Shown here: piece by piece, positions 1-64,000 of the stretch
Position numbering within the stretch: position 1 is the first letter of the stretch
Layout of the letters: each line of letters opens with the position of its first letter
Assembly: GCF_003999995.1 (NCBI RefSeq)
Contig: NZ_RJAD01000001.1
Location: 1,550,001-1,614,000 of the forward strand
Source: Microbacterium sulfonylureivorans
GTDB lineage: Bacteria > Actinomycetota > Actinomycetes > Actinomycetales > Microbacteriaceae
Length of the DNA: 64,000 nucleotides
Direction of reading: 5' to 3'
Notes under the pieces: generated by a model
Told to the model about the DNA's origin: nothing
Seen by the model: only the letters and a program-made list of their open reading frames with translations
Database searches by the model: none
Translations under genes and position numbers: made by a program

Positions 1-126
1 GTCGACGCCGCGGTCAGCGCCGAGCACGCGCTCGACGTCGTGGCCGAGACATGGCTCGGGGTCTCGCGGAGCGCCCCCGACGCCGTCTCGTTCCGCGAGC
101 AGCCGACGCTGTTCGGCTACGTCTAG
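1..126 (+). CDS. C-terminal fragment of an unidentified protein (5' end outside window)
   Basis: The first 41 codons of the window form an open frame ending in TAG at 124-126; its start lies before the window. The visible tail ends PTLFGYV and is rich in Ala, Val and Glu. Codon third positions are mostly G or C as in the other genes here. I recognise no motif in this tail and assign no function. It converges on the septum-formation-like gene on the other strand, with about 120 nt between them. Confidence 0.6.
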   Translation, partial: VDAAVSAEHALDVVAETWLGVSRSAPDAVSFREQPTLFGYV

Positions 127-247
127 ACGGACGCGACGCGGGGCAGCAGGCTCGCCGTCGGCCACTGCCGCAGGCCCGGCCGCGGGCTGAGCATGTAGGC
201 CGCACCGGTGAGGGCGTCAATCCGGATCGGGTCGGCGCCCTCCGGTG

Positions 248-754
248 TCAGCGGGCTGCGGCCTCGAGCGTGCCGGTGACCTCGCCGGCTGGGTCGAAGA
301 TCACGCACTGGACCTCGCGGTCGTCCTCGGTGGTCCAGCTCTCCTCGGTCGGGCTGATGGTCCACCAGTCGAGCGCGGACTCGTCGTAGCCGATCCCGAC
401 GAACTTCTCGAACAGAGCGTCGCACTCGGCGATGCTCCCCTCTCCGATGCTCTCGTCGCCGGGCCAGTCCCCGTCGGGGAGCGCGTAGGAGCCGAAGACT
501 TGATTGGTGTGCGGCTCGTCGCACGGGATGACAGGCAGACTCGCGAACTCCGCGGCTTCTACGTCGTCGAAGCAGTCGCCAACACGGAGGGCGAAGACGT
601 CTTCGTTGCCGGCTTCGACGACCTCTTGTGTCGTGTCGTCGCGCGAGGCGTCGGGCCCGTTCACGACGTCGTTGACCACGAGGCCGCCGATTCCCACACC
701 GAGGAAGACCGCGCCCGCGGCGAGACCCTTCTTCAACCTGTCCGACATTGCCAT
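248..754 (-). CDS. Septum-formation-like single-pass membrane protein
   Basis: Predicted 168-residue protein with a basic N-terminus, one hydrophobic segment (about residues 10-28) and an extracytoplasmic domain. That domain carries the pattern VGDCF, then a CD.PH..QVF stretch (IPCDEPHTNQVFG) and a late Cys (REVQCVIFD). This arrangement of conserved cysteines after a single TM is typical of the actinobacterial Septum_form domain family; the exact biochemical role of that family is not settled. I chose the ATG at 754 because GGAGA lies 6 nt upstream; an ATG two codons later is possible. A -10-like TAGCCT lies on the same strand at 815-810. The gene is monocistronic. Confidence 0.75.
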   Translation of the reverse strand: MAMSDRLKKGLAAGAVFLGVGIGGLVVNDVVNGPDASRDDTTQEVVEAGNEDVFALRVGDCFDDVEAAEFASLPVIPCDEPHTNQVFGSYALPDGDWPGDESIGEGSIAECDALFEKFVGIGYDESALDWWTISPTEESWTTEDDREVQCVIFDPAGEVTGTLEAAAR

Positions 755-809
755 CCGCTGTCTCCGCTCGACCGCCACCACCGACGGTCGGTTTCGACTC
801 GCCTCAGAG

Positions 810-815
810 AGGCTA
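810..815 (-). promoter_or_regulatory. Probable -10 box of the septum-formation-like gene
   Basis: On the minus strand the hexamer TAGCCT fits the actinobacterial TANNNT -10 pattern and lies about 55 nt before the ATG at 754. No convincing -35 box was seen. Assignment rests on position and sequence only. Confidence 0.35.
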
Positions 816-858
816 AGGCAACGGGGTCGCGGCGCTCGCCACCTGTGGACAGCGAGAG

Positions 859-2124
859 TCAGGCGGGCGGGAACGAACGCACCCGCTCGACCCGGAGCAC
901 GTGCGGCAGCGCAGCGGTGTCGCGAATGCCGTCGGGCCGCGGGAACTCGTAGACGTCGAGCATGAACTGCACCGGATAGTCGATCGACTGCACCACCGTC
1001 TTCACCCAGGTGCCGTCGATGAAGAAGCGCACCCGCTCGGGCGTCCACTCGACGGCGTAGTCGTGCATCGCGGTCAGGTCGCCGTCGATCCGGATCTTCT
1101 CGAAGTCCTCGCGGAGTCGAGGATCGTTCTGCGGCTTGACGCCGACGCCCACCCAGCCTCCGTCGTCGTCGAGCTCGCCGCCGAAGATCTCGGCGATGCA
1201 CAGCTCTCCGCAGTCGTCGGGACGCTCCTCGAAGCCGATCGGCCAGAACGCGACCATCACATCGCGGTGCTTGACGGCGGCCAGGCGTACCTCGATCACA
1301 CCGTGGCGCACGAGCCAGCCCCGCTGCTCGGGCTGCTCCTCGCGCACGACGAGCCCGTCGCGGAATCGGTGCTGGCCGACGTCGCTGCTGACCGGCCCGG
1401 AGAACTGACCGGTCTGCAGGTGCGACACCCGGAGGTCGCCGTCGAGCTCGGGCGCCCAGGGCGGGGTGTCTTCGCCGACGCGCAGCTCGAGCCCACCGCC
1501 GCCGAGGCTCCAGCGCGCCCGCGTCGCCTCGCGGGACGCCCAGTGCGGCGTGTAGAACGGCCACCACCTCGCCTCATCGAGCAGGTCGCCGTCGAACTGC
1601 TCGTCGACCCCGGGCTGCCGCCCAGCGAGATCGAGCGGCGACACGTCGAGCAGCCAGTTGTTGAACGTGAGCTCGCCGCCGCGCCAGGGCGCGGTCGCCG
1701 ATCCGCGATGCTCGAACCCGGCTCCGCGGCACAGCGCATTCGACCCCGCGTTGTCGACGCCCGGATATGCGACGAGCAGCCCGCGGCGACCGTCGGCGAC
1801 GACCAGCCGGATGAGCTGCCGCAGCGCCTCTCTCGCGACCCCGCGCCCCTGCCAGTCCGGCTCGACGCTCCACCCGGTCTCGAAGGCGGGCACGCCGTCG
1901 TGCTCGGCCTGCCAGTACCCGATGCCGCCGGCGGGCACGCCGTCGACGTCGATGCGCAGCATGCACGCCTCGCGGCTCGCGTTGAGCCGCAGATACCGCG
2001 CATGCCGTTCGCGCAGCTGCTCGTCGGTCTCGGGACCGCCGAGGTGCGCGGTCATCTCGGGGGTGTTGGCGCGCTCGAGCACCGGGAGGTCGTCGGGACC
2101 CCATCGTGTGAGCGTGACCTGCAT
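859..2124 (-). CDS. GNAT N-acetyltransferase fused to a GH16-like glycoside hydrolase domain
   Basis: Predicted 421-residue two-domain protein. Residues 1-160 are a GNAT acetyltransferase of the RimJ/RimL type, with the acetyl-CoA loop WQGRGVAREAL (91-101) and the late N..SNALCRGAGFEHRG stretch. Residues about 170-421 resemble a GH16 (laminarinase/kappa-carrageenase clan) beta-sandwich: the active-site strand reads GELCIAEIFG (306-315) where GH16 enzymes have GEIDIMEY.G, so the two catalytic glutamates (E307, E312) are present but the middle Asp is Cys309. The family hallmark HDYAVEWTPERVRFFIDG follows at 354-371. There is no signal peptide, so the hydrolase-like domain would be cytoplasmic. 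The GNAT half is a close paralogue of the next gene upstream. Substrates are unknown. Confidence 0.75.
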   Translation of the reverse strand: MQVTLTRWGPDDLPVLERANTPEMTAHLGGPETDEQLRERHARYLRLNASREACMLRIDVDGVPAGGIGYWQAEHDGVPAFETGWSVEPDWQGRGVAREALRQLIRLVVADGRRGLLVAYPGVDNAGSNALCRGAGFEHRGSATAPWRGGELTFNNWLLDVSPLDLAGRQPGVDEQFDGDLLDEARWWPFYTPHWASREATRARWSLGGGGLELRVGEDTPPWAPELDGDLRVSHLQTGQFSGPVSSDVGQHRFRDGLVVREEQPEQRGWLVRHGVIEVRLAAVKHRDVMVAFWPIGFEERPDDCGELCIAEIFGGELDDDGGWVGVGVKPQNDPRLREDFEKIRIDGDLTAMHDYAVEWTPERVRFFIDGTWVKTVVQSIDYPVQFMLDVYEFPRPDGIRDTAALPHVLRVERVRSFPPA

Positions 2125-2204
2125 CGCACCGCCGTCCTTCGTTCACCATTGTGCGAAGGGCCTCTGACACCGACGCGGCTGCGGGCGAGGCATCCGTCCG
2201 CCGT

Positions 2205-2696
2205 TCACCCCCGAGGGCGGATCACCCAGACGTTCACGGTCGTCGGCTCGCCGCCGTCGGCCGCGGGGAACACGCCGGTCCCCTCGAGCGTGAATCCGAC
2301 GCGACGGCAGAGCGCATGGGATGCCTCGTTCCCGACGTGCCCGTAGCCCACGATGGGGCGCCCGCCGCCGGCGTCGGCGGCCCGCCGCACGACCTCGGCC
2401 AGGACGGTCGACGCGACGCCGCGCCCTTGCCACGCGGGCTCGATCACGCACCCCACCTCGTAGGCGGGAGCCCCGTCATGCTCCTGCTCCCACCAGCCCG
2501 CGTACCCGGCCGCCGCACCGTCGACCTCGACGCGGAACATGCGGACGGCCTCGCCGCCGTCCGTATATTCGGCGTGCCGCTCGGCCAGAGCGTCCTCGGT
2601 CTCGGGCCCGCCGAGGTAGCGCGTGAGTTCCGGCGTGTTCGCGCGGCGGAGCAGCTCGAGGTCGCCCTCGCCCCACGGCTCGAGCGTGATCTGCAT
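2205..2696 (-). CDS. GNAT family N-acetyltransferase
   Basis: Predicted 163-residue single-domain GNAT acetyltransferase that would transfer an acetyl group from acetyl-CoA to an amine. It has the acetyl-CoA binding loop WQGRGVAST (about 89-97) and the C-terminal HVGNEASHALCRRVGF region. Its N-terminus (MQITLEPWGEGDLELLRRAN) aligns almost residue for residue with the N-terminus of the downstream GNAT-GH16 fusion (MQVTLTRWGPDDLPVLERAN), so the two genes look like a tandem duplication in which one copy acquired or kept a second domain. They are co-directional with an 80 nt gap and may be co-transcribed. The substrate is unknown. Confidence 0.8.
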   Translation of the reverse strand: MQITLEPWGEGDLELLRRANTPELTRYLGGPETEDALAERHAEYTDGGEAVRMFRVEVDGAAAGYAGWWEQEHDGAPAYEVGCVIEPAWQGRGVASTVLAEVVRRAADAGGGRPIVGYGHVGNEASHALCRRVGFTLEGTGVFPAADGGEPTTVNVWVIRPRG

Positions 2697-2734
2697 GCCC
2701 CCATCCTCCCCTCCCTCCGTCTCCGTACGCGTCC

Positions 2735-2793
2735 GTTTGTGTGGAGAAGGTTCCGCTTTCCGAGCGTCGAAGCGTGATCTTCTCCACACAAAC
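2735..2793. repeat. Long imperfect hairpin in a divergent intergenic region
   Basis: GTTTGTGTGGAGAAG (2735-2749) is exactly complementary to CTTCTCCACACAAAC (2779-2793). Inside the arms CGCTT (2754-2758) pairs with AAGCG (2770-2774), and most of the bases between can pair if G-U pairs are allowed, giving one long stem with a loop of about 11 nt. It sits between the starts of two divergent genes, so it is not an ordinary terminator. It has no transposase gene next to it. Confidence 0.7.
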
Positions 2794-2830
2794 CGACGGG
2801 GGACGGGGACGGGGCACGGGGGACGCGAAC

Positions 2831-2890
2831 GGGGAACGGGCGACGGGGAATGGGCGACGGGGAACGGGCGACGGGGGAGGGAGGGGCGGG
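2831..2890 (+). repeat. 14-bp G-rich tandem repeat, possible G-quadruplex
   Basis: Three near-identical 14-bp units (GGGGAACGGGCGAC, with one C to T change in the middle copy) occupy 2831-2872 and run on into a G-rich tail to about 2890. Each unit supplies two G-runs of three or four, so the stretch satisfies the usual four-run G-quadruplex pattern with loops of 3-4 nt. It lies between the hairpin at 2735-2793 and the start of the acyl-CoA oxidase-like gene. The 332-nt interval 2697-3028 holds this repeat, the hairpin and a probable promoter, and no gene that I can support. Confidence 0.65.
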
Positions 2891-3028
2891 TGTGGGGAGG
2901 GCACAACGTGGGGGCGACCCGTGACGCGGTCGCGTTGTCGTAGTGCTCCAACCGGTTTGGGCGGTCATTGTGGGAGTCCTACCGTCGGAGATGACTTTTC
3001 CGCCCACCGACACCGAGAGGTGACGCAC

Positions 3029-5134
3029 ATGGCCGACGCCGCCGTCCGCTCACACAAGCCCGCCACCAGCAAGCGCACGCCTGCCGGCGGAGCTCCCACC
3101 GCCCCGCACACCGCGGAAGAGGCATCCGATCCCCGCATCGATGTCGCCGCCGTCACCGACCTGCTGCTCGGCACGTGGGCAGACACCCGCCGCGAGGCGC
3201 GCGAGATGATCAAGGACCCGGCGTTCTGGCGCATCGACGGTCAGCCGATGGCCGAGCACCGGGAGCGCACGCTCACGCAGCTCCACCTCCTCGTCGAGCA
3301 CGGCGGCTCGCGTCGCGCATTCCCCGCCGAGTACGGCGGCCTCGGCGACAACGGCGCGAACCTCGCCGGCTTCCAGGAGCTCGTGCTGGCCGATCCCAGC
3401 CTGCAGATCAAGTCGGGCGTGCAGTGGGGCCTGTTCGGCTCGGCGATCTTCCAACTCGGCACCAAGGAGCACCACGACAGGTGGCTCTCCGGCGTGATCG
3501 ACATGAGCCTTCCGGGCGCGTTCGCGATGACCGAGACGGGGCACGGATCGGATGTCGCGGCCATCGGCACCACGGCGACGTACGACGCCGAGACCGAGGA
3601 GTTCGTCATCCACACGCCGTTCCGCGGCGCATGGAAGGACTACCTCGGCAACGCGGCGCTCCACGGCAAGGCGGCGACCGTGTTCGCGCAGCTCATCACG
3701 GGCGGCGTGAACTACGGCGTGCACTGCTTCTTCGTGCCGCTGCGCGACGAGGAGGGGAACTTCCTCCCCGGCATCGGCGGCGAGGACGACGGGGTCAAGG
3801 GCGGGCTGAACGGCATCGACAACGGCCGCCTCCACTTCGACCACGTCCGCATCCCCCGCACGAACCTGCTCAACCGCTACGGCGACGTCGCCGCCGACGG
3901 CACGTACTCGAGCGACATCCCGACCCCTGGTCGCCGGTTCTTCACCATGCTCGGCGCGCTCGTGCAGGGACGTGTGTCGCTCGACGGCGCCGCGACCACG
4001 GGCACCGCGCTCTCGCTCTACATCGCGCTGACCTACGCGAACCAGCGTCGCCAGTTCGACTCCGGCGCCGGGACGGCCGAGGTCGTGCTGCTCGACTACG
4101 GCAAGCACCAGCGGCGCCTTCTGCCCCTGCTCGCGCAGAACTACGCCCAGTTCTTCGCGCACGACGAGCTGCTGCGCGCGTTCGACGGCGTGTTCTCGGG
4201 ACGCAACGACACGTCCACCGAGCGCGAGAACCTCGAGACCCTCGCGGCCGCGCTCAAGCCCCTGTCGACCTGGAACGCCCTCGACACGATCCAGGAGGCG
4301 CGCGAGGCCTGCGGCGGCTCGGGCTTCCTGGCCGAGAACCGCATGGTCGGCCTCCACCAGGACCTCGACGTGTACGTCACCTTCGAGGGCGACAACAACG
4401 TCCTCCTGCAGCTGGTCGGCAAGCGGCTGCTGTCCGACTTCGCGCAGCAGTTCAAGGGGAAGGATGCCGCGGCCCTCGCCCGCTACGCCGCGAAGCAGAC
4501 CGCCGGCAAGCTCTTCCACGGCGCGGGGCTGCGTCAGCTCGGCCAGTCGGTCGCCGACCTCGGCTCGACCGCCCGCTCGGTCGAGCTCGGGCTCCGCGAG
4601 GACCAGCAGCACGAGCTGCTCGCCGGGCGCGTGCAGCAGATGGTCTCCGATATCGCGGGAGCGCTGCGGCCGGCGTCGAAGCTCTCGCCCGCCGACGCGG
4701 CTGCGCTGTTCAACGGCCACCAGGCCGAACTCATCGAGGCGGCGCGCGCACACGCCGAGCTGCTGCAGTGGGAGGCGTTCACCGACGGCGTCAACAAGGT
4801 CGACGACGACGGCACGAAGCAGGTCCTGACCTGGCTGCGCGACCTCTTCGGCCTGCACCTCATCGAGAAGCACCTCGCCTGGTACCTCATCAACGGGCGT
4901 CTGTCGGCGCAGCGCGCGGCATCCGTCTCCCGGTACATCGACCGCCTCGCCGCCCGCCTGCGTCCGCACGCGCAGGACCTCGTCGACGCCTACGGCTTCG
5001 CGCCCGAGCACGTGCGCGCGCCGATCGCGTCGGGGGCGGAGCTCGAGCGTCAGAACGAGGCGCGCGACTACTACGCCGCGCTCGCCGCGTCGGGCGACGC
5101 TCCCGTGTCGGAGAAGTCGCTCAAGAAGAAGTGA
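3029..5134 (+). CDS. Acyl-CoA oxidase/dehydrogenase family flavoenzyme
   Basis: Predicted 701-residue FAD enzyme that would introduce the first double bond in acyl-CoA beta-oxidation. The middle-domain motif FAMTETGHGSDV is of the acyl-CoA oxidase (ACOX) type, and TFEGDNNVLLQLVGKRLL in the C-terminal half matches the ACOX catalytic region. The length (about 700 residues rather than the 380-400 of ordinary acyl-CoA dehydrogenases) also favours the ACOX-like branch. The N-terminal 40 residues are a Pro/Ala/Lys-rich tail. The ATG at 3029 is chosen because GAGAGG lies 8 nt upstream; a candidate -10 box TACCGT lies at 2990-2995. A TetR regulator follows on the same strand and could control it. Whether electrons go to oxygen or to ETF cannot be told from sequence. 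Confidence 0.85.
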   Translation: MADAAVRSHKPATSKRTPAGGAPTAPHTAEEASDPRIDVAAVTDLLLGTWADTRREAREMIKDPAFWRIDGQPMAEHRERTLTQLHLLVEHGGSRRAFPAEYGGLGDNGANLAGFQELVLADPSLQIKSGVQWGLFGSAIFQLGTKEHHDRWLSGVIDMSLPGAFAMTETGHGSDVAAIGTTATYDAETEEFVIHTPFRGAWKDYLGNAALHGKAATVFAQLITGGVNYGVHCFFVPLRDEEGNFLPGIGGEDDGVKGGLNGIDNGRLHFDHVRIPRTNLLNRYGDVAADGTYSSDIPTPGRRFFTMLGALVQGRVSLDGAATTGTALSLYIALTYANQRRQFDSGAGTAEVVLLDYGKHQRRLLPLLAQNYAQFFAHDELLRAFDGVFSGRNDTSTERENLETLAAALKPLSTWNALDTIQEAREACGGSGFLAENRMVGLHQDLDVYVTFEGDNNVLLQLVGKRLLSDFAQQFKGKDAAALARYAAKQTAGKLFHGAGLRQLGQSVADLGSTARSVELGLREDQQHELLAGRVQQMVSDIAGALRPASKLSPADAAALFNGHQAELIEAARAHAELLQWEAFTDGVNKVDDDGTKQVLTWLRDLFGLHLIEKHLAWYLINGRLSAQRAASVSRYIDRLAARLRPHAQDLVDAYGFAPEHVRAPIASGAELERQNEARDYYAALAASGDAPVSEKSLKKK

Positions 5135-5343
5135 GGGTGCCGGCGTCCTCGATTAACTGGGGATTTGTGTCCGGATAGGAACTCCGCTAGCTTCGCCCCG
5201 GGGACAACCGACGCGGAGCCCGACCGTGCCGATGCCTCGGCACGGCGCCACGCGGACGTGTGGGACGTCGTCGGCCTCTGGGGATCCAGGCCGACCGCGG
5301 TGACCGGGCTTCGCGTCGTCCCCCGGGCCGCCCCGCGTGAACG

Positions 5344-5349
5344 TATCGT
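5344..5349 (+). promoter_or_regulatory. -10 box TATCGT, leaderless start of the TetR gene
   Basis: TATCGT fits TANNNT and lies 7 nt before the GTG at 5357, the spacing expected if transcription begins at the start codon. A second possible promoter lies upstream (TTGTGT at 5165-5170, 17 nt spacer, TAGCTT at 5188-5193). If used, it would give a leader of about 155 nt. Confidence 0.5.
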
Positions 5350-5356
5350 TGGGTCC

Positions 5357-6004
5357 GTGGAGGGTGCAGGACGGGTCCGCGCGGAGCGCGTCGAGGTTCA
5401 GCGCAGCCGCGAGCAGATCCTCGCCGCGGCCGAGCGTCACTTCGCGCGCAACGAGCCCGACCTGTCGATGAGCGAGCTCGCCCGCCTCGCCGGCGTCGGC
5501 AATGCGACGCTCTACCGGAGGTTCGCGTCGGTCGACGACGTCGTGCGCGCGCTCTACGATCGCCACACCGTGGAGCAGCAGCGAGTCATCGACGACATGG
5601 TGAGCCAGGACACCGGCTGGGACGGCGTCGTCGCGCTCGTGACCGGCCTGGCTCTCCTCACGCTGTCGCGGCCGGCCGTGCCGAGAGTCATCCGGCGGAT
5701 GGCCGAGCTCGATCCCGACATCCGTCACGGCGCGGACTGGGACGCCTCGCTCCGCGAGGTGACGCGCCGGGCGCAGGACGAGGGGATGCTCCGCCCCGAC
5801 GTCGAGGCGAACGACATCTCGCTCGCCGCCTTCGGGCTGGGCGACTACGGCTACCTGCCCGACGTCGCGCGCCAGCGGATCGTCGCCCGACAGATCGTCG
5901 TGTTCCTCGACGGGCTCCGCGCCGACGGCGAACGCACTCCGCTTCCGGGCGAGGCCGTCGCGACGGACGAGATCCAGGCGTACCTGCGCGAACCGCGCGC
6001 GTGA
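5357..6004 (+). CDS. TetR/AcrR family transcriptional regulator
   Basis: Predicted 215-residue repressor. The N-terminal helix-turn-helix reads MSELARLAGVGNATLYRRF with the usual TetR pattern (residues about 38-56); the remainder is an all-helical ligand-binding domain with no recognisable ligand signature. The reading frame stays open upstream to a GTG at 5165, but the segment before 5357 is not TetR-like, and the GTG at 5357 has a -10 box at leaderless distance, so I use it. The closest upstream gene is the acyl-CoA oxidase-like gene 222 nt away. It may regulate that gene or the adjacent repair gene; the target is unproven. Confidence 0.85.
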   Translation: MEGAGRVRAERVEVQRSREQILAAAERHFARNEPDLSMSELARLAGVGNATLYRRFASVDDVVRALYDRHTVEQQRVIDDMVSQDTGWDGVVALVTGLALLTLSRPAVPRVIRRMAELDPDIRHGADWDASLREVTRRAQDEGMLRPDVEANDISLAAFGLGDYGYLPDVARQRIVARQIVVFLDGLRADGERTPLPGEAVATDEIQAYLREPRA

Positions 6005-6021
6005 CCGTCGGCGGCCGGTCC

Positions 6022-6027
6022 TAGGGT
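6022..6027 (+). promoter_or_regulatory. -10 box TAGGGT, leaderless start of tag
   Basis: TAGGGT followed by six bases (GAACGG) and the GTG at 6034. The arrangement is the same as at several other genes in this window and suggests a leaderless mRNA independent of the tetR transcript. Confidence 0.55.
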
Positions 6028-6033
6028 GAACGG

Positions 6034-6606
6034 GTGACCACCGACACCCGCCCCGGACCCGACCACGTCGCGCGGTGCGCGTGGGTCGGCGACGACCCCG
6101 AGTACCGCCGGTACCACGACGAGGAGTGGGGCATCCCCCTCCACGGCGACCGCGCGCTGTTCGAGAAGATGAGCCTCGAGGGCTTCCAGGCCGGGCTGTC
6201 GTGGATCACGATCCTGCGCAAGCGGCCGCGCTTCCGCGAGGTGTTCGCCGGGTTCGACCCGGTGGCGGTCGCAGGGTTCGGCGAGGCGGATGTCGAGCGG
6301 CTCATGGCCGACGCCGGGATCATCCGCAACCGGGCGAAGATCCTCGCGACGATCTCGAACGCCCGACTGGTGCTCGACATGGAGCCGGGCGAGCTCGATG
6401 CCTTCATGTGGTCGTTCGCTCCGGCATCCCACGCGCGTCCCGCGTCTTTCGGCGACGTGCCGGCGACCACCGCCGAGTCCGACGCCCTGAGCAAGGCTCT
6501 CCGCAAGCGCGGGTTCCGCTTCGTCGGCTCCACGACGATGTACGCGCTCATGCAGTCGTCGGGCATGGTCGACGATCACGTGGCGGGGTGCTGGCGCGCG
6601 GCCTGA
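6034..6606 (+). CDS. tag: DNA-3-methyladenine glycosylase I
   Basis: Predicted 190-residue cytoplasmic base-excision repair enzyme that removes 3-methyladenine from alkylated DNA. It aligns along its length with E. coli Tag (187 residues): RCAW (Cys15), YHDEEWG (His28), SLEGFQAGLSWITIL (catalytic Glu49), DAGIIRNRAKI, DALSKALRKRGFRFVG and the C-terminal DDHVAGC (His182, Cys186). The two Cys and two His are the structural zinc ligands known for Tag and all are kept. The GTG start is preceded by a -10 box at leaderless distance. A short hairpin follows the stop. Confidence 0.95.
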   Translation: MTTDTRPGPDHVARCAWVGDDPEYRRYHDEEWGIPLHGDRALFEKMSLEGFQAGLSWITILRKRPRFREVFAGFDPVAVAGFGEADVERLMADAGIIRNRAKILATISNARLVLDMEPGELDAFMWSFAPASHARPASFGDVPATTAESDALSKALRKRGFRFVGSTTMYALMQSSGMVDDHVAGCWRAA

Positions 6607-6610
6607 CCGC

Positions 6611-6628
6611 ATGGGGGATTGTCCCCAT
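6611..6628 (+). terminator. Short hairpin after tag
   Basis: ATGGGG (6611-6616) pairs with CCCCAT (6623-6628) around a 6-nt loop, starting 4 nt after the tag stop codon. There is no clear U-run, so it is at best a weak or factor-assisted terminator. Confidence 0.35.
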
Positions 6629-6650
6629 CGGATGCCTCGGCCCGCCGCCC

Positions 6651-6656
6651 TAGGCT
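6651..6656 (+). promoter_or_regulatory. -10 box TAGGCT upstream of the T7SS-like effector operon
   Basis: TAGGCT lies about 36 nt before the ATG at 6693. A start near 6663 would give a short leader carrying the GAGGGGGG Shine-Dalgarno sequence just before the start codon. Confidence 0.45.
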
Positions 6657-6692
6657 CGCGATGACGGCGCATTCGATCACCGAGGGGGGCCG

Positions 6693-6974
6693 ATGGGCGA
6701 CATCCAGCTCGATCTGGAGGGGATCCGCGCCGCACGGGGGCGGGTGGCCGGCGCGCTCTCGACCTTCCGCAGCGCGGATCGCGTCGGCGACGATCTCGCC
6801 GACCTCACCGGGGAGCACCGTCTGGCGGGCAAGGTGCGCGACTTCGCCGGCAACTGGGACTACAACCGCGGCAAGCTCGAGGAGCAGCTCGTCACGGTGC
6901 GCGACTGGCTCGAGGCGATCGACGAGACGATGACCGAGCTCGACGAATCCATGGGCCACGGGACGACCCCGTGA
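6693..6974 (+). CDS. Small helical protein, probable WXG100-like partner of the adjacent effector
   Basis: Predicted 93-residue acidic, almost entirely helical protein without signal peptide or membrane segment. Size, heptad-like pattern and a central turn with Trp (AGNWDYNR, about residues 52-59) resemble the WXG100/Esx fold, although the canonical W-x-G is not present. The stop overlaps the next start (GTGA at 6971-6974), so the two are translationally coupled. In type VII systems such small helical proteins pair with the N-terminal helical domain of a large effector; that is my inference for this gene. A strong GA-rich Shine-Dalgarno precedes the ATG. Confidence 0.6.
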   Translation: MGDIQLDLEGIRAARGRVAGALSTFRSADRVGDDLADLTGEHRLAGKVRDFAGNWDYNRGKLEEQLVTVRDWLEAIDETMTELDESMGHGTTP

Positions 6975-8590
6975 CCTCGGGCCTGGAGGGGGAGTTCGAG
7001 GACGTGTTCGCCGGACGTCCGTCCGAGCTCGAGACGCGCGCCCGACGCCTGCAGAGCACCGCCGAGGCGATCGAGCGCGCGGCCGACGCCCTGCGCGACC
7101 TGGTCGACGCCCAGCGCAGCGAGGCGACCGACGCGCTCGAGGAGTCGGCCACGGAGGCGGCCGCCGGGCTTCGCCGCGCCCGCAAGCGGTACGGGGGGAC
7201 CGCGACGGCGCTCACCACGTACGCCGTCGAGCTCGGGCCGATCCAGTCGACCGCGCGGGCCGCGGTCGACGACGCCGACTTCCACCAGGCGCGCAGCTAC
7301 CGGCTGCAGGGCGACCTCGACGATCTGCGCAACGATATCACCCTCGCCGAGGCCGAGGGAGCGCCGACCGACGCGCTGTATGAGGAGCTCTGGTCGACGA
7401 GCGACGGCGCCGCCTATTCCGCGGGCCGGGTCGAGGACGCTCGCCGCACGCTGAACCAGGCGAGGCAGGACATCTGGGATGCCGCGAACCGGGCCATCGA
7501 CGCCATCGAGACGGCCGTCGAGCACGGCGCGGACTCGTTCGGCGACAACTGGAATCAGTTCTGGGATCCGATCGGCGACTTCTTCGAGATGGTCGGCGAG
7601 TGGGCGTCGCAGGTGCTGGCCGCGGTGGTCGAGATGCTGCAGGAGCTACTGAGCGCGCTGATCTCGGCGCTCGTCGTGATCGCCATCCTGCTGGCGGCGG
7701 CGCTCGTGATCGGGCTGGTCTTCGTCATCTTCGGCGTCGTCGGGCTGCTCGTGCTCGGCGCGTTCCTCGCCGCCGCGCTGCTGACGCTGGCCATCGCCGA
7801 GATGGTCGGGAGTCCCCAGCGCATCGGCTCGCAGACCGATGACACGGCGCCGACGGGTGATGCCGAGAAGGATGCCGCGCTCGACGATCTGGAGGCGCGC
7901 GACTACCAGGGGCTCATGGTCGACCTCGCGCAGCAGGACGCCAACGGCCTCGACGCCGAGACCGAGATCCGCGTCGTGGCGATCCGCGACGCGGCGGGCA
8001 ACGTGGTGTCGTGGCGGATCCAGCTGCCGAGCACGCAGAACTGGAGCGTCACGAACACCGACGGCGCGCTCAACGACGTCCGTGCCGACGTGATGCTGTC
8101 GATGTTCCCCGGCGTGCCCACGCAGTATGAAGAGGCGGTGTGGGACGCGATGACCGACGCCGGGGTGTTCGAGAGCGACGCGCCCATCATGTTCACGGGC
8201 TGGTCGCTCGGCGGGATGATGGCGGGGGAGCTCGCGACGAACCCGCGCGTCGCCGATCGGGTGGAGTCGGTCTTCACGGCCGGCTCGGCGATCGACAAGC
8301 ACTACAGCGACATGCCGCCCGACGTGCGCGTCACGCAGATCAACAACGGCATCGATCCGGTGCACACCCTGGAGCTGCTGGGCCTCGACCCCGTCGACTA
8401 CGTGCGCTTCGACGAAGACTGGCAGACCTACCGTCCGCTCACCACGCCCATGCACGATGCGACCATGTATGGTGCTGAGGCGGAGCGCTACCTCCCCGAA
8501 CCGCGGCCCGGCGACGAGATCTTCTTCGCCTCCGAAGGCGGCTCGAGCTACGAGGAAGTGCACACCTACACGTACACGAGAGGGTCGTAG
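6971..8590 (+). CDS. T7SS-effector-like protein: helical N-domain, two TMs, alpha/beta hydrolase
   Basis: Predicted 539-residue protein. Residues 1-200 are helical and start like actinobacterial type VII secretion signal domains (FAGRPSELETRARRLQSTAE). Residues about 228-280 contain two long hydrophobic segments. Residues about 310-539 form an alpha/beta hydrolase: GWSLGG holds nucleophile Ser412, NNGIDPVH offers Asp462 and the late PMHDATMY offers His495, a complete candidate triad of lipase/esterase type. The gene starts inside the stop of the small helical gene (GTGA) and is followed after 7 nt by a lipoprotein gene. I read the operon as partner, effector and accessory or immunity proteins. 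No secretion machinery genes (EccC-like ATPase) are in the window, and the membrane segments could mean it stays cell-bound. Confidence 0.7.
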   Translation: MTSGLEGEFEDVFAGRPSELETRARRLQSTAEAIERAADALRDLVDAQRSEATDALEESATEAAAGLRRARKRYGGTATALTTYAVELGPIQSTARAAVDDADFHQARSYRLQGDLDDLRNDITLAEAEGAPTDALYEELWSTSDGAAYSAGRVEDARRTLNQARQDIWDAANRAIDAIETAVEHGADSFGDNWNQFWDPIGDFFEMVGEWASQVLAAVVEMLQELLSALISALVVIAILLAAALVIGLVFVIFGVVGLLVLGAFLAAALLTLAIAEMVGSPQRIGSQTDDTAPTGDAEKDAALDDLEARDYQGLMVDLAQQDANGLDAETEIRVVAIRDAAGNVVSWRIQLPSTQNWSVTNTDGALNDVRADVMLSMFPGVPTQYEEAVWDAMTDAGVFESDAPIMFTGWSLGGMMAGELATNPRVADRVESVFTAGSAIDKHYSDMPPDVRVTQINNGIDPVHTLELLGLDPVDYVRFDEDWQTYRPLTTPMHDATMYGAEAERYLPEPRPGDEIFFASEGGSSYEEVHTYTYTRGS

Positions 8591-8597
8591 AGGCGCG

Positions 8598-9053
8598 ATG
8601 AGACTGCTGCGGACGACACTCGCCCTGACGATCGCGATCGGTGCGCTGGCCCTCGCGGGGTGCACCTCCGACCCCGATCTGAGCGGGCTCGAGTCGGAGC
8701 TCGCCGGGGTCGACGGGATCAACGGCGCGATCGCGGATACGCAGCACTCCGGCGCCCCGTGGAACACCGCGACGGTCATCCTGCTGTTCCTCGACGACTC
8801 CTCCGACGAGGGCATCATCGCGTCCGTCCGCGGCGCCGCGCCGGTGCTCGCCGACGATGCGGCCGTGTCCCGCAACCCCGTGAGCCTCATCTTCATCGAC
8901 GGCGACCGCGATGACTACGACACCCGTTCGTCGGCCCTGGCCGACGATGTGATCGTGACGTCGGAGGTCGCCGACAGCCTCGGGATCGCGGCGGGCGCCG
9001 GCGAGTCTCTTCGGCTGACGCCCGAAGACCTCCGCCGGCTCACGGGCGAGTGA
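8598..9053 (+). CDS. Small lipoprotein, candidate immunity or accessory protein
   Basis: Predicted 151-residue protein with a lipoprotein signal: short basic N-terminus MRLLRT, hydrophobic core and lipobox LALAGC (Cys about 22). The mature part is acidic, and no enzyme motif is recognised. It lies 7 nt after the hydrolase gene and overlaps the next start by 4 nt (GTGA at 9050-9053), so it belongs to the operon. Surface lipoproteins next to lipase-like secreted effectors can serve as immunity proteins; that role is inferred from position only. Confidence 0.65.
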   Translation: MRLLRTTLALTIAIGALALAGCTSDPDLSGLESELAGVDGINGAIADTQHSGAPWNTATVILLFLDDSSDEGIIASVRGAAPVLADDAAVSRNPVSLIFIDGDRDDYDTRSSALADDVIVTSEVADSLGIAAGAGESLRLTPEDLRRLTGE

Positions 9054-9685
9054 CGACCGACGCCCCGACGGCGGCCGCGCCGCAGCTGACGTTCCAGCTG
9101 CCCGGGCGGTGGCTGGCCGTCGATCCCCGGGACGAGGCGGTCGCCGCCGCACAGGTCGATGCCGCGGTGCGCGAGCTCGTCGGAACCGCCGACGATGCGG
9201 CGACAGCCCGGCGGCGCCTGCGCGACCACCTCCGCCGTGCCGTCGACGCCGGGAGGGATGCCGGTGCCCACGCGATCTTCCTGTGCCTCGAGATCGTGCC
9301 CGACCTCGCCACCCCGGCGTCGCTCACCGTGCACTCCCCGGCCGGCATGCGCATGACGCCGGCGGTCGGCACGTCGGCCGACGCGGTGCTCGGGGTGCTG
9401 CGCGAGAGCTTCCGGGTGCTCGGCGTCGAGGGCATCGACACTGCACGCCGCCTCGACGGCCCGCGCGCGAGCATGCTGCGCATCGACCGCGTGCGCGAGG
9501 AGACGGTCGCCGAGGACGGCGTCGAAGCCGTGGCATCCCGCCTCGAGGCGGAGTACTGGTTCGCCGTGCCCGGCTCGAAGCACGTCGCGCTCGCGAGCTT
9601 CGCGACGCCGCTCGGCGAGATCCGCCACGCGATGCTCAGCCTGTTCGACTCGATCGCGCTCGCGGCATCCTTCGGCCCGGAATGA
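9050..9685 (+). CDS. Hypothetical protein of the effector operon
   Basis: Predicted 211-residue soluble protein without signal peptide or membrane segment. It begins with LTFQLPGRWLAVDP and has alternating strand and helix predictions (for example AEYWFAVPGSKHVALASF near residue 180). I do not recognise the family. It is the last gene of the four-gene operon, translationally coupled to the lipoprotein by GTGA. The overall look recalls small beta/alpha proteins that accompany type VII substrates, such as EspG-like chaperones or immunity proteins, but no motif supports a choice. Confidence 0.55.
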   Translation: MTTDAPTAAAPQLTFQLPGRWLAVDPRDEAVAAAQVDAAVRELVGTADDAATARRRLRDHLRRAVDAGRDAGAHAIFLCLEIVPDLATPASLTVHSPAGMRMTPAVGTSADAVLGVLRESFRVLGVEGIDTARRLDGPRASMLRIDRVREETVAEDGVEAVASRLEAEYWFAVPGSKHVALASFATPLGEIRHAMLSLFDSIALAASFGPE

Positions 9686-9724
9686 TCCGGCCGGCCGAGG
9701 CGTTCCGGGACTCGGAGGATCTAC

Positions 9725-11965
9725 ATGGACTACGGCCACGTGCTCGAATTCGGCGCGTTCATCACCCCATCCGCAGCGAACCCCGACGCCCCCGTCCTGC
9801 TCGCGCAGGCCGCCGAGGCATCCGGGCTCGATCTCGTCACCTTCCAGGATCACCCGTACCAGCCCGCGTTCCTCGACACATGGACCCTCATGTCGTTCGT
9901 CGCCGCGCGGACCGACACCATCCGCATCGCACCGAACGTGCTCAACGTGCCCCTGCGCCCGCCGGCCGTCGTCGCGCGGAGCGCGGCGAGCCTCGACCTG
10001 CTCTCGGGCGGCCGGTTCGACCTCGGCCTCGGCGCCGGCGGCTTCTGGGACGCCATCGAGGCCATGGGCGGTGGACGCCTGACCCCCGGTCAGGCGGTGA
10101 CCGCGCTCGAGGAGGCGATCGACGTCATCCGCGAGCTGTGGAACACCAGCGAGCGCCGCGGCGCCTTCACCGACGGCGCGTACCACCGCGTCCATGGAGC
10201 GAAGCGCGGGCCGCGCCCTGCCCACGACATCCCGATCCTGATCGGCGCCTACAAGCCCCGCATGCTCGCCCTCACCGGACGCAAGGGCGACGGCTGGCTG
10301 CCCTCGCTCGGCTACATGAAGCCCGGCGACCTCGGCCGCGGCAACACCGCGATCGACGAGGCCGCCGCATCGGTCGGCCGTGATCCGCGCGAGATCCGCC
10401 GCCTGCTCAACGTCGGGCAGCTCGCCGCCGATCCGCGCGAGTTCGCCGAGCGCCTCGTCCGGCTCGCGATCGAGGACGGCATCGGCACGTTCATCCTCGC
10501 GGGCGACGACCCGCGCCTGCTGCAGACCTTCGGCGCGGACGTGGCTCCCGCCGTGCGCGAGCTCGTCGCGCGCGAGCGCGGCGAGCGCGGCACGACGACG
10601 GCATCCGCCCGCTCATCCGCGGCCCTCGCCGCCCGACGTCACGGCATCGCCTACGACGACGTGCCCGCGGGGGTGAGAGCGATCGAGCCCGGAGACTTCG
10701 AATACGCCGACGTGCGCTCGACGTACATGCGCGGCGGCTCGCCCGGTCTCGTCCTGCAGCCGGATTCGCCGGCGCAGGTCGCCGAGTCGATCGCCTTCGC
10801 GAGGCGCCATCCGGATGCCTCGCTCTCGGTCCGCAGCGGCGGCCATGGCATCAGCGGCCGCAGCACGAACGACGGCGGGATCGTGATCGACCTCCGCCGA
10901 CTCGACGCGATCGAGGTGCTCGACGTGGATCGCCGGCTCGTGCGCATCGGGCCGGGCGCGCGATGGATGGAGGTCGCGGCGGCACTCGCCGAGCACGGCT
11001 GGGCACTGTCGTCGGGCGACTACGGCGGCGTGGGCGTGGGAGGCCTCGCGACGGCTGGCGGCATCGGGTTCCTCGCCCGCGAGCACGGCCTGACGATCGA
11101 CCACCTCCGCGCCGCCGAGATCGTGCTGGCGGATGGCTCGATCGTGCGCGCCGACGCCGGCACCCATGCCGACCTGTTCTGGGCGATCCGCGGCGCCGGA
11201 GGCAACGTCGGCGTCGTGACGTCGTTCGAGTTCGAGGTCGACGAGGTCGGCGAGGTCGGCTGGGCGCAGCTCGCGTTCCAGGTCGACGACCTGCCCGGCT
11301 TCCTCGAGGGGTACGGGCGGATCGTGGAGGACGCGCCGCGCGACCTCACCGTCTTCCTCCTCGCCGGCGGCCCGCGCCCCGGACAGCCGCAGGTCGTGCA
11401 GCTTTACGGCGTGGTCGACTCCGACGATCCCGACACGATCATCGCCCGGCTGCAGCCCTTCGCCGAGCTCGCGCCGCTCGTGCAGCAGTCCGTCCAGGTC
11501 GCCCCGTACGCCCAGGTCATGGCGAACGCCGACCTGGGTCCGCAGCACGGCTCGGGCGAGCCGCACTCGAGGTCGGGACTCATCGAGCACGTGACGCCCG
11601 CATTCGCCGAGGCGGCGGCCCGGATGCTGGCATCCGGCGCCGTTCCCTTCTTCCAGCTGCGCGCGGTCGGCGGCGCGGTGGCCGACGTGCCCGAGGACGC
11701 GACGGCCTACGCCCACCGGTCGGCGAACTTCTCCGTCGTCGCGCTGGGATCGAACCCGGCGAGCCTCGACGCGCAGTGGCGGGCGCTCGCCGAGCACATC
11801 GCCGGCATGTACCTGAGCTTCGACTCGTCGGAGCGGCCCGAGCGCATCGGCGAGGCGTTCCCGCCCGCGACGCTCGCGCGGCTGCGCGCGATCAAGGCGC
11901 GGGTCGATCCGACGTGCGTCTTCCGCGACAACTTCGCGATCGAGCCGGCGGTCGACGCGGCCTGA
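9725..11965 (+). CDS. Fusion of a luciferase-like flavin monooxygenase and a BBE-type FAD oxidoreductase
   Basis: Predicted 746-residue bifunctional flavoprotein. Residues 1-290 are a luciferase-like (LLM class, F420/FMN-type) TIM-barrel oxidoreductase (LEFGAFITP, VLNVPLRPP, GRFDLGLGAG). Residues about 310-746 are a PCMH-type FAD oxidoreductase of the berberine-bridge group: SVRSGGHGISGRS holds the His expected to bind FAD covalently, followed by GVGVGGLATAGGIGFL and the C-terminal BBE piece CVFRDNFAI. The second covalent anchor Cys found in bicovalent members is not present near GDYGGVGVGG, so a monocovalent FAD is expected. There is a good Shine-Dalgarno (CGGAGG) upstream. The substrates are unknown; the two sites may carry out sequential oxidations. 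Confidence 0.85.
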   Translation: MDYGHVLEFGAFITPSAANPDAPVLLAQAAEASGLDLVTFQDHPYQPAFLDTWTLMSFVAARTDTIRIAPNVLNVPLRPPAVVARSAASLDLLSGGRFDLGLGAGGFWDAIEAMGGGRLTPGQAVTALEEAIDVIRELWNTSERRGAFTDGAYHRVHGAKRGPRPAHDIPILIGAYKPRMLALTGRKGDGWLPSLGYMKPGDLGRGNTAIDEAAASVGRDPREIRRLLNVGQLAADPREFAERLVRLAIEDGIGTFILAGDDPRLLQTFGADVAPAVRELVARERGERGTTTASARSSAALAARRHGIAYDDVPAGVRAIEPGDFEYADVRSTYMRGGSPGLVLQPDSPAQVAESIAFARRHPDASLSVRSGGHGISGRSTNDGGIVIDLRRLDAIEVLDVDRRLVRIGPGARWMEVAAALAEHGWALSSGDYGGVGVGGLATAGGIGFLAREHGLTIDHLRAAEIVLADGSIVRADAGTHADLFWAIRGAGGNVGVVTSFEFEVDEVGEVGWAQLAFQVDDLPGFLEGYGRIVEDAPRDLTVFLLAGGPRPGQPQVVQLYGVVDSDDPDTIIARLQPFAELAPLVQQSVQVAPYAQVMANADLGPQHGSGEPHSRSGLIEHVTPAFAEAAARMLASGAVPFFQLRAVGGAVADVPEDATAYAHRSANFSVVALGSNPASLDAQWRALAEHIAGMYLSFDSSERPERIGEAFPPATLARLRAIKARVDPTCVFRDNFAIEPAVDAA

Positions 11966-11980
11966 CCGTGCCGCCGGCGG

Positions 11981-12050
11981 TTCGGGGCGCGCTGCGTCGA
12001 TGGGGGCGGCCGTCATGCGCCCCGAACGACAAGATCCGCCCCGAACCCGG
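11981..12050. repeat. CGCCCCGAA intergenic repeat with inverted copy
   Basis: TTCGGGGCGC (11981-11990) is the exact inverse complement of GCGCCCCGAA (12017-12026). The right part, CGCCCCGAA-N10-CGCCCCGAACCCGG (12018-12050), matches a 33-bp unit found again at 38469-38566. The element lies between the flavoenzyme fusion and the UvrA-like gene. It could form a hairpin that also ends the upstream transcript. Confidence 0.65.
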
Positions 12051-12099
12051 GTCCTGACCGGATTCAGGAAGCGCGGTGTCCGCGATCGCGGCCAGAATG

Positions 12100-12105
12100 T
12101 AGGGT
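12100..12105 (+). promoter_or_regulatory. -10 box TAGGGT of the UvrA-like gene
   Basis: TAGGGT lies 22 nt before the ATG at 12128. The short expected leader contains GAGAGGA as Shine-Dalgarno. No -35 box is convincing. Confidence 0.5.
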
Positions 12106-12127
12106 CGCATTCGATCGAGAGGACCCC

Positions 12128-14482
12128 ATGGCCGAGGCATCCGTCCCCCACATCGCCGACTCGCACGAGCAGATCCGTGTCGTCGGAGCCCGAGAGAACA
12201 ACCTCAAGAACGTCGACGTCGACATCCCCAAGCGGCGCCTCACGGTGTTCACCGGTGTGAGCGGGTCGGGCAAGTCGTCGCTCGTCTTCGCCACGATCGC
12301 GAACGAGTCGCAGCGGCTCATCAACGAGACCTACCCCACGTTCGTGCAGCAGTTCATGGGCCAGCTCAACCGCCCCGAGGTCGATGCCCTCGAGAACGTG
12401 AGCCCGGCGATCATCGTCGACCAGGAGCGGATGGGGGCCAACTCGCGCTCGACGGTCGGCACGGCCACCGACGCCCACGCGATGCTGCGCATCCTGTTCA
12501 GCCGCATCGGCCAGCCGCACGTCGGGTCGCCGCAGGCGTTCTCGTTCAACATCCCGTCCGTGTCGGGCGCCGGTGCGGTGACCTTCGAGAAGGGCGGCAA
12601 GACCGTCAAGGAGCGCCGCTCGTTCGAGGTCACCGGCGGCATGTGCCCCCGCTGCGAGGGCCTCGGCGAGGCGAGCGACATCGACCTCGACGAGCTGTTC
12701 GACAGCTCGAAGTCGCTGGCGGGCGGCGCCATCACGATCCCGGGCTACAACGTCGACGGCTGGATGGTGCGCGGGTTCACCGAGTCCGGGTTCTTCGACC
12801 CCGACAAGCCGATCAAGGACTTCACGGCGCAGGAGCGCGAGGACTTCCTCTACAAGGAGCCCACGAAGGTCAAGATCCAGAACATCAACATGACCTACGA
12901 GGGACTCATCCCCAAGCTCACGAAGTCCGTGCTGCAGAAGGACCGCGACGCCCTGCAGCCGCACATCCGGGCGTTCGTCGACCGGGCCGTCAAGTTCACC
13001 GCGTGCCCCGACTGCGGGGGCTCCCGTCTGAACGAGGGCGCGCGCTCGTCGAAGATCAAGGGCGTGAACATCGCGGATGCCGCGGCCATGCAGATCACCG
13101 ACCTGGCGGAGTGGCTCGGCACGATCGACGACGCCGAGGTCGCCCCGCTGATGGCCAGCCTGCGCGCGACGATCGACTCCTTCGTCGACATCGGCCTCGG
13201 GTACCTCTCGCTCGACCGCTCGTCGGGCACCCTCTCGGGCGGTGAGGCGCAGCGCACCAAGATGATCCGCCACCTCGGATCGGCGCTCACCGACATCAGC
13301 TACGTGTTCGACGAGCCGACGGCGGGGCTCCACCCCCACGACATCCAGCGGATGAACGCGCTCCTCAAGCTCCTGCGCGACAAGGGCAACACCGTGCTCG
13401 TCGTCGAGCACAAGCCCGAGGTCATCGAGATCGCCGACCACATCGTCGACCTCGGGCCGGGCGCGGGCCGCGCCGGCGGCGAGATCCAGTACACGGGGGA
13501 TGTCGCGGGCCTGCGTGCGTCGGGCACCATCACCGGCCGGCACCTCGACGACCGCGCGCGGCTGAAGGAGTCGACCCGCGCCGCGAAGGGCGTGCTCGAG
13601 ATCCGAGGCGCGCAGCAGCACAACCTCAAGAAGGTCGATGTCGACATCCCGCTGGGCATCCTCACCGTGGTGACGGGCGTGGCGGGCTCGGGCAAGTCGT
13701 CGCTCATCCACGGCAACGTCCCCGCGTTCGACGACGTGGTCGTGGTCGACCAGGCGCCCATCAAGGGGTCGCGACGCAGCAGCCCGGCGACCTACACGGG
13801 CATCCTGGACGCGATCCGCTCGGCGTTCGCCAAGGCGAACGGCGTCAAGCCGGGTCTTTTCAGCGCGAACTCCGAGGGCGCGTGCCCGGCGTGCAAGGGC
13901 CTGGGCGTCATCATCACCACGCTCGGATTCACGCAGACCGTCGAGACGCTGTGCGAACTGTGCGACGGGTCCGGCTTCAGCGACGAGGTGCTCGAGTACC
14001 GCCTCGACGGCAAGAACATCGCCGAGGTCCTCGCGATGTCGGCGGGCGAGGCATCCGAGTTCTTCACCAAGGGGCCGGCGCACACCACCCTGATGCGCAT
14101 GATCGACGTCGGGCTCGGCTACATCACCCTCGGACAGGCGCTCAACACCCTGTCGGGGGGTGAGCGGCAGCGTCTCAAGCTCGCGATCTCGATGGCGAAG
14201 AAGGGGGCGATCTACGTTCTCGACGAGCCCACCACTGGGCTGCACCTCGCCGACGTGGACAACATGCTCGGGATGCTCGACCGCCTGGTCGACGCCGGCA
14301 ACAGCGTCATCGTGATCGAGCACCACCAGGCCGTGATGGCCCACGCCGACTGGATCATCGACCTCGGACCGGGAGCGGGCCACGACGGCGGCCTCGTGGT
14401 GTTCGAGGGCAGGCCGGAAGATCTCGTCGCCTCGGGTGAGAGCCTCACGGCGCACCACCTCCGCGAGTACGTCGCCCGCTGA
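12128..14482 (+). CDS. UvrA-like (UvrA2/DrrC type) ABC excinuclease-family ATPase
   Basis: Predicted 784-residue protein with two ABC ATPase modules: Walker A GVSGSGKSS near residue 41 and GVAGSGKSS near 520, two signatures (TLSGGEAQR and TLSGGERQR) and two Walker B/H-loop regions (FDEPTAGLHPHD, LDEPTTGLHLAD). The CxxC pairs of the UvrA zinc modules are present (CPRC, CPDC, CPAC, CELC). It is about 150-200 residues shorter than housekeeping UvrA, as in UvrA2 and the daunorubicin-resistance protein DrrC, which lack the UvrB-binding insert. It therefore probably binds damaged or drug-bound DNA without loading UvrB. It stands alone between two hairpins. Confidence 0.88.
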   Translation: MAEASVPHIADSHEQIRVVGARENNLKNVDVDIPKRRLTVFTGVSGSGKSSLVFATIANESQRLINETYPTFVQQFMGQLNRPEVDALENVSPAIIVDQERMGANSRSTVGTATDAHAMLRILFSRIGQPHVGSPQAFSFNIPSVSGAGAVTFEKGGKTVKERRSFEVTGGMCPRCEGLGEASDIDLDELFDSSKSLAGGAITIPGYNVDGWMVRGFTESGFFDPDKPIKDFTAQEREDFLYKEPTKVKIQNINMTYEGLIPKLTKSVLQKDRDALQPHIRAFVDRAVKFTACPDCGGSRLNEGARSSKIKGVNIADAAAMQITDLAEWLGTIDDAEVAPLMASLRATIDSFVDIGLGYLSLDRSSGTLSGGEAQRTKMIRHLGSALTDISYVFDEPTAGLHPHDIQRMNALLKLLRDKGNTVLVVEHKPEVIEIADHIVDLGPGAGRAGGEIQYTGDVAGLRASGTITGRHLDDRARLKESTRAAKGVLEIRGAQQHNLKKVDVDIPLGILTVVTGVAGSGKSSLIHGNVPAFDDVVVVDQAPIKGSRRSSPATYTGILDAIRSAFAKANGVKPGLFSANSEGACPACKGLGVIITTLGFTQTVETLCELCDGSGFSDEVLEYRLDGKNIAEVLAMSAGEASEFFTKGPAHTTLMRMIDVGLGYITLGQALNTLSGGERQRLKLAISMAKKGAIYVLDEPTTGLHLADVDNMLGMLDRLVDAGNSVIVIEHHQAVMAHADWIIDLGPGAGHDGGLVVFEGRPEDLVASGESLTAHHLREYVAR

Positions 14483-14489
14483 GTCCCGG

Positions 14490-14517
14490 CGCCCATGGGT
14501 GAATCTCCCCATGGGCG
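14490..14517 (+). terminator. Hairpin after the UvrA-like gene
   Basis: CGCCCATGGG (14490-14499) pairs perfectly with CCCATGGGCG (14508-14517) around an 8-nt loop, beginning 7 nt after the stop codon. There is no T-run, as is usual in this GC-rich sequence. It separates this gene from the promoter of the giant-protein locus. Confidence 0.6.
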
Positions 14518-14584
14518 TCGGGGCCGGTCCCGGAATACGATCTCCGAGGCGACGCGCGCCGGGGAGGGTGTCCGGGTCGCCGGG

Positions 14585-14590
14585 TTAGGC
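14585..14590 (+). promoter_or_regulatory. -10 box TAGGCT of the giant-protein locus
   Basis: TAGGCT lies about 64 nt before the ATG at 14654 and is the best promoter candidate for the nine-gene locus. The leader holds GGAGGAGG at about 14635-14643, rather far from the start codon, then GAAGGT closer to it. Confidence 0.4.
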
Positions 14591-14653
14591 TGAGACGTCT
14601 TGCCGCTGCGCTCGCCACGCATGCCCCGACCGACGGAGGAGGCCGAAGGTCCG

Positions 14654-17600
14654 ATGAAGTCATTCGCGTGGCTCCGCTCGCGTCCGCGCGCTGTGGCGTC
14701 GGTCAGCGTCCTCACGGCCGCCGCCGTGGCCATCACGACCATGGCCTTCGTCTACGAGGGCAATCCCACGACCGAGGTCGACCTCCATGACGGCGGCGTC
14801 TGGGTGACGAAGCAGTCCGCGCTCCTCGTCGGACACTTCAACCACGAGTCGCAGGTGCTCGACGGGGGTCTGCGCACCACCGGTGGGAAGTACGACATCC
14901 TCCAGTCCGGGGCGGACATCCTCGTCGTCGACGAGACCGACTCGAGCATCACCTCGATCGACCCCGCGATGGTGGCTCTGACCGAGTCGGCCGATGTCCC
15001 CGGTGGCGCGAAGGTCGTGCTCGGCGGGTCCACCGTCGCCATCCTCGACCCGTCGGCGGGCGATCTGTGGGTCGTGCCTGCGGCAGCCGTGGGCTCGTTC
15101 GAGGTCGAAGGCGCCGAGCCGATCGCGACCCTCGGCGAGGGAGCGGATGTCGCGGCCGGCGTCGACGGCACCGTCTACGCCGTCTCGGCGGAGGACGCGG
15201 AGCTCGTGACGATCCGCACCGACGCGGAGGGGTCCCCGGCCGAGCCGTCCCGCTCCGCGGTCGAGGGCCTCGACCCGAAGTCGGCCGTCACGGTCTCCGC
15301 GGTCGGCGACCGTGCCGCCATCCTCGACGCCGACGGCGGCGCGCTGTTCGTCGACGGCCGGCGCACCGAGATCGACGGCGGCCGCACCGCCGTCCTGCAG
15401 CAGCCGTCCGCGCAGAGCGACGCTGTGACCCTGGCGACGGACTCCGCTCTCGTCCGAGTACCCCTCGACGGCTCCGACCCGGTGGTCCAGGCCGCCGGGG
15501 CGCAGGGCGATCCGGCGGCCCCCGTCTTCCTCGAGGGATGCGCGTACGCCGCCTGGAACGGGTCGGCCAAGTTCGTCCGCGACTGCGTCGGCGACGCCGA
15601 CGACCTCGCGACCGATGTCGAGGGCGTCCGGGCCTCGTCCGTGCTCCGCTTCCGCGTCAACCGCGATGTCGTCGTGCTCAACGACATCGTCGGCGGCGCG
15701 GCCTGGATGGCCAGCGACAGCATGCAGCGCGTCGACAACTGGAACGAGATCACCCCGCCCGAGGGTGAGGCCGAAGAGGACGAGCAGACCACCGAGGAGA
15801 CCGTCGAGACGACGCTCCCCGAGCGCTCCGAGGTCAACACCCCGCCGGTCGCCACGAACGACAAGTTCGGAGTGCGTCCCGGCCGCACCACCCTGCTGCC
15901 GGTGCTCGACAACGACAGCGATCCCGACGGCGACGTGCTGATCGCCGCGGTGGCCGACGACGGGCCGTCGTTCGGAGAGGTCTCGACCATCGACGACGGG
16001 GCCGCGCTGCAGGTGTCGGTTCCCGAGGACGCCTCCGGGTCGACCTCGTTCACCTACGAGATCGACGACGGTCGCGGCGGCACCGACACGGCCAAGGTGA
16101 CGCTGAACGTGCACGACTGGAGCGAGAACTCGCCCCCGAAGCAGAAGCGCGTCACGACCGTCGTGGTCGAGGCCGGCGGCGTCGCGTCGTACAACGTGCT
16201 GCCCGACTGGATCGACCCAGACGGCGACGACGTGTTCCTGCTGTCGGTGGCCCCTGCGGAGGGCGACGAGGCCGACTTCACCGCCGACGGACGCATCACC
16301 TACCGGGCCGTCGGCGGCACCCAGGGACGCAAGGACGTGCCGATCGTCGTGTCGGACGGCACAGAGCCGTCATCCGGCACCGTTCGCTTCGATGTGCGGC
16401 CGGTGGGTTCGACCGACCCGGTCACGAACGCCGACCGCGTCGTCGTTCAGGCCGGACAGGTCGCCACGGTGGCGCCGGTGGCCAACGACACCAGCTCCGG
16501 CCGCGAACCGCTTCGGCTCGTCCGGGTCGACGAGGTGCCGGGTGCCACCATCACCCCCGACTTCGCCAACAAGACCTTCGCGTTCGTCTCGGACGTCCCG
16601 GGCGACTACTACGTCCAGTACCTCGTCGCCGCCGGTTCGAAGAACGCCGAGGGGCTGGTCCGCGTCCAGGTGCTCCCCGACAAGGACTCGACGGCGCCCC
16701 CGGTGGCGGTGCGCGACGTCGCGCTGCTGCCGAGCGGCGGCGAGGTGCTCGTCAACGTGCTCGTGAACGATTCGGACCCGGCAGGCGGAATCCTCGTCGT
16801 CCAGTCCGTCACGGTCGAGCCGAACTCCGGCATCTCGGTCGCCGTGATCAACCACGAGACGCTGCGCATCAGCGACCAGGCCGCTCTCGGGGCGCAGGTG
16901 CGGATCACCTATCGCGTGTCCAACGGCTCGAAGTCCGCCGAGGGCGAGGTGATCGTCATCCCGATCCCCGCCCCCACCAAGCTTCAGCCACCCGTCGCGA
17001 ACGACGACCAGATCGTGGTGCGGGCGGGCGACGTCGTGAACATCCCCGTGCTCGACAACGACTACCACCCGAACGGCGACGCGATCCACGTCGCCCCCGA
17101 CCTCGTCGCTCCGCTGGTCGACCCGCAGGACGGCGAGATCTTCGTCTCTCAGGACGTCCTGCGCTTCCGCGCGTCCGATGAGCCGGGCACCGTCTACGCC
17201 ACCTACGAGGTGATCGACAGCACCGGCCAGAAGGACGCCGGGTACGTGACGATCCAGGTGCTCCCCGTCAACGAGGAGACGAACGCCGCACCCCGCCCGC
17301 ACGACATCGTGGCGCGGACGCTCGACGGCAGCCAGGTGCGCATCGCGATCCCGCTCGACGGCATCGACGCCGACGGAGACTCCGTCCGGCTGGAGGGCAT
17401 CGCGTCGCCTCCCGGCAAGGGCCGCGTGGTCGAGGTGGGGTCCAACTACGTCGTGTACGAGGCCTTCGACGGGGTCGGCGGGGTCGACGCGTTCACGTAC
17501 CGCGTGCGCGATCGGCTCGGCGCCGAAGCCACCGGGAGCATCCGCGTCGGCATCGCCCCCGCCGAGAGCGCCAACCAGGCGCCGTACGCCGCGAAGGATG

Positions 17601-20600
17601 CGGTCGTCATGCGCCCGGGCCGCACGGTCGCGGTGCCCGTGCGGGCGAACGACTCCGACCCGGACGGCGATGAGATCGCACTGGTGAGCAGCGGGCTGAT
17701 CGTTCCCGACGTCGACGGGCTCGAGGCGGAGGTCCTCGGCGACCGCGTGATCGTCACCGCGCCGGACGAAGAGGTCGAGACCTCGCTCCAGTACACGATC
17801 CGCGATGCGCGGGGGGCGACGGCGAAGGCGGTGCTGCAGATCACCGTGGCCGACGATGTTCCTCTGCTCCGGCCGATCGCCCGCGACGACTACGTGCGCG
17901 CCGCGGACGTCGACGGCGACAGTGTCGACCTGGAGGTGCTCGTCAACGACGAGGACCCCGACGGAACCGTCGACGACCTCTCGGTGTCGGTCGACGACGC
18001 GTCGGCGCGCGCGCTCTCCGACGGCCGGATCCGCGTGACGCTCGACGACACCGACCGCCTGGTGACGTACAAGATCACCGACCGCGACGGGTTCGAGGCA
18101 TCCGCCTTCATCCACGTCCCCTCGCTCTCGTCGCTGCCGCCCACGCTCATCTCGACCGAGGCGATCGAGGTCAAGAGCGGCGAGACGATCGAGATCCCGC
18201 TCAGCGAGTACGTACAGGCCGCGGGCGATGCACGCGTGGTGATCACCGAGGCGGCCAAGGTCAGCGCCGTCAACGCCGACGGAGCGCCTCTCGTCAAGGA
18301 CCAGACGACGCTCGAGTACACGTCGAAGAAGGGCTACTTCGGTCAGGACGCGCTCACTTTCGAGGTCACCGACGGCACCGGCCCCGATGACCCGAAGGGC
18401 CGGAAGGCGACGCTCACGCTCCCGATCACCGTGCTCCCGCCCGACAACCAGCAGCCCGAGTTCACCGACGGCTCGGTGGAGGTCGCGCCCGGCGAGGACC
18501 CGACCTCGCTCGACCTGCGCGCGCTCACCACCGACCCCGACCCCGAAGACCTCGACGGCATGCGCTACGAGATCGTCGGAGGCGCGCCCGACGGGCTGTC
18601 GGCGTCGATCGACAGTCAGGACCTGCGCGTCGGCGCCGATTCCGCGACGCCGAAGGGCACGATCGAGCGACTGACCGTCCGGGTGTCGGACGGCGAGACC
18701 GACCCCGTCGAGGGCACTGTCACGGTGCGCGTGACCGCGTCGACGCGTGAGCTCGCGACGGCCAACGACGACATCGTCGACGAGGCCCACCAGGGCGACA
18801 CCGTGTCCGTGCCGGTGCTGGGCAACGACGTCAACCCGTTCCCCGAGACGCCATTGAAGATCATCGACGTCCAGACCGAGACGGGCGACGGCGCCTCGGA
18901 GATCGCCGGCGACGAGGTGCGCGTCACCCCGGACGCCGACTTCTTCGGGACCATGGTCGTGCGCTACCGCGTGGAGGATGCCACCGGAGACCCCGACCGG
19001 CAGGTCGAAGGCCGGATCCGTCTGACCGTGCAGGGCAGGCCCGATGCTCCGGGCACGCCGAGCGTGTCGAGCGTGCAGGACCGCACGGTGGTGCTGTCGT
19101 GGACGCCTCCCGCGAACAACGGCGCCGAGATCACGCACTACGAGGTGTCGTCGACGGCTGGCACGTACACGAAGGAGTGCGCGTCGACGACGTGCACCCT
19201 CGACGGCCTGACGAACAACGTCGAGTACAACTTCGTCGTAATAGCCGTCAACCGCGTCGGCTCGTCCGACCCCTCGGCCGCGTCGCCGCCCGCACGTCCC
19301 GACGCGCGCCCCGATACGCCGCAGCCGCCGGCGCTCGTCTTCGGCGACCAGAGTCTCACCGTGTCGTGGGTGACGCCGACGACCCCGGGTTCGCCCGTCG
19401 AGAAGTTCACACTCGAGATCTCGCCGGCCCCGCCGTCGGGCATCGTGCAGAAGAGCGAGCTCACGGGCAACTCCGTCGTGTGGGACGGCCTCGAGAACGG
19501 CGTGGCCTACCAGGTGCGCGTACGGGCGCACAACCGCGCGCCCGACCCCTCGAGCTGGAGCGGGTGGTCGGCTTCCGAGATCCCCGCGCGGGCACCGGAT
19601 GCCGCAGCCGCCCCGACCACGGAGCGCCTCGACCCCGTCGGCGCCCAGGCGCAGATGCGCGTGTCGTGGAGCGCTCCCGCCAACAACGGCGATGCCATCG
19701 CCGAGTACCGCCTGAACGTGATCCGCGGCGGCGCGGTGGTGAACACGATTGCCGGCATCCCCGGCGGCCAGACGTCGCAGGCTCTCGCGATCGACGCCTC
19801 GACGACGGACTACACCTTCACCGTCGCGGCCCGCAACAAGGCGGGCTGGGGCGCCGACAGCGCGCCGTCCGCACCGCGCCGGGCCTTCACGCCGCCGGGA
19901 GCGCCGACGAACGTCCAGGCCTCGACGCCCAGCGGCGACAGCGCCATCGTGGTGACCTACGACCCGGCGCCGGGCAACGGCGCGAACGCCAGCGAACTCG
20001 GGTACGAGTACTCGCTCAACGGCGGCGGCTGGCAGGCGAACTGGGACGGCCGCACGATCGGCGGCCTGAACAACGGCACCGACTACACGGTCCGCGTCCG
20101 CGCGTACACGGCCCTGGACGGCGTCCGCTACGACGGTGCCGAGTCGGCGCCGTCGGGCGTCGCACGACCCTACGGTCCGGTGCGCAACCCGACGGTGACG
20201 GCGGCGCGCAGCGGGGACGGGCGCGACATCACGTTCACCTGGCGGGCTCCCGATCCGAACGGCCGCGCCATCTCGCAGATGCAGATCCGCATCGACGGCG
20301 GCAACTGGCAGAACGTGAACAACAACGGGTCACGCGACAACCGGTACGGCTACAGCGAGACCCACAGGATCGAGGCTCGCGCGCAGGATGCCGCGGGCCA
20401 GTGGTCCAACGTCGTGGCGGACCAGGCGACCACGGTCGCGGCGCCCGTGCCGAAAGCCGTGACCGGCAAGGGGCAGTCCGGGGACTGGCCCGGCGAGTGC
20501 ACGACGTACTCCTGCGCCTACATGAAGGTGACCGTGTCGGACTTCCCGGCGGGCAACTACGTCATGCGGTGCAATGACGACGCCTCGGGGACGTGGGGCA

Positions 20601-20725
20601 CCAGAACGTACGCGGTGCCGGAGAACGGCACGGTGCAGCTCACGTGCTACTACGGCAACCCCGGCCGCAAGGCGTGGGTGTCGATCGACGGCTGGGGTGC
20701 CGCCGATCCGATCACCTGGTACTAG
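14654..20725 (+). CDS. Giant membrane-anchored surface protein with Ig-like and fibronectin III repeats
   Basis: Predicted 2023-residue protein. A basic N-terminus and one hydrophobic segment (about residues 15-34) act as signal anchor; the rest would be extracellular. Residues about 40-390 look like a repeat fold of beta-propeller type, followed by an acidic Thr/Glu linker. From about 396 to 1455 there are roughly eleven Ig/cadherin-like (Big_9/VCBS-like) repeats marked by N-D-x-F...VLDNDSDPDGD motifs that suggest calcium binding. Residues about 1460-1920 are five fibronectin III domains (VVLSWTPPANNGAEITHYEV). A C-terminal domain of about 90 residues has four Cys (GECTTYSC, MRCND, LTCYYG). 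There is no LPXTG motif. It is first in the locus, 39 nt before moxR. Probably an adhesin or wall-associated scaffold. Confidence 0.85.
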   Translation: MKSFAWLRSRPRAVASVSVLTAAAVAITTMAFVYEGNPTTEVDLHDGGVWVTKQSALLVGHFNHESQVLDGGLRTTGGKYDILQSGADILVVDETDSSITSIDPAMVALTESADVPGGAKVVLGGSTVAILDPSAGDLWVVPAAAVGSFEVEGAEPIATLGEGADVAAGVDGTVYAVSAEDAELVTIRTDAEGSPAEPSRSAVEGLDPKSAVTVSAVGDRAAILDADGGALFVDGRRTEIDGGRTAVLQQPSAQSDAVTLATDSALVRVPLDGSDPVVQAAGAQGDPAAPVFLEGCAYAAWNGSAKFVRDCVGDADDLATDVEGVRASSVLRFRVNRDVVVLNDIVGGAAWMASDSMQRVDNWNEITPPEGEAEEDEQTTEETVETTLPERSEVNTPPVATNDKFGVRPGRTTLLPVLDNDSDPDGDVLIAAVADDGPSFGEVSTIDDGAALQVSVPEDASGSTSFTYEIDDGRGGTDTAKVTLNVHDWSENSPPKQKRVTTVVVEAGGVASYNVLPDWIDPDGDDVFLLSVAPAEGDEADFTADGRITYRAVGGTQGRKDVPIVVSDGTEPSSGTVRFDVRPVGSTDPVTNADRVVVQAGQVATVAPVANDTSSGREPLRLVRVDEVPGATITPDFANKTFAFVSDVPGDYYVQYLVAAGSKNAEGLVRVQVLPDKDSTAPPVAVRDVALLPSGGEVLVNVLVNDSDPAGGILVVQSVTVEPNSGISVAVINHETLRISDQAALGAQVRITYRVSNGSKSAEGEVIVIPIPAPTKLQPPVANDDQIVVRAGDVVNIPVLDNDYHPNGDAIHVAPDLVAPLVDPQDGEIFVSQDVLRFRASDEPGTVYATYEVIDSTGQKDAGYVTIQVLPVNEETNAAPRPHDIVARTLDGSQVRIAIPLDGIDADGDSVRLEGIASPPGKGRVVEVGSNYVVYEAFDGVGGVDAFTYRVRDRLGAEATGSIRVGIAPAESANQAPYAAKDAVVMRPGRTVAVPVRANDSDPDGDEIALVSSGLIVPDVDGLEAEVLGDRVIVTAPDEEVETSLQYTIRDARGATAKAVLQITVADDVPLLRPIARDDYVRAADVDGDSVDLEVLVNDEDPDGTVDDLSVSVDDASARALSDGRIRVTLDDTDRLVTYKITDRDGFEASAFIHVPSLSSLPPTLISTEAIEVKSGETIEIPLSEYVQAAGDARVVITEAAKVSAVNADGAPLVKDQTTLEYTSKKGYFGQDALTFEVTDGTGPDDPKGRKATLTLPITVLPPDNQQPEFTDGSVEVAPGEDPTSLDLRALTTDPDPEDLDGMRYEIVGGAPDGLSASIDSQDLRVGADSATPKGTIERLTVRVSDGETDPVEGTVTVRVTASTRELATANDDIVDEAHQGDTVSVPVLGNDVNPFPETPLKIIDVQTETGDGASEIAGDEVRVTPDADFFGTMVVRYRVEDATGDPDRQVEGRIRLTVQGRPDAPGTPSVSSVQDRTVVLSWTPPANNGAEITHYEVSSTAGTYTKECASTTCTLDGLTNNVEYNFVVIAVNRVGSSDPSAASPPARPDARPDTPQPPALVFGDQSLTVSWVTPTTPGSPVEKFTLEISPAPPSGIVQKSELTGNSVVWDGLENGVAYQVRVRAHNRAPDPSSWSGWSASEIPARAPDAAAAPTTERLDPVGAQAQMRVSWSAPANNGDAIAEYRLNVIRGGAVVNTIAGIPGGQTSQALAIDASTTDYTFTVAARNKAGWGADSAPSAPRRAFTPPGAPTNVQASTPSGDSAIVVTYDPAPGNGANASELGYEYSLNGGGWQANWDGRTIGGLNNGTDYTVRVRAYTALDGVRYDGAESAPSGVARPYGPVRNPTVTAARSGDGRDITFTWRAPDPNGRAISQMQIRIDGGNWQNVNNNGSRDNRYGYSETHRIEARAQDAAGQWSNVVADQATTVAAPVPKAVTGKGQSGDWPGECTTYSCAYMKVTVSDFPAGNYVMRCNDDASGTWGTRTYAVPENGTVQLTCYYGNPGRKAWVSIDGWGAADPITWY

Positions 20726-20764
20726 CGGCCAGACGATGAGAACGAGAACGGACAGGACGACACG

Positions 20765-21736
20765 ATGACCATGACCCCCGAACAGGCCGCCTGGTTCCAG
20801 GGGACCTTCGCCCGGCTCGTCGACAACGTCGACCGCGCGCTCCTCGGCAAGCGCGAGGTGGTCGGCCTGGCGCTCAGCGCGATGCTCGCCGAGGGTCACG
20901 TGCTCCTCGAAGACGCCCCGGGCACCGGCAAGACGAGCCTCGCCAAGGCGCTCGCCGCGACAGTGCAGGGCACGAGCAGCCGCATCCAGTTCACCCCCGA
21001 CCTGCTGCCCTCCGACGTGACCGGCGTGACGATCTACGACCAGACCTCGCACCGATTCGAGTTCCACAAGGGTCCGGTGTTCGCGTCGATCGTCCTCGCG
21101 GACGAGATCAACCGCGCCTCGCCGAAGACGCAGTCGGCGCTCCTCGAGGTGATGGAGGAGTCCCGTGTCACGGTCGACGGCGTCACGCACGAGGCGGGCC
21201 GTCCGTTCCTCGTGATCGCGACGCAGAACCCGATCGAGCAGGCCGGCACCTACAAGCTCCCCGAGGCGCAGCTCGACCGCTTCCTCATCCGCACGTCGAT
21301 CGGCTACCCCGACCTCGCGGCCGCCGAGCGCATCCTCGCCGGGGCGGCCGACCGCAACCCGTCGGCGAGCCTGTCCGCGATCATCACGACGGGAGCCGTC
21401 GCCGACATGGCCGACCTGGCCTCGACGGTGCACGTCGAGGCAGCGGTGCTGCGCTACACGGCGCAGCTCGCCGAGGCGACCCGAGCGGATGCCGCGACCC
21501 GCCTGGGGGTGTCGGTCCGAGGCTCGCTCGCCATGATCCGCATCGCGAAGGTCTGGGCTGCGGCGCAGGGCCGTCACTTCGTCACTCCCGACGACATCAA
21601 GGCGCTCGCCGCGGCGGTGTGGACGCACCGTTTGGTGCTCGACCCCGAGGCCGAGTTCGCCGGAACGTCCGCCGAGACCGTGATCTCGCGCGTGATGGAG
21701 GACGTCGCAGCGCCGCAGGCGAGGTCCGCGGCCTGA
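20765..21736 (+). CDS. MoxR family AAA+ ATPase
   Basis: Predicted 323-residue cytoplasmic AAA+ ATPase. Walker A is EDAPGTGKTSLAKALA (about 48-63) and Walker B VLADEINRASPKTQSALLE; ATQNPIEQAGTYKLPEAQLD is the MoxR sensor-1 hallmark. MoxR ATPases act as chaperones for the maturation or insertion of partner proteins and are usually encoded with a DUF58 and a transglutaminase-like protein, exactly as here. The stop overlaps the next start (TGATG at 21734-21738). Two in-frame ATGs occur at 20765 and 20771; the first is used. Confidence 0.93.
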   Translation: MTMTPEQAAWFQGTFARLVDNVDRALLGKREVVGLALSAMLAEGHVLLEDAPGTGKTSLAKALAATVQGTSSRIQFTPDLLPSDVTGVTIYDQTSHRFEFHKGPVFASIVLADEINRASPKTQSALLEVMEESRVTVDGVTHEAGRPFLVIATQNPIEQAGTYKLPEAQLDRFLIRTSIGYPDLAAAERILAGAADRNPSASLSAIITTGAVADMADLASTVHVEAAVLRYTAQLAEATRADAATRLGVSVRGSLAMIRIAKVWAAAQGRHFVTPDDIKALAAAVWTHRLVLDPEAEFAGTSAETVISRVMEDVAAPQARSAA

Positions 21737-22983
21737 TGACGACGGAAGCACTCGGCTCGGCGGTCCGCTCGCAGGACCGCCGGGAGTGGTGGGGCGAGAT
21801 CGCCGCCCGCGTCGCGCGACGGCTGCGCGGCGTGCTCGGCGTCGTCCGCCCTGCCGCCTGGGTGCTGATCGCCGGTGCAGCGGTGCTGTGGATCGCGGGG
21901 CCTTCGCTCGGCTGGTGGGAGCTCACCGTCGCCGCGGTCGTCCTCACCGTGCTTCTCGCGCTGTGCGCGCTGTTCCTCATCGGCCGGACCGCCTACGACG
22001 TGACCCTCGACCTCACGCGCACCCGCGTCATCGTGGGGGAGCGGGCGGTCGGGGCGCTGACGCTGTCGAACTCCGGAGGTCGCGCCATCCTCCCGTCCCG
22101 CGTGGTGCTGCCGGTCGGCGCCGGGCGCGGCGAGTTCGAGGTGAACCGCCTCGCCCCGGGTGCGTCGGCCGAGGAGCTCTTCGCCATCCCGACGACACGG
22201 CGGGCGGTCGTCGCCGTCGGTCCGGTGAGCGTCGTGCGCGGCGACCCCCTCGGGCTGTTCGAGCGCGTGCACCGCAAGGACGAGCCGGTCGACCTCTTCG
22301 TCCACCCGCGCACGGTGCGCTTCGACGGGCAGTCGCTCGGCTTCCTCCGCGACCTGGAGGGGCTCCCGGCCACCGATCTGTCGCGCGACGACGTGTCGTT
22401 CCACGCCCTGCGCGAGTACCAGCCGGGCGACGACCTGCGCCACGTGCACTGGAAGTCGACGGCCCGCACCGGAACCGTGATGGTCCGCCAGTACGAGGAG
22501 ACACGCCGATCGCACTTCGTGATCGGCCTGTCGACGCATCCGGGCGAGTACCGCGACGACGAGGAGTTCGAGCTCGCGGTGTCGGCGGCCGGGTCGCTGG
22601 GCCTGCGCGCCCTGCGCGACTCGCAGCGGGTCGAGGTGCGGGTGCAGGAGCGCGCGCTGCCGTCGGGCACCGGCAAGCAGTTCCTCGACTCGCTGTCGGG
22701 GGTCGTGCACTCGCGGCCCCGCGCCGGCGGTGTCGTCGACCTCGCCGGCAACGTGGCGGCGACCCTGCCCCTGGCGAGCGTGGTCGTGCTGGTGTGCGGC
22801 AGCGGCGTCGACGCCAACAGCCTCCGCGCGGCCTGCGCGCGACTGCCCTTCGGGGCCCGCACCCTCGCGGTCGTGGCCGAGGCGGGGTCGACCCCGGCGC
22901 TGCGCCGGATCGGCGACGCGGACGTCGTGACCGTCGGCTCGCTCGAGCAGCTTCCCGCGGCGCTGCGGAAGGTGCTCTCGTGA
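21736..22983 (+). CDS. DUF58 domain membrane protein
   Basis: Predicted 415-residue protein with two adjacent membrane segments (about residues 38-76) and a large cytoplasmic part containing the DUF58 core EYQPGDDLRHVHWKSTART (about 230-248), the family signature. DUF58 proteins are partners of MoxR ATPases and have a von Willebrand A-like fold; their exact role is not established. It overlaps moxR by 1 nt and the next gene by 4 nt, so the three are translationally coupled. Confidence 0.9.
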   Translation: MTTEALGSAVRSQDRREWWGEIAARVARRLRGVLGVVRPAAWVLIAGAAVLWIAGPSLGWWELTVAAVVLTVLLALCALFLIGRTAYDVTLDLTRTRVIVGERAVGALTLSNSGGRAILPSRVVLPVGAGRGEFEVNRLAPGASAEELFAIPTTRRAVVAVGPVSVVRGDPLGLFERVHRKDEPVDLFVHPRTVRFDGQSLGFLRDLEGLPATDLSRDDVSFHALREYQPGDDLRHVHWKSTARTGTVMVRQYEETRRSHFVIGLSTHPGEYRDDEEFELAVSAAGSLGLRALRDSQRVEVRVQERALPSGTGKQFLDSLSGVVHSRPRAGGVVDLAGNVAATLPLASVVVLVCGSGVDANSLRAACARLPFGARTLAVVAEAGSTPALRRIGDADVVTVGSLEQLPAALRKVLS

Positions 22984-25364
22984 CCGCCCGAGCGATGCTC
23001 CCGACGCGGCGGTGGGTGCTCGATCTCAGCGCCGTCGCCGCCCTCCTCGCCGTGCCGCTCATCGGCTTCTGGCCCACATTCGGCGGACCGACCTACCTGC
23101 CCGCCGCCGTCGGCGGCGCGCTGATCGGCGTGGGGCTCGCCGCTCTGTGCACGTGGCTTCGCTGGGGCATCCTCCCCCTCGCGGGGCTCACCCTGCTGAC
23201 GTACTTCGTCTTCGGCGGAGCGCTCGCCCTCCCACACACGACGGTGCTCGGCGTCGTGCCCACCCTCGACACCCTGCGACAGCTGGGCCTCGGGATCGTG
23301 ACGTCATGGAAGCAGCTGCTCACGACCGTGGCGCCGGTCGCGGCATCCGACGGCCATCTCGTCGTGCCGTTCCTCCTGGCCCTCGTCGCCGCGGTGCTGA
23401 CGACGTCGTTCGCGCTGCGTCTGCATTCGCCGGCGTGGGCGCTGCTCCCCGCCGGGGCGTTCCTCGGCGTGCAGATCGCACTCGGCACCTCGCAGCCTGC
23501 GGCGCCGGTCGTGCAGGGCGTCGTGTTCGCGCTCGTCGCCACCGTGTGGCTCGCCGTGCGTCAGAGCTGGGAGCACGGCACCGGTGCGGTCCCGCTCGGT
23601 GAGGACGCTGTCCCGGTGCGCGGTGTGGCGGCGCGCCGGCTGCTCCTCGGCGGTGCCGTGGTGGTGGTGGCGACGCTCATCGGTGTGGCCACGAGCGCGC
23701 TGGCCGCGCCGCAGAGTCCGCGATACGTGCTGCGCGACGTCGTGATCCCGCCGTTCGACGTGCGTGAGTACCCGAGCCCGATGCAGTCCTTCCGGGCGTT
23801 CGTGCGCGACTTCCCCGACGAGCCGCTGTTCACCGTCTCCGGCATGCCCAAGGAGGCGCGCGTGCGCCTCGCCACGATGGACGCGTACGACGGCACCGTG
23901 TACAACGTGTCGGACGACGGCGCCGGCACCTCGAGCGCGTTCAGCCCGGTGCGCGGCAACATGTCGGCCGACGCCGAGGGCACGCCCGCGACGGTGCGCG
24001 TCGAGGTCGCCGCCCTGGACGGGGTCTGGATGCCCGAGGTCGGCGCCGTGCGCACCATCGCGTTCGACGGCGATCGGGCCGACGATCTGCGGCGCTCGGC
24101 CTACTACAACGAGGGCACCGAGACGGCCGTCGTCACCCAGCAGCTGGGTGCGGGCGACGCGTACACGCTCGAGACCGTCGTCCCGGGGTCGCCGAGCGAC
24201 GACGCGCTCGCCGACGACGACTTCGCTCCGGTGTCGCTCCCCGACCAGCACGGCGTGCCGCAGGACTTCGCCGAGATCGCCTCGGAGGCCGTCGCCGAGG
24301 CGACGACGCCGGTCGAGCAGGTGCGGGCGCTGCAGACGATGCTCGCCGAGGGCGGGTTCTTCAGCCACGGGCTCGAGGGCGAGGTGCTCTCGCGCGCAGG
24401 GCACGGCGCCGAGCGCATCTCGACGCTGCTCGGATCGGATCAGATGGTCGGCGACGACGAGCAGTACGCCACCGCCATGGCGCTCCTCGCCCGCGAGATC
24501 GGCATCCCGGCGCGGGTGGTCATGGGGTTCTATCCCGAGGAGGATGCCTCGGGCGACCCGGTGTTCACGGCGACCGGCGACACGCTCCACGCGTGGGTCG
24601 AGGTGGCGTTCGAGGATCACGGCTGGGTGACCTTCGACCCGACGCCGCCCGAGGACCAGGTGCCGAACGACCAGACGACGAAGCCGCGGGCCGACCCCAA
24701 GCCGCAGGTGCTGCAGCCGCCGCCTCCGCCGCAGGAGCCGGTCGATCTGCCGCCGACGGTGCCCGACGATCGCGAGTCCGAGGACGAGAGCGGGTTCGAT
24801 GCCGCCCTCCTCGCGCTGATCGCGGCGATCGGGGTCGGCGTGCTCGGACTCCTGGCCCTGCTCGCGGCGCCCTTCGTCGTGATCGGCGCCCTCAAGGCGG
24901 CCCGCCGCCGCCGTCGCCGCGAGGCGGAGCGCGCGGCCGACCGCATCAGCGGCGGGTGGGACGAGCTCGTCGATCGCGCCACCGACTACGGCACTGCGGT
25001 CCGCCCCGGCGGCACGCGTGCGGAGGACGCCGGCGCGGTCGGCACGGCGTTCGCCGAGCCGCGTGTGGTCACGCTCGCGGCGCGGGCGGATCTCGAGGTC
25101 TTCGGCCCCGCCGATCCCACCCCCGAGGACGTCGCGGAGTTCTGGCGCCAGGTCGACGACATCGTCGGCGACATGGGCGAAGGACGCTCGGTGTGGAACC
25201 GCGTGACCGCCCGCCTCAACGTGCGGTCGCTCCTCGCCGGGACCAGGTTCGCGCTCCCCGCCCGGGCGCCGAGAGAGCCGCGGGCCGCCCGCGCGCCGCG
25301 CGAGCGCGGTGAGAAGTCGTCCAGTCGGGCACCCGAGCCCCACGCCCCCCAGGAGAGCGAATGA
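22980..25364 (+). CDS. Multi-TM transglutaminase-like protein with catalytic Cys replaced
   Basis: Predicted 794-residue protein of TgpA-like layout: six or seven membrane segments in the first 240 residues, an extracytoplasmic stretch, a transglutaminase-like domain (about 440-565), a Pro-rich linker, a further membrane segment (about 610-632) and a basic cytoplasmic tail. In the core, GDDEQYATAMALLAREIGIP (491-510) corresponds to the family GDCEQYA segment, so the nucleophile Cys is Asp493. The His (TLHAWVEV, His537) and Asp (WVTFDPTPP, Asp553) of the triad are kept. The protein is probably not a transglutaminase or Cys protease; it may bind peptides or wall material. The GTG start overlaps the DUF58 stop, and the stop overlaps the RDD-FHA start. 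Confidence 0.88.
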   Translation: MTARAMLPTRRWVLDLSAVAALLAVPLIGFWPTFGGPTYLPAAVGGALIGVGLAALCTWLRWGILPLAGLTLLTYFVFGGALALPHTTVLGVVPTLDTLRQLGLGIVTSWKQLLTTVAPVAASDGHLVVPFLLALVAAVLTTSFALRLHSPAWALLPAGAFLGVQIALGTSQPAAPVVQGVVFALVATVWLAVRQSWEHGTGAVPLGEDAVPVRGVAARRLLLGGAVVVVATLIGVATSALAAPQSPRYVLRDVVIPPFDVREYPSPMQSFRAFVRDFPDEPLFTVSGMPKEARVRLATMDAYDGTVYNVSDDGAGTSSAFSPVRGNMSADAEGTPATVRVEVAALDGVWMPEVGAVRTIAFDGDRADDLRRSAYYNEGTETAVVTQQLGAGDAYTLETVVPGSPSDDALADDDFAPVSLPDQHGVPQDFAEIASEAVAEATTPVEQVRALQTMLAEGGFFSHGLEGEVLSRAGHGAERISTLLGSDQMVGDDEQYATAMALLAREIGIPARVVMGFYPEEDASGDPVFTATGDTLHAWVEVAFEDHGWVTFDPTPPEDQVPNDQTTKPRADPKPQVLQPPPPPQEPVDLPPTVPDDRESEDESGFDAALLALIAAIGVGVLGLLALLAAPFVVIGALKAARRRRRREAERAADRISGGWDELVDRATDYGTAVRPGGTRAEDAGAVGTAFAEPRVVTLAARADLEVFGPADPTPEDVAEFWRQVDDIVGDMGEGRSVWNRVTARLNVRSLLAGTRFALPARAPREPRAARAPRERGEKSSSRAPEPHAPQESE

Positions 25365-26611
25365 CCACGAGCCCACCCCTCGCCGCCGTGTCGGCGTCGA
25401 TCGGCAGGCGCGCGGGCGCCTGCGCGATCGATCTCGCCGTCGCGTACGGCGTCGGCGTCGCCTTCGCCGGAGTCGCCGTCGGCGTCGCCCTCGCGATGGG
25501 CGCGGCCGCCGCTCCGCGCACCTTCGGCCTGGCGCTCGCCCTCGCCCTGGTCGCGGCCTGGGCGGGGATGCTCGCCTGGGCCGTCGTCTGCACGGCGATG
25601 CAGGGCGGTCGGGGCTCGGTCGGACAGCGCGCGCTCGACCTGCGGCTCCTCGACTCGGCCGCGCCGGTCGTGGTCGGATTCTGGCGCGCCCTCTGGCGCA
25701 ATGTGGTGTGGGTGCTGTCGTGCGCGATCTTCGTGGGCTGGTTCACGCCGCTCTTCGACGCGACCCCGCGCCGCCAGGGCTGGCACGACAGCGCCGGAGG
25801 GGCGATCGTCGTCGACATGCGCGGGACGGATGCCTCGCCCCGTGCGTCAGCGCGCCCCGCCCTGGCCGCGCCGCCGACCGCCGCGGCGTCGCCCGCCCTC
25901 GAGCCACACCCGTGGTTCCTCGCCCCGCCGGCCCACGCGGCTCCGGCACATGCGGCGCTGCCTCCGGCCCCGCTTCGCCCGGTCCACACCCCCCCGTCAC
26001 CGGCGCACGCCGTGCCCGCCCCGGCGCCGTCGATCGCCGCGCCCGCGCCGTCCCGCGTGTTCACCTCCGCTCCGGCCCACGCGGCGCCGGCACATGCGGC
26101 GCCGGCTCACACAGCACCGTCCGCGGTCGCCGTGGCCCCAGCATCCGCTCCACCTGCGGTGCTGATCCCGCAGGTGCCCGGTCCTGCCACGCGACCCATC
26201 GCGACGACCGTCGGCCGTGTCGACCAGCCCCGGACCGCGGCGATCGCGCCGCCGCCGGCGCAGCGCGCGGCCCTGTTCGACGACGCGCCCGTCATCGCGG
26301 TGCTCACCTGGGACGACGGCACGCGCATGGCCGTGTACGGACGCACGCGGTACGGCCGCAACCCCGCGGTCGAGCCGGGGATCGTGAGCGTGCCGGTTCG
26401 CGACGAGACGCTGTCGCTGTCGAAGACGCACTTCGAGATCGGAGGCGACGCGTCGGGCGCGTGGGTCGCCGACCGGCACTCCACGAACGGCACCGTGCTC
26501 GTGCGCGACGGCGGACGGCATCCGCTCACCGCCGGAGTTCCGACGCTCCTCCGGGCAGGCGACCGCCTCGAGCTCGGCGACCGGACCGCGATCATCGGCA
26601 CCGGATCATGA
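25361..26611 (+). CDS. RDD-domain membrane protein with C-terminal FHA domain
   Basis: Predicted 416-residue protein. Residues 10-145 are an RDD domain with three hydrophobic segments and the RRAGACAIDLAVAYG and GRGSVGQRALDLRLLD motifs. A Pro/Ala/His-rich linker of about 130 residues follows (APAHAAPAHAAP-type repeats). Residues about 305-416 are an FHA domain with the canonical phosphothreonine-binding residues: YGRTRYGRNP, LSKTHFEI and DRHSTNGTVL. It would tether a phosphopeptide-binding module to the membrane and is probably read by the kinase encoded further down. ATGA overlaps join it to both neighbours. Confidence 0.88.
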   Translation: MTTSPPLAAVSASIGRRAGACAIDLAVAYGVGVAFAGVAVGVALAMGAAAAPRTFGLALALALVAAWAGMLAWAVVCTAMQGGRGSVGQRALDLRLLDSAAPVVVGFWRALWRNVVWVLSCAIFVGWFTPLFDATPRRQGWHDSAGGAIVVDMRGTDASPRASARPALAAPPTAAASPALEPHPWFLAPPAHAAPAHAALPPAPLRPVHTPPSPAHAVPAPAPSIAAPAPSRVFTSAPAHAAPAHAAPAHTAPSAVAVAPASAPPAVLIPQVPGPATRPIATTVGRVDQPRTAAIAPPPAQRAALFDDAPVIAVLTWDDGTRMAVYGRTRYGRNPAVEPGIVSVPVRDETLSLSKTHFEIGGDASGAWVADRHSTNGTVLVRDGGRHPLTAGVPTLLRAGDRLELGDRTAIIGTGS

Positions 26612-27441
26612 CCGCGCCGATGACGGTGGCGTTCGGGTCGGCGACCGATCCGGGTCTTCGTCGTCGAATCAATGAGGACTCGTACATCGCGGCGCCGCCG
26701 CTGTTCCTCGTCGCCGACGGCATGGGCGGTCACCACGCGGGCGAGATCGCCAGTGCGACCGTGATCGATGAGTTCGCAGGCTTCGCCGGTCGCGCGAGCC
26801 TCGGAATCGACGACGTGCGCGCCGCGCTTGCGCGGGCACGTCGTCGCGTGGAGGGCCTCCCTCCCGGCGAGGGCGCGGGAGCCGGCACCACGCTCACCGG
26901 CGTGGTGATCGCAGACGTCGACGGCGAGGGCTACTGGCTCGCCATCAACCTCGGCGACTCGCGCACGTACCGCCTGAGCGAGGGGCACCTCGAGCAGATC
27001 AGCGTCGACCACTCGGTCGTCCAGGAGCTCATCGACGCCGGTCAGCTCGACCCCGATGCCGCCGCGCGCGACACGCGTCGCAACGTCATCACGCGTGCGA
27101 TCGGCGCCGGCAGCGACGCCGACGCCGACTACTGGCTCATCCCCGCCGAGGCCGGCGACCGCATCCTGGTGTGCTCGGACGGCCTCTCGACCGAGCTCGA
27201 CGGCGAGGCGATCCACGCGATCCTCGTGGCCGAGACGCACCCCCAGTCGGCCGCCACGCGCCTCGTCCACGAAGCCATGCTCCGGGGCGGACGCGATAAC
27301 ATCACGGCGCTGGTGGTCGATGCGACGGCGGTCCGCTCGCGCGCGAGCCGTCCCGGCGACCACACGGCGCCGTCGGCGATCGTCGCGGACGAGATCGACG
27401 GAGACACGCTTCCCCGCGTCGTCGCCGCAGGAGGGTACTGA
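26608..27441 (+). CDS. PP2C-type serine/threonine protein phosphatase
   Basis: Predicted 277-residue soluble phosphatase of the PPM/PP2C family. The metal-binding motifs are present in order: RRRINEDSY (about 19-27), FLVADGMGGHHAGE (about 32-45), INLGDSRTYRL and the late LVCSDGLSTE and GGRDNITALVV. It would reverse phosphorylation by the Ser/Thr kinase of the same operon. There are 4-nt and 1-nt overlaps with the neighbouring genes. Confidence 0.93.
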   Translation: MTAPMTVAFGSATDPGLRRRINEDSYIAAPPLFLVADGMGGHHAGEIASATVIDEFAGFAGRASLGIDDVRAALARARRRVEGLPPGEGAGAGTTLTGVVIADVDGEGYWLAINLGDSRTYRLSEGHLEQISVDHSVVQELIDAGQLDPDAAARDTRRNVITRAIGAGSDADADYWLIPAEAGDRILVCSDGLSTELDGEAIHAILVAETHPQSAATRLVHEAMLRGGRDNITALVVDATAVRSRASRPGDHTAPSAIVADEIDGDTLPRVVAAGGY

Positions 27442-28826
27442 TGTCCGTCCACTATTCGCCGGGCGCGCACCCCGTCGCGGTCACCCCGCACGGGATCGTG
27501 GTGCTGGCGGAAGACACGTCGCCCGCTCTCGCGGCGCGCATCCACGCGCTCGTGGCGGATGGCCGTGGTCTGGGAGGCGTGCTCGAGGCGCTCACCGGCG
27601 CGTACGGCACGTCGCTGTCCGCGGTGCCGCCGTTCGCCGTCGCGCTGGCCGAACGAGGCTCGGTGCGCCTGGCCGTGCGCGGCGGGTTCGCGCTGGACGT
27701 CGACGCGCCCACTCCCGAGCACGTCTCCGGCGAGGGCGTCACCACGTGGACCGAGCGGGTGATCGCCGAGGCATCGCGGGTCTCACTCGTGGGCGAAGCG
27801 GATGCCGCGCCCGCCGAGTTCCCCGTGGCCGACGGCGTCGTGCTCGCCGCCGGTCTGGTGTGGGTTCCGGGCGCGACCCGGGCGGCTCTCGCCGAGCGCG
27901 CGGCCGACGTGGTCGTGAGCCCGGTCCACGCGAGGGCCGAGCCTGCGAAGCCCGAGCCTGCGAAGCCCGAGCCTGCGAAGCCCGCGCCCGCGGAGCCCGA
28001 GCCCGCGAAGGCCGAGCCTGCGAAGCCCGACGACGTGGGGCCCGATGTCGCCGCGCTCCGCGCCGAGCCCGCCGTGGACCCCGATCCCGCACCCGAGCCG
28101 CCGGCGAAGGCAGCCGCCGCCTCACCCGGCCGTGGCCGCGAGGCCTTCGTGCCGGGAGCGTCGGCCGTGGCATCCGTCCCCTCCCCGGCGCCAGCCGACA
28201 CGGCGACGCCGATCACGACGACACCCGGGCTCATCGACTCGGCGGCCGTGATGTCGCTCGCCGACACGCTCCTGCCGGCCGACTCGACCATGACATCGCA
28301 GCCCGATGCAGATGCGCCCGTGCCCGCGCCGGATCCGGCACTCGAGGCCACGATCGTCCGCGGAGACGAGCCTGCCGCGATCGTGCAGGGAGATCACGAC
28401 GGCGAGACGATCTCGCTGGCCGAGGCCCGCGCGCAGCGCAACGGCGACTCGGCGCCCCCGCCTCTCGCCCCGCCTCGCCCACCCGCTCCCGGGCGGATCC
28501 GCGTCTCCACCGGTCAGGTGATGACGCTCGACCGCACGGTCGTCATCGGCCGCCGGCCGCGGTCGACGCGCGTGTCGGGCACCGACCTGCCGCATCTCGT
28601 CGCGGTCGACAGCCCGCAGCAGGACATCTCGCGCAGCCATGTGGAGCTGCGCGTCGAGGGCGACAGCATCCTGGCCACCGACCTGCATACGACCAACGGC
28701 ACGACCCTCCTCCGCCCCGGCGTCGATCCGATGCGCCTGCACCCGGGCGAGGGCACCGTCGTCGTGCCCGGTGACGTCATCGATCTCGGCGACGGCATCA
28801 CTGTGGCGATCGAGGATCTCCCGTGA
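27441..28826 (+). CDS. FHA domain protein with Pro-Ala-Lys-Glu repeat linker
   Basis: Predicted 461-residue protein without clear membrane segments. Residues 1-150 are a globular domain I do not recognise. A low-complexity linker (about 155-340) contains EPAKP repeats. Residues about 355-461 are an FHA domain with all the binding residues (VVIGRRPR, DISRSHVELRV, DLHTTNGTTLL). It is probably an adaptor that binds Thr-phosphorylated partners, with the operon kinase as the likely writer. It is joined to the PP2C gene by TGATG and to the kinase gene by GTGA. Confidence 0.85.
   Translation: MSVHYSPGAHPVAVTPHGIVVLAEDTSPALAARIHALVADGRGLGGVLEALTGAYGTSLSAVPPFAVALAERGSVRLAVRGGFALDVDAPTPEHVSGEGVTTWTERVIAEASRVSLVGEADAAPAEFPVADGVVLAAGLVWVPGATRAALAERAADVVVSPVHARAEPAKPEPAKPEPAKPAPAEPEPAKAEPAKPDDVGPDVAALRAEPAVDPDPAPEPPAKAAAASPGRGREAFVPGASAVASVPSPAPADTATPITTTPGLIDSAAVMSLADTLLPADSTMTSQPDADAPVPAPDPALEATIVRGDEPAAIVQGDHDGETISLAEARAQRNGDSAPPPLAPPRPPAPGRIRVSTGQVMTLDRTVVIGRRPRSTRVSGTDLPHLVAVDSPQQDISRSHVELRVEGDSILATDLHTTNGTTLLRPGVDPMRLHPGEGTVVVPGDVIDLGDGITVAIEDLP
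27939..28028 (+). repeat. Six tandem 15-bp units inside the FHA gene
   Basis: Four units of GAGCCTGCGAAGCCC and two variants (27984-28013) run head to tail in frame and encode EPAKP repeats. The unit length is a multiple of three, so slippage would change linker length without breaking the frame. Confidence 0.85.
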
Positions 28827-30454
28827 GTTCCAAGCGCGCGCCCATGGCGCCGCCGGACCTGCCCGGCTTCACCTACGTCGACGTGCTGGGCTCGGGCGGC
28901 TTCGCCGACGTGTACCTCTACGAGCAGGCGCTGCCCAAGCGCCGGGTGGCCGTGAAGGTGCTGCTCACCGAGCGGATGTCGAGCGGGTCGGTCAGCGAGT
29001 TCACCGCCGAGGCGAACGTCATGGCCATGCTCTCGACGCACCCCGCGATCGTCACGATCTACCAGGCGGGCGTCGCCCGTGACGGCCGGCCGTATCTCGT
29101 GATGGAGTACTGCCCCAAGCCCAACCTGCAGGTGCGGTACCGGCGGGAGCCGTTCTCGATCGCCGAGTCACTTCGCGTCGGCGTGCAGGTGGCGGCCGCC
29201 GTCGAGACCGCTCACCGTGCCGGTGTGCTCCATCGCGACATCAAGCCGGCGAACATCCTCGTCACCGAGTACAACCGCCCTGCGCTCACCGACTTCGGGA
29301 TCGCGTCGACCACGAGCGCGGCCGCCGAGTCGGCGGGCCTGTCGATCCCATGGTCGCCGCCGGAGTCGTTCGCCGACGTGCCGCGGAGCGATCCGCAGTC
29401 GGACGTGTACGCCCTTGCCGCGACGGTCTACACGCTGCTCGCAGGACGTTCGCCCTTCGAGCTGCCGGGCCAGCGCAACACGGCGGCGGAGCTGATCCAG
29501 CGGATCGAGACGATGCCGCTCCCGCCGCTCGGCCGCGCCGATGTGCCCGCGTCGCTCGAGCATGCGCTCGGGCGTGCGATGGCCAAGTCCTCCGTCGACC
29601 GCTACGACTCCGCGATCGCGTTCGCCCGGGCGCTGCAGAAGGTGCAGATCGAGCTGTCGCATTCGGTCACGCCGATCGACATCCTCGACGACGGCATCGC
29701 CGACGACGCTGTGGAGGACGAGGACGAGGGCCTCACGCGCGTCCGCGGCGTCGTGAGCATCTCGCCGCAGACGACGCCGGCCGCGGGCCGCACCCGCCCG
29801 TCGGCGGCCACGACTCCGAGCGCCGCCCGGGTGCCCGTCGCGCCGCCCGTGTACGAGCCCGCCGATTCCCAGACAGTCATCCGCGCCTCGGCATCACCGG
29901 CGGCGGCGGAGACCCGCCGCCGGGCGCCCGTCGAGGTGGCGGCCGCCGTGGACGAGACCGTGGCCCGGGCCCCGGCATCCGTCTTCACCCAGCCCCCCGT
30001 CGCCCCCGTCCCGGCTCCCGCGACCACCGCCTCCGCGACGCGATCGCGCCGGGGCCTGTGGATCGGGCTCGGCGCCGGCGGACTGGTGCTCCTCCTCGCG
30101 GTGGTCGTGGGCGTCTCGCTCCCCGGCCTGCTCGGCGGAGGGACGCAGCCGACGCCGGTCACGTCCTCCGACCCGCAGGATCCGATCTCCGCGGTCGTCC
30201 CCGAGCCCGAGGACGTCACCGGCACGGTCGTCACAGGCGGCGTCGCCTTCACCTGGACCAACCCCGAACCGCGCGACGGCGACCGGTATCTCGTCGGCGT
30301 CGTCACGCGTCCCGACGAGGAGCCCGAGTTCGAGCCGATCACGGCCACCGAGGCCACGGTGCCCGCCGACCCGTCGGGCACCACGTGCATCGACGTGCTG
30401 CTCGTCCGCGAGAACGGGCAGTCCTCCGATCCGGTGAGAGGATGCGTGCCATGA
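28823..30454 (+). CDS. Membrane Ser/Thr protein kinase (PknB-like)
   Basis: Predicted 543-residue receptor-type kinase. The kinase domain occupies residues about 14-275: LGSGGFADVYL glycine loop, VAVKVLL lysine, HRDIKPANIL catalytic loop, DFG, and WSPPESF in place of the usual APE. An acidic and then Ala/Pro-rich juxtamembrane region of about 130 residues rich in Thr follows. One membrane segment (about 411-435) leads to an extracellular part of about 100 residues that looks like one FNIII-like beta domain with two Cys. There are no PASTA repeats. Likely substrates are the membrane and FHA proteins of the same operon; this is inference. GTG start overlapping the FHA gene. Confidence 0.93.
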   Translation: MSSKRAPMAPPDLPGFTYVDVLGSGGFADVYLYEQALPKRRVAVKVLLTERMSSGSVSEFTAEANVMAMLSTHPAIVTIYQAGVARDGRPYLVMEYCPKPNLQVRYRREPFSIAESLRVGVQVAAAVETAHRAGVLHRDIKPANILVTEYNRPALTDFGIASTTSAAAESAGLSIPWSPPESFADVPRSDPQSDVYALAATVYTLLAGRSPFELPGQRNTAAELIQRIETMPLPPLGRADVPASLEHALGRAMAKSSVDRYDSAIAFARALQKVQIELSHSVTPIDILDDGIADDAVEDEDEGLTRVRGVVSISPQTTPAAGRTRPSAATTPSAARVPVAPPVYEPADSQTVIRASASPAAAETRRRAPVEVAAAVDETVARAPASVFTQPPVAPVPAPATTASATRSRRGLWIGLGAGGLVLLLAVVVGVSLPGLLGGGTQPTPVTSSDPQDPISAVVPEPEDVTGTVVTGGVAFTWTNPEPRDGDRYLVGVVTRPDEEPEFEPITATEATVPADPSGTTCIDVLLVRENGQSSDPVRGCVP

Positions 30455-31176
30455 CCGCCCGTGCGGCCGACGAGCTGACGATCGAATTCGCCGGCGAGGC
30501 CTTCACGGTCGAACCCGACGCCGTGTTCACGGTCGGTCGCGAAGGCGACCTCGCGATCGACGACAACCTCTTCCTGCATCGCCACTTCCTGACCATCGAG
30601 AACATCGACGGTCTCTGGCTGCTCTCGAACGTCGGCAGCCGGCTGTCGGCCACGGTCACCGACGCCGGCGGGCGCGTGCAGGCCTGGCTCGCGCCCGGCG
30701 CCCGGCTCCCGCTCGTGTTCGCGGCGACGGCCGTGATCTTCAGCGCGGGGCCGACGACGTACGAGCTCACCATCAACGTGTCCGAGCCGGCGTTCCGCGA
30801 GACCCAGACGTTCGGCGACGACGACGGACTGAGCACGATCGGCGACGTCCCGCTGACGCACAGCCAGCGCGTGATGATCCTCGCCCTCGCCGAGCCGGTG
30901 ATCCGGCGCGAAGGCACCGGCATGAGCGAGCTGCCGACCTCGGCCCAGGCGGCCGAGCGCCTCGGCTGGACGCTGACACGCTTCAACCGCAAGCTCGACA
31001 ACGTGTGCGACAAGCTCGACCGCATCGGGGTGCCGGGCCTGCGCGGTGGGGTGAGCTCCTACGCCACCAATCGCCGGGTGCGCCTGGTCGAGCACGCGAT
31101 CGCGGCACGGCTGGTCACGCGTGACGACCTGCCGCTGCTCGACCAGGAGCGCAACGCCAGCCTCGAAGAGGACTGA
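30451..31176 (+). CDS. FHA-like and helix-turn-helix protein, last gene of the locus
   Basis: Predicted 241-residue soluble protein. Residues about 8-110 have the length and strand pattern of an FHA domain (FTVGREGDLAIDDNLFLHRH), but the usual Ser and Asn of the binding loop are missing, so phosphothreonine binding is doubtful. Residues about 135-205 are helical and resemble a sigma-region-4 or winged HTH (TSAQAAERLGWTLTRFNRKL). It may carry a phosphorylation signal to transcription, or only bind kinase partners. It starts inside the kinase stop (ATGA) and converges on the recombinase-like gene with an 11-nt gap and no visible terminator. Confidence 0.75.
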   Translation: MTARAADELTIEFAGEAFTVEPDAVFTVGREGDLAIDDNLFLHRHFLTIENIDGLWLLSNVGSRLSATVTDAGGRVQAWLAPGARLPLVFAATAVIFSAGPTTYELTINVSEPAFRETQTFGDDDGLSTIGDVPLTHSQRVMILALAEPVIRREGTGMSELPTSAQAAERLGWTLTRFNRKLDNVCDKLDRIGVPGLRGGVSSYATNRRVRLVEHAIAARLVTRDDLPLLDQERNASLEED

Positions 31177-31187
31177 GCCCGACGGGG

Positions 31188-31691
31188 TCAGCGACCGGTG
31201 TCGTAGAGGTGGCGTCCGCCGTGGCTGATGACCTTGACGACGACGCCGCGCCGATGCAGCTCGGCGACCGTGCGCGTCTCCTCGTCGATGTCGCGGCCGA
31301 GCGCATGGACGTTCGAGACGACCAGGACGTCTCCGCGCACGAGGGTGCCGAAGAGGCGCACGAGGCGCTCCTCCCACGATTCGAGCGTCTCGGGCGCGGG
31401 GTGGCGGAACCCCTCGATCGGCACGCCGAACCGTGTGAGGTCGTTGCGCTGCTCGACCACCGAGGGCATGTCGTCGCGCGAGATGACGAGCCCGACGAGC
31501 CGGGAGCCGGCCGGCCGGGCGAGCCACCAGTCGCGGTCGCGCTGCAGCTCGGTGAAGCACTTGGGGCACTCCGCCGCCGCGTGCGGCAGGTGGACGGGGC
31601 TCGTCTGGGCGGATGCCGAGTCGGGTGTGAACGCGGCGCGCAGGGTCGGGGCATCCGTCGCCATCGCGTCCCCCGGGACTGCACCGTTCAT
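31188..31691 (-). CDS. Degenerate serine-recombinase-like protein with CxxC
   Basis: Predicted 167-residue protein. Residues about 64-157 resemble the catalytic domain of resolvases: LVGLVISRDDM aligns with the resolvase strand carrying the active Ser (Ser71 is kept, but the Arg before it is not), and RGDVLVVSNVHALGRDIDEE aligns with the GD..LV.KLDRLGRD segment (first Arg lost, LGRD kept at 131-134). There is no C-terminal HTH, and the N-terminal 60 residues contain ECPKC. Missing arginines suggest it no longer recombines DNA. The ATG at 31691 has AAGGAG at good distance; an ATG at 31715 also exists. It may be a domesticated relic. Confidence 0.65.
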   Translation of the reverse strand: MNGAVPGDAMATDAPTLRAAFTPDSASAQTSPVHLPHAAAECPKCFTELQRDRDWWLARPAGSRLVGLVISRDDMPSVVEQRNDLTRFGVPIEGFRHPAPETLESWEERLVRLFGTLVRGDVLVVSNVHALGRDIDEETRTVAELHRRGVVVKVISHGGRHLYDTGR

Positions 31692-31742
31692 GCCACGCTC
31701 CTTCGCCGTGCCCATTCTCTCCCGAAAACCTCGGCGCCCGCG

Positions 31743-33533
31743 TCAGTCCTGGTCGTCGAGGCGCAGCTCGAGGCTCAGCTGGTCGGCGTCGAGCTCGGCG
31801 AGGGCGTGGCGGAGCGCCGGCGTGCTGAACTCGCCGCCCGACGAGAGCTCGTTGAGCCGGCGACGCATGGCCTCGATGAGGACGAGCCGCAGTTCGAGGA
31901 AGTCGCGAGCCGTCGTGGTCGCGTCGTCGTCGGGCGGGTCGTACATCCGCGCGCTGACGGTGCCGAGGAGCTCGTCGGGGAACGGCTCGCCGTTGCGCCG
32001 CCTCAGCTTCGGATGGGCGATGGCAGCCACGGCGGCCTCGCGCAGCTCGTCGTCGAGGGCGGACTGCTCGGCGCGGTCGAGCTGGTTGTCTCCGGAGGTC
32101 TGGAGGCGCAGCATCCGCACGAGCCAGGGGAGGGTGAATCCCTGCAGCATGAGGCTGCCGATCGCCACCGCGAACGCCACGAAGATGAGCAGCTCGCGCT
32201 CGGGGGTGTCGCGGGGCAGCGTCTGCGCGGCGGCGAGGGTCACGACTCCGCGCATCCCCGCCCAGACGATCACCGCGCCGTGCTTCCAGCCGAGGGGTGA
32301 CGCCTGGTAGTAGTTGAGGTCGCTCATCGCGCGCGCGACCCGCGTGCGCATCGAGGCGACTCGCCGCTGCGTGCGCGGGTCGTCGGGGGATGCCTCGCCG
32401 CGGCGATCGCGGCCGCGGCGTCGGCCGGTGAGCCGCGAGTCGATCACCGCGGCAGCCCCGCTGGCCATCTCGTCGATGCGCTCCCCGATCTGTTCGAGGC
32501 GCTGGCGCTGTCGTCCGCGCGCGCGGCGGCTCTGCAGCCAGACCAGCACGCTCACGTACGCGGCGCGGACCACGACGATGATCGCGAAGGCGCCCAGCGC
32601 GATGCCGATCCCCGTGCCGATGCCGCTGTGGTTCTCGATGTTTCCCTCGACGATCTGCTTGAGCTCGAGGCCCATCAGCAGGAAGACCGCGCCCTCGAGC
32701 ATGAGCTCGATCGTGCGCCAGTTGTGCTCGTCCGACATCCGCTGTTCGGGCGTGAACCACCGAGCCGAGCCCTGGCCGGTGACGATGCCGGCGACGACCG
32801 CCGCGACGAGTCCCGAGCCGCCGAGGGCCTCTGTCGGCAGGTACGCCACGAAGGGGATGACGAAGCCGACCGCGGTGTTCGCCGCGGAGTGCCCGATCAG
32901 CGAGCGGAAGCGGAGGTTCAGGTAGCCGACGAGTCCACCCACGACGACGGCCACGATCACTCCCCACGCGAACGCCGGGAGGAAGCCGACGCCCACGCCG
33001 TCCTCGGCCGCGATGCCGGCCGTCGCGAGAGCCGCGGCCGCGACCATGGTCCGCAGCAGCACGAGGGCCGTCGCGTCGTTGAGCAGGCTCTCGCCCTCGA
33101 GCATGGTCACGACCCGCCGCGAGACGCCGAGGCGCTTGACGATCGATGTCGCGACGGCGTCGGTCGGGCTGAGGATCGCGCCCAGGGCGACCGCGATCGC
33201 GGGGTTCAGGCCGGGGATGACGAGCACGAAGAAGAACGCGAGCACGATGGAGCTGATGATCACGAGCAGGAACGACAGTCCGGCGATCGGACCGAAGTCG
33301 CGGCGGAACTCGATGGCCGGAAGCGCGACGGCCGCGGAGTAGAGCAACGGCGGCAGCACGCCCACGAGGATCCACTCGGGGTCGATCTCGGGGATGTCGA
33401 TGAAGGGGAGCAGCCCGACCCCGACGCCGATCAGCACGAGCACCAGCGGACCGGCGACGTTGAGCTTCGGCGCGATCGCCGTGCCCAGCGCGATCACGAC
33501 GACGGCCAGGATCGCGAGGACCAGGTACTCCAT
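31743..33533 (-). CDS. CPA1 family Na+/H+ antiporter
   Basis: Predicted 596-residue membrane protein with about 12 transmembrane segments in residues 1-440 and a long hydrophilic tail. GAILSPTDAVA (about 117-127) and EGESLLNDATALVLL (about 146-160) are the NhaP/CPA1 ion-translocation motifs. It would exchange cytoplasmic Na+ or K+ for protons for pH and salt homeostasis. Loop residues about 345-400 are rich in Arg and could be regulatory. It lies 3 nt downstream of mdh and is probably co-transcribed with it. Confidence 0.92.
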   Translation of the reverse strand: MEYLVLAILAVVVIALGTAIAPKLNVAGPLVLVLIGVGVGLLPFIDIPEIDPEWILVGVLPPLLYSAAVALPAIEFRRDFGPIAGLSFLLVIISSIVLAFFFVLVIPGLNPAIAVALGAILSPTDAVATSIVKRLGVSRRVVTMLEGESLLNDATALVLLRTMVAAAALATAGIAAEDGVGVGFLPAFAWGVIVAVVVGGLVGYLNLRFRSLIGHSAANTAVGFVIPFVAYLPTEALGGSGLVAAVVAGIVTGQGSARWFTPEQRMSDEHNWRTIELMLEGAVFLLMGLELKQIVEGNIENHSGIGTGIGIALGAFAIIVVVRAAYVSVLVWLQSRRARGRQRQRLEQIGERIDEMASGAAAVIDSRLTGRRRGRDRRGEASPDDPRTQRRVASMRTRVARAMSDLNYYQASPLGWKHGAVIVWAGMRGVVTLAAAQTLPRDTPERELLIFVAFAVAIGSLMLQGFTLPWLVRMLRLQTSGDNQLDRAEQSALDDELREAAVAAIAHPKLRRRNGEPFPDELLGTVSARMYDPPDDDATTTARDFLELRLVLIEAMRRRLNELSSGGEFSTPALRHALAELDADQLSLELRLDDQD

Positions 33534-33536
33534 GGC

Positions 33537-34547
33537 CTACAGCACTCCGAGCGCCCGGACGGCGTCGCGCTCGGCCACCAGCTCGGCGACCGACGCGTCG
33601 AGGCGGGCGCGGGACCGGTCATCGAGCGCGAGACCCTCGACGATCCGGTAGCCGGCGCCGTCGGACGTGACCGGGAACGAGCAGACGAGGCCCTCGGGAA
33701 CGTCGTACTCGCCGCGCGAGACGACAGCCGCCGAGGTGGTCGCGCCGCCTGTGCCGCGCTGCTCGTCGCGCACGTGCTCGATGGCCGCGTTGGCCGCCGA
33801 GGCGACCGACGACGAGCCGCGCACCTCGATGATCTCGGCCCCGCGCTTCGCGACGCGGGGGATGAACACGTCGTCGAGCCAGGCCAGGGCGGCGTCGTGC
33901 CCGCCCAGTCGCTCGGCGAGGGCCTCGACGACCGGTGCGCCGCCGACGGCCGCGTGCGCGACATCCGGAAACTGCGTCGCAGAGTGATTGCCCCAGATCG
34001 CCACCCCGCGCACGTCGCCGGGGTTGGCGTCGAGCGCCTCGGCGAGCTGTCCGACGGCCCGGTTGTGGTCGAGGCGGGTGAGCGCGGTGAAGCGGTCGGC
34101 GGGAACGCCGGCAGCGGATGCCGCGGCGATGAGCGCGTTCGTGTTCGCGGGGTTTCCCACCACGACCGCGCGCACGTCGTCTGCGGCGACCTCGCCGATC
34201 GCTGCGCCCTGCGGGCCGAAGATCCCGGCGTTGGCCGCGAGCAGGTCGGCCCGCTCCATCCCCGGTCCGCGGGGGCGTGCGCCGACGAGCATGGCGATGC
34301 CGCAGCCGTCGAAGGCCACACGAGGATCGTCGCTCAGCTCGACGCCGTGAAGCAGCGGGAACGCGCAGTCCTGCAGCTCGAGCGCGGCACCCTCGGCCGC
34401 GCGCATGCCCTGCGGGATCTCGAGCAGGCGCAGCCGGACCGGACGATCGGCGCCGAGCATGTCGCCGGCCGCGATGCGGAAGAGCAGGGCGTAGCCGATC
34501 TGCCCGCCGGCGCCGGTGATCGTCACGGTCGTGGGTGCGCTCGCCAT
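33537..34547 (-). CDS. mdh: Malate dehydrogenase
   Basis: Predicted 336-residue TCA-cycle enzyme converting malate and NAD+ to oxaloacetate and NADH in the cytoplasm. The Rossmann motif [12 protein letters not shown], substrate-binding Arg segment [26 protein letters not shown], catalytic Asp in TRLDHNRA and catalytic His in [11 protein letters not shown] are all present, of the LDH-like actinobacterial MDH type. The ATG start has TAGGCT at leaderless distance. Confidence 0.96.
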
Positions 34548-34553
34548 GTTCCG

Positions 34554-34559
34554 AGCCTA
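34554..34559 (-). promoter_or_regulatory. -10 box TAGGCT, leaderless start of mdh
   Basis: On the minus strand TAGGCT is followed by six bases and the mdh ATG at 34547. The same intergenic region holds the divergent -10 of the zinc peptidase gene about 45 nt away. Confidence 0.55.
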
Positions 34560-34600
34560 TTGCCGTGTCAAGGCTCCTCGCCGGGAATGGGTGCCGGGGG

Positions 34601-34606
34601 TACCGT
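34601..34606 (+). promoter_or_regulatory. -10 box TACCGT, start of the zinc peptidase gene
   Basis: TACCGT is followed by GAGGCC and the ATG at 34613, the leaderless spacing seen elsewhere in this window. Confidence 0.5.
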
Positions 34607-34612
34607 GAGGCC

Positions 34613-36552
<1,940 letters not shown>

Positions 36553-36559
36553 GGTGGAA

Positions 36560-36734
36560 GCACTTGCAGCGCATCATGCGCTTCTTGCGTCGTAGAACGC
36601 TTCCCTCGCCGCCGTCTCCGGGCCATGCCCGACCAGATGCCGTCGGCTGAAAACTTTCGTACGGCGACCCGTGGGCGAGATACGCCACCGGCCACCGACC
36701 AGGGTGCGTATGCGCGCCCGGAGAAAACTCCTCA
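36560..36734 (+). promoter_or_regulatory. Long, possibly structured 5' leader of the DEAD-box helicase gene
   Basis: About 175 nt lie between the probable promoter and the ATG at 36735 with no supported gene. It contains small inverted repeats (GCGCATCATGCGC at about 36570-36582) and, near its end, GGAGAAAACTCCTCA, in which GGAG can pair with CTCC and hide the ribosome site. Long leaders controlling DEAD-box helicase expression in the cold or by autoregulation are known in other bacteria; here the role is inferred. Confidence 0.4.
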
Positions 36735-38303
36735 ATGACTGACGTCTCCTTCAGCACGCTCGGCGTGCCCCAGCCCCTCGTCGCCGTCCTCGCGACCCAG
36801 GGCAAGACCACCGCGTTCCCGATCCAGGTCGACACGCTCCCCGACACGCTCGCAGGCCGCGACGTGCTCGGCCGCGGCAAGACCGGCTCGGGCAAGACCC
36901 TCGCCTTCTCGATCCCCATGGTCGCGCGCCTGGGCGGAAAGCTCGCCGGCGGCTCGCGCCGCAAGGGCCGCCCGCTCGGACTCGTGCTCGCCCCGACGCG
37001 CGAGCTGGCGACCCAGATCGACGCCGTCCTGGCGCCGCTCGCCAAGGCCTACGGCCTGACCACGACCACGATCTTCGGCGGCGTGAGCCAGAGCCGCCAG
37101 GTGCAGGCGCTCAACGCCGGCGTCGACATCGTCGTCGCCTGCCCTGGCCGCCTCGAAGACCTCATGAAGCAGGGCTACGCCCACCTCGACGCCGTCGAGA
37201 TCACCGTCATCGACGAGGCCGACCACATGGCCGACCTCGGCTTCCTGCCGGTCGTGACCCGCATCCTCGGCGCGACGCCGTCGGGCGGTCAGCGCCTGCT
37301 CTTCAGCGCCACGCTCGACAACGGCGTGGACAAGCTCGTCAACCGCTTCCTGCAGAACGAGGTGCTCCATTCCGTCGACGAGGCGAACTCGCCCGTCGCC
37401 GCGATGACCCACCACGTCTTCACGATGAGCGACACCGACTCGAAGAAGGACGTCGTCACGGCGCTCGCCTCGGGCACCGGCCGCCGCATCCTGTTCATGC
37501 GCACGAAGCACCACGCCAAGAAGCTCGCGAAGCAGCTCACCGCCGACGGCATCCCCGCCGTCGACCTGCACGGCAACCTGTCGCAGCCGCAGCGCGACCG
37601 CAACCTCGCCGCGTTCTCGGCCGGCACCGCCAAGGTGCTCGTCGCGACCGACGTCGCCGCCCGCGGCGTGCACGTCGACGACGTCGAGCTGGTCATCCAC
37701 GTCGATCCCCCCACCGAGCACAAGGCGTACCTGCACCGCTCGGGCCGCACGGCCCGCGCGGGGGCGGAGGGTGCCGTGGTCACCCTTGTGCTCCCGGGCC
37801 AGGACAAGGACGTCGCGCAGCTGCTGCGCAAGGCGGCCATCACGGTCACGCCCGTCCGCGTGACGGCGAAGTCGGCCGAGGTCGCCGCGCTCGTCGGCGA
37901 GGTCGCCGCGTACGTCAAGCCCGAGCCCGTCCAGCACCCCACCCGTGGCGGCGGGACGAGCCAGGGCGCCAACGCCCAGCGCAAGCGCGCCGCGCGCGAG
38001 GGCGGCGGCGGTCGTGGCAACGGCCAGCGCCGCGGATCGGATGCCTCGGCCTCCGGTCGTTCGCAGGGCCAGGGCGCGGGCCGCGGTCAGTCCGCAGGTC
38101 GCGGCCAGGCGTCGGATCGCGCGCAGGGCGGGCACCAGCGCGCCGACCAGAGCGCCGGGCACACCCGTTCGGCTCAGCCGGCGCAGGGCAACCCGCGCAC
38201 GCCGAACCGTCGCGCTTCGGGCGGCGGCGCCGGCGGCGGCAAGCTGATGGTCGGCTCGGTCGTCCGTCAGAACGGCGGCAACCGGCGCGCCGGCGGTCGC
38301 TGA
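36735..38303 (+). CDS. DEAD-box RNA helicase
   Basis: Predicted 522-residue ATP-dependent RNA helicase. The Q-motif region (TAFPIQVDTLPDTLAGRD), motif I GKTGSGKT, Ia APTREL, II DEAD (VIDEADHM), III FSATL, IV FMRTKHHA, V TDVAARGVHV and VI HRSGRTARAG are all present within residues 1-370. The remaining 130 residues are a Gly/Arg/Gln-rich, disordered and basic tail (RGQSAGRGQAS-type) likely to bind RNA. It probably takes part in RNA decay or ribosome assembly, especially in the cold. It has its own promoter and a strong terminator. Confidence 0.95.
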   Translation: MTDVSFSTLGVPQPLVAVLATQGKTTAFPIQVDTLPDTLAGRDVLGRGKTGSGKTLAFSIPMVARLGGKLAGGSRRKGRPLGLVLAPTRELATQIDAVLAPLAKAYGLTTTTIFGGVSQSRQVQALNAGVDIVVACPGRLEDLMKQGYAHLDAVEITVIDEADHMADLGFLPVVTRILGATPSGGQRLLFSATLDNGVDKLVNRFLQNEVLHSVDEANSPVAAMTHHVFTMSDTDSKKDVVTALASGTGRRILFMRTKHHAKKLAKQLTADGIPAVDLHGNLSQPQRDRNLAAFSAGTAKVLVATDVAARGVHVDDVELVIHVDPPTEHKAYLHRSGRTARAGAEGAVVTLVLPGQDKDVAQLLRKAAITVTPVRVTAKSAEVAALVGEVAAYVKPEPVQHPTRGGGTSQGANAQRKRAAREGGGGRGNGQRRGSDASASGRSQGQGAGRGQSAGRGQASDRAQGGHQRADQSAGHTRSAQPAQGNPRTPNRRASGGGAGGGKLMVGSVVRQNGGNRRAGGR

Positions 38304-38318
38304 CTCCGCACGTCTTCT

Positions 38319-38358
38319 CGAAGGGCAGGCCTCCCGCATCCGCGGGGCCTGCCCTTCG
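38319..38358 (+). terminator. Intrinsic-type terminator after the helicase gene
   Basis: CGAAGGGCAGGCC (38319-38331) pairs perfectly with GGCCTGCCCTTCG (38346-38358) around a 14-nt loop, 15 nt after the stop codon. The stem is long and GC-rich, followed only by GGCGTTCCCG, so it lacks a full U-tract, as is common in actinobacteria. Confidence 0.85.
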
Positions 38359-38468
38359 GCGTTCCCGCGCCCGGCGCGGCGTGGTCCGGGGTGCCGGGGG
38401 TCCGGGTGGCCCGGTCCCGGCCTGGCGGGGGTTTGGGGCGTGTTTCGGTCTTTGGGGCGGGTGTCGCA

Positions 38469-38566
38469 CGCCCCGAATGACGTGGCGCGCCCCGAACCCG
38501 GGACGCGCCCCGAATGACGTGGTGCGCCCGGGACGCCCCGTATGACGTGGTGCGCCCCGAACCCGG
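38469..38566. repeat. Three tandem copies of the CGCCCCGAA intergenic repeat
   Basis: Copies at 38469-38501 and 38534-38566 match CGCCCCGAA-N10-CGCCCCGAACCCGG with at most a few changes; the middle copy (38506-38532) is shortened. The spacer reads TGACGTGG in all three. A copy of the same unit lies at 12018-12050. Half-motifs in the opposite orientation (TTTGGGGCG) lie just upstream at about 38431-38456. The whole interval 38304-38600 holds the helicase terminator and this array and no supported gene. Confidence 0.8.
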
Positions 38567-38600
38567 TCTCACCGGGGACGTGTCGGGCGAACGGATCGGC

Positions 38601-40280
38601 TCAGCGACCTCGGATGAGGTCGGCGGCGACCTCGCCGATCACGATCGCGGGGGCGTTGGTGTGGCCGCGGATCACGGTGGGCATGACGGATGCGTCGGCC
38701 ACGCGCAGACCTCGGACCCCGCGCACGCGGAGCTCGGGGTCGACGACGGAGGAGGCATCCGTCCCCATCCGGGCCGTGCCGACGGGGTGGTACAGCGTGT
38801 GCGAGTAGCGGCGCAGCGACAGCTCGGCGCGCTCGCCCGGGGTCATGGCTTCGCCGCCGTCGGGCTGGATCCAGCGACCCGTGGTCACGGCGCGCAGAGC
38901 GTCGGTGTCGATCAGGCGCTCGCACGCGGCGAGGCCTGCGAGCATCGTGGCCTCGTCGATCCCTTCGGGGTCGGTGAGGTAGCCCGGGTCGATCACGGCC
39001 TTCGCGGTCGGGTCCGCCGACGCCAGGCGGATCGTCCCGCGGCTGCGCGGCCGCAGCAGGATCGCGCCGAGCGTGATGCCCTCGCCGGGCGTCGGGATGA
39101 GCCCTTCGCCCACGTAGGGGACGGGGGCGAAGATGATCTCGATGTCGGGCAGGCCATCGGTCATGCCGGCGCGGTCGGCGACGTCGGTGCGCACGAACCC
39201 GCAGCCCTCGCCGACGTTGGAGGTGAGCATCCCGGTGCGCTTCGTGAGGTAGCGCACGAGCTGGGCCGGGCTCTCGGCGCCGAACAGCGTGCCGCCGTCG
39301 GCCTCGGGTGCGAGCCCCGCAACGAGGTGGTCCTGAAGGTTCGCCCCGACGTCGGGCGCGTCGACGAGGAGCGGGATGCCGTGCTCGGCGAGGTGCTCGG
39401 CGGGGCCGATGCCGCTCAGCATGAGCAGCTGCGGCGTGTTGATGGCGCCGCCCGAGAGGATCACCTCGCGCCGGGCGCGTGCGTGCCGGGTGACGCCGTC
39501 GATCTCGACGTAGACGCCGGTGGCAGCGGGAGCCTCGGCGGGCTCGGTGGCCGCACCCGAGCCGGCGAACGTCACCCGCCGCACCAGCGCCCCCGTGACC
39601 ACCCGCAGGTTGCGGCGCTTCCGGGCGGGCCGGAGGTACGCGTCGGCGGTCGAGGCCCGCGCGCCGCGCTGCTGCGACACCATCGTCTGGCTGAAACCCT
39701 GACCCTCGGCGAGGTTGGGGGCGGTGACCGGATGCCCGACCTCACGCGCCGCGGCGAGGAACGCCGCGGTATGCGGCCTCGGGTCGCGCTGGTGCTCGAC
39801 GGACTGCGGGCCGTCCGACCCCTGAGTCGCGTCGGCCGGATCCTGCGTGCGCTCGACGCGGCGGAAGTAGGGCACCAGCGAGTCCCACGACCAGGCCGGG
39901 CCCGCGGCATCCGCCCACTCGTCGTAGTCGGCGGCGAAGCCGCGCACCCACATCATCGCGTTGAGCGACGACGAGCCCCCCAGCGTCTTGCCCCGGGGCC
40001 AGAAGATCGTGCGCCCCTCGAGCTTCTCCTGGGGGACGGTGTCGTAGCTCCAGTCGTACGGACCGCGGAACAGCTTCGAGAACGCGGCCGGCACGTGCAG
40101 CTCGAGCGCCGTGTCGGGCGCGCCCGCCTCGAGCAGCAGCACCGAGACCGAGGGGTCCTCGCTGAGGCGCGCAGCGAGGGCGGCTCCGGCCGATCCTGCT
40201 CCGACGACGATATAGTCCGCTGTCAGCTCCGTCGCCCCGCGTGTGCCTCGGGGTGCGGCGCCCCGCCCTCGCCGGGTCAT
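38601..40280 (-). CDS. GMC family FAD oxidoreductase (choline dehydrogenase-like)
   Basis: Predicted 559-residue flavoenzyme oxidising an alcohol. The N-terminal dinucleotide fold is DYIVVGAGSAGAALAARLSE (residues about 22-41, after an unusual basic leader), and the GMC signatures are GKTLGGSSSLNAMMWVRG and SGGAINTPQLLMLSGIGP. The C-terminal active-site region has LYHPVGTARMG with the catalytic His and HTNAPAIVIGE. The ALDH gene directly upstream would take the aldehyde product further, as in choline-to-betaine or other alcohol-to-acid pathways. The substrate is not clear from sequence. Confidence 0.92.
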   Translation of the reverse strand: MTRRGRGAAPRGTRGATELTADYIVVGAGSAGAALAARLSEDPSVSVLLLEAGAPDTALELHVPAAFSKLFRGPYDWSYDTVPQEKLEGRTIFWPRGKTLGGSSSLNAMMWVRGFAADYDEWADAAGPAWSWDSLVPYFRRVERTQDPADATQGSDGPQSVEHQRDPRPHTAAFLAAAREVGHPVTAPNLAEGQGFSQTMVSQQRGARASTADAYLRPARKRRNLRVVTGALVRRVTFAGSGAATEPAEAPAATGVYVEIDGVTRHARARREVILSGGAINTPQLLMLSGIGPAEHLAEHGIPLLVDAPDVGANLQDHLVAGLAPEADGGTLFGAESPAQLVRYLTKRTGMLTSNVGEGCGFVRTDVADRAGMTDGLPDIEIIFAPVPYVGEGLIPTPGEGITLGAILLRPRSRGTIRLASADPTAKAVIDPGYLTDPEGIDEATMLAGLAACERLIDTDALRAVTTGRWIQPDGGEAMTPGERAELSLRRYSHTLYHPVGTARMGTDASSVVDPELRVRGVRGLRVADASVMPTVIRGHTNAPAIVIGEVAADLIRGR

Positions 40281-40283
40281 GCG

Positions 40284-40356
40284 TGTCCCACTTCGTCTTC
40301 GATCATGTCCCGGTTTGAACCGCTCTGCGCCTCGGATAGCGGGGCAAAGTGGGACA
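40284..40356. promoter_or_regulatory. Inverted repeat of TGTCCCACTT between the GMC and ALDH genes
   Basis: TGTCCCACTT (40284-40293) and AAGTGGGACA (40347-40356) are exact inverse complements 53 nt apart; a third half-site, ATGTCCCGG, lies between them at about 40303-40311, and CGGTTTGAACCG sits next to it. Three half-sites immediately upstream of the GMC start look like an operator, though a large hairpin is also possible. Confidence 0.45.
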
Positions 40357-40374
40357 TGAGCGGGGGGCTGGTGG

Positions 40375-42171
40375 TCATGCGCGGAACGCCTGCACGAGCG
40401 TCGCCGCGAGCTTGGCGTAGTTGCCGTCCATGCGGAAGCGCGTGAAGCCCTCGCTCACGGCCGCGCCGGTGCGCGACGTCACGAACCACGGCGGCTTCGG
40501 CAGCACAGAGAACGACCGCCCCTTCGATGCGCCCAGCGCACGCGGCGCCGCCGAGCGCGGGAACGGCCGGAACGGGCCACGGGTCACCGACCGCTCGATG
40601 CGATCGAGGAGGAGGCCGTTGTGCACGACCCCGATGCCGCTCTCGACGTTCTGCAGCGTCGCGCCGGGGAATCCGCCCCAGGGGAGCGTCGGGGTGAGGA
40701 ATCCGAAGGCCGTCCACGAGTTGATCGACACCGTGCCGTACCGGAGGTCGGCCATCGCCTGTTCGAAGCCGTCGCCGAGCGCGGCCTGGGTGAGCGGATC
40801 GATGATGACGTTGGCGCCGAGGGTGCCCACGAGCCGGTCGTTCGCGTGGGCGACGGCGCCGTCGAGGAACTCCTGCCCGTTGCCGGGCAGCGCCACGACC
40901 CCGAGCACGGGGGCGAAGTACTCCGTCGTCTCGAGCGCCGTGGCGTCACCGCCCGCCTCGACCTCCACGAGCATGCGTGTGCCGTCGCCGCACCGCTCCG
41001 CGGCGGGGTAGTCGGATGCCGCGGCCGCGAGCTTCGCGTCGGACCGGGGATACCAGACCGGCCGTGCCGGGGCCGCGTCGAGCGCCGTGCGCAGCGCGTC
41101 GAGGAAGGCCTCCCGCTGCGGCCACTCGGCACTGAGGAGCACGACCTGGCCGGCGATGCAGTTGTGGCCGGAGTTGTAGAGCCGCATCGTCGCGACGTGC
41201 TCGGCCTGGAAGGCGAGATCGGCATCGCTCCACTCGCCCGGTACGACGATGATCGGCGAGACGCCGCCGAGCTCGGCGGTGATCGGCTTCTTGAGCTTCG
41301 GGCGGTCTTCGCGCCTGCGACGCGCGGTGGCCGCCGCACCCGAGCCCGTGGGGGGACCCCAGACGATCGCGTCGAACGTGGGGGCAGCCCCGGTGATGTG
41401 CACGTGCGCGATGCCGCGGTGCTCGGCGAGGTAGCCGCCGACATCTCCGCCTCCTCGGACGATTCGCAGGAACCCGGGCTCGATGAGCGGGGCGAGCGCG
41501 CGCTCGTACACGGGCACGAGGGCGTCCTGAGTCGGGTTCACCTTCAGGATCGCGACGCGGTTGTGCGCGAGCAGCTCGTACATCACGTCGAGCACCGGGA
41601 TCGAGGTGACGTTGCCCGCGCCGAGCACGAGCCCGACACCGCCGGCCTCGGTCGGGGTCAGCTGTGCGAGGCCGGCCCCGCGGCGCGCCTCGGCGTCGGT
41701 CACGCCCGGCTCGAACCACACCTCGCCGGTGTAGCCCGACAGCAGCATTCCGTCGACGGGCGTGAGCGGGAAGACGTGGGCGCGCACGCGGTCGCCGGGT
41801 GCGGCATCCGTCTTCACGCCCTTCAACGGGCTCTCGCCCTTCGCGAGCGCCGCCAGCGTCGAGCGGTAGGAGTCGAGCGCGACGAGGGTCGCGTACGGTC
41901 CTGACAGCCACTCCTCGCCGCGGAGCGGATGCCCCGGCTCGATCCCCTTCGACGTCGAGGCGACGTCTGCCCACTCCTCCGCCACGGCGGCCACGGACGC
42001 GCGGATGCGATCGAGCAGACGCGCTCGCTGGTCGAGCGTGAGGTGGCTCCACGTGCGGGCGCCCACGTCGAGGTCGGCGATCGCGATGTCGAGCGGGCCG
42101 CTCACCTCTTCGGGGAGGGCGGGCGCCTTCGCGCGAGCAGGGGCGGCGGTTGCCGGGGCGGCCTTGGGCAC
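40375..42171 (-). CDS. Aldehyde dehydrogenase family protein
   Basis: Predicted 598-residue NAD(P)-dependent aldehyde dehydrogenase-like enzyme. ELGGVSPIIV supplies the general-base Glu and SGHNCIAGQVVLL the nucleophile Cys, and PWGGFPGATLQN lies in the C-terminal region. The N-terminal 25 residues are Pro/Ala/Lys-rich, and the chain is about 100 residues longer than typical ALDHs. The GTG at 42171 is chosen because AAGGAG lies 7 nt upstream. It is encoded between a GPH transporter and a GMC oxidoreductase on the same strand and could oxidise the aldehyde made by the latter. Confidence 0.85.
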   Translation of the reverse strand: MPKAAPATAAPARAKAPALPEEVSGPLDIAIADLDVGARTWSHLTLDQRARLLDRIRASVAAVAEEWADVASTSKGIEPGHPLRGEEWLSGPYATLVALDSYRSTLAALAKGESPLKGVKTDAAPGDRVRAHVFPLTPVDGMLLSGYTGEVWFEPGVTDAEARRGAGLAQLTPTEAGGVGLVLGAGNVTSIPVLDVMYELLAHNRVAILKVNPTQDALVPVYERALAPLIEPGFLRIVRGGGDVGGYLAEHRGIAHVHITGAAPTFDAIVWGPPTGSGAAATARRRREDRPKLKKPITAELGGVSPIIVVPGEWSDADLAFQAEHVATMRLYNSGHNCIAGQVVLLSAEWPQREAFLDALRTALDAAPARPVWYPRSDAKLAAAASDYPAAERCGDGTRMLVEVEAGGDATALETTEYFAPVLGVVALPGNGQEFLDGAVAHANDRLVGTLGANVIIDPLTQAALGDGFEQAMADLRYGTVSINSWTAFGFLTPTLPWGGFPGATLQNVESGIGVVHNGLLLDRIERSVTRGPFRPFPRSAAPRALGASKGRSFSVLPKPPWFVTSRTGAAVSEGFTRFRMDGNYAKLAATLVQAFRA

Positions 42172-42227
42172 GGGCGCTCTCCTTCGGGCGGGGTTCTCAG
42201 TGTACGTCGCTCGCCTGGAACGCGATC

Positions 42228-43652
42228 TCAGGCAGGCTGCGACTCGATGTCGCGGCGACGCAGCGGATAGCGGGCGAGGCCGACGAGGCTCAGTGCGATG
42301 AGCACGGCCGGAGCCAGGCTGAAGCTGACGACGATGCCGGTGACCGCGGCATCCGGCTGCACCACCGTCTGATCCGCCGTCGACGAGATGTAGCCGGTGA
42401 CCGCGAGGATGATCGACAGCGCGGTCGCGCCCAGCGCGAAGCCCACGGTCTCGCCCGCGGTCCACACCCCGCTGAACGACCCGGCGCGTCCAGCGCCGTG
42501 CGTGCGCTCATCGTGCGAGATCACGTCGGGGAGCATCGCCATCGGGAGCGACTGCATGCCCGCGTACGCGATGCCCGCGATGCCGACCGGTACGTAGATC
42601 CAGTCGCCGGGGGCCCACAGCACGCCCAGGATCGACAGCGCCGCGGCCCCGAAGACGGTGCTCGCGATGGTGAACGACCGCTCCTTGCCGATGCGCCGCG
42701 CGAGCACGCCCCACGCCGGCGCCGCGAACAGCGCGGGGGCGATGAGGGCGACGAAGAGCAGCTCGACGGCCGCCTCGGAGTGCAGCACCCACGTGGCGAC
42801 GTACTGCGCTCCGGCGAGCATGAGCCCGGTCGCGAGCGATTGCAGGACGAAGGTCGACAGCAGCGTGCGGAACGGCCGGCTCCGCCGGAGGGCGCGGATG
42901 CCGTCGGCGTAGTGCTCGCGCAGGCTCGCGCGCGCGGCGGCCGGCAGGGGCGCGTCCGTCGTGGCGCCGAGGGTCGTCGGCGTGACCGGCCGACGGGCGA
43001 CCGTCGTCGCGACGAGCATGCCGAGGCCGATCACGAGGCCGGCGACGATGCCCATCACGAGGTAGCCGGCCACGGGGTCGTCGGCCGCGCGACGCAGCGC
43101 CGGGCCCCCCGCTCCGAACAGGAGGATCGCCAGCGTCAGCACCACCACGCGCCACGTGAGCAGACGCGTCCGCTCGTCGTAGTCCGGGGTCAGCTCTGCC
43201 GGGAGCGCGATGTAGGGCACCTGGAACAGGCTGAACGCGGTGGCCGTCAGGGTGAAGGCCAGGAACACCCACAGGGCTGCGACCGCGGGTCCGAGCGCGG
43301 GCGGCACGGCGAAGGTCAGGGCGAACAGCACCGGGATGCTGAACGCGCCGATGAGCATCAGCCGTCGCCGCGTGCCGTGCCGGGCGAGATCGCGGTCGGT
43401 CAGGGCTCCGATGATCGGGTCGACGATGACGTCCCAGACCTTCGCGAGCGTGATGACGACGCCCGCCGCGAGCGCGGCGACGCCGAGCGAGTCGGTCAGG
43501 TAGTACGTCAGGACGAGGCCGGGCAGCGTCGCGAACCCGCCCGTGCCGATCGATCCGATGGCATAGCGGGCGATGGTGCCCTTGCTCAGGCGGTCGTGGG
43601 GGGCGCGGGAGGCTGCCTCGGCCGCGCCGGCGTCGGGAGCGTCGGTGCTCAT
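42228..43652 (-). CDS. GPH-type MFS transporter
   Basis: Predicted 474-residue membrane protein with 12 transmembrane segments of the glycoside-pentoside-hexuronide:cation symporter group: KVWDVIVDPIIGALTDR (about 67-83) is the family signature with the conserved Asp residues, and FQVPYIALPAELTPDYDERTR follows the fourth segment (shown here shortened in the family as PY.AL..E.T.D...R). It probably imports a sugar, sugar alcohol or related solute for the GMC/ALDH pair downstream, 56 nt away. The ATG is at leaderless distance from a -10 box. Confidence 0.85.
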   Translation of the reverse strand: MSTDAPDAGAAEAASRAPHDRLSKGTIARYAIGSIGTGGFATLPGLVLTYYLTDSLGVAALAAGVVITLAKVWDVIVDPIIGALTDRDLARHGTRRRLMLIGAFSIPVLFALTFAVPPALGPAVAALWVFLAFTLTATAFSLFQVPYIALPAELTPDYDERTRLLTWRVVVLTLAILLFGAGGPALRRAADDPVAGYLVMGIVAGLVIGLGMLVATTVARRPVTPTTLGATTDAPLPAAARASLREHYADGIRALRRSRPFRTLLSTFVLQSLATGLMLAGAQYVATWVLHSEAAVELLFVALIAPALFAAPAWGVLARRIGKERSFTIASTVFGAAALSILGVLWAPGDWIYVPVGIAGIAYAGMQSLPMAMLPDVISHDERTHGAGRAGSFSGVWTAGETVGFALGATALSIILAVTGYISSTADQTVVQPDAAVTGIVVSFSLAPAVLIALSLVGLARYPLRRRDIESQPA

Positions 43653-43658
43653 CGCGCC

Positions 43659-43664
43659 AGTGTA
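43659..43664 (-). promoter_or_regulatory. -10 box TACACT, leaderless start of the GPH transporter gene
   Basis: On the minus strand TACACT is followed by GGCGCG and the ATG at 43652. Confidence 0.5.
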
Positions 43665-43752
43665 GGTCAGCTGCTCACGACCGCCGCGCCGCTGTGCACA
43701 ACGCCTCCGACCCGGGGACCCACCGACCGGCGTCGGCGCCGTGGCGAGCGCG

Positions 43753-45018
43753 TCAGGCGAGGTCGGCCACGGCGGCCCGCACGGCCCGCATCCCGGCGAG
43801 CGTCTCGGCGAAGCTGGTCGAGAGAGGCGACAGCCCGATGCGGAGTCCGTCGGGGTCGCGGTAGTCGGGGATGACGTCCTCGGACCAGAGCCGCGCCGTG
43901 ACCGCCCGCATCGCCGGATGCGACAGCGTGACGTGCCCGCCGCGCGCTCCCGCGTCGCGCGGGGAGGCCACCGTCACGCCCAGCGGCGCGAGCAGCTCAT
44001 CGGCCGCGTGAACCGCGAAGCCGGTGAGGGCGACGGACTTGGCGCGGATGGCATCGATTCCGGCGTCCTCGATCAGGGCCAGCGTGTCCTGCATCGCGAT
44101 CATGCCGACGATCGGCGGAGTGCCGGAGAGGAAGCGTCGCATGCCCTCGGCCGGGCGGTACTCGGGGCCCATCGCGAACACGTCGGCCGTGCCCATCCAC
44201 CCCTGGATCGGCTGCGCCAGCGCATCCTGGTGCCGGGTCGCGACGTAGGCGAAGGCGGGCGAGCCCGGCCCGCCGTTGAGGTACTTGTACGTGCATCCCA
44301 CGGCGAGGTCGAAGCCCCACTCGTCCGCGAGCACCGGCACGGAGCCCGCGGAGTGGCAGAGGTCCCAGACGACGAGCGCGCCGGCGTCGTGCGCGATCGC
44401 GGTGAAGGCCGCGGCATCGGCCAGATAGCCGGAGCGGTACGCGACGTGGCTGAGCAGCACGACCGCCGTCGCCGGGCCCACCGCCGCACGCAGGCTGTCT
44501 TCGGTCACTCCGGCGTCGAGATCGACGTCGATCCAGCGCACGACCCCGCCCCGCTCGCGGGCGATGCCGTCGACCAGGTAGCGGTCGGTGGGGAAGTTGT
44601 CGCGGTCGACGACGATCTCGACCCGCGCCGGATCGGCCGCGTTCCGGGCGTCGAACGCCGCACGCACGAGCTTGTACAGCAGCACCGTGGTCGAGTCGCC
44701 GACGACCGTCTGCCCCGGTGCGGCGCCGATCACCGCACGTCCGATGGTGTCGCCGATCGTGAAGGGCAGCTGCATCCACGACTCGTCCCACCCGCGGATG
44801 AGGCGCCCGCCCCACTCGTCGCGCGCGAAGGCGGCCAGTCGCTCGACGCTCGCCCGCGGCGGGCGCCCGAGCGAATTGCCGTCGAAGTACACGAGCGACG
44901 TCTCGGCCCCCACGAACGCGTCGCGGTGGTGCCGCAGCGGATCGGCCGCGTCGAGGGCGGATGCCTCGGCCTCGAGGTCGGCCGCCGTCGGCGGTGCCGT
45001 GGGTTCAGTGGTCGTCAT
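43753..45018 (-). CDS. kynU: Kynureninase
   Basis: Predicted 421-residue PLP enzyme that cleaves kynurenine to anthranilate and alanine. YFDGNSLGRPP at the N-terminus, GDSTTVLLYKLVRAA and VVWDLCHSAGSVPV (PLP-ring Asp) are present, and the PLP lysine lies in VGCTYKYLNGGPGSPAF, as in the kynureninase family. It is the last gene of a three-gene operon with the amidohydrolase (14-nt overlap) and kynA. The alternative product 3-hydroxyanthranilate cannot be excluded, but no kynurenine monooxygenase gene is in the window. Confidence 0.95.
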   Translation of the reverse strand: MTTTEPTAPPTAADLEAEASALDAADPLRHHRDAFVGAETSLVYFDGNSLGRPPRASVERLAAFARDEWGGRLIRGWDESWMQLPFTIGDTIGRAVIGAAPGQTVVGDSTTVLLYKLVRAAFDARNAADPARVEIVVDRDNFPTDRYLVDGIARERGGVVRWIDVDLDAGVTEDSLRAAVGPATAVVLLSHVAYRSGYLADAAAFTAIAHDAGALVVWDLCHSAGSVPVLADEWGFDLAVGCTYKYLNGGPGSPAFAYVATRHQDALAQPIQGWMGTADVFAMGPEYRPAEGMRRFLSGTPPIVGMIAMQDTLALIEDAGIDAIRAKSVALTGFAVHAADELLAPLGVTVASPRDAGARGGHVTLSHPAMRAVTARLWSEDVIPDYRDPDGLRIGLSPLSTSFAETLAGMRAVRAAVADLA

Positions 45019-45979
45019 GGATGAGCTCCTCGGAGGGGACGACGGTCGCCCGCCCGAGCCACGCGACGACATCGTCGAGCGAGATCGGGGGCGGACCGGG
45101 GATGAAGGTCGAGACGCCGGCGGGCACGTCGGCCGGCCACGGGTCGCAGAGCGCCTCGACGAGCGCCTCGCCGTGCACTCCGGCGCGGCCGAGCAGGGCG
45201 ACCTCGTCGACGAGCACTCCGAAGCGGCGTTCGCCGTTGCCGAGGTCGGTGCCGTACAGGGCGGTGCCGCCGGCGGCGACGAACGCCTCGAGGTTCGCGA
45301 GCGCGTTCGCCGCAGCGGCCGGGTCGTCATGGATGCCGAGGGTGGAGATCCACCGCTGTCCCGCTGCGGCCGCCCGGCCGATCAGGTCGTCGTCGAGCAC
45401 CTCGGTGAACGGCGTGTGCGCGAGCGCGTCGACGCCGGCATCGAGCGCCAGCTGCGTCATCCCCTCGCCCTCCACGTGCGCCACGACCGGCAGCCCGTGC
45501 CTGTGGGCGGCGACCACGATCGCCTCGAGCGTCGCCGCATCGAACACCGGGCCGACCGTCGAGTTCAGCGACGCCTTGATGACGGATGCCCCGAACGAGG
45601 CCTGCTCGTCGACCGCGGTCGCCGCGCCCCCGGCGATCCCGGGGCGCGCCGACGGGTCAGCGACGAGTCGAACGATCTCGTCGGGCGCCCACGGCCGACC
45701 GGAGGGGTAACCTCCCGGGACGGTGAGGAACGCGCCGGCGTAGGCGACACGCGGCATGCCGCCGCCGCTGCGCCGGGCGAAGCCGATGGGATCGCCGCCG
45801 AGGTCGAGCACGCCGGCGATCCCGCCCTGCGGGAGCGCATGCTCGTCGATCAGGTGCACATGGACGTGGTGGTCGATCAGCGGCGGCAGAGAGACGCCGC
45901 TCTCGCCCGAGATGGCGCGCCGACACAGCGCGGCCGAAGGCCCGAGCAGCGCCCGCAGCGCGAAGGGATCCGCATGCAT
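45005..45979 (-). CDS. Amidohydrolase superfamily protein of the kynurenine operon
   Basis: Predicted 324-residue metal-dependent hydrolase. The HxH metal motif is DHHVHVHLID, followed by SVIKASLN (possible carbamylated Lys), VVAHVEGEGM, LAHTPF and YGTDLGN, the ordered ligand set of amidohydrolases. It lies between kynA and kynU with a 1-nt gap to kynA and a 14-nt overlap into kynU, in the slot where a kynurenine formamidase is needed, although known KynB enzymes belong to another fold. It is therefore a candidate non-orthologous N-formylkynurenine formamidase. The N-terminus (MHADPFALRALLG...) may be overlong; a GTG closer to the HxH motif is possible. Confidence 0.8.
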   Translation of the reverse strand: MHADPFALRALLGPSAALCRRAISGESGVSLPPLIDHHVHVHLIDEHALPQGGIAGVLDLGGDPIGFARRSGGGMPRVAYAGAFLTVPGGYPSGRPWAPDEIVRLVADPSARPGIAGGAATAVDEQASFGASVIKASLNSTVGPVFDAATLEAIVVAAHRHGLPVVAHVEGEGMTQLALDAGVDALAHTPFTEVLDDDLIGRAAAAGQRWISTLGIHDDPAAAANALANLEAFVAAGGTALYGTDLGNGERRFGVLVDEVALLGRAGVHGEALVEALCDPWPADVPAGVSTFIPGPPPISLDDVVAWLGRATVVPSEELIHDDH

Positions 45980-45980
45980 G

Positions 45981-46841
45981 TCAGCGCCCGATCTCGGTCC
46001 TGACGGCGAACAGCTCGGGGAAGAACGTGAGCTGCAGCGCCCGCTGCAGGAAGGGCACGCCGCTGGAGCCGCCCGTGCCGGTCTTGAACCCGATGATCCG
46101 CTCGACCGTCTTGAGATGGCGGAAGCGCCACAGCTGGAAGTTGTCCTCCAGGTCGACGAGCTCCTCGCAGGTCTCGTACGCCGCCCAGTGCGACTGCGGG
46201 TCGGCGTAGATGTCGGCGAACAGCGGCACCAGCTCGGGGGCGAACGTCCATGCCTCGGTGACGTCGCGCTCGAGGATCGCCTCGGGGATCGGATATCCCG
46301 AGCGCGCCAGCATCCGCAGGAATTCGTCGTAGAGGCTCGGCGCCTCGAGTGCCGACCGCACCAGCTCCTGCGCCGTCGGGTCGGCCTCGAACACGCGCAT
46401 CATCGCGGCATTCTTGTTGCCGAGGGTGAACTCGACCGCGCGGTACTGCGCCGACTGGAACCCGCTGGCGTTGCCCAGCACGCCGCGGAACTGCGCGTAC
46501 TCGGCGGGGGTCAGCGTCGCGAGGACGGACCACTGCTCGGTCAGCGTCTTCTGGATGTGCTTGACGCGGGCGATGCACTTGAGCGCGGGGGCGAGCTGGT
46601 CTTCGCGCAGGAGCCGGCAGGCGGCGGACAGCTCGTGCAGCACCAGCTTCAGCCACAGCTCCGTGGTCTGGTGCTGGATGATGAACAGCAGCTCGTCGTG
46701 ATGCTCGGGATCGCTCAGCGGTCGCTGGGCCGCCAGCAGGGTGCCGAGGTCGAGATAGCCCCCGTAGCTCATGCGATCGGCGAAGTCGGTGACGACCGTG
46801 CCCTCGATCGCCCGGGTATTGCGTTCGACGCCTTCGCTCAC
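45981..46841 (-). CDS. kynA: Tryptophan 2,3-dioxygenase
   Basis: Predicted 286-residue haem enzyme that opens the indole ring of tryptophan to N-formylkynurenine. The family motifs FIIQHQTTELWLKLVLHEL (substrate pocket with His), FRGVLGNASGFQS, RHLKTVERIIG (haem His) and GTGGSSGVPFL are present, and the length fits bacterial TDO. It is first in the kyn operon, with a GTG start at leaderless distance from TAGGCT. Confidence 0.96.
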   Translation of the reverse strand: MSEGVERNTRAIEGTVVTDFADRMSYGGYLDLGTLLAAQRPLSDPEHHDELLFIIQHQTTELWLKLVLHELSAACRLLREDQLAPALKCIARVKHIQKTLTEQWSVLATLTPAEYAQFRGVLGNASGFQSAQYRAVEFTLGNKNAAMMRVFEADPTAQELVRSALEAPSLYDEFLRMLARSGYPIPEAILERDVTEAWTFAPELVPLFADIYADPQSHWAAYETCEELVDLEDNFQLWRFRHLKTVERIIGFKTGTGGSSGVPFLQRALQLTFFPELFAVRTEIGR

Positions 46842-46847
46842 GCAGTC

Positions 46848-46853
46848 AGCCTA
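46848..46853 (-). promoter_or_regulatory. -10 box TAGGCT, leaderless start of kynA
   Basis: On the minus strand TAGGCT, then GACTGC, then GTG at 46841. It probably drives the whole kynA-amidohydrolase-kynU operon. Confidence 0.55.
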
Positions 46854-46877
46854 TGCGAGCGGATGCCTCGGACGTCA

Positions 46878-46892
46878 GGCCGCAGAGCGGCC
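46878..46892 (-). terminator. Possible hairpin after the glutaredoxin-like gene
   Basis: GGCCGC (46878-46883) pairs with GCGGCC (46887-46892) around AGA, between the glutaredoxin-like stop and the kynA promoter. The stem is short and lacks a T-run. Confidence 0.3.
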
Positions 46893-46909
46893 GGAGTCCG
46901 GGGCGGTCG

Positions 46910-47170
46910 TCAGATGAGCTCGAGCTCGCGGAGCTTGGCCTCGACGTCGTCGTTCGACGGCTCGACGTGGTGCGAGGCATCCGGGTAGACGACGACGGGG
47001 ATGTTGGTGCGCCCCGAGATCTCGCGGGCCACATCCGCGGCCGACGGGTCCTGGACCAGGTCGACGTACGTGTAGGTGATGCCGAGCGAGTCGAGCTGAC
47101 GCTTGGTGCGGACGCAGTCGCGGCACCAGTCGGCGCCGAACATCGTGATCGTCGAGGGGGAGGAGGTCAT
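46910..47170 (-). CDS. Glutaredoxin-like protein
   Basis: Predicted 86-residue thioredoxin-fold protein. The redox motif is ADWCRDC (Cys16, Cys19), followed by ITYTYVDL and the cis-Pro region NIPVVVYPD typical of glutaredoxin and mycoredoxin. It would reduce disulfides or mycothiol mixed disulfides in the cytoplasm. The ATG at 47170 is preceded directly by GGAGGG, which is too close for ideal ribosome binding; no better in-frame start is visible. Confidence 0.85.
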   Translation of the reverse strand: MTSSPSTITMFGADWCRDCVRTKRQLDSLGITYTYVDLVQDPSAADVAREISGRTNIPVVVYPDASHHVEPSNDDVEAKLRELELI

Positions 47171-47341
47171 CCCTCCATTCTCGCGGATGGATGCTGGGTG
47201 GGAGGTGGATGCCGCGGTCATCACGCGGCGGGCCGGCGCGGCACGCAGATGCACCGGCAGCGTCAGCCTCCGACCGGCCGCCTCAGGATTCGCTTCGCTC
47301 CGGGCAAGGGTGCTATCTCACCGATGAGGTGTTATGTCACC

Positions 47342-48535
47342 ATGGTCACCTGGGGTAGGCAGGACATACAGGGGAGAACGGGGACGCTCATCGACGTCTC
47401 GATCATCGTGCCGACGTACAACGAGGCTCCGAACGTCGCGGAGCTCGTCCGTCGCGCGTCCGCCGCGCTCGAGGGCCGGCGCGCGGAGATCATCTTCGTC
47501 GACGACAGCACCGACGACACCCCCGACGTCATCCGCGAGGTCACGAAGTCGGCCGTGCTCCCCGTCCGGCTGATCCATCGTGATGAGAAGATCGGCGGCC
47601 TCGGCGGTGCGGTGGTGGAGGGCATGCGCGCGGCGGAGTCGGACGCCTGCCTCGTCATGGACGGGGATCTGCAGCATCCGCCCGAGAAGATCCCCGAGCT
47701 GCTCGACCGGTTCGCCCGCTCGGACGTCGACATCGTGGTCGCCTCGCGCTACGTCGGCGGCGGGACCGCGCACGGTCTCGCCGACCGCACGCGCGTTCTG
47801 GTCTCGAAGGTGTCCACGGCCGTCACCAAGGCGATGTTCCCGGTGAAGCTCAGAGACGTCACCGACCCGATGACGGGCTTCTTCCTCGTCGACCGACGGA
47901 CGATCGATCTCGAGACGCTCAAGCCCCGCGGGTTCAAGATCCTGCTCGAGATCCTCGCGCGCAAGGTCTTCCGAGTCGCCGAGGTGCCGTTCGACTTCGG
48001 CGATCGGCACGCCGGAGAGTCCAAGGCCTCCTTCCTGCAGGGCATGCACTTCCTCGCGCAGCTCGCCGCACTTCGATTCGGCAAGATGTCGCTGTTCGCA
48101 GTCGTGGGCGGCTTCGGGGCGGTCGCGAACATCCTGATCGTGTGGGCGCTCACCGCGGTCGGCGTGAACTACATCGTCGCCGCGGTGATCGCGGCCGAAG
48201 TGACGATCATCGGCAACTTCCTGCTGATCGAGCACTTCGTCTTCCACGACATGCGCCACGCGGCATCCGGCGTCTGGTCGCGGTTCGCGAAGTCGTTCGC
48301 CTTCAACAATGCCGAGGCGGTGATCCGCATCCCCATCGTGGCGTTGATGGTCAGCTCCGGACACATCTCCGCGGTGCTGGCCACGGCGATCACCCTGGTC
48401 GTGGCGTTCTTCGTGAGATTCGTCTTCCACTCGCTCGTCGTCTACGCGCCCAGGAAGGCGGGAGCGCACACGTCCGCCGTGCGCGAGGTGCTGGAGGAGA
48501 TCGACGAGCAGGCGATGCAGCCGGGCGAGATCTAG
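47342..48535 (+). CDS. DPM1-like GT2 glycosyltransferase fused to a GtrA-like membrane domain
   Basis: Predicted 397-residue protein. Residues about 14-240 are a GT2 polyprenol-phosphate mannosyltransferase-like domain (VSIIVPTYNEAPNVAEL, IIFVDDSTDDT, LVMDGDLQHPPEKIPEL), followed by a GtrA-like domain with four membrane segments (about 258-375). Fusion of the two makes a membrane enzyme that would load a sugar onto lipid phosphate and perhaps flip it. The next gene (acyltransferase) follows after 6 nt. Starts at 47324 and 47342 are both possible; GAGGTG upstream favours 47342. Confidence 0.85.
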   Translation: MVTWGRQDIQGRTGTLIDVSIIVPTYNEAPNVAELVRRASAALEGRRAEIIFVDDSTDDTPDVIREVTKSAVLPVRLIHRDEKIGGLGGAVVEGMRAAESDACLVMDGDLQHPPEKIPELLDRFARSDVDIVVASRYVGGGTAHGLADRTRVLVSKVSTAVTKAMFPVKLRDVTDPMTGFFLVDRRTIDLETLKPRGFKILLEILARKVFRVAEVPFDFGDRHAGESKASFLQGMHFLAQLAALRFGKMSLFAVVGGFGAVANILIVWALTAVGVNYIVAAVIAAEVTIIGNFLLIEHFVFHDMRHAASGVWSRFAKSFAFNNAEAVIRIPIVALMVSSGHISAVLATAITLVVAFFVRFVFHSLVVYAPRKAGAHTSAVREVLEEIDEQAMQPGEI

Positions 48536-48541
48536 GCCGCG

Positions 48542-49771
48542 ATGACCGCCGAGGCACAGCCGTCGAGGGCCGCGCAGGGGCAGTCGGACGTCCACGCCGG
48601 CGTGCGACCTGAGATCCAGGCACTCCGTGCCGTCGCCGTCACGCTGGTCCTGCTGTTCCACCTCTGGGAATCGCGGGTGCCGAGCGGCTACATCGGGGTC
48701 GACGTCTTCTTCGTGATCTCGGGGTTCCTCATCACGGCTCAGCTCCTTCGCGAGGTCGAGCGCACCGGCACGATCCGTCTGCTGGACTTCTGGGCGCGGC
48801 GCATCCGGAGGCTGCTCCCCGCAGCGTTCGTGGTCATCATCGTCACGATGCTCGCCGTCGTGATCGTGCTCCCGAGTTCGATGTGGGCGCCCAGCCTCAT
48901 CGAGGCGGCGGCGAGCGCACTGTACGTCGAGAACTGGGCGTCGCTCGCCCGCCATCTGGGCTTCTTGCCGTGGGTCGACTACCCGCTCCCGGTCGAGCAC
49001 TTCTGGACCCTGGCCGTCGAGGAGCAGTTCTACCTCATCTGGCCGCTGCTGATCCTCGCCGCCCTCGGCATCGGGGCGGCTCTCGGCGGGAAGCGGTCGA
49101 CGCGACACGGTCGCTTGCAGATCATCGCGATCATGCTGGTGTGCGCGCTCGCGTTGTCGTTCCTCTACTCCCTGTGGCTCACTCTGCAGCACCCGCTGCA
49201 CGCCGCGCGTTCCACTCCGTCGGTGGTGTGGGAGTTCGCCGTCGGCGGCCTGCTCGCGTTCGTGCCGCGTCTGCCCGATCTGCCGGTGTCGGAGCGAGCC
49301 CGGGCCGCGCTGCACTACGCGGCCTCATGGGGTGGCCTCGCTCTCATCGTGGGTGCGGCCGTGGTGCCCCACCTGTTCCTGCACCCCGCTCCGGGCGCCG
49401 TCGCTCCCGTCGTCGGTGCCGCGCTCGTGATCTGGGGTGAGACGCGCCGGTCCTGGCTCAGCCCCACTCGCTACGGCGCCCTTCCGCCTGTTCAATTCGT
49501 CGGCGACGTGTCGTACGGGATCTACCTGTGGCACCAGCCGATCTACGTCATCCTGCTCCTGAGCACGGGGGAGAACGTCCGCTCCGTCGGAGCGCTCGCC
49601 GTCGTCGCGGCGTCGATCCTCCTCGGCTGGCTCTCGAAGCGGTACATCGAGGACCCGTTCCGCACCTCCGCGTTCTGGAAGCCCCTGCCCCGGACGTATG
49701 GATTCGCGATCGGCGGGATGCTGCTGATCTCTGCGCTTGCGAGCGTCGGCGTCCTGCTCGCCGGCAGCTGA
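48542..49771 (+). CDS. Acyltransferase-3 family membrane protein (OafA-like)
   Basis: Predicted 409-residue integral membrane protein with about ten segments. EIQALRAVAVTLVLLFHLWE with the conserved His, GVDVFFVISGFLIT and the VEHFWTLAVEEQFYLIWPLL motif define the OafA/YrhL group, which O-acetylates surface polysaccharides or lipids using acyl-CoA. It lacks the C-terminal SGNH domain of longer members. It follows the DPM-GtrA gene by 6 nt and probably decorates the glycan made by this locus. Confidence 0.9.
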   Translation: MTAEAQPSRAAQGQSDVHAGVRPEIQALRAVAVTLVLLFHLWESRVPSGYIGVDVFFVISGFLITAQLLREVERTGTIRLLDFWARRIRRLLPAAFVVIIVTMLAVVIVLPSSMWAPSLIEAAASALYVENWASLARHLGFLPWVDYPLPVEHFWTLAVEEQFYLIWPLLILAALGIGAALGGKRSTRHGRLQIIAIMLVCALALSFLYSLWLTLQHPLHAARSTPSVVWEFAVGGLLAFVPRLPDLPVSERARAALHYAASWGGLALIVGAAVVPHLFLHPAPGAVAPVVGAALVIWGETRRSWLSPTRYGALPPVQFVGDVSYGIYLWHQPIYVILLLSTGENVRSVGALAVVAASILLGWLSKRYIEDPFRTSAFWKPLPRTYGFAIGGMLLISALASVGVLLAGS

Positions 49772-49776
49772 TCGGA

Positions 49777-50979
49777 CTACGCCGGGACCGCCTCGCGGAC
49801 GACGACGGCGCGATCCGCGTCGCGCCGCGCCGAGAGCACGACGGAGAGCGTGAGGGCGACCAGCGACGAGCCGACCACGGCGATGTACTGCGGGGTGCTC
49901 TCGCCGAACTGATTGTCGAGCGGCGGCAACCGGAAGACGATGACCCACCACACCGCCATCACGGCCACGGCGATGAGCGACTCGAGTCGGCGAGTGCCCT
50001 TGAGGGCGTGCGCCACCCAGGTCCACAGCAGGGGGAGTGCGAGCACGAAGTACCAGAGGTGGCAGACCGGGATCAGCAGGACGACGGCGGTCGCGATGTT
50101 CCACATCGACAGCGCATCGTCGCCGGGGCGCCGCAGGGTGATCACGATGAGGGCGACGATGAATGCCGCGAGCGTCCACGAGACGATCGTGCCGACGATC
50201 GGAGCCACGAACAGCGGCTCCAGGGCGGCCGACTGGGTGAAGAGGTGCCGGCCGGCGCCCCACACGGAGTAGGCGACGAGGTCCTGCTCGCTCAGCACGA
50301 GCGTACGGTCGATCCACTCCGAGAACATCTGCGGGCCGTGGATCACCAGGGCCAGCAGGAGGAACGCCGCGCCGGTGCCGACCGTCGCCGCGATGAGGCG
50401 TCCGCGCTGCTGCACACCGCGGCGGAACATCCACAGTCCGAGGCCGACCGGCCAGCTCTTGATGATCGCGCCGAAGGCGAGTGAGACACCGCTCGCGATC
50501 TGGCGATTGCGCGAGGCGAAGAACACGGCGAGCGCCGCCACCAGGGGGAGGAACGTGTCCGTCTGCCCCAGCCAGAGGTCGAGGGAGAGCAGCGCGCTGT
50601 ACAGGGCGGTGACGATCCCCACTCCCGCGAGCACCGGGCGCTGCCACCACGAGAGGGCGCGCCAGAACGTCGCGGTGACGGCGGCCACAGCGCCCCACAG
50701 TGCCGCGATCGACGCGGCGGTCCATGGGCCGACGGCGGCGTCGAAGTCCGGGAACGGAAGCAGCAGCCACGCGACGAGCGGCGAGTAGACGTACCCGAAC
50801 TCCGTGTAGGGGCTGCGGCCGTTGCGGATGTGCTCGGCGGCCGCCACGAAGGTGCGCAGGTCGGTGCCGATGTCGCTGCCGACGGCATCCCGGAAGCGCT
50901 GGATGCTCAGCATCACGCCGATCGCGACGACGACGATCCACGCCGCGACGGTGAGAGCGCGCCTCGTGTTGGTTCCCAT
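49777..50979 (-). CDS. GT87-like membrane mannosyltransferase
   Basis: Predicted 400-residue protein with about ten membrane segments and a GT-C type acidic motif after the first segment (IGTDLRTFVAAAEHIRNG, about 37-54), followed by SPYTEFGYVYSPLVAWLL, both typical of GT87 (polyprenyl-phosphate-mannose dependent alpha-mannosyltransferases). It may use the lipid-linked sugar made by the DPM-GtrA protein. The ATG at 50979 has GGGGAG 9 nt upstream. Its promoter region contains a perfect palindrome. Confidence 0.85.
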   Translation of the reverse strand: MGTNTRRALTVAAWIVVVAIGVMLSIQRFRDAVGSDIGTDLRTFVAAAEHIRNGRSPYTEFGYVYSPLVAWLLLPFPDFDAAVGPWTAASIAALWGAVAAVTATFWRALSWWQRPVLAGVGIVTALYSALLSLDLWLGQTDTFLPLVAALAVFFASRNRQIASGVSLAFGAIIKSWPVGLGLWMFRRGVQQRGRLIAATVGTGAAFLLLALVIHGPQMFSEWIDRTLVLSEQDLVAYSVWGAGRHLFTQSAALEPLFVAPIVGTIVSWTLAAFIVALIVITLRRPGDDALSMWNIATAVVLLIPVCHLWYFVLALPLLWTWVAHALKGTRRLESLIAVAVMAVWWVIVFRLPPLDNQFGESTPQYIAVVGSSLVALTLSVVLSARRDADRAVVVREAVPA

Positions 50980-51009
50980 GATGCGGCGCTCCCCATTGCC
51001 GTTCCGCGG

Positions 51010-51025
51010 CCGGTCGATCGACCGG
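51010..51025. promoter_or_regulatory. 16-bp perfect palindrome at the GT87 promoter
   Basis: CCGGTCGATCGACCGG reads the same on both strands and lies just downstream of the probable GT87 -10 box (TATTCT on the minus strand at 51038-51033), where a repressor would block transcription. Confidence 0.5.
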
Positions 51026-51032
51026 TGGCAGA

Positions 51033-51038
51033 AGAATA
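51033..51038 (-). promoter_or_regulatory. -10 box TATTCT of the GT87 gene
   Basis: TATTCT on the minus strand about 54 nt before the ATG at 50979; an expected start near 51026 abuts the palindrome. A divergent -10-like TATCCT for the GT4 gene lies at 51072-51077. Confidence 0.4.
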
Positions 51039-51153
51039 GCCGACGCGATGCGCATCTCCTCGACAGGCCGATATCCTGACCGAGGACCGGCCTGGGGCTT
51101 GCCGGCCGACGAGCCGTACTGCTTCGGTACGCATTCGTGGAAAGGGTGGCCAC

Positions 51154-52266
51154 GTGACCGTCGCTCTCGCGCACGACTATGTGACGCAGCGCGGTGGCGC
51201 GGAGCGGGTGGCACTCGCCATGACGCGCGCGTTCCCGGGCGCTGCGCTGCATACCACCCTCTACGATCCCGCCGGGACGTTCCCCGAATTCGCAGCCGTG
51301 GACATCCGCACGATGCCGATCAACAGGTGGGGACTCCTGCGGCGTCACCATCGGCTGGCTCTGCCGTTCCTCGCGAAGGCGGTGTCAGCCCACCGCGTCG
51401 ACGCCGATGTGCTTCTCGCGAGCTCGAGCGGCTGGGCGCACGGCATCCCCGTCACCGGACGGAAGATCGTGTACTGCCACGCCCCGGCACGCTGGCTCTA
51501 TCAGTCCGACCGCTATGCGGGCGCCCAGGACGCCGGGATGCGGGCCCGAGCCGTCGGCGCAGCCATCCGCGTGCTCGGACCGGGACTGCGGGACTGGGAT
51601 CAGGCCGCGGCGCGGAGCGCCGATCGCTACCTCGTTAACTCGACGGTCGTACAGGCGGCGGTGCGCGACGTCTACGGCATCGAGGCGGAGGTGCTCGCTC
51701 CGCCACCGGCCCCGATTGCCGCCGAGGGCGCGGTCGAGCCGGTCGAACAGGTGACGGCGCCCTTCCTGCTGTGCGTGGCTCGACTGCTCCCCTACAAGAA
51801 CGTCGACGTCGTGATCGAGGCGGTGACGGCCGTCGGAGGAGTGGAGCTGGTCATCGTCGGCGACGGTCCCGAGCGGAATAGGCTCGCAGAGCTCGCCCGG
51901 AGATCCGGCCGCACTCATCTCCTCGGGCGGGTGTCGGACGCCCAGTTGAAGTGGCTCTATGCCCACAGCGCGGGACTCGTCGCGGCGTCCTATGAGGACT
52001 TCGGTCTGTCCCCGCTCGAAGCGGGCTCCTTCGGCAAGCCGACGGCGGCGCTGCGCGACGGCGGGTACCTCGACACGGTGATCGAGAACACGAACGGGGT
52101 CTTCTTCGACTCGGCGGACGCGGCGGCGATCTCCGCCGCCGTCGAGCGGATGCTGCGTGCCAGGTGGTCGGAACGGGCGATCCGAAAGCACGCAGCGGGG
52201 TTCTCCGAAGAGCGGTTCGCTGCGCGACTGGCAGCGGTCGTCGCCGAGGAGGCCGCACGTGTCTGA
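51154..52266 (+). CDS. GT4-type glycosyltransferase
   Basis: Predicted 370-residue GT-B glycosyltransferase. N-terminal HDYVTQRGGAERVALAM is a typical acceptor-side motif, followed by ILLASSSGWAHG-like and IVYCHAPARWLY segments. The C-terminal donor domain has FLLCVARLLPYKNVDVVIEA, IVGDGPERNRL and SYEDFGLSPLEAGSFGKP (E-x7-E motif of GT4). It would transfer a hexose, often mannose, from a nucleotide sugar. The GTG start has AAAGGG upstream. It overlaps the PAP2 gene by 8 nt. Confidence 0.9.
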   Translation: MTVALAHDYVTQRGGAERVALAMTRAFPGAALHTTLYDPAGTFPEFAAVDIRTMPINRWGLLRRHHRLALPFLAKAVSAHRVDADVLLASSSGWAHGIPVTGRKIVYCHAPARWLYQSDRYAGAQDAGMRARAVGAAIRVLGPGLRDWDQAAARSADRYLVNSTVVQAAVRDVYGIEAEVLAPPPAPIAAEGAVEPVEQVTAPFLLCVARLLPYKNVDVVIEAVTAVGGVELVIVGDGPERNRLAELARRSGRTHLLGRVSDAQLKWLYAHSAGLVAASYEDFGLSPLEAGSFGKPTAALRDGGYLDTVIENTNGVFFDSADAAAISAAVERMLRARWSERAIRKHAAGFSEERFAARLAAVVAEEAARV

Positions 52267-53107
52267 GTCCGCTCGGCGCGCTCGCAACCTCGCGATCCTG
52301 AGTGCGGCGTTCCTCGGGGGATTCGTCGCGCTCTACTTCGCGGCGGTCCGCACTCCCGACGGGCAGCTCATCGACGCCGCCTCGCTGGGCGTGCTCGGGT
52401 GGCTCCGCGGCGACGCCTGGCTCGCGTTCTACGACGGACGAGACATCGTCCTCTACGGGGTGCTGGTCGGCGCTCTCGTCGCCGCCCTCACGGTCATGCT
52501 CGAGCGGCGCTGGAAGCCTGTCATCTACTCCGGACTGCTCGTCGGGATCGTGGCCGTCGCATCCATTGCGCTCAAAGAGCTTCTGCCGAGGCCGTACCTC
52601 GGCGACTTCGCGTACGTGGAGAACACATTCCCGAGTGGCCACACGGCGATCACCCTCGCGGCGTCGATCGCGATCATCTGGTGCGGCCCGCGTTGGTTCT
52701 CGCCCGTGCTCGTGTTCCTGCTCGGCGCTCTCGTCTCCTTCGTCGCCCTCGCGTCGGTGCTCTCCTCCGCGCATCGGGCGAGCGACTCGCTGGCCGGCGC
52801 CCTGCTGACCGGCGCTGTCTCCTTCGCGCTCGCCGCCCTTGCCAGGGCCACCCTTCCGGTCACCTCGCGATTGCGAAGGGGAACGGTCATCGGCGCCGTG
52901 ATCGCGGTGGCGATCGGCCTCGTCTACCTTCTCGCGAGCCTCGGACTCTTCGGCGCCGGCGATCATCCCACGCAGCTGGGGCTCGCGGTCGTGCTCACCA
53001 CGCTCGGCATCGTCGTCTTCGTCATCGCGGTGCACCGCCCGTTTCTTCCGGCGAATCCGGTGAGACCGATCGCGCCTGGCAGTGCTGGGCGGCAAGAAGG
53101 CCTGTAA
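52259..53107 (+). CDS. PAP2-like membrane phosphatase (degenerate motif)
   Basis: Predicted 282-residue membrane protein with about seven segments. PAP2-superfamily marks are KELLPRP (Lys106, Arg111), FPSGHT (His128) and SSAHRASDSLAG (His172, Asp176), but the Arg normally six residues before the last His is Ser166. It may dephosphorylate polyprenyl pyrophosphate released by glycan assembly, if active. The GTG start at 52259 overlaps the GT4 gene by 8 nt. Confidence 0.8.
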   Translation: MSESARRARNLAILSAAFLGGFVALYFAAVRTPDGQLIDAASLGVLGWLRGDAWLAFYDGRDIVLYGVLVGALVAALTVMLERRWKPVIYSGLLVGIVAVASIALKELLPRPYLGDFAYVENTFPSGHTAITLAASIAIIWCGPRWFSPVLVFLLGALVSFVALASVLSSAHRASDSLAGALLTGAVSFALAALARATLPVTSRLRRGTVIGAVIAVAIGLVYLLASLGLFGAGDHPTQLGLAVVLTTLGIVVFVIAVHRPFLPANPVRPIAPGSAGRQEGL

Positions 53108-53110
53108 CCT
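53105..53110 (+). promoter_or_regulatory. -10 box TAACCT before the Wzc-like gene
   Basis: TGTAACCT ends 7 nt before the GTG at 53118, leaderless spacing, and includes the PAP2 stop codon (TAA at 53105-53107). Confidence 0.45.
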
Positions 53111-53117
53111 GGATCAG

Positions 53118-54878
53118 GTGTCCCGGTCCACGGGGGCACGGACGCCTTATGGGGGACTGCTCTTGACGCTCCGACAGATTCTGGATGTGCTCTGGAAGCG
53201 CAAGTGGATCATCGCCGCCGTCACAATCGCCGCGCTCCTGACCGCAGTCTTCTATCTGCAGGTGCGCACCGTGACGTACGTGAGCTCTTCGCTGGTCCGG
53301 CTCAACGACGTCGTCTCGGTGGGCGCGGTGACGGGCGAGGTCGGCGGCGTCGCCGTCGATGTCGGCCAGGAGGCCGCGACATCGCCGGCGGTCCTCGCGG
53401 CAGCGGCCGCGCAGCTGGGGGAGGACCCTGCTGCTCTCGCGGGATCCGTTTCGGCCGACGTCGACGACTCGACCGCACTCACGCGGCTCTACATCAGCGC
53501 GGTCGGCTCGTCTCCTGATCAGGCGCAAGCTCGTGCGGCGGCACTCACCTCGGCGTACACGGCGCACGTCGATGAGCAGCTGGCGACCGCTCTGGCGACA
53601 CTGCAGCAGCGACAGACCGACGCGATCGCGGAGGCACGCGCCCTTCAGCAGGAGGTCGCCGACAACCCCGGTGATGCCATCGCCGCGACCAATCTCGCAA
53701 CCGCGCTCTCGCAGATGACGAGCATCAACCTCTCGATCGAGAGTGTCAACGACGCCGGTGCCGCCACCGCGATCGTGACGGATGCTCAGCCCGGCGAGTC
53801 GACGGTGCCGTCCGCGCTCATCGTCCTGCTTCTCGCTCTCGCCACGGGAATCATCGTGAGCATCGCGGCGGCCCTCATCCGAGATCAGTTCGACAACCGG
53901 CTGCGAGGCGAGGACGAGATCGAGGGAATCGCCGACGCGCGTTCGCTGGGCGAGCTGAGCTGGGATCGCAGTGTCGCGAACACGACCCCGCCGCTTCCTG
54001 TCGCCCACAACGAGCGGACCGATCTGAGCGAGCGCCTGCGCACCCTCCGATCGACGCTCCAGGTCTTCCTGCCGCCCCGGGAGTCGGTCGCCGTCATCAC
54101 GAGCGTCGAGCCCGGCGACGGCAAGTCGTTCGTCTCCGCGAACCTCGCAATGGCGTGGGCGCGCGCCGGCAAGACCGTGATCCTCGTCGGCGGAGATCTC
54201 CGCCGACCCGACCTCGGGCGCTACTTCGGGGAGGCCGCCGACGGCGAGGGCCTCGCCGACATCCTCGACGAGCACGAGATCGGCGAAGCACTGTGGCGCG
54301 AGGCGGTCGAGACCCGGCTGAACACGACGAAGTACCGTCGCCTGCGCATCCTCCCCGCCGGTGCCGAACCGCCGGACCCCGCCGACCTGCTGGCGCGACC
54401 CGTGCTCGGAGAGGTCGTCGCCCACCTGCGCACGCTCGCCGATGTGGTCATCATCGACTCCCCACCGGCGATCGGCATGGCCGACGCGGCTCTTCTGGCG
54501 CTGCAGTCGGACGGCGCGGTCGTGATCGCGTCGGTGCGCAAGACCGACCGGGTGATGCTCGCCGAGACCGTGACGGCGCTGCGGGCCGCAGGGGCCGAAG
54601 TCATCGGCGTCGTGGCGAACCGCAGCCGTCGGAAGCTGCCCAAGACCTACTCGGCGTACTACGTGAATCAGCGCGCTGCCGCGGACACGGCCCGTGCATC
54701 GAGCACGCCGGACGGCGCCCCCGAGGACACGATGGACGACCTGCGCAAGCTGCTCAACACGACTCCCCGACCGGAATCACGCGGCCGCCTGCGAACGGGC
54801 GCGGATGACGGGGAATCGGCCCCCGAGCCCCCGGACTCGTCCGAGGCCGACCGGAAGACGGCAAGCGACGCGTCATGA
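53118..54878 (+). CDS. Polysaccharide co-polymerase / BY-kinase (Wzc-like)
   Basis: Predicted 586-residue protein. Wzz-like N-terminal part: two membrane segments (about 28-50 and 229-254) enclose an extracytoplasmic helical region with coiled-coil character. The cytoplasmic BY-kinase domain follows: Walker A EPGDGKSFVSANLAMAW (331-347), A' LVGGDLRRPDLG and Walker B ADVVIIDSPPAIG. TYSAYY near residue 510 supplies a small Tyr cluster, and the tail is acidic. It controls chain length and export of surface polysaccharide. The GTG at 53118 fits a leaderless start; an in-frame TTG at 53163 with GGGGGA upstream is an alternative. Overlaps the phosphatase gene by 4 nt. Confidence 0.88.
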   Translation: MSRSTGARTPYGGLLLTLRQILDVLWKRKWIIAAVTIAALLTAVFYLQVRTVTYVSSSLVRLNDVVSVGAVTGEVGGVAVDVGQEAATSPAVLAAAAAQLGEDPAALAGSVSADVDDSTALTRLYISAVGSSPDQAQARAAALTSAYTAHVDEQLATALATLQQRQTDAIAEARALQQEVADNPGDAIAATNLATALSQMTSINLSIESVNDAGAATAIVTDAQPGESTVPSALIVLLLALATGIIVSIAAALIRDQFDNRLRGEDEIEGIADARSLGELSWDRSVANTTPPLPVAHNERTDLSERLRTLRSTLQVFLPPRESVAVITSVEPGDGKSFVSANLAMAWARAGKTVILVGGDLRRPDLGRYFGEAADGEGLADILDEHEIGEALWREAVETRLNTTKYRRLRILPAGAEPPDPADLLARPVLGEVVAHLRTLADVVIIDSPPAIGMADAALLALQSDGAVVIASVRKTDRVMLAETVTALRAAGAEVIGVVANRSRRKLPKTYSAYYVNQRAAADTARASSTPDGAPEDTMDDLRKLLNTTPRPESRGRLRTGADDGESAPEPPDSSEADRKTASDAS

Positions 54879-55474
54879 CGGCGTCCCACGACCGGTCCTT
54901 CCCCATGAGGTCGCCCGACCCGCAGCCCGGAGTCACCCACGTCCTCATGGTGTGCCAGGCGAACCGCTGCCGCTCCCCTTTCGCGGCGGCGATCGCAGAG
55001 CGGCTCGCCGACGACTCGCTGGAGATCCACTCCGGCGGCCTCATGGCCGGCGGCTTCCCCATGCCCAGCGCGGGAATCGAGACCGGCGCCACGCTGGGCA
55101 TCGACTTCTCGTCGCATCGCAGCCGCGAACTCGACCGTGCCGATCTCGACGGATTCGACCTGATCCTGACCATGGCGAGGGCCCAGGCTCGCGAGTTGGT
55201 GGCCGACAACCCCCAGCTGCTCGGCCGGATCTTCACACTCAAGCAGTTCGACCGATGGATCGCCGACCACCCGAAGCCGCGTCGAATGGCGCTGGGCAGC
55301 TGGCTCGACAACGTCGCCCAGGATCGGCCGCGCACCGACTTCCTCGGCGACGACGAGAACGACGACATCGCCGACCCCATCAACTCGCCGGCGAGCGGCT
55401 GGGTGCAGATGGCTCGCGAGCAGACTCTTCTTCTCGGCCGCATCGTCGCGGCGCTCGGCGCCACGCGCGTCTGA
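54875..55474 (+). CDS. Low-molecular-weight protein tyrosine phosphatase
   Basis: Predicted 199-residue cytoplasmic phosphatase. The P-loop VCQANRCRSPF gives the CX5RS motif (Cys27, Arg33) of the LMW-PTP family (Wzb/PtpA type). The usual C-terminal general-acid loop D-P is present as DIADPINSP (about 167-175). Its ATGA overlap with the Wzc-like kinase gene is the standard kinase/phosphatase pair that cycles phosphorylation of the co-polymerase. It ends one nucleotide before the convergent GT4 gene. Confidence 0.92.
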   Translation: MTASHDRSFPMRSPDPQPGVTHVLMVCQANRCRSPFAAAIAERLADDSLEIHSGGLMAGGFPMPSAGIETGATLGIDFSSHRSRELDRADLDGFDLILTMARAQARELVADNPQLLGRIFTLKQFDRWIADHPKPRRMALGSWLDNVAQDRPRTDFLGDDENDDIADPINSPASGWVQMAREQTLLLGRIVAALGATRV

Positions 55475-56623
55475 TCAGGACTGAATACCATCCAGCACGG
55501 TGCGCAGCTGGCCCCAGGATCGCGCCCACGAGTGCTCTTCCGCGCGCCGACGCGCCGCGGCCCCGATTCGAGCGCGCCGCCCGTCGTCGTCGAGCAGCGC
55601 GGCGATCGCTTCGCCGAGCGCCCTGTCGTCGTCTGCCTTGACGAGGATCCCGGCTTCTCCCAGCACGCCGGGGATGCCGCCGATGTCGCTCGCGATGACC
55701 GGCAGCCCCGTCGCCATGGCCTCTCCGATCGTCAGCCCGCTGGGCTCGGCCCATCGGGACGATGCGATGAAGATGTCGGCCGACTGAAGCAGGGCCGGCA
55801 GTGCGGAGCGATCGACGAACGGCTCGAAGGAGACTCCTCCGGCGACCGACGCCGCCAGTGTGCGGAGCTCCTGCTCGTACGCAGAGAGGGCGGCAGCGGA
55901 GTCGAACCCCTGGCTGCCGACGATGACGATCTCGACGTCCTCCCGCGCGAGCGCCGCGGCGGCGCGGAGCAGCACGTCGGGACCCTTCTCGGGGACGACT
56001 CTGCCGACGAACATGATTCGGAGAGGCGCACCGGCGCTGCGCCTCTGAGGCGGCCGGAAGGCATCCGTGTCGACGCCGTTCTCGACGACGTGGATGCGGG
56101 CGGCGACGGCGGGAGAGACGCGGTCGCTCAGGCGATCCGCCAGGTCGGCGCTCACCGCGATGACGGCGCCGGCCGGATCGAGCGCGCGGGTGGCCTCGCG
56201 GCGGGACATTCCCCGCGGAAGATCGTTGTGCGCGTAGTAGACGGACGTGTGCCGCGTCGATGCGAGCATGACCGGCAGGACGGGGGCATTGTGGGCGACG
56301 ACGATCGCCGGCCGCTGCGCACTCAGCGCGTCCACGAGCGGCCGATACGAACGCCGCGACCGAATGCGTGGCAGGCCGATGCGCGACAGGCCGAGGTCGA
56401 GACCGCGTTCCCACCCGGCCGGATAGCCCGCGCCGGTGTACTCGATCGCCTCCGCGCTCGCGTAGCGCGGGCGGAAGGTCGATTCGTCGACGAGCACGCT
56501 GTGGGCACACTCGGCATCGCCCGCAGCGGCCGAGGCGAGTCCGTGCACCACGGTGGGGATGGCCGAGCCCGTCTGGGGGGAGAAGTGGTCGCCCGGCGTC
56601 AGCGCGTGAACGATCCGCTGCAT
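55475..56623 (-). CDS. GT4-type glycosyltransferase
   Basis: Predicted 382-residue GT-B enzyme: HALTPGDHFSPQTGSAIPT in the N-domain, VYYAHNDLPRGMSRREA, then the donor-binding domain with LRIMFVGRVVPEKGPDVLL, IVIVGSQGF and SSRWAEPSGLTIGEAMATG (E-x7-E). It converges with the LMW-PTP gene without a gap. The ATG overlaps the stop codon of the O-antigen-ligase-like gene (TGATG), so the two are coupled. Confidence 0.9.
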   Translation of the reverse strand: MQRIVHALTPGDHFSPQTGSAIPTVVHGLASAAAGDAECAHSVLVDESTFRPRYASAEAIEYTGAGYPAGWERGLDLGLSRIGLPRIRSRRSYRPLVDALSAQRPAIVVAHNAPVLPVMLASTRHTSVYYAHNDLPRGMSRREATRALDPAGAVIAVSADLADRLSDRVSPAVAARIHVVENGVDTDAFRPPQRRSAGAPLRIMFVGRVVPEKGPDVLLRAAAALAREDVEIVIVGSQGFDSAAALSAYEQELRTLAASVAGGVSFEPFVDRSALPALLQSADIFIASSRWAEPSGLTIGEAMATGLPVIASDIGGIPGVLGEAGILVKADDDRALGEAIAALLDDDGRRARIGAAARRRAEEHSWARSWGQLRTVLDGIQS

Positions 56624-57939
56624 CAGATGCGCACCCCGCGCGTGCGACGCCAGACCGTCTGCACGGGATGCGGGATCCACTCGATGCCTTGGGATCTGTC
56701 GCGCTCCTGGATGCCGTAGCAGATGCCGGCGATGATCCACAGGAGCGAAGCGTGCCCGGCGACCCAGTAGAGGTCGAACTGACTCTGCGCGAGCTTCGCG
56801 GCGACCACGGCGAGCCCGAGGGTGCCGTAGACGGGGTTCATCCGGGCCAGCGCCCAGAGCGCGCCGGCGAACATGCCGAGGAATCCGATCAGTCCGAGGA
56901 CTCCGACGGTGGTGAGCACCTCCAGCTCGGCGTTCGGGGGCTGGAAGCCGCCGAAGCCCGTGTGCCAAGTGGTCCACCATCGATGGCCGACGCCGAACAT
57001 GGGGGACTGCAGCCACACCGTGATCGACATGCCGTACCAGGTGATGCGCTGTGCCGCCGAGCTGAAGTCGTTGTCGGAGGCGAGCTGCGCCACGACCTCC
57101 TGATACACGAACCAGCCGACGGGGATGAGGATCAGCCACATCCATCGCGACCGCTTGCCGTTGTGGAAGCGCGGGCGCAGTCCGATGATGAACACCCCGA
57201 TGAGCGCACCGACGATCGCCTGGCGGGACTGCGCAGCGGCCATCCCGAGGCCGCACACGACGAACGCCGTCCACGCGGCCCAGCGCGGCCAGCCGAGCCA
57301 CGGCGGGTTGGCGAAGGCGACGACGAGGCCGATCATCAGGAACGCCCCGATCGCGTTCTTGTGCCAAGCGCCGAGATATACAGGCTGGAAGCCGTTGCCC
57401 AGCGCGGTGACGGCGGCGACAGCGCCGATCGCGACGCAGATCGCGACGAAGATCCCGAGTGCGAGCCGCGCGTGGCCCTCGCGGCCGATCACGAAGCCCA
57501 CGATCATCGCGCCGAGGACGAGGACGAGCTCATGTGCCCACTCGATGTAGTTCTCGGCGTATCGGTTGAGAATGAGCTGGGGTGCGGTCAGTGCGATGTA
57601 GAACGCGCCGGACCAAAGGAGGGGCTGCATGGTGATGAGCCCGCGCCCGCGCACCAGCAGCAGCGAGACGAGCACCGCGATGCCCAGCAGGAAGTCCGAT
57701 CCGCTCATCGGGCCGATGCGCTGGACCGCGAACACCGCCGGCACGGCGAGCACAGGCACGAGGGTCAGATCGATCGCCGCGACGGCGACGAGAAGGACGC
57801 CCAGCGCGATGTAGAGCGCATAGTCCGGCATCTCCGCGCTCGCGAGCCCCATGGCGCCGCCGAGCACGAGGAGGACGAGCACGCCCAGAATCGTCGTGCT
57901 GACTCCCCGAAGCGTCGTGCCTGCGGGCAGGAGGGTCAC
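56623..57939 (-). CDS. O-antigen ligase/polymerase-like membrane protein
   Basis: Predicted 438-residue protein with about 12 membrane segments. QSRQAIVGALIGVFI and, after a large loop, SPMFGVGHRWWTTWHTGF correspond to the Wzy_C (O-antigen ligase/polymerase) signature. It would polymerise or ligate the repeat units made by the surrounding glycosyltransferases. The GTG start has TACGAT at leaderless distance. It is coupled to the GT4 gene downstream. Confidence 0.85.
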   Translation of the reverse strand: MTLLPAGTTLRGVSTTILGVLVLLVLGGAMGLASAEMPDYALYIALGVLLVAVAAIDLTLVPVLAVPAVFAVQRIGPMSGSDFLLGIAVLVSLLLVRGRGLITMQPLLWSGAFYIALTAPQLILNRYAENYIEWAHELVLVLGAMIVGFVIGREGHARLALGIFVAICVAIGAVAAVTALGNGFQPVYLGAWHKNAIGAFLMIGLVVAFANPPWLGWPRWAAWTAFVVCGLGMAAAQSRQAIVGALIGVFIIGLRPRFHNGKRSRWMWLILIPVGWFVYQEVVAQLASDNDFSSAAQRITWYGMSITVWLQSPMFGVGHRWWTTWHTGFGGFQPPNAELEVLTTVGVLGLIGFLGMFAGALWALARMNPVYGTLGLAVVAAKLAQSQFDLYWVAGHASLLWIIAGICYGIQERDRSQGIEWIPHPVQTVWRRTRGVRI

Positions 57940-57945
57940 AGGGCA

Positions 57946-57951
57946 ATCGTA
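57946..57951 (-). promoter_or_regulatory. -10 box TACGAT, leaderless start of the ligase-like gene
   Basis: TACGAT on the minus strand, six bases, then GTG at 57939. The divergent GT4 promoter lies about 40 nt away. Confidence 0.45.
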
Positions 57952-57989
57952 GGGCGCATCCCCCCGTCCCGCGCGCGTGCGGGCGCAGT

Positions 57990-57995
57990 TAGGGT
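57990..57995 (+). promoter_or_regulatory. -10 box TAGGGT, leaderless start of the GT4 gene
   Basis: TAGGGT, six bases (GTCGGA), then GTG at 58002. Confidence 0.55.
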
Positions 57996-58001
57996 GTCGG
58001 A

Positions 58002-59249
58002 GTGACCACCTCTCACAGCGAAGAGCAGGCTCGGGTCGTGGTCGTCTCCCACACGGGCGAGCTCGGCGGTGCGGAGGTCGCGCTCGTACGGCTGCTCGAT
58101 GCTCGCGAACGCGGCCGCTTCGATGTCTCCGCGATCGTGCTCGAGGACGGAGTGCTCCCCGAGCGCTTGCGCAGCGTGGGGGTGCCGACGCGCGTGCTCG
58201 AGAGCGGAGACCTCACCCGGGTCACCCGCGCCGCCGCCGCGTCATCGATGACCGCGATCTGGCAGAACGTGAGCGCGTCGCTCGGCGTTGCGCGGAATCT
58301 GCGCCGAGCGCTTCGCGACGACGGCGCCGATCTCGTCGTCGCCAACTCGCTCAAGAGTGCGATCCTCGTCTGGATGGCGCGTCCTCGTCGCACGCCGTGG
58401 GTGTGGCACCTGCACGATCGCCTCGCGCCGGACTATCTGGCCGGTCCACTGGCGACCGCACTGCGACTGCTCGCGCGCTTCGGGCCGCGGCGCGTCGTCG
58501 TGAACTCTCGTGCGACCGCGGCGACCCTGCGGGGTGTGCCGGCCGAACGGATCATCATCGCGTACCCCGGGCTGCCGGAGGCATCGTTCGCAGGAGAACG
58601 ACCGGTGCGCGATCCCGCAGCCGAGCCCGTCGTCGGGATCGTCGGTCGCATCAGCGCGACGAAGGGTCAACGGGTGTTCGTCGAGGCGGCGCGGCGATTG
58701 GCCGCGACGCGGCCGGGTGTGCGGTACCGCATCGTCGGTGGCGCACTCTTCGAGGACGCGCCGGAGGAGCAGGCTCTGCGCGCGCTGGTCGCGGGCTCGA
58801 CGGAGCTCGCGCCATCCCTCGAATGGACGGGGTGGGTGAGTGACGCGGACGCCGAGATGCGGCGCCTCACGATCGTGGTGCACGCATCCCCTGTTCCCGA
58901 GCCGTTCGGTCAGGTGATCGTCGAGGCGATGGCGGCGGGGACCCCCGTGGTCGGCGCGGATGCGGGCGGTGTGCCCGAGATCATCGATCCCGATGCGACG
59001 GCGACCCCACTTGCCGACGGGCTGCGTCGCAGCCCCTTCGGCCTCCTGGTGCGTCCTGGCGACGAAAGGGCGTTGGCCGACGCCATCCGATGGATGCTCG
59101 ACCATCCCGCCGACGCGGGCGAGATGGCGGATGCCGCACGCGCCCTCGCGCGGGACAGATTCGCGATCGAGAACACCTGGTCGACCGTGGCCCGCACCTG
59201 GTCGCGCGTTCTCGCCGACCGCAGGTCAGCGTCGCACGTGCGCCGATGA
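58002..59249 (+). CDS. GT4-type glycosyltransferase
   Basis: Predicted 415-residue GT-B glycosyltransferase: VVVVSHTGELGGAEVALVRL at the N-terminus, VVNSRATAATLRGVPAERI at the hinge, then VVGIVGRISATKGQRVFVEA and ASPVPEPFGQVIVEAMAAG (E-x7-E) and ADAGGVPEII of the donor site. The acceptor is unknown. It is alone between a divergent and a convergent gene, with its own promoter. Confidence 0.9.
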   Translation: MTTSHSEEQARVVVVSHTGELGGAEVALVRLLDARERGRFDVSAIVLEDGVLPERLRSVGVPTRVLESGDLTRVTRAAAASSMTAIWQNVSASLGVARNLRRALRDDGADLVVANSLKSAILVWMARPRRTPWVWHLHDRLAPDYLAGPLATALRLLARFGPRRVVVNSRATAATLRGVPAERIIIAYPGLPEASFAGERPVRDPAAEPVVGIVGRISATKGQRVFVEAARRLAATRPGVRYRIVGGALFEDAPEEQALRALVAGSTELAPSLEWTGWVSDADAEMRRLTIVVHASPVPEPFGQVIVEAMAAGTPVVGADAGGVPEIIDPDATATPLADGLRRSPFGLLVRPGDERALADAIRWMLDHPADAGEMADAARALARDRFAIENTWSTVARTWSRVLADRRSASHVRR

Positions 59250-59278
59250 AGCGATGAAGCGCCGGCGCGACACTCGCG

Positions 59279-60289
59279 TCAGGGCGTGCCGACTCCCGCT
59301 CGGCGATCGCGTCGACGTCCGTCGATTCCCGCCCAGACACCCGTGACGAGACCCGCCACCTCGACGACCGAGCGGGTGAGGATGATGGGCGATGTCACGC
59401 GTCGCCGCAGCGTCGCCTTCTCACCATCCTCGCCGCGGCCCTTGGCGATGAGCCGGCCGACGAGCGTGAAGTAGTGCCCTTGCTGCCGGAGAGCCGTCAC
59501 GTAGTAGCGCGGGAGGTATGGGGTGCGCCAGCCGAACACGCGGGCGAGCAGCATGACGTGGTTGCGTCTGGAGTAGTAGAGGTACCGCCGATCGAAGCGC
59601 TGGCCGCCGATCTGATACGGGGCTGCGACATGACGAACCAGGGCGCGTGGCGCGAAGACGAGCCGGTGGCCTGCGGCTGTGAGTCGGAGGCAGGTGTCGG
59701 ACTCCTCGCGCAGACACGTGCCGGGATAGTTGCCGCGAATGCCGCCGATCGCCTCGAGAGCGGTGCGACGGTAGGACTGGTTCGCGCCGAGGAAGTGGTC
59801 GACGGCGACGGGTCGGAGCGAGTTCGCGCCGAAGTAGCCCGTGAGGTCGCCGTTGGGCAGCAGCCGCCCGATCGTGCCCACTCCCTCGCGATCCTCTCCC
59901 GGGATGCCGTTGTCGGCGCGTCCGCCCACTCCGGCGACCGCGGGGTCGTCGTCATAGACGCGTGTGAGCTCGGCCAGCCACTCGCGATCGACATACGCGT
60001 CGTCGTCGATGAACGCCACGATGTCGCCCGTCGCCGCCGCGAGTCCCAGCTGACGCGACTCGGGCATCGTGCCTCTGCCGAGACTGTGGCCGATGTACTC
60101 GATGTCGGGGTGCTCGGCCGATACGAGCTCGCGGGTGCGATCGTCGGGCGATCCGTCGACGACGATGATCTGGTGGGGTCGGCGGGTCATCTCGTAGAGA
60201 TGCCGCAGGCATTCGGCGATGTACTGGGGCCGGGCATAGGTGATGACCACTACGGAGACCGTCGTTCCGGGATTGGTCGGTGTCGTCAT
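59279..60289 (-). CDS. GT2-type glycosyltransferase (rhamnosyl/galactosyl-transferase like)
   Basis: Predicted 336-residue GT-A enzyme: VSVVVITYARPQYIAECLRH, VDGSPDD, then VAFIDDDAYVDREWLAEL with the metal-binding DDD and EESDTCLRLTAAGHR (ED-like general base). The C-terminal 60 residues are basic with one hydrophobic segment. It is last in a three-gene minus-strand operon with the GT4 gene (1-nt gap) and the GT2-like gene. Confidence 0.9.
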   Translation of the reverse strand: MTTPTNPGTTVSVVVITYARPQYIAECLRHLYEMTRRPHQIIVVDGSPDDRTRELVSAEHPDIEYIGHSLGRGTMPESRQLGLAAATGDIVAFIDDDAYVDREWLAELTRVYDDDPAVAGVGGRADNGIPGEDREGVGTIGRLLPNGDLTGYFGANSLRPVAVDHFLGANQSYRRTALEAIGGIRGNYPGTCLREESDTCLRLTAAGHRLVFAPRALVRHVAAPYQIGGQRFDRRYLYYSRRNHVMLLARVFGWRTPYLPRYYVTALRQQGHYFTLVGRLIAKGRGEDGEKATLRRRVTSPIILTRSVVEVAGLVTGVWAGIDGRRRDRRAGVGTP

Positions 60290-60290
60290 G

Positions 60291-61451
60291 TCAACTCTTC
60301 GATTCTGAACGCCTGGCACGGTCGCCCGGGACTGCGGTGCGGAAGACCTTCTCATACTCATCGGCCACACGATCCCAGGTGAACCCGGCCACGGATTGGC
60401 GACCGCCGGATCCGAGCCTCGCACGCAGCTCTGCATCGGCGGCCACACGCACGAGTAGTTGGGCCAGCTCCTGGGGATCCTCGGGGTCGAACAGCACCCC
60501 GTCGATGCCGTCCGTCATGAACTCCGCCGGGCCGCCTCGCTCCGTGGCGAGGACGGGGATGCCCGATCGCCAGCCCTCGAGGACGACGATCCCGAACGCC
60601 TCGACCCGGCTGGGGACGACCTGCGCCAGTGCCCCGTCGAGCAGCGTGCGCACCTGCGTTCGTGGGAGGGCGCCGACGAATCTCACATGCGGACCGACCG
60701 CGAGCTCCCGCGCACGCAAGACCAGTGCCTCTCGGTGCGGACCGTCGCCGGCGATCACGAGCTCCGCTCCGTCGAGTCGGTCGCGCGACACCGCATAGGC
60801 CTCGATCAAGGTGTCGAAGCCCTTGTTCTCCACGAGGCGACCCACGCCCGCGAAATAACGAGGAGGCAGCGGTGCGGCGAGGGCCACGGCGTCCGTGTCG
60901 AGATCGATCCCGTTGCCTACGACGGTCACCTCACGGCGCGGGCCGAAGCGGACGAGATCGGCCGCCGCGTACGCCGAGCACGACGTCACGGCGGCGGCAT
61001 CGCGCAGCACGTCGGAAAGCGATCGTCGCAGGAGCCGTGACGACGCGAAGGAGTCGTGCGCGTCCATGAACGTCTCGCCGTGGTTCGCGTAGACGAGAGG
61101 AACCCCGGCGCGCTTCGCCGCCGCCGCCGCCCACGGGCCGTTGGGTCCGAAGCACTGGATGACGATCACGTCGGGGGCGTCCTGCACGAATGCCTTTCGC
61201 CAGGCCGACAGGGCGACCGGAAGCGCAGCTGCGAATCGCAGTACACCACCCGCCGATCGACTGGGCAGCGGGGTCGGCAGATAGCGCAGCGGCCGGCCGT
61301 CGTCTTGTGCGGGCACGTCGTCGCCCTGGTCGACGGCCCAGACCATGACCTCGTGGCCGCGGGCGCGCAGTCTCCGTGACAGCTCGTGCACATGCTCCTC
61401 GACGCCGCCGAACCGCGGCAGGTAGGAGCTCGCGACGAGAGCGATGCGCAT
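60291..61451 (-). CDS. GT4-type glycosyltransferase
   Basis: Predicted 386-residue GT-B enzyme: IALVASSYLPRFGGVEEHVH (acceptor domain), VYANHGETFMDAH, then YFAGVGRLVENKGFDTLIEA, VIAGDGPHRE and SRVEAFGIVVLEGWRSG (E-x7-E) and ERGGPAEF. Its ATG overlaps the stop of the gene before it (TGATG), indicating coupling. It probably adds a hexose to the surface glycan. Confidence 0.9.
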   Translation of the reverse strand: MRIALVASSYLPRFGGVEEHVHELSRRLRARGHEVMVWAVDQGDDVPAQDDGRPLRYLPTPLPSRSAGGVLRFAAALPVALSAWRKAFVQDAPDVIVIQCFGPNGPWAAAAAKRAGVPLVYANHGETFMDAHDSFASSRLLRRSLSDVLRDAAAVTSCSAYAAADLVRFGPRREVTVVGNGIDLDTDAVALAAPLPPRYFAGVGRLVENKGFDTLIEAYAVSRDRLDGAELVIAGDGPHREALVLRARELAVGPHVRFVGALPRTQVRTLLDGALAQVVPSRVEAFGIVVLEGWRSGIPVLATERGGPAEFMTDGIDGVLFDPEDPQELAQLLVRVAADAELRARLGSGGRQSVAGFTWDRVADEYEKVFRTAVPGDRARRSESKS

Positions 61452-62296
61452 CAGATGCCTTCGCCCGGGAAGTCGCGCACACGACTGACCCGGTAGTGCC
61501 GCCACAGTGGCGAGAAGGGCGTTCTCAGCACTGTTGTCCGCGGCTTGCGGGTGGCGTGCAGCCAGAGGCCGTACTTGCCGCTGTGGCGCCACTCCTCGGA
61601 ATGTCCTGACCAGCCCACCTTGCGGGCGATATCGGCTGCCGACCGCACCCAGCTGTAGTGGATCACGGCGGCGTCAGGGGAGATGACCTCGTTGACGATC
61701 GTGTGGGGAGCGGCGGCCGGATCGGTGTTCCACGGCCGGACGTCGACCCGGTACAGGGGGTAATCGGTCTGGCGGGCCAGCCGCAGAGGCACGCCCGCCC
61801 GCACCGCGAGCGGGCCGGGAAAGGAGCACGCGAGGCGCCAGAACCTGGTGCTCGCCTCCAGAAAGCGGCCGGGCTTCACTCTCGTGTAGAGCCAGCGCGC
61901 GGGGAAGTCGAGCGCCCAGGCTCCCGCGCGGTCGGCGCGCTCCACCATCTCGACGAAGACATCGGGCTCAGGCATGACCTCGTCCGTGTCGAGCTGGAGC
62001 ACCCAGTCGGCGCCATCCTCGGCTTGACCAAGAGCCGTCTGACGCTGGTAGGTGTCGTTCGCGAGCGGATCGAAACCCTCGCGGGCGAAATGCCCCGGCC
62101 GGTAGTCGCACTTCCCGTCGGTGTCGAGCTCGTGCAGGATCTCGAGGCACCGGGCGATGGGAAGGGGCGTGCCAGTCCAGGACATCGCGTTCTCGTCATA
62201 CGACACGACGATGCGGTCGACGATCGAATAGTAGGAGCGAACGCTCGGGCCGAGGAAGGCGGGGTCACCGAGCATGATGTAAGCGTTGAGTCGCAT
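61451..62296 (-). CDS. GT2-like glycosyltransferase
   Basis: Predicted 281-residue protein. VLQLDTDEVMPEPDVFVEM gives the DxD motif of a GT-A fold, and the N-terminus MRLNAYIMLGDPAFLGPSVR with YYSIVDRIVVSYDENA fits GT2-like proteins of the kind that often lack a full signature. The C-terminal part has IHYSWVRSAADIARKVG. First gene of the operon 62296-59279. A -10-like TAGGAT lies on the minus strand at 62342-62337. Confidence 0.8.
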   Translation of the reverse strand: MRLNAYIMLGDPAFLGPSVRSYYSIVDRIVVSYDENAMSWTGTPLPIARCLEILHELDTDGKCDYRPGHFAREGFDPLANDTYQRQTALGQAEDGADWVLQLDTDEVMPEPDVFVEMVERADRAGAWALDFPARWLYTRVKPGRFLEASTRFWRLACSFPGPLAVRAGVPLRLARQTDYPLYRVDVRPWNTDPAAAPHTIVNEVISPDAAVIHYSWVRSAADIARKVGWSGHSEEWRHSGKYGLWLHATRKPRTTVLRTPFSPLWRHYRVSRVRDFPGEGI

Positions 62297-62359
62297 CTCT
62301 CACAGATCTCGTCATGTTCGGTGGTCTGGCGCTCCGATCCTAGCGGGAGCGTGATCCGG

Positions 62360-62365
62360 TACTGT
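62360..62365 (+). promoter_or_regulatory. -10 box TACTGT before the GT2 gene
   Basis: TACTGT ends 7 nt before an ATG at 62373 (leaderless spacing) and lies 25 nt before the ATG at 62391, which has a Shine-Dalgarno sequence. Confidence 0.4.
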
Positions 62366-62390
62366 CTTTGCGATGCGGGAGGGAGGCGAG

Positions 62391-63332
62391 ATGAACGCAG
62401 ACCTCGGGCTCGTGAGTGTTGTCGTCGCTACGAACCGCAGCTCGCCCTACCTGGCTGAGGCCCTCGATTCCGTCGTCACCCAGACCTACCCGTCGTGGGA
62501 GCTGGTGATCGTCGACAACGGTGTGCCCGATCCGGACGCGCTTGCCGACCTCGTCGCCGGCGTATCCCGGGCGAAGGTCGTGCATGTGCCTCCGCCGGTG
62601 ACGGTCTCGCTTGCCCGCAACGCGGGGGTCGAGGCATCCGTCGGCGATCTCGTCGTCTTTCTCGACGACGACGATGTCTGGCATCCCCGGCGACTGGAGC
62701 GCCAGGTCTCCCTGCTGAAGGACGATAGGTCGGCGCCGGCGTCCTACTGCGGCGGATGGCACATGGACGCCGCAGGTCGACCGTTCGACCCTGCCTGGCC
62801 CGCAGAACCGGCCCGCGCGGATGAGATGCTTGCGGGCCGAGCGCGGATGCCGCACATCTGCGGAGCGATGCTGATCCGACGGGAGGCGTTCGCCGAGGTA
62901 GGCGGATTCAGTCCCGAACTGTCGATGATGGAGGATTTCGAGCTCGCCTTGCGCCTCCTTTCGCGCGGCACTTTCGCGTGCGCGCCCGACGAGCTCGTCG
63001 GCTACCGGCGTCACGACGGCAACGCCACCAGCACGGCGATCGACAACGTGCGTCTGCGTCGTGAGGCGGTGGACGGCATCCTGGCCCGCCACGCGTGGGC
63101 GGCCGACGCGCGAGGCGACTCGCGTACCGCACAGCTGCTGCGAGAGCACCGGTCGCGCGAGCGCGCGCGGGCCGCGCACGATGCCGGCCTCGCGACGCTC
63201 GCCGCGTTACGTCGGGGGCGCTTCGCCGAGGCGGGACGCGAAGCCGCGTGGGGTGTCACGGGTGCTGCAGGGGCGTACTTCGGGGCGATCGTCGGTCGGC
63301 TGGCGCGGAAGGGCACGAGCCGGCACCGGTGA
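62391..63332 (+). CDS. GT2-type glycosyltransferase
   Basis: Predicted 313-residue GT-A enzyme: VSVVVATNRSSPYLAEALDS, VIVDNGVPDP, VVFLDDDDVWHPRRLERQV with the DDDD metal site, ICGAMLIRREAFAEVGGF and MMEDFELALRLLSRG with the catalytic ED. The start could be the ATG at 62373 (leaderless, MREGGE added) or 62391 (GGGAGG 8 nt upstream); I use 62391. It is followed after 59 nt by the exporter ATPase gene. Confidence 0.9.
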   Translation: MNADLGLVSVVVATNRSSPYLAEALDSVVTQTYPSWELVIVDNGVPDPDALADLVAGVSRAKVVHVPPPVTVSLARNAGVEASVGDLVVFLDDDDVWHPRRLERQVSLLKDDRSAPASYCGGWHMDAAGRPFDPAWPAEPARADEMLAGRARMPHICGAMLIRREAFAEVGGFSPELSMMEDFELALRLLSRGTFACAPDELVGYRRHDGNATSTAIDNVRLRREAVDGILARHAWAADARGDSRTAQLLREHRSRERARAAHDAGLATLAALRRGRFAEAGREAAWGVTGAAGAYFGAIVGRLARKGTSRHR

Positions 63333-63338
63333 TAGGGT
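63333..63338 (+). promoter_or_regulatory. -10 box TAGGGT before the ABC exporter gene
   Basis: TAGGGT directly follows the TGA stop of the GT2 gene. A start near 63345 would give either a leaderless GTG at 63347 in the frame of the ABC protein or a 47-nt leader to the ATG at 63392. Confidence 0.45.
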
Positions 63339-63391
63339 CAATGGGCGTGTGCGCTCATTCCGAGGCGCCGTTCCTGTGGGGAAGGAGCCGG

Positions 63392-64000
63392 ATGATTGAC
63401 TCTGCGATCAGCGTTTCACACCTGTCGAAGTCGTACCGAATCCAGGTGGCGGGCGAGCGAGTCGATCGCATAACCTCCGCCGTCCTCAACCGCATCCGCC
63501 ATCCCCTGACGCGCACCCACTTCGAAGACTTCGACGCGCTGAAAGACCTGACGTTCGAGATCCCCCGCGGCGAGGCCGTGGGCATCGTCGGACGCAACGG
63601 CGCGGGCAAGAGCACACTGCTCAAGCTGCTCACGCGAATCACCGCGCCCACCACGGGAACGATCAGCCTCGGTGGTCGTGTGGGTTCACTCCTCGAGGTC
63701 GGCACCGGATTCTCGGGCGAGCTGACCGGGCGCGAGAACATCTTCCAGAACGGCGCCCTCCTCGGCATGAGCCGCCAGGAGATCAAGCGCAGGTTCGACG
63801 AGATCGTCGACTTCTCCGGCGTCGAGAAGTTCCTCGACGTGCCGGTCAAGCGCTACTCGTCCGGAATGTACGTGCGCCTCGCCTTCTCGGTGGCGGCGCA
63901 CCTCGAGACCGAGATCCTCGCGATCGACGAGGTGCTCGCCGTCGGTGACGCCGAGTTCCAGCGGAAGTCGCTGGCGAAGATGCGCGACGTCGCCCGGGAT
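63392..64000 (+). CDS. Polysaccharide ABC exporter ATP-binding protein (Wzt/TagH type), 3' end outside window
   Basis: The first 203 codons are visible and the frame is still open at the window end. ISVSHLSKSYRI, FDALKDLTFEIPRGEAVGIV, Walker A GRNGAGKSTLLKLLTRI (about 67-83), SLLEVGTGFSGELTGRENIF, signature YSSGMYVRLAFSVAAHL and Walker B ILAIDEVLAVGDAEFQRKS are exactly those of ATPases that export O-antigen, teichoic acid or other glycans with a Wzm/TagG permease, expected next to it. GAAGGAG lies just before the ATG. Confidence 0.93.
   Translation, partial: MIDSAISVSHLSKSYRIQVAGERVDRITSAVLNRIRHPLTRTHFEDFDALKDLTFEIPRGEAVGIVGRNGAGKSTLLKLLTRITAPTTGTISLGGRVGSLLEVGTGFSGELTGRENIFQNGALLGMSRQEIKRRFDEIVDFSGVEKFLDVPVKRYSSGMYVRLAFSVAAHLETEILAIDEVLAVGDAEFQRKSLAKMRDVARD

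Follow-up and report, generated by a model that had tools for sequence, protein, structure and literature searches.

A locus of Microbacterium resembling the bifidobacterial PFNA operon points to a wider actinobacterial system, proposed to form a surface fibre

A nine-gene locus of Microbacterium sulfonylureivorans appears to belong to a phospho-regulated surface-fibre system that is ancient in the actinobacteria, is not tied to animal hosts and includes the PFNA operon of Bifidobacterium as one of its branches, a reading to which we assign a probability of roughly 0.55. The locus occupies positions 14654-31176 of the window, the whole stretch of 64,000 nucleotides that was analysed, and its frames, starts and stops were verified, which bears out the nine co-directional genes described in the first-pass annotation. 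The same description gave overlaps of 1-4 nt throughout, apart from 39 nt between the giant gene and moxR; the overlaps and the gap are as stated, and the tally becomes seven overlaps of 1 or 4 nt among eight junctions, the remaining junction being the 39-nt gap. The genes are as follows:

14654..20725, + strand: gene A, giant surface protein of 2023 aa, counterpart of bifidobacterial FN3 (Pfam Big_9, cadherin-like and fn3 domains)
20765..21736, + strand: gene B, MoxR-type AAA+ ATPase (AAA_3; Walker A and B intact)
21736..22983, + strand: gene C, DUF58 protein (Pfam DUF58; two N-terminal transmembrane segments)
22980..25364, + strand: gene D, TgpA-like membrane protein with a transglutaminase-fold domain (TgpA_N and Transglut_core; catalytic Cys absent, GDDEQYA)
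25361..26611, + strand: gene E, RDD membrane domain with a C-terminal FHA domain (Pfam; phosphothreonine-pocket residues intact)
26608..27441, + strand: gene F, PP2C Ser/Thr phosphatase (Pfam; metal-binding Asp residues intact)
27441..28826, + strand: gene G, protein with a C-terminal FHA domain (Pfam)
28823..30454, + strand: gene H, membrane Ser/Thr kinase, Pkb2 counterpart (Pkinase; ectodomain of about 90 residues)
30451..31176, + strand: gene I, FHA domain (residues 4-112) followed by a helical C-terminal domain (possible helix-turn-helix)

The DUF58 protein has a third hydrophobic stretch inside its DUF58 domain. Upstream of the locus lies a gene for a UvrA-like ABC ATPase and downstream, on the opposite strand, are a putative gene that resembles a resolvase only marginally and genes for a Na/H exchanger and a lactate/malate-type dehydrogenase; as these neighbours look unrelated, the coordinates 14654-31176 bound the unit well. 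A scan for promoters and terminators found none. Elsewhere in the genome from which the window derives there is another cluster, with the kinase in first place (L003), and also a plain trio of MoxR, DUF58 and transglutaminase (TGase) genes (L001).

The PFNA operon is described as pkb2-fn3-aaa-atp-duf58-tgm, joined in some species by prpC, a hypothetical gene and fha; in B. longum GT15 the PFNA genes are reported to be co-transcribed and Pkb2 to phosphorylate the operon's MoxR, which is suggested to fold FN3, while TGM is called transglutaminase-like and presumably a cysteine protease (PMC8430577). The cluster is there called unique to bifidobacteria (PMC8430577), and a second paper states that it is 'found only in bifidobacteria', with FN3 domains possibly of eukaryotic origin (PMC10688814). 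MoxR, DUF58 and transglutaminase genes are elsewhere noted to be frequent neighbours (PMC6803598). In the portions of the literature on PFNA, MoxR, DUF58 and the kinase that were available to us, most of it on PFNA and by a single group, there is no account of such an operon outside Bifidobacterium, apart from the remark in a mycobacterial review that the moxR operon resembles PFNA (PMC12067865).

The five core genes of PFNA (kinase, fn3 giant, AAA-ATPase, DUF58 and tgm) are all present on the same strand in the window, together with PP2C and FHA genes. Four named Bifidobacterium loci (L121-L124) carry kinase, giant, MoxR, DUF58, TGase and PP2C genes that score with models built from the window-type set, and a locus of family f42 (L085), when compared with named genomes, proved to be that of Bifidobacterium criceti, the next nearest being B. 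italicum, B. choerinum and B. pseudolongum. On the evidence of these profiles the window and the named Bifidobacterium loci are homologous, the likeness extending to the giant's N-terminus, the kinase ectodomain, the DUF58 protein and a TGase without catalytic Cys. The giant is of similar size (1994 aa in B. longum and 2023 aa in the window) but has four fn3 stretches in the window and two in B. longum. The kinase, moreover, comes first in PFNA, whereas in the window it is the eighth gene and lies downstream with the other phospho-genes; the RDD-FHA and FHA-helical genes are further differences. The window thus departs from the fixed pkb2-fn3-aaa-atp-duf58-tgm order, and loci with its own order form a separate clade. 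The locus is a variant of PFNA rather than PFNA as strictly published, from which it differs in order and in taxonomic range. The published restriction to Bifidobacterium is contradicted by the presence of the system in Microbacterium and 40 further genera.

This breadth emerged from searches with the TGase-like protein as query, the counts of which include plain trios: at family level 133 of 150 genomes gave a match, at class level 147 of 197 and at order level 163 of 198. The 17 family genomes that lack one are all 0.9-1.8 Mb in size. Loci were annotated with profiles built from the window-type set. Among the window-type relatives L004-L014 the order giant-MoxR-DUF58-TGase-PP2C-FHA-kinase-FHA-helical is kept in 11 of 11, with the RDD-FHA gene in 10 of 11, and a strong window-type TGase match occurs in six of seven genomes of the same genus (G106, G284, G294, G314, G493 and G507), the one without being G333. 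In 40 further genera of the family, each represented by one locus, giant, MoxR, DUF58 and TGase genes are linked in every case, and kinase and PP2C genes adjoin them on the same strand in 39; in the fortieth (L078) a kinase domain lies upstream with a frame break. The single frame that joins kinase and giant at this locus was considered as a fusion that would argue for contact between the two proteins and was rejected, the kinase ectodomain being in another frame; it is read as a frameshift. An apparent TGase-FHA fusion (L075) was likewise set aside, its open frame seeming to have arisen by chance in GC-rich sequence, and a giant-MoxR frame (L081) is at most a candidate fusion. The 40 loci are the best TGase match per genus, drawn from the 76 of 85 genera that have a match; with nine genera of an earlier set they cover 49 of the 76, and 40 of 40 describes the genera examined, the other 27 including some with weak matches and some with matches as strong as those taken. 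The synteny of the two halves across the examined genera of the family, which the first-pass annotation had proposed as a check, therefore holds, although their order is permuted. That annotation had viewed the MoxR half and the kinase/FHA/PP2C half as one unit joined here in particular; the unit is real, and the joining is general.

The gene orders seen, using the letters of the window, include FGHI-ABCD(E) and close variants, GF-H-ABCDE, F-H-ABCDE, GF-E-H-ABCD and H-ABCD-FG(I)E. The phospho-module may therefore stand upstream of the giant-MoxR-DUF58-TGase genes, downstream of them or split around them, and the linkage persists throughout. Other families of the order have either the window order or a permuted one, as seen in stretches that were hand-picked for spread and strength and for which no rate is given. 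When genomes sampled across the phylum were searched with a profile of the N-terminal part of the giant, 14 of 246 gave a match, nine of them outside the class and most of these nine weakly. In five of seven that were checked the giant match is followed at a distance of 4-7.5 kb, on its own contig and strand, by a TGase match, as in the window: four are outside the class and known by coordinates only (G647, G714, G612 and G622) and one is inside it, with a frame of only 786 aa (G238). In G552 and G627 no TGase was found in a window-like position after the giant match.

A FastTree phylogeny of concatenated MoxR, DUF58 and TGase sequences from 132 loci, which omits L118, L100, L081, L024 and L126 because they gave no separate MoxR and DUF58 matches beside the TGase, separates 14 Cys-bearing trios from the rest with support 1.0; among the rest, 111 loci form one clade (support 0.998). 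Within this clade lies an eight-locus Bifidobacteriaceae clade (support 1.0) that contains three of the named Bifidobacterium loci, and the loci with the window order, 28 in number and spread over nine family codes, group in a single clade (support 0.984). The order with kinase first and phosphatase last is found in Bifidobacterium, in family f46 and at two loci of the window's family. At least eight order changes are needed on the tree, with L120, which lies on a 5.7-kb contig where the presence of a kinase cannot be judged, set to unknown order; this minimum is not exact, as L023 was spuriously scored as 'module downstream' owing to a tandem cluster where its contig begins. In single-gene trees, from which L020, L023, L025, L026, the trios and rows below the score limit were omitted, kinase and giant both match the Bifidobacteriaceae, U1 and U2 clades exactly, the window clade being one row off in the kinase tree and enlarged by five rows in the giant tree. 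The tree of FHA protein G recovers the window clade exactly, that of PP2C adds four rows to it (support 0.10) and that of protein I recovers U1 and not the window clade. Since kinase and giant share clades while the orders differ, the modules have moved relative to each other but have stayed together.

Ten loci of the 111-locus clade were at first without a called kinase. In extended stretches a kinase adjoins nine of them (G227, G292, G331, G034, G241, G197, G349, G445 and the contig-9 locus of G194), and the tenth (L025) comes second in a tandem pair of clusters, the first of which is preceded by a kinase; no kinase was found in the extended stretch of G341 (L132), which is outside the clade. 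Kinase and giant are divergent in four f30 loci (G227, G292, G331 and G194) and thus a single transcript is not obligatory. No MoxR gene was found in the fetched stretches of L118, which is from the window's genus, L100 and L161, all of which carry giant, DUF58, TGase and kinase genes, and in L118 and L161 the fetched stretches, reaching about 1.5-2 kb upstream of the giant, also lacked any PP2C or FHA gene that could be found. A-C-D-H is therefore the minimal set observed, so MoxR, and in two cases PP2C and FHA, may be dispensable and MoxR may not be needed everywhere. These loci weigh against a model with an indispensable MoxR, unless a MoxR encoded elsewhere in the genome serves; the L161 genome has a second cluster with MoxR (L099).

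Protein D belongs to the transglutaminase fold family (Transglut_core 1.6e-19 and TgpA_N 1.8e-12 in Pfam), and its profile matches TgpA of Pseudomonas aeruginosa (PDB 6g49) at 5e-11. The catalytic Cys was assigned from this family membership and from work on TgpA; in contrast to TgpA, the position is occupied by Asp in the window protein. Indeed none of 112 giant-linked TGase rows, Bifidobacterium among them, has Cys there (D 43, A 21, E 20, Q 15, S 10 and G 3), these rows counting Bifidobacterium criceti twice (L085 and L121) and preceding L161, which was fetched later. The motif G-D/N-x-E-Q-Y/F is present in 109 of the 112. His and Asp both survive in 21 of the 112, the window included, and both are lost in many, Bifidobacterium having T and Y instead. 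The 26 rows that are not giant-linked comprise 14 with Cys, all plain MoxR-DUF58-TGase trios, and 12 without. Of the latter, L096, L024, L120 and L038 lie in or adjoin the 111-locus clade, with a giant that is cut off or weakly scored; L114, L125, L126 and L129 have the motif GYAEQ or GYSEQ; and L130, L132, L138 and L144 have GTSEQ or GTTEQ, with a weak giant match in three. Loss of the Cys is thus universal among the giant-linked loci examined, yet it also occurs outside them. The plain trio, such as that of the window's own genome, has the same three families in the same order but keeps the catalytic Cys (GYC), and no giant or kinase was detected beside it. From these residues protein D is probably a binding protein and not an enzyme. 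The TGase tail has a conserved Thr; the idea that it is a phosphosite was given up, as Thr at this place may be a helix cap.

The giant has a short N-terminal end with a single transmembrane segment at residues 14-32, and later bacterial Ig/cadherin-like domains and four fn3 stretches lead to a C-terminal tip. Its base is probably a beta-propeller, according to a model built from five sequences with a mean pLDDT of 57 and values below 50 over the first 106 residues. A PDB profile search with the N-terminus returned nothing convincing, one match, to a flagellin-hook-motif protein, having an E value of 7e-4. From propeller to stop the protein has a near-constant length of 1996-2083 aa in 26 loci, in which the last 116 residues form a variable tip (mean pairwise identity 0.14-0.21 versus 0.30-0.54 elsewhere). 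At the other end of the locus, protein I has no Pfam or NCBIfam match, and its best PDB profile match (E 0.08) is to an unrelated dehydrogenase. An FHA fold was nevertheless identified at residues 4-112, so that E, G and I are indeed three FHA or FHA-like proteins, as first annotated. Five helices follow, with weak LuxR-type matches, and mean column identity is 63% over 20 loci; the tail is possibly a DNA-binding helix-turn-helix. In the FHA regulator EmbR of M. tuberculosis (PDB 2fez/2ff4) the arrangement differs, the FHA domain of protein I being N-terminal, and any likeness of its helical part to the EmbR DNA-binding domain is putative only.

The key residues of the phospho-proteins (kinase Lys/HRD/DFG, PP2C metal ligands and FHA Arg/Ser/His/Asn), like the Walker motifs of MoxR, are kept in nearly all matches, a count that includes matches outside the system and in which the rows for E and G overlap, each model also catching the other FHA domain. 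Phosphorylation-gated handling of the giant, suggested at the outset for this locus, is plausible and has already been proposed for PFNA; given that phosphorylation of MoxR by Pkb2 is in print and that synteny is wide, neither this idea nor the joining of the two halves is special to this locus.

In the mechanism that we favour, the N-terminal segment of the giant would anchor it in the membrane, the propeller would form its base and the protein would project through the wall as a fibre that differs little in length between loci and ends in a variable tip. On the outer side of the membrane, the inactive transglutaminase domain would dock peptides, probably those of the giant, instead of cross-linking them, while DUF58 and MoxR on the inner side would remodel the membrane complex. 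The kinase would sense the state of the complex through its ectodomain and phosphorylate MoxR and partners of the FHA clients, PP2C would reset the phosphorylated state and protein I, with its FHA and helical domains, would carry the signal to transcription. The whole would be a surface fibre, either an adhesin or a contact sensor, equipped with an assembly machine and a status read-out of its own. A more ambitious version, which we put forward only tentatively, is a general actinobacterial machine in which a propeller-based fibre of near-constant length with an exchangeable tip is loaded or tensioned across the membrane by MoxR and DUF58 through the transglutaminase fold, its near-invariant G-D/N-x-E-Q-Y/F motif now marking a binding platform, a relay of membrane kinase, PP2C and FHA proteins reports the state of the fibre to a dedicated FHA-type transcription factor and the Bifidobacterium operon is a late specialisation.

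It could be argued, instead, that the locus senses envelope integrity or peptidoglycan, the kinase and FHA proteins controlling wall synthesis in the manner of PknB and FhaA, with the giant and the trio of MoxR, DUF58 and TGase as targets or bystanders. The kinase, PP2C and FHA set has the same make-up as wall-control systems, and the best NCBIfam match of the kinase is a PASTA kinase model. That match, however, scores 171.9 bits where the cut-off is 450 and is confined to the kinase domain (residues 20-281), and the Pfam scan found no PASTA ectodomain. The ectodomain of about 90 residues is conserved as far as Bifidobacterium; its likeness to fn3 is weak, comparison with three fn3 profiles giving hhalign probabilities of 7-37% against at least 99.7 for the fn3-versus-fn3 control. 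There is no ftsW or pbp gene among the nine, and giant, DUF58, TGase and kinase keep together even where no MoxR was found. We therefore regard wall sensing as unlikely, though it is the strongest of the competing explanations.

A conflict system of the MoxR-vWA type, in which the giant or its tip acts as effector at a threshold set by the kinase and FHA proteins, seems less probable again. Such systems are described in PMC7159879, the tip is variable and the MoxR protein passes the bpMoxR cut-off (41.5 versus 27 bits). Against this, its best Pfam model is AAA_3 (209.7 bits) and the Pfam scan detected no effector domain in the giant. In the MoxR-vWA beta-propeller systems the propeller belongs to the vWA partner, whereas here the probable propeller is on the giant and the DUF58 protein has DUF58 alone by Pfam; the P-loop, moreover, is GTGKT and not the GXXXTAKS often seen in such systems (PMC7159879).

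The view of the operon as a channel to the host immune system, with a giant that binds cytokines and a kinase that senses the host, draws on reports of TNF-alpha binding by an FN3 fragment, of TNF-alpha induction and of adhesion in bifidobacteria. As an account of the system as a whole it is improbable, slightly more so than a conflict system, because the genes also occur in Microbacterium, in 40 further genera of its family, in several other families and, judged by coordinates, outside the class. In the tree Bifidobacterium occupies a single branch, and host binding would then be a derived use. Finally, the idea that two independent envelope modules adjoin by chance, despite plain trios without giant or kinase and the four divergent f30 loci, can be dismissed almost entirely, since in all 40 genera examined the modules stay adjacent however their order is permuted, and the clades of the giant reappear in the kinase tree.

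As far as these searches go, what is new is the breadth of the system, the permutation of its modules, the inactive transglutaminase and the anatomy of the giant and of the ninth protein. A cluster that has been called exclusive to bifidobacteria and viewed as a channel to the host thus moves into a wider, and probably much older, actinobacterial setting, in which the operon's 'microbial transglutaminase' is a probable binding protein rather than the enzyme it was assumed to be, and the basic function of the system becomes open to study in common laboratory strains outside bifidobacteria, for example in Microbacterium.

The window's own genome carries a second copy of the system, with the kinase gene first, on contig 1 at about 1968.6-1984 kb (locus L003). 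In the MoxR-DUF58-TGase tree this copy groups with the loci of family f46, and the cluster was possibly gained by acquisition. Single genomes of the Microbacteriaceae can also hold two giant genes, as in the tandem double clusters at L020, L023-L024 and L025-L026.

The genes and fragments found immediately 5' of a giant gene were as follows:

Window 12128-14482, giant's strand: UvrA-like ABC ATPase gene
L115:9-1007: giant-like fragment
L005:19124-19900: giant-like fragment
L094:8-547: giant-like fragment

There was no indication that the UvrA-like gene in the window is part of the nine-gene unit. The three fragments (in the one from L115, the window-type tip domain occurs a second time) may be either spare tip cassettes or a second giant gene truncated by the fetched stretch.

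At L081:9440-16021, which comes from a family f42 genome (Bifidobacteriaceae group), a single open frame spans the giant and MoxR, reflecting either a sequence error or a true fusion, and in the kinase gene at L078:14395-16039 the ectodomain and catalytic part occupy separate frames, through either an assembly error or a frameshift. Within the fetched stretches MoxR was not found in clusters L118, L100 and L161; PP2C and FHA genes were likewise not found in L118 and L161.

A TGase match was absent from 17 of the 150 Microbacteriaceae genomes searched, all 17 being 0.9-1.8 Mb in size. Several genomes of the family in this size range nevertheless contained a match. The size pattern of the matchless genomes is consistent with loss in many small genomes.
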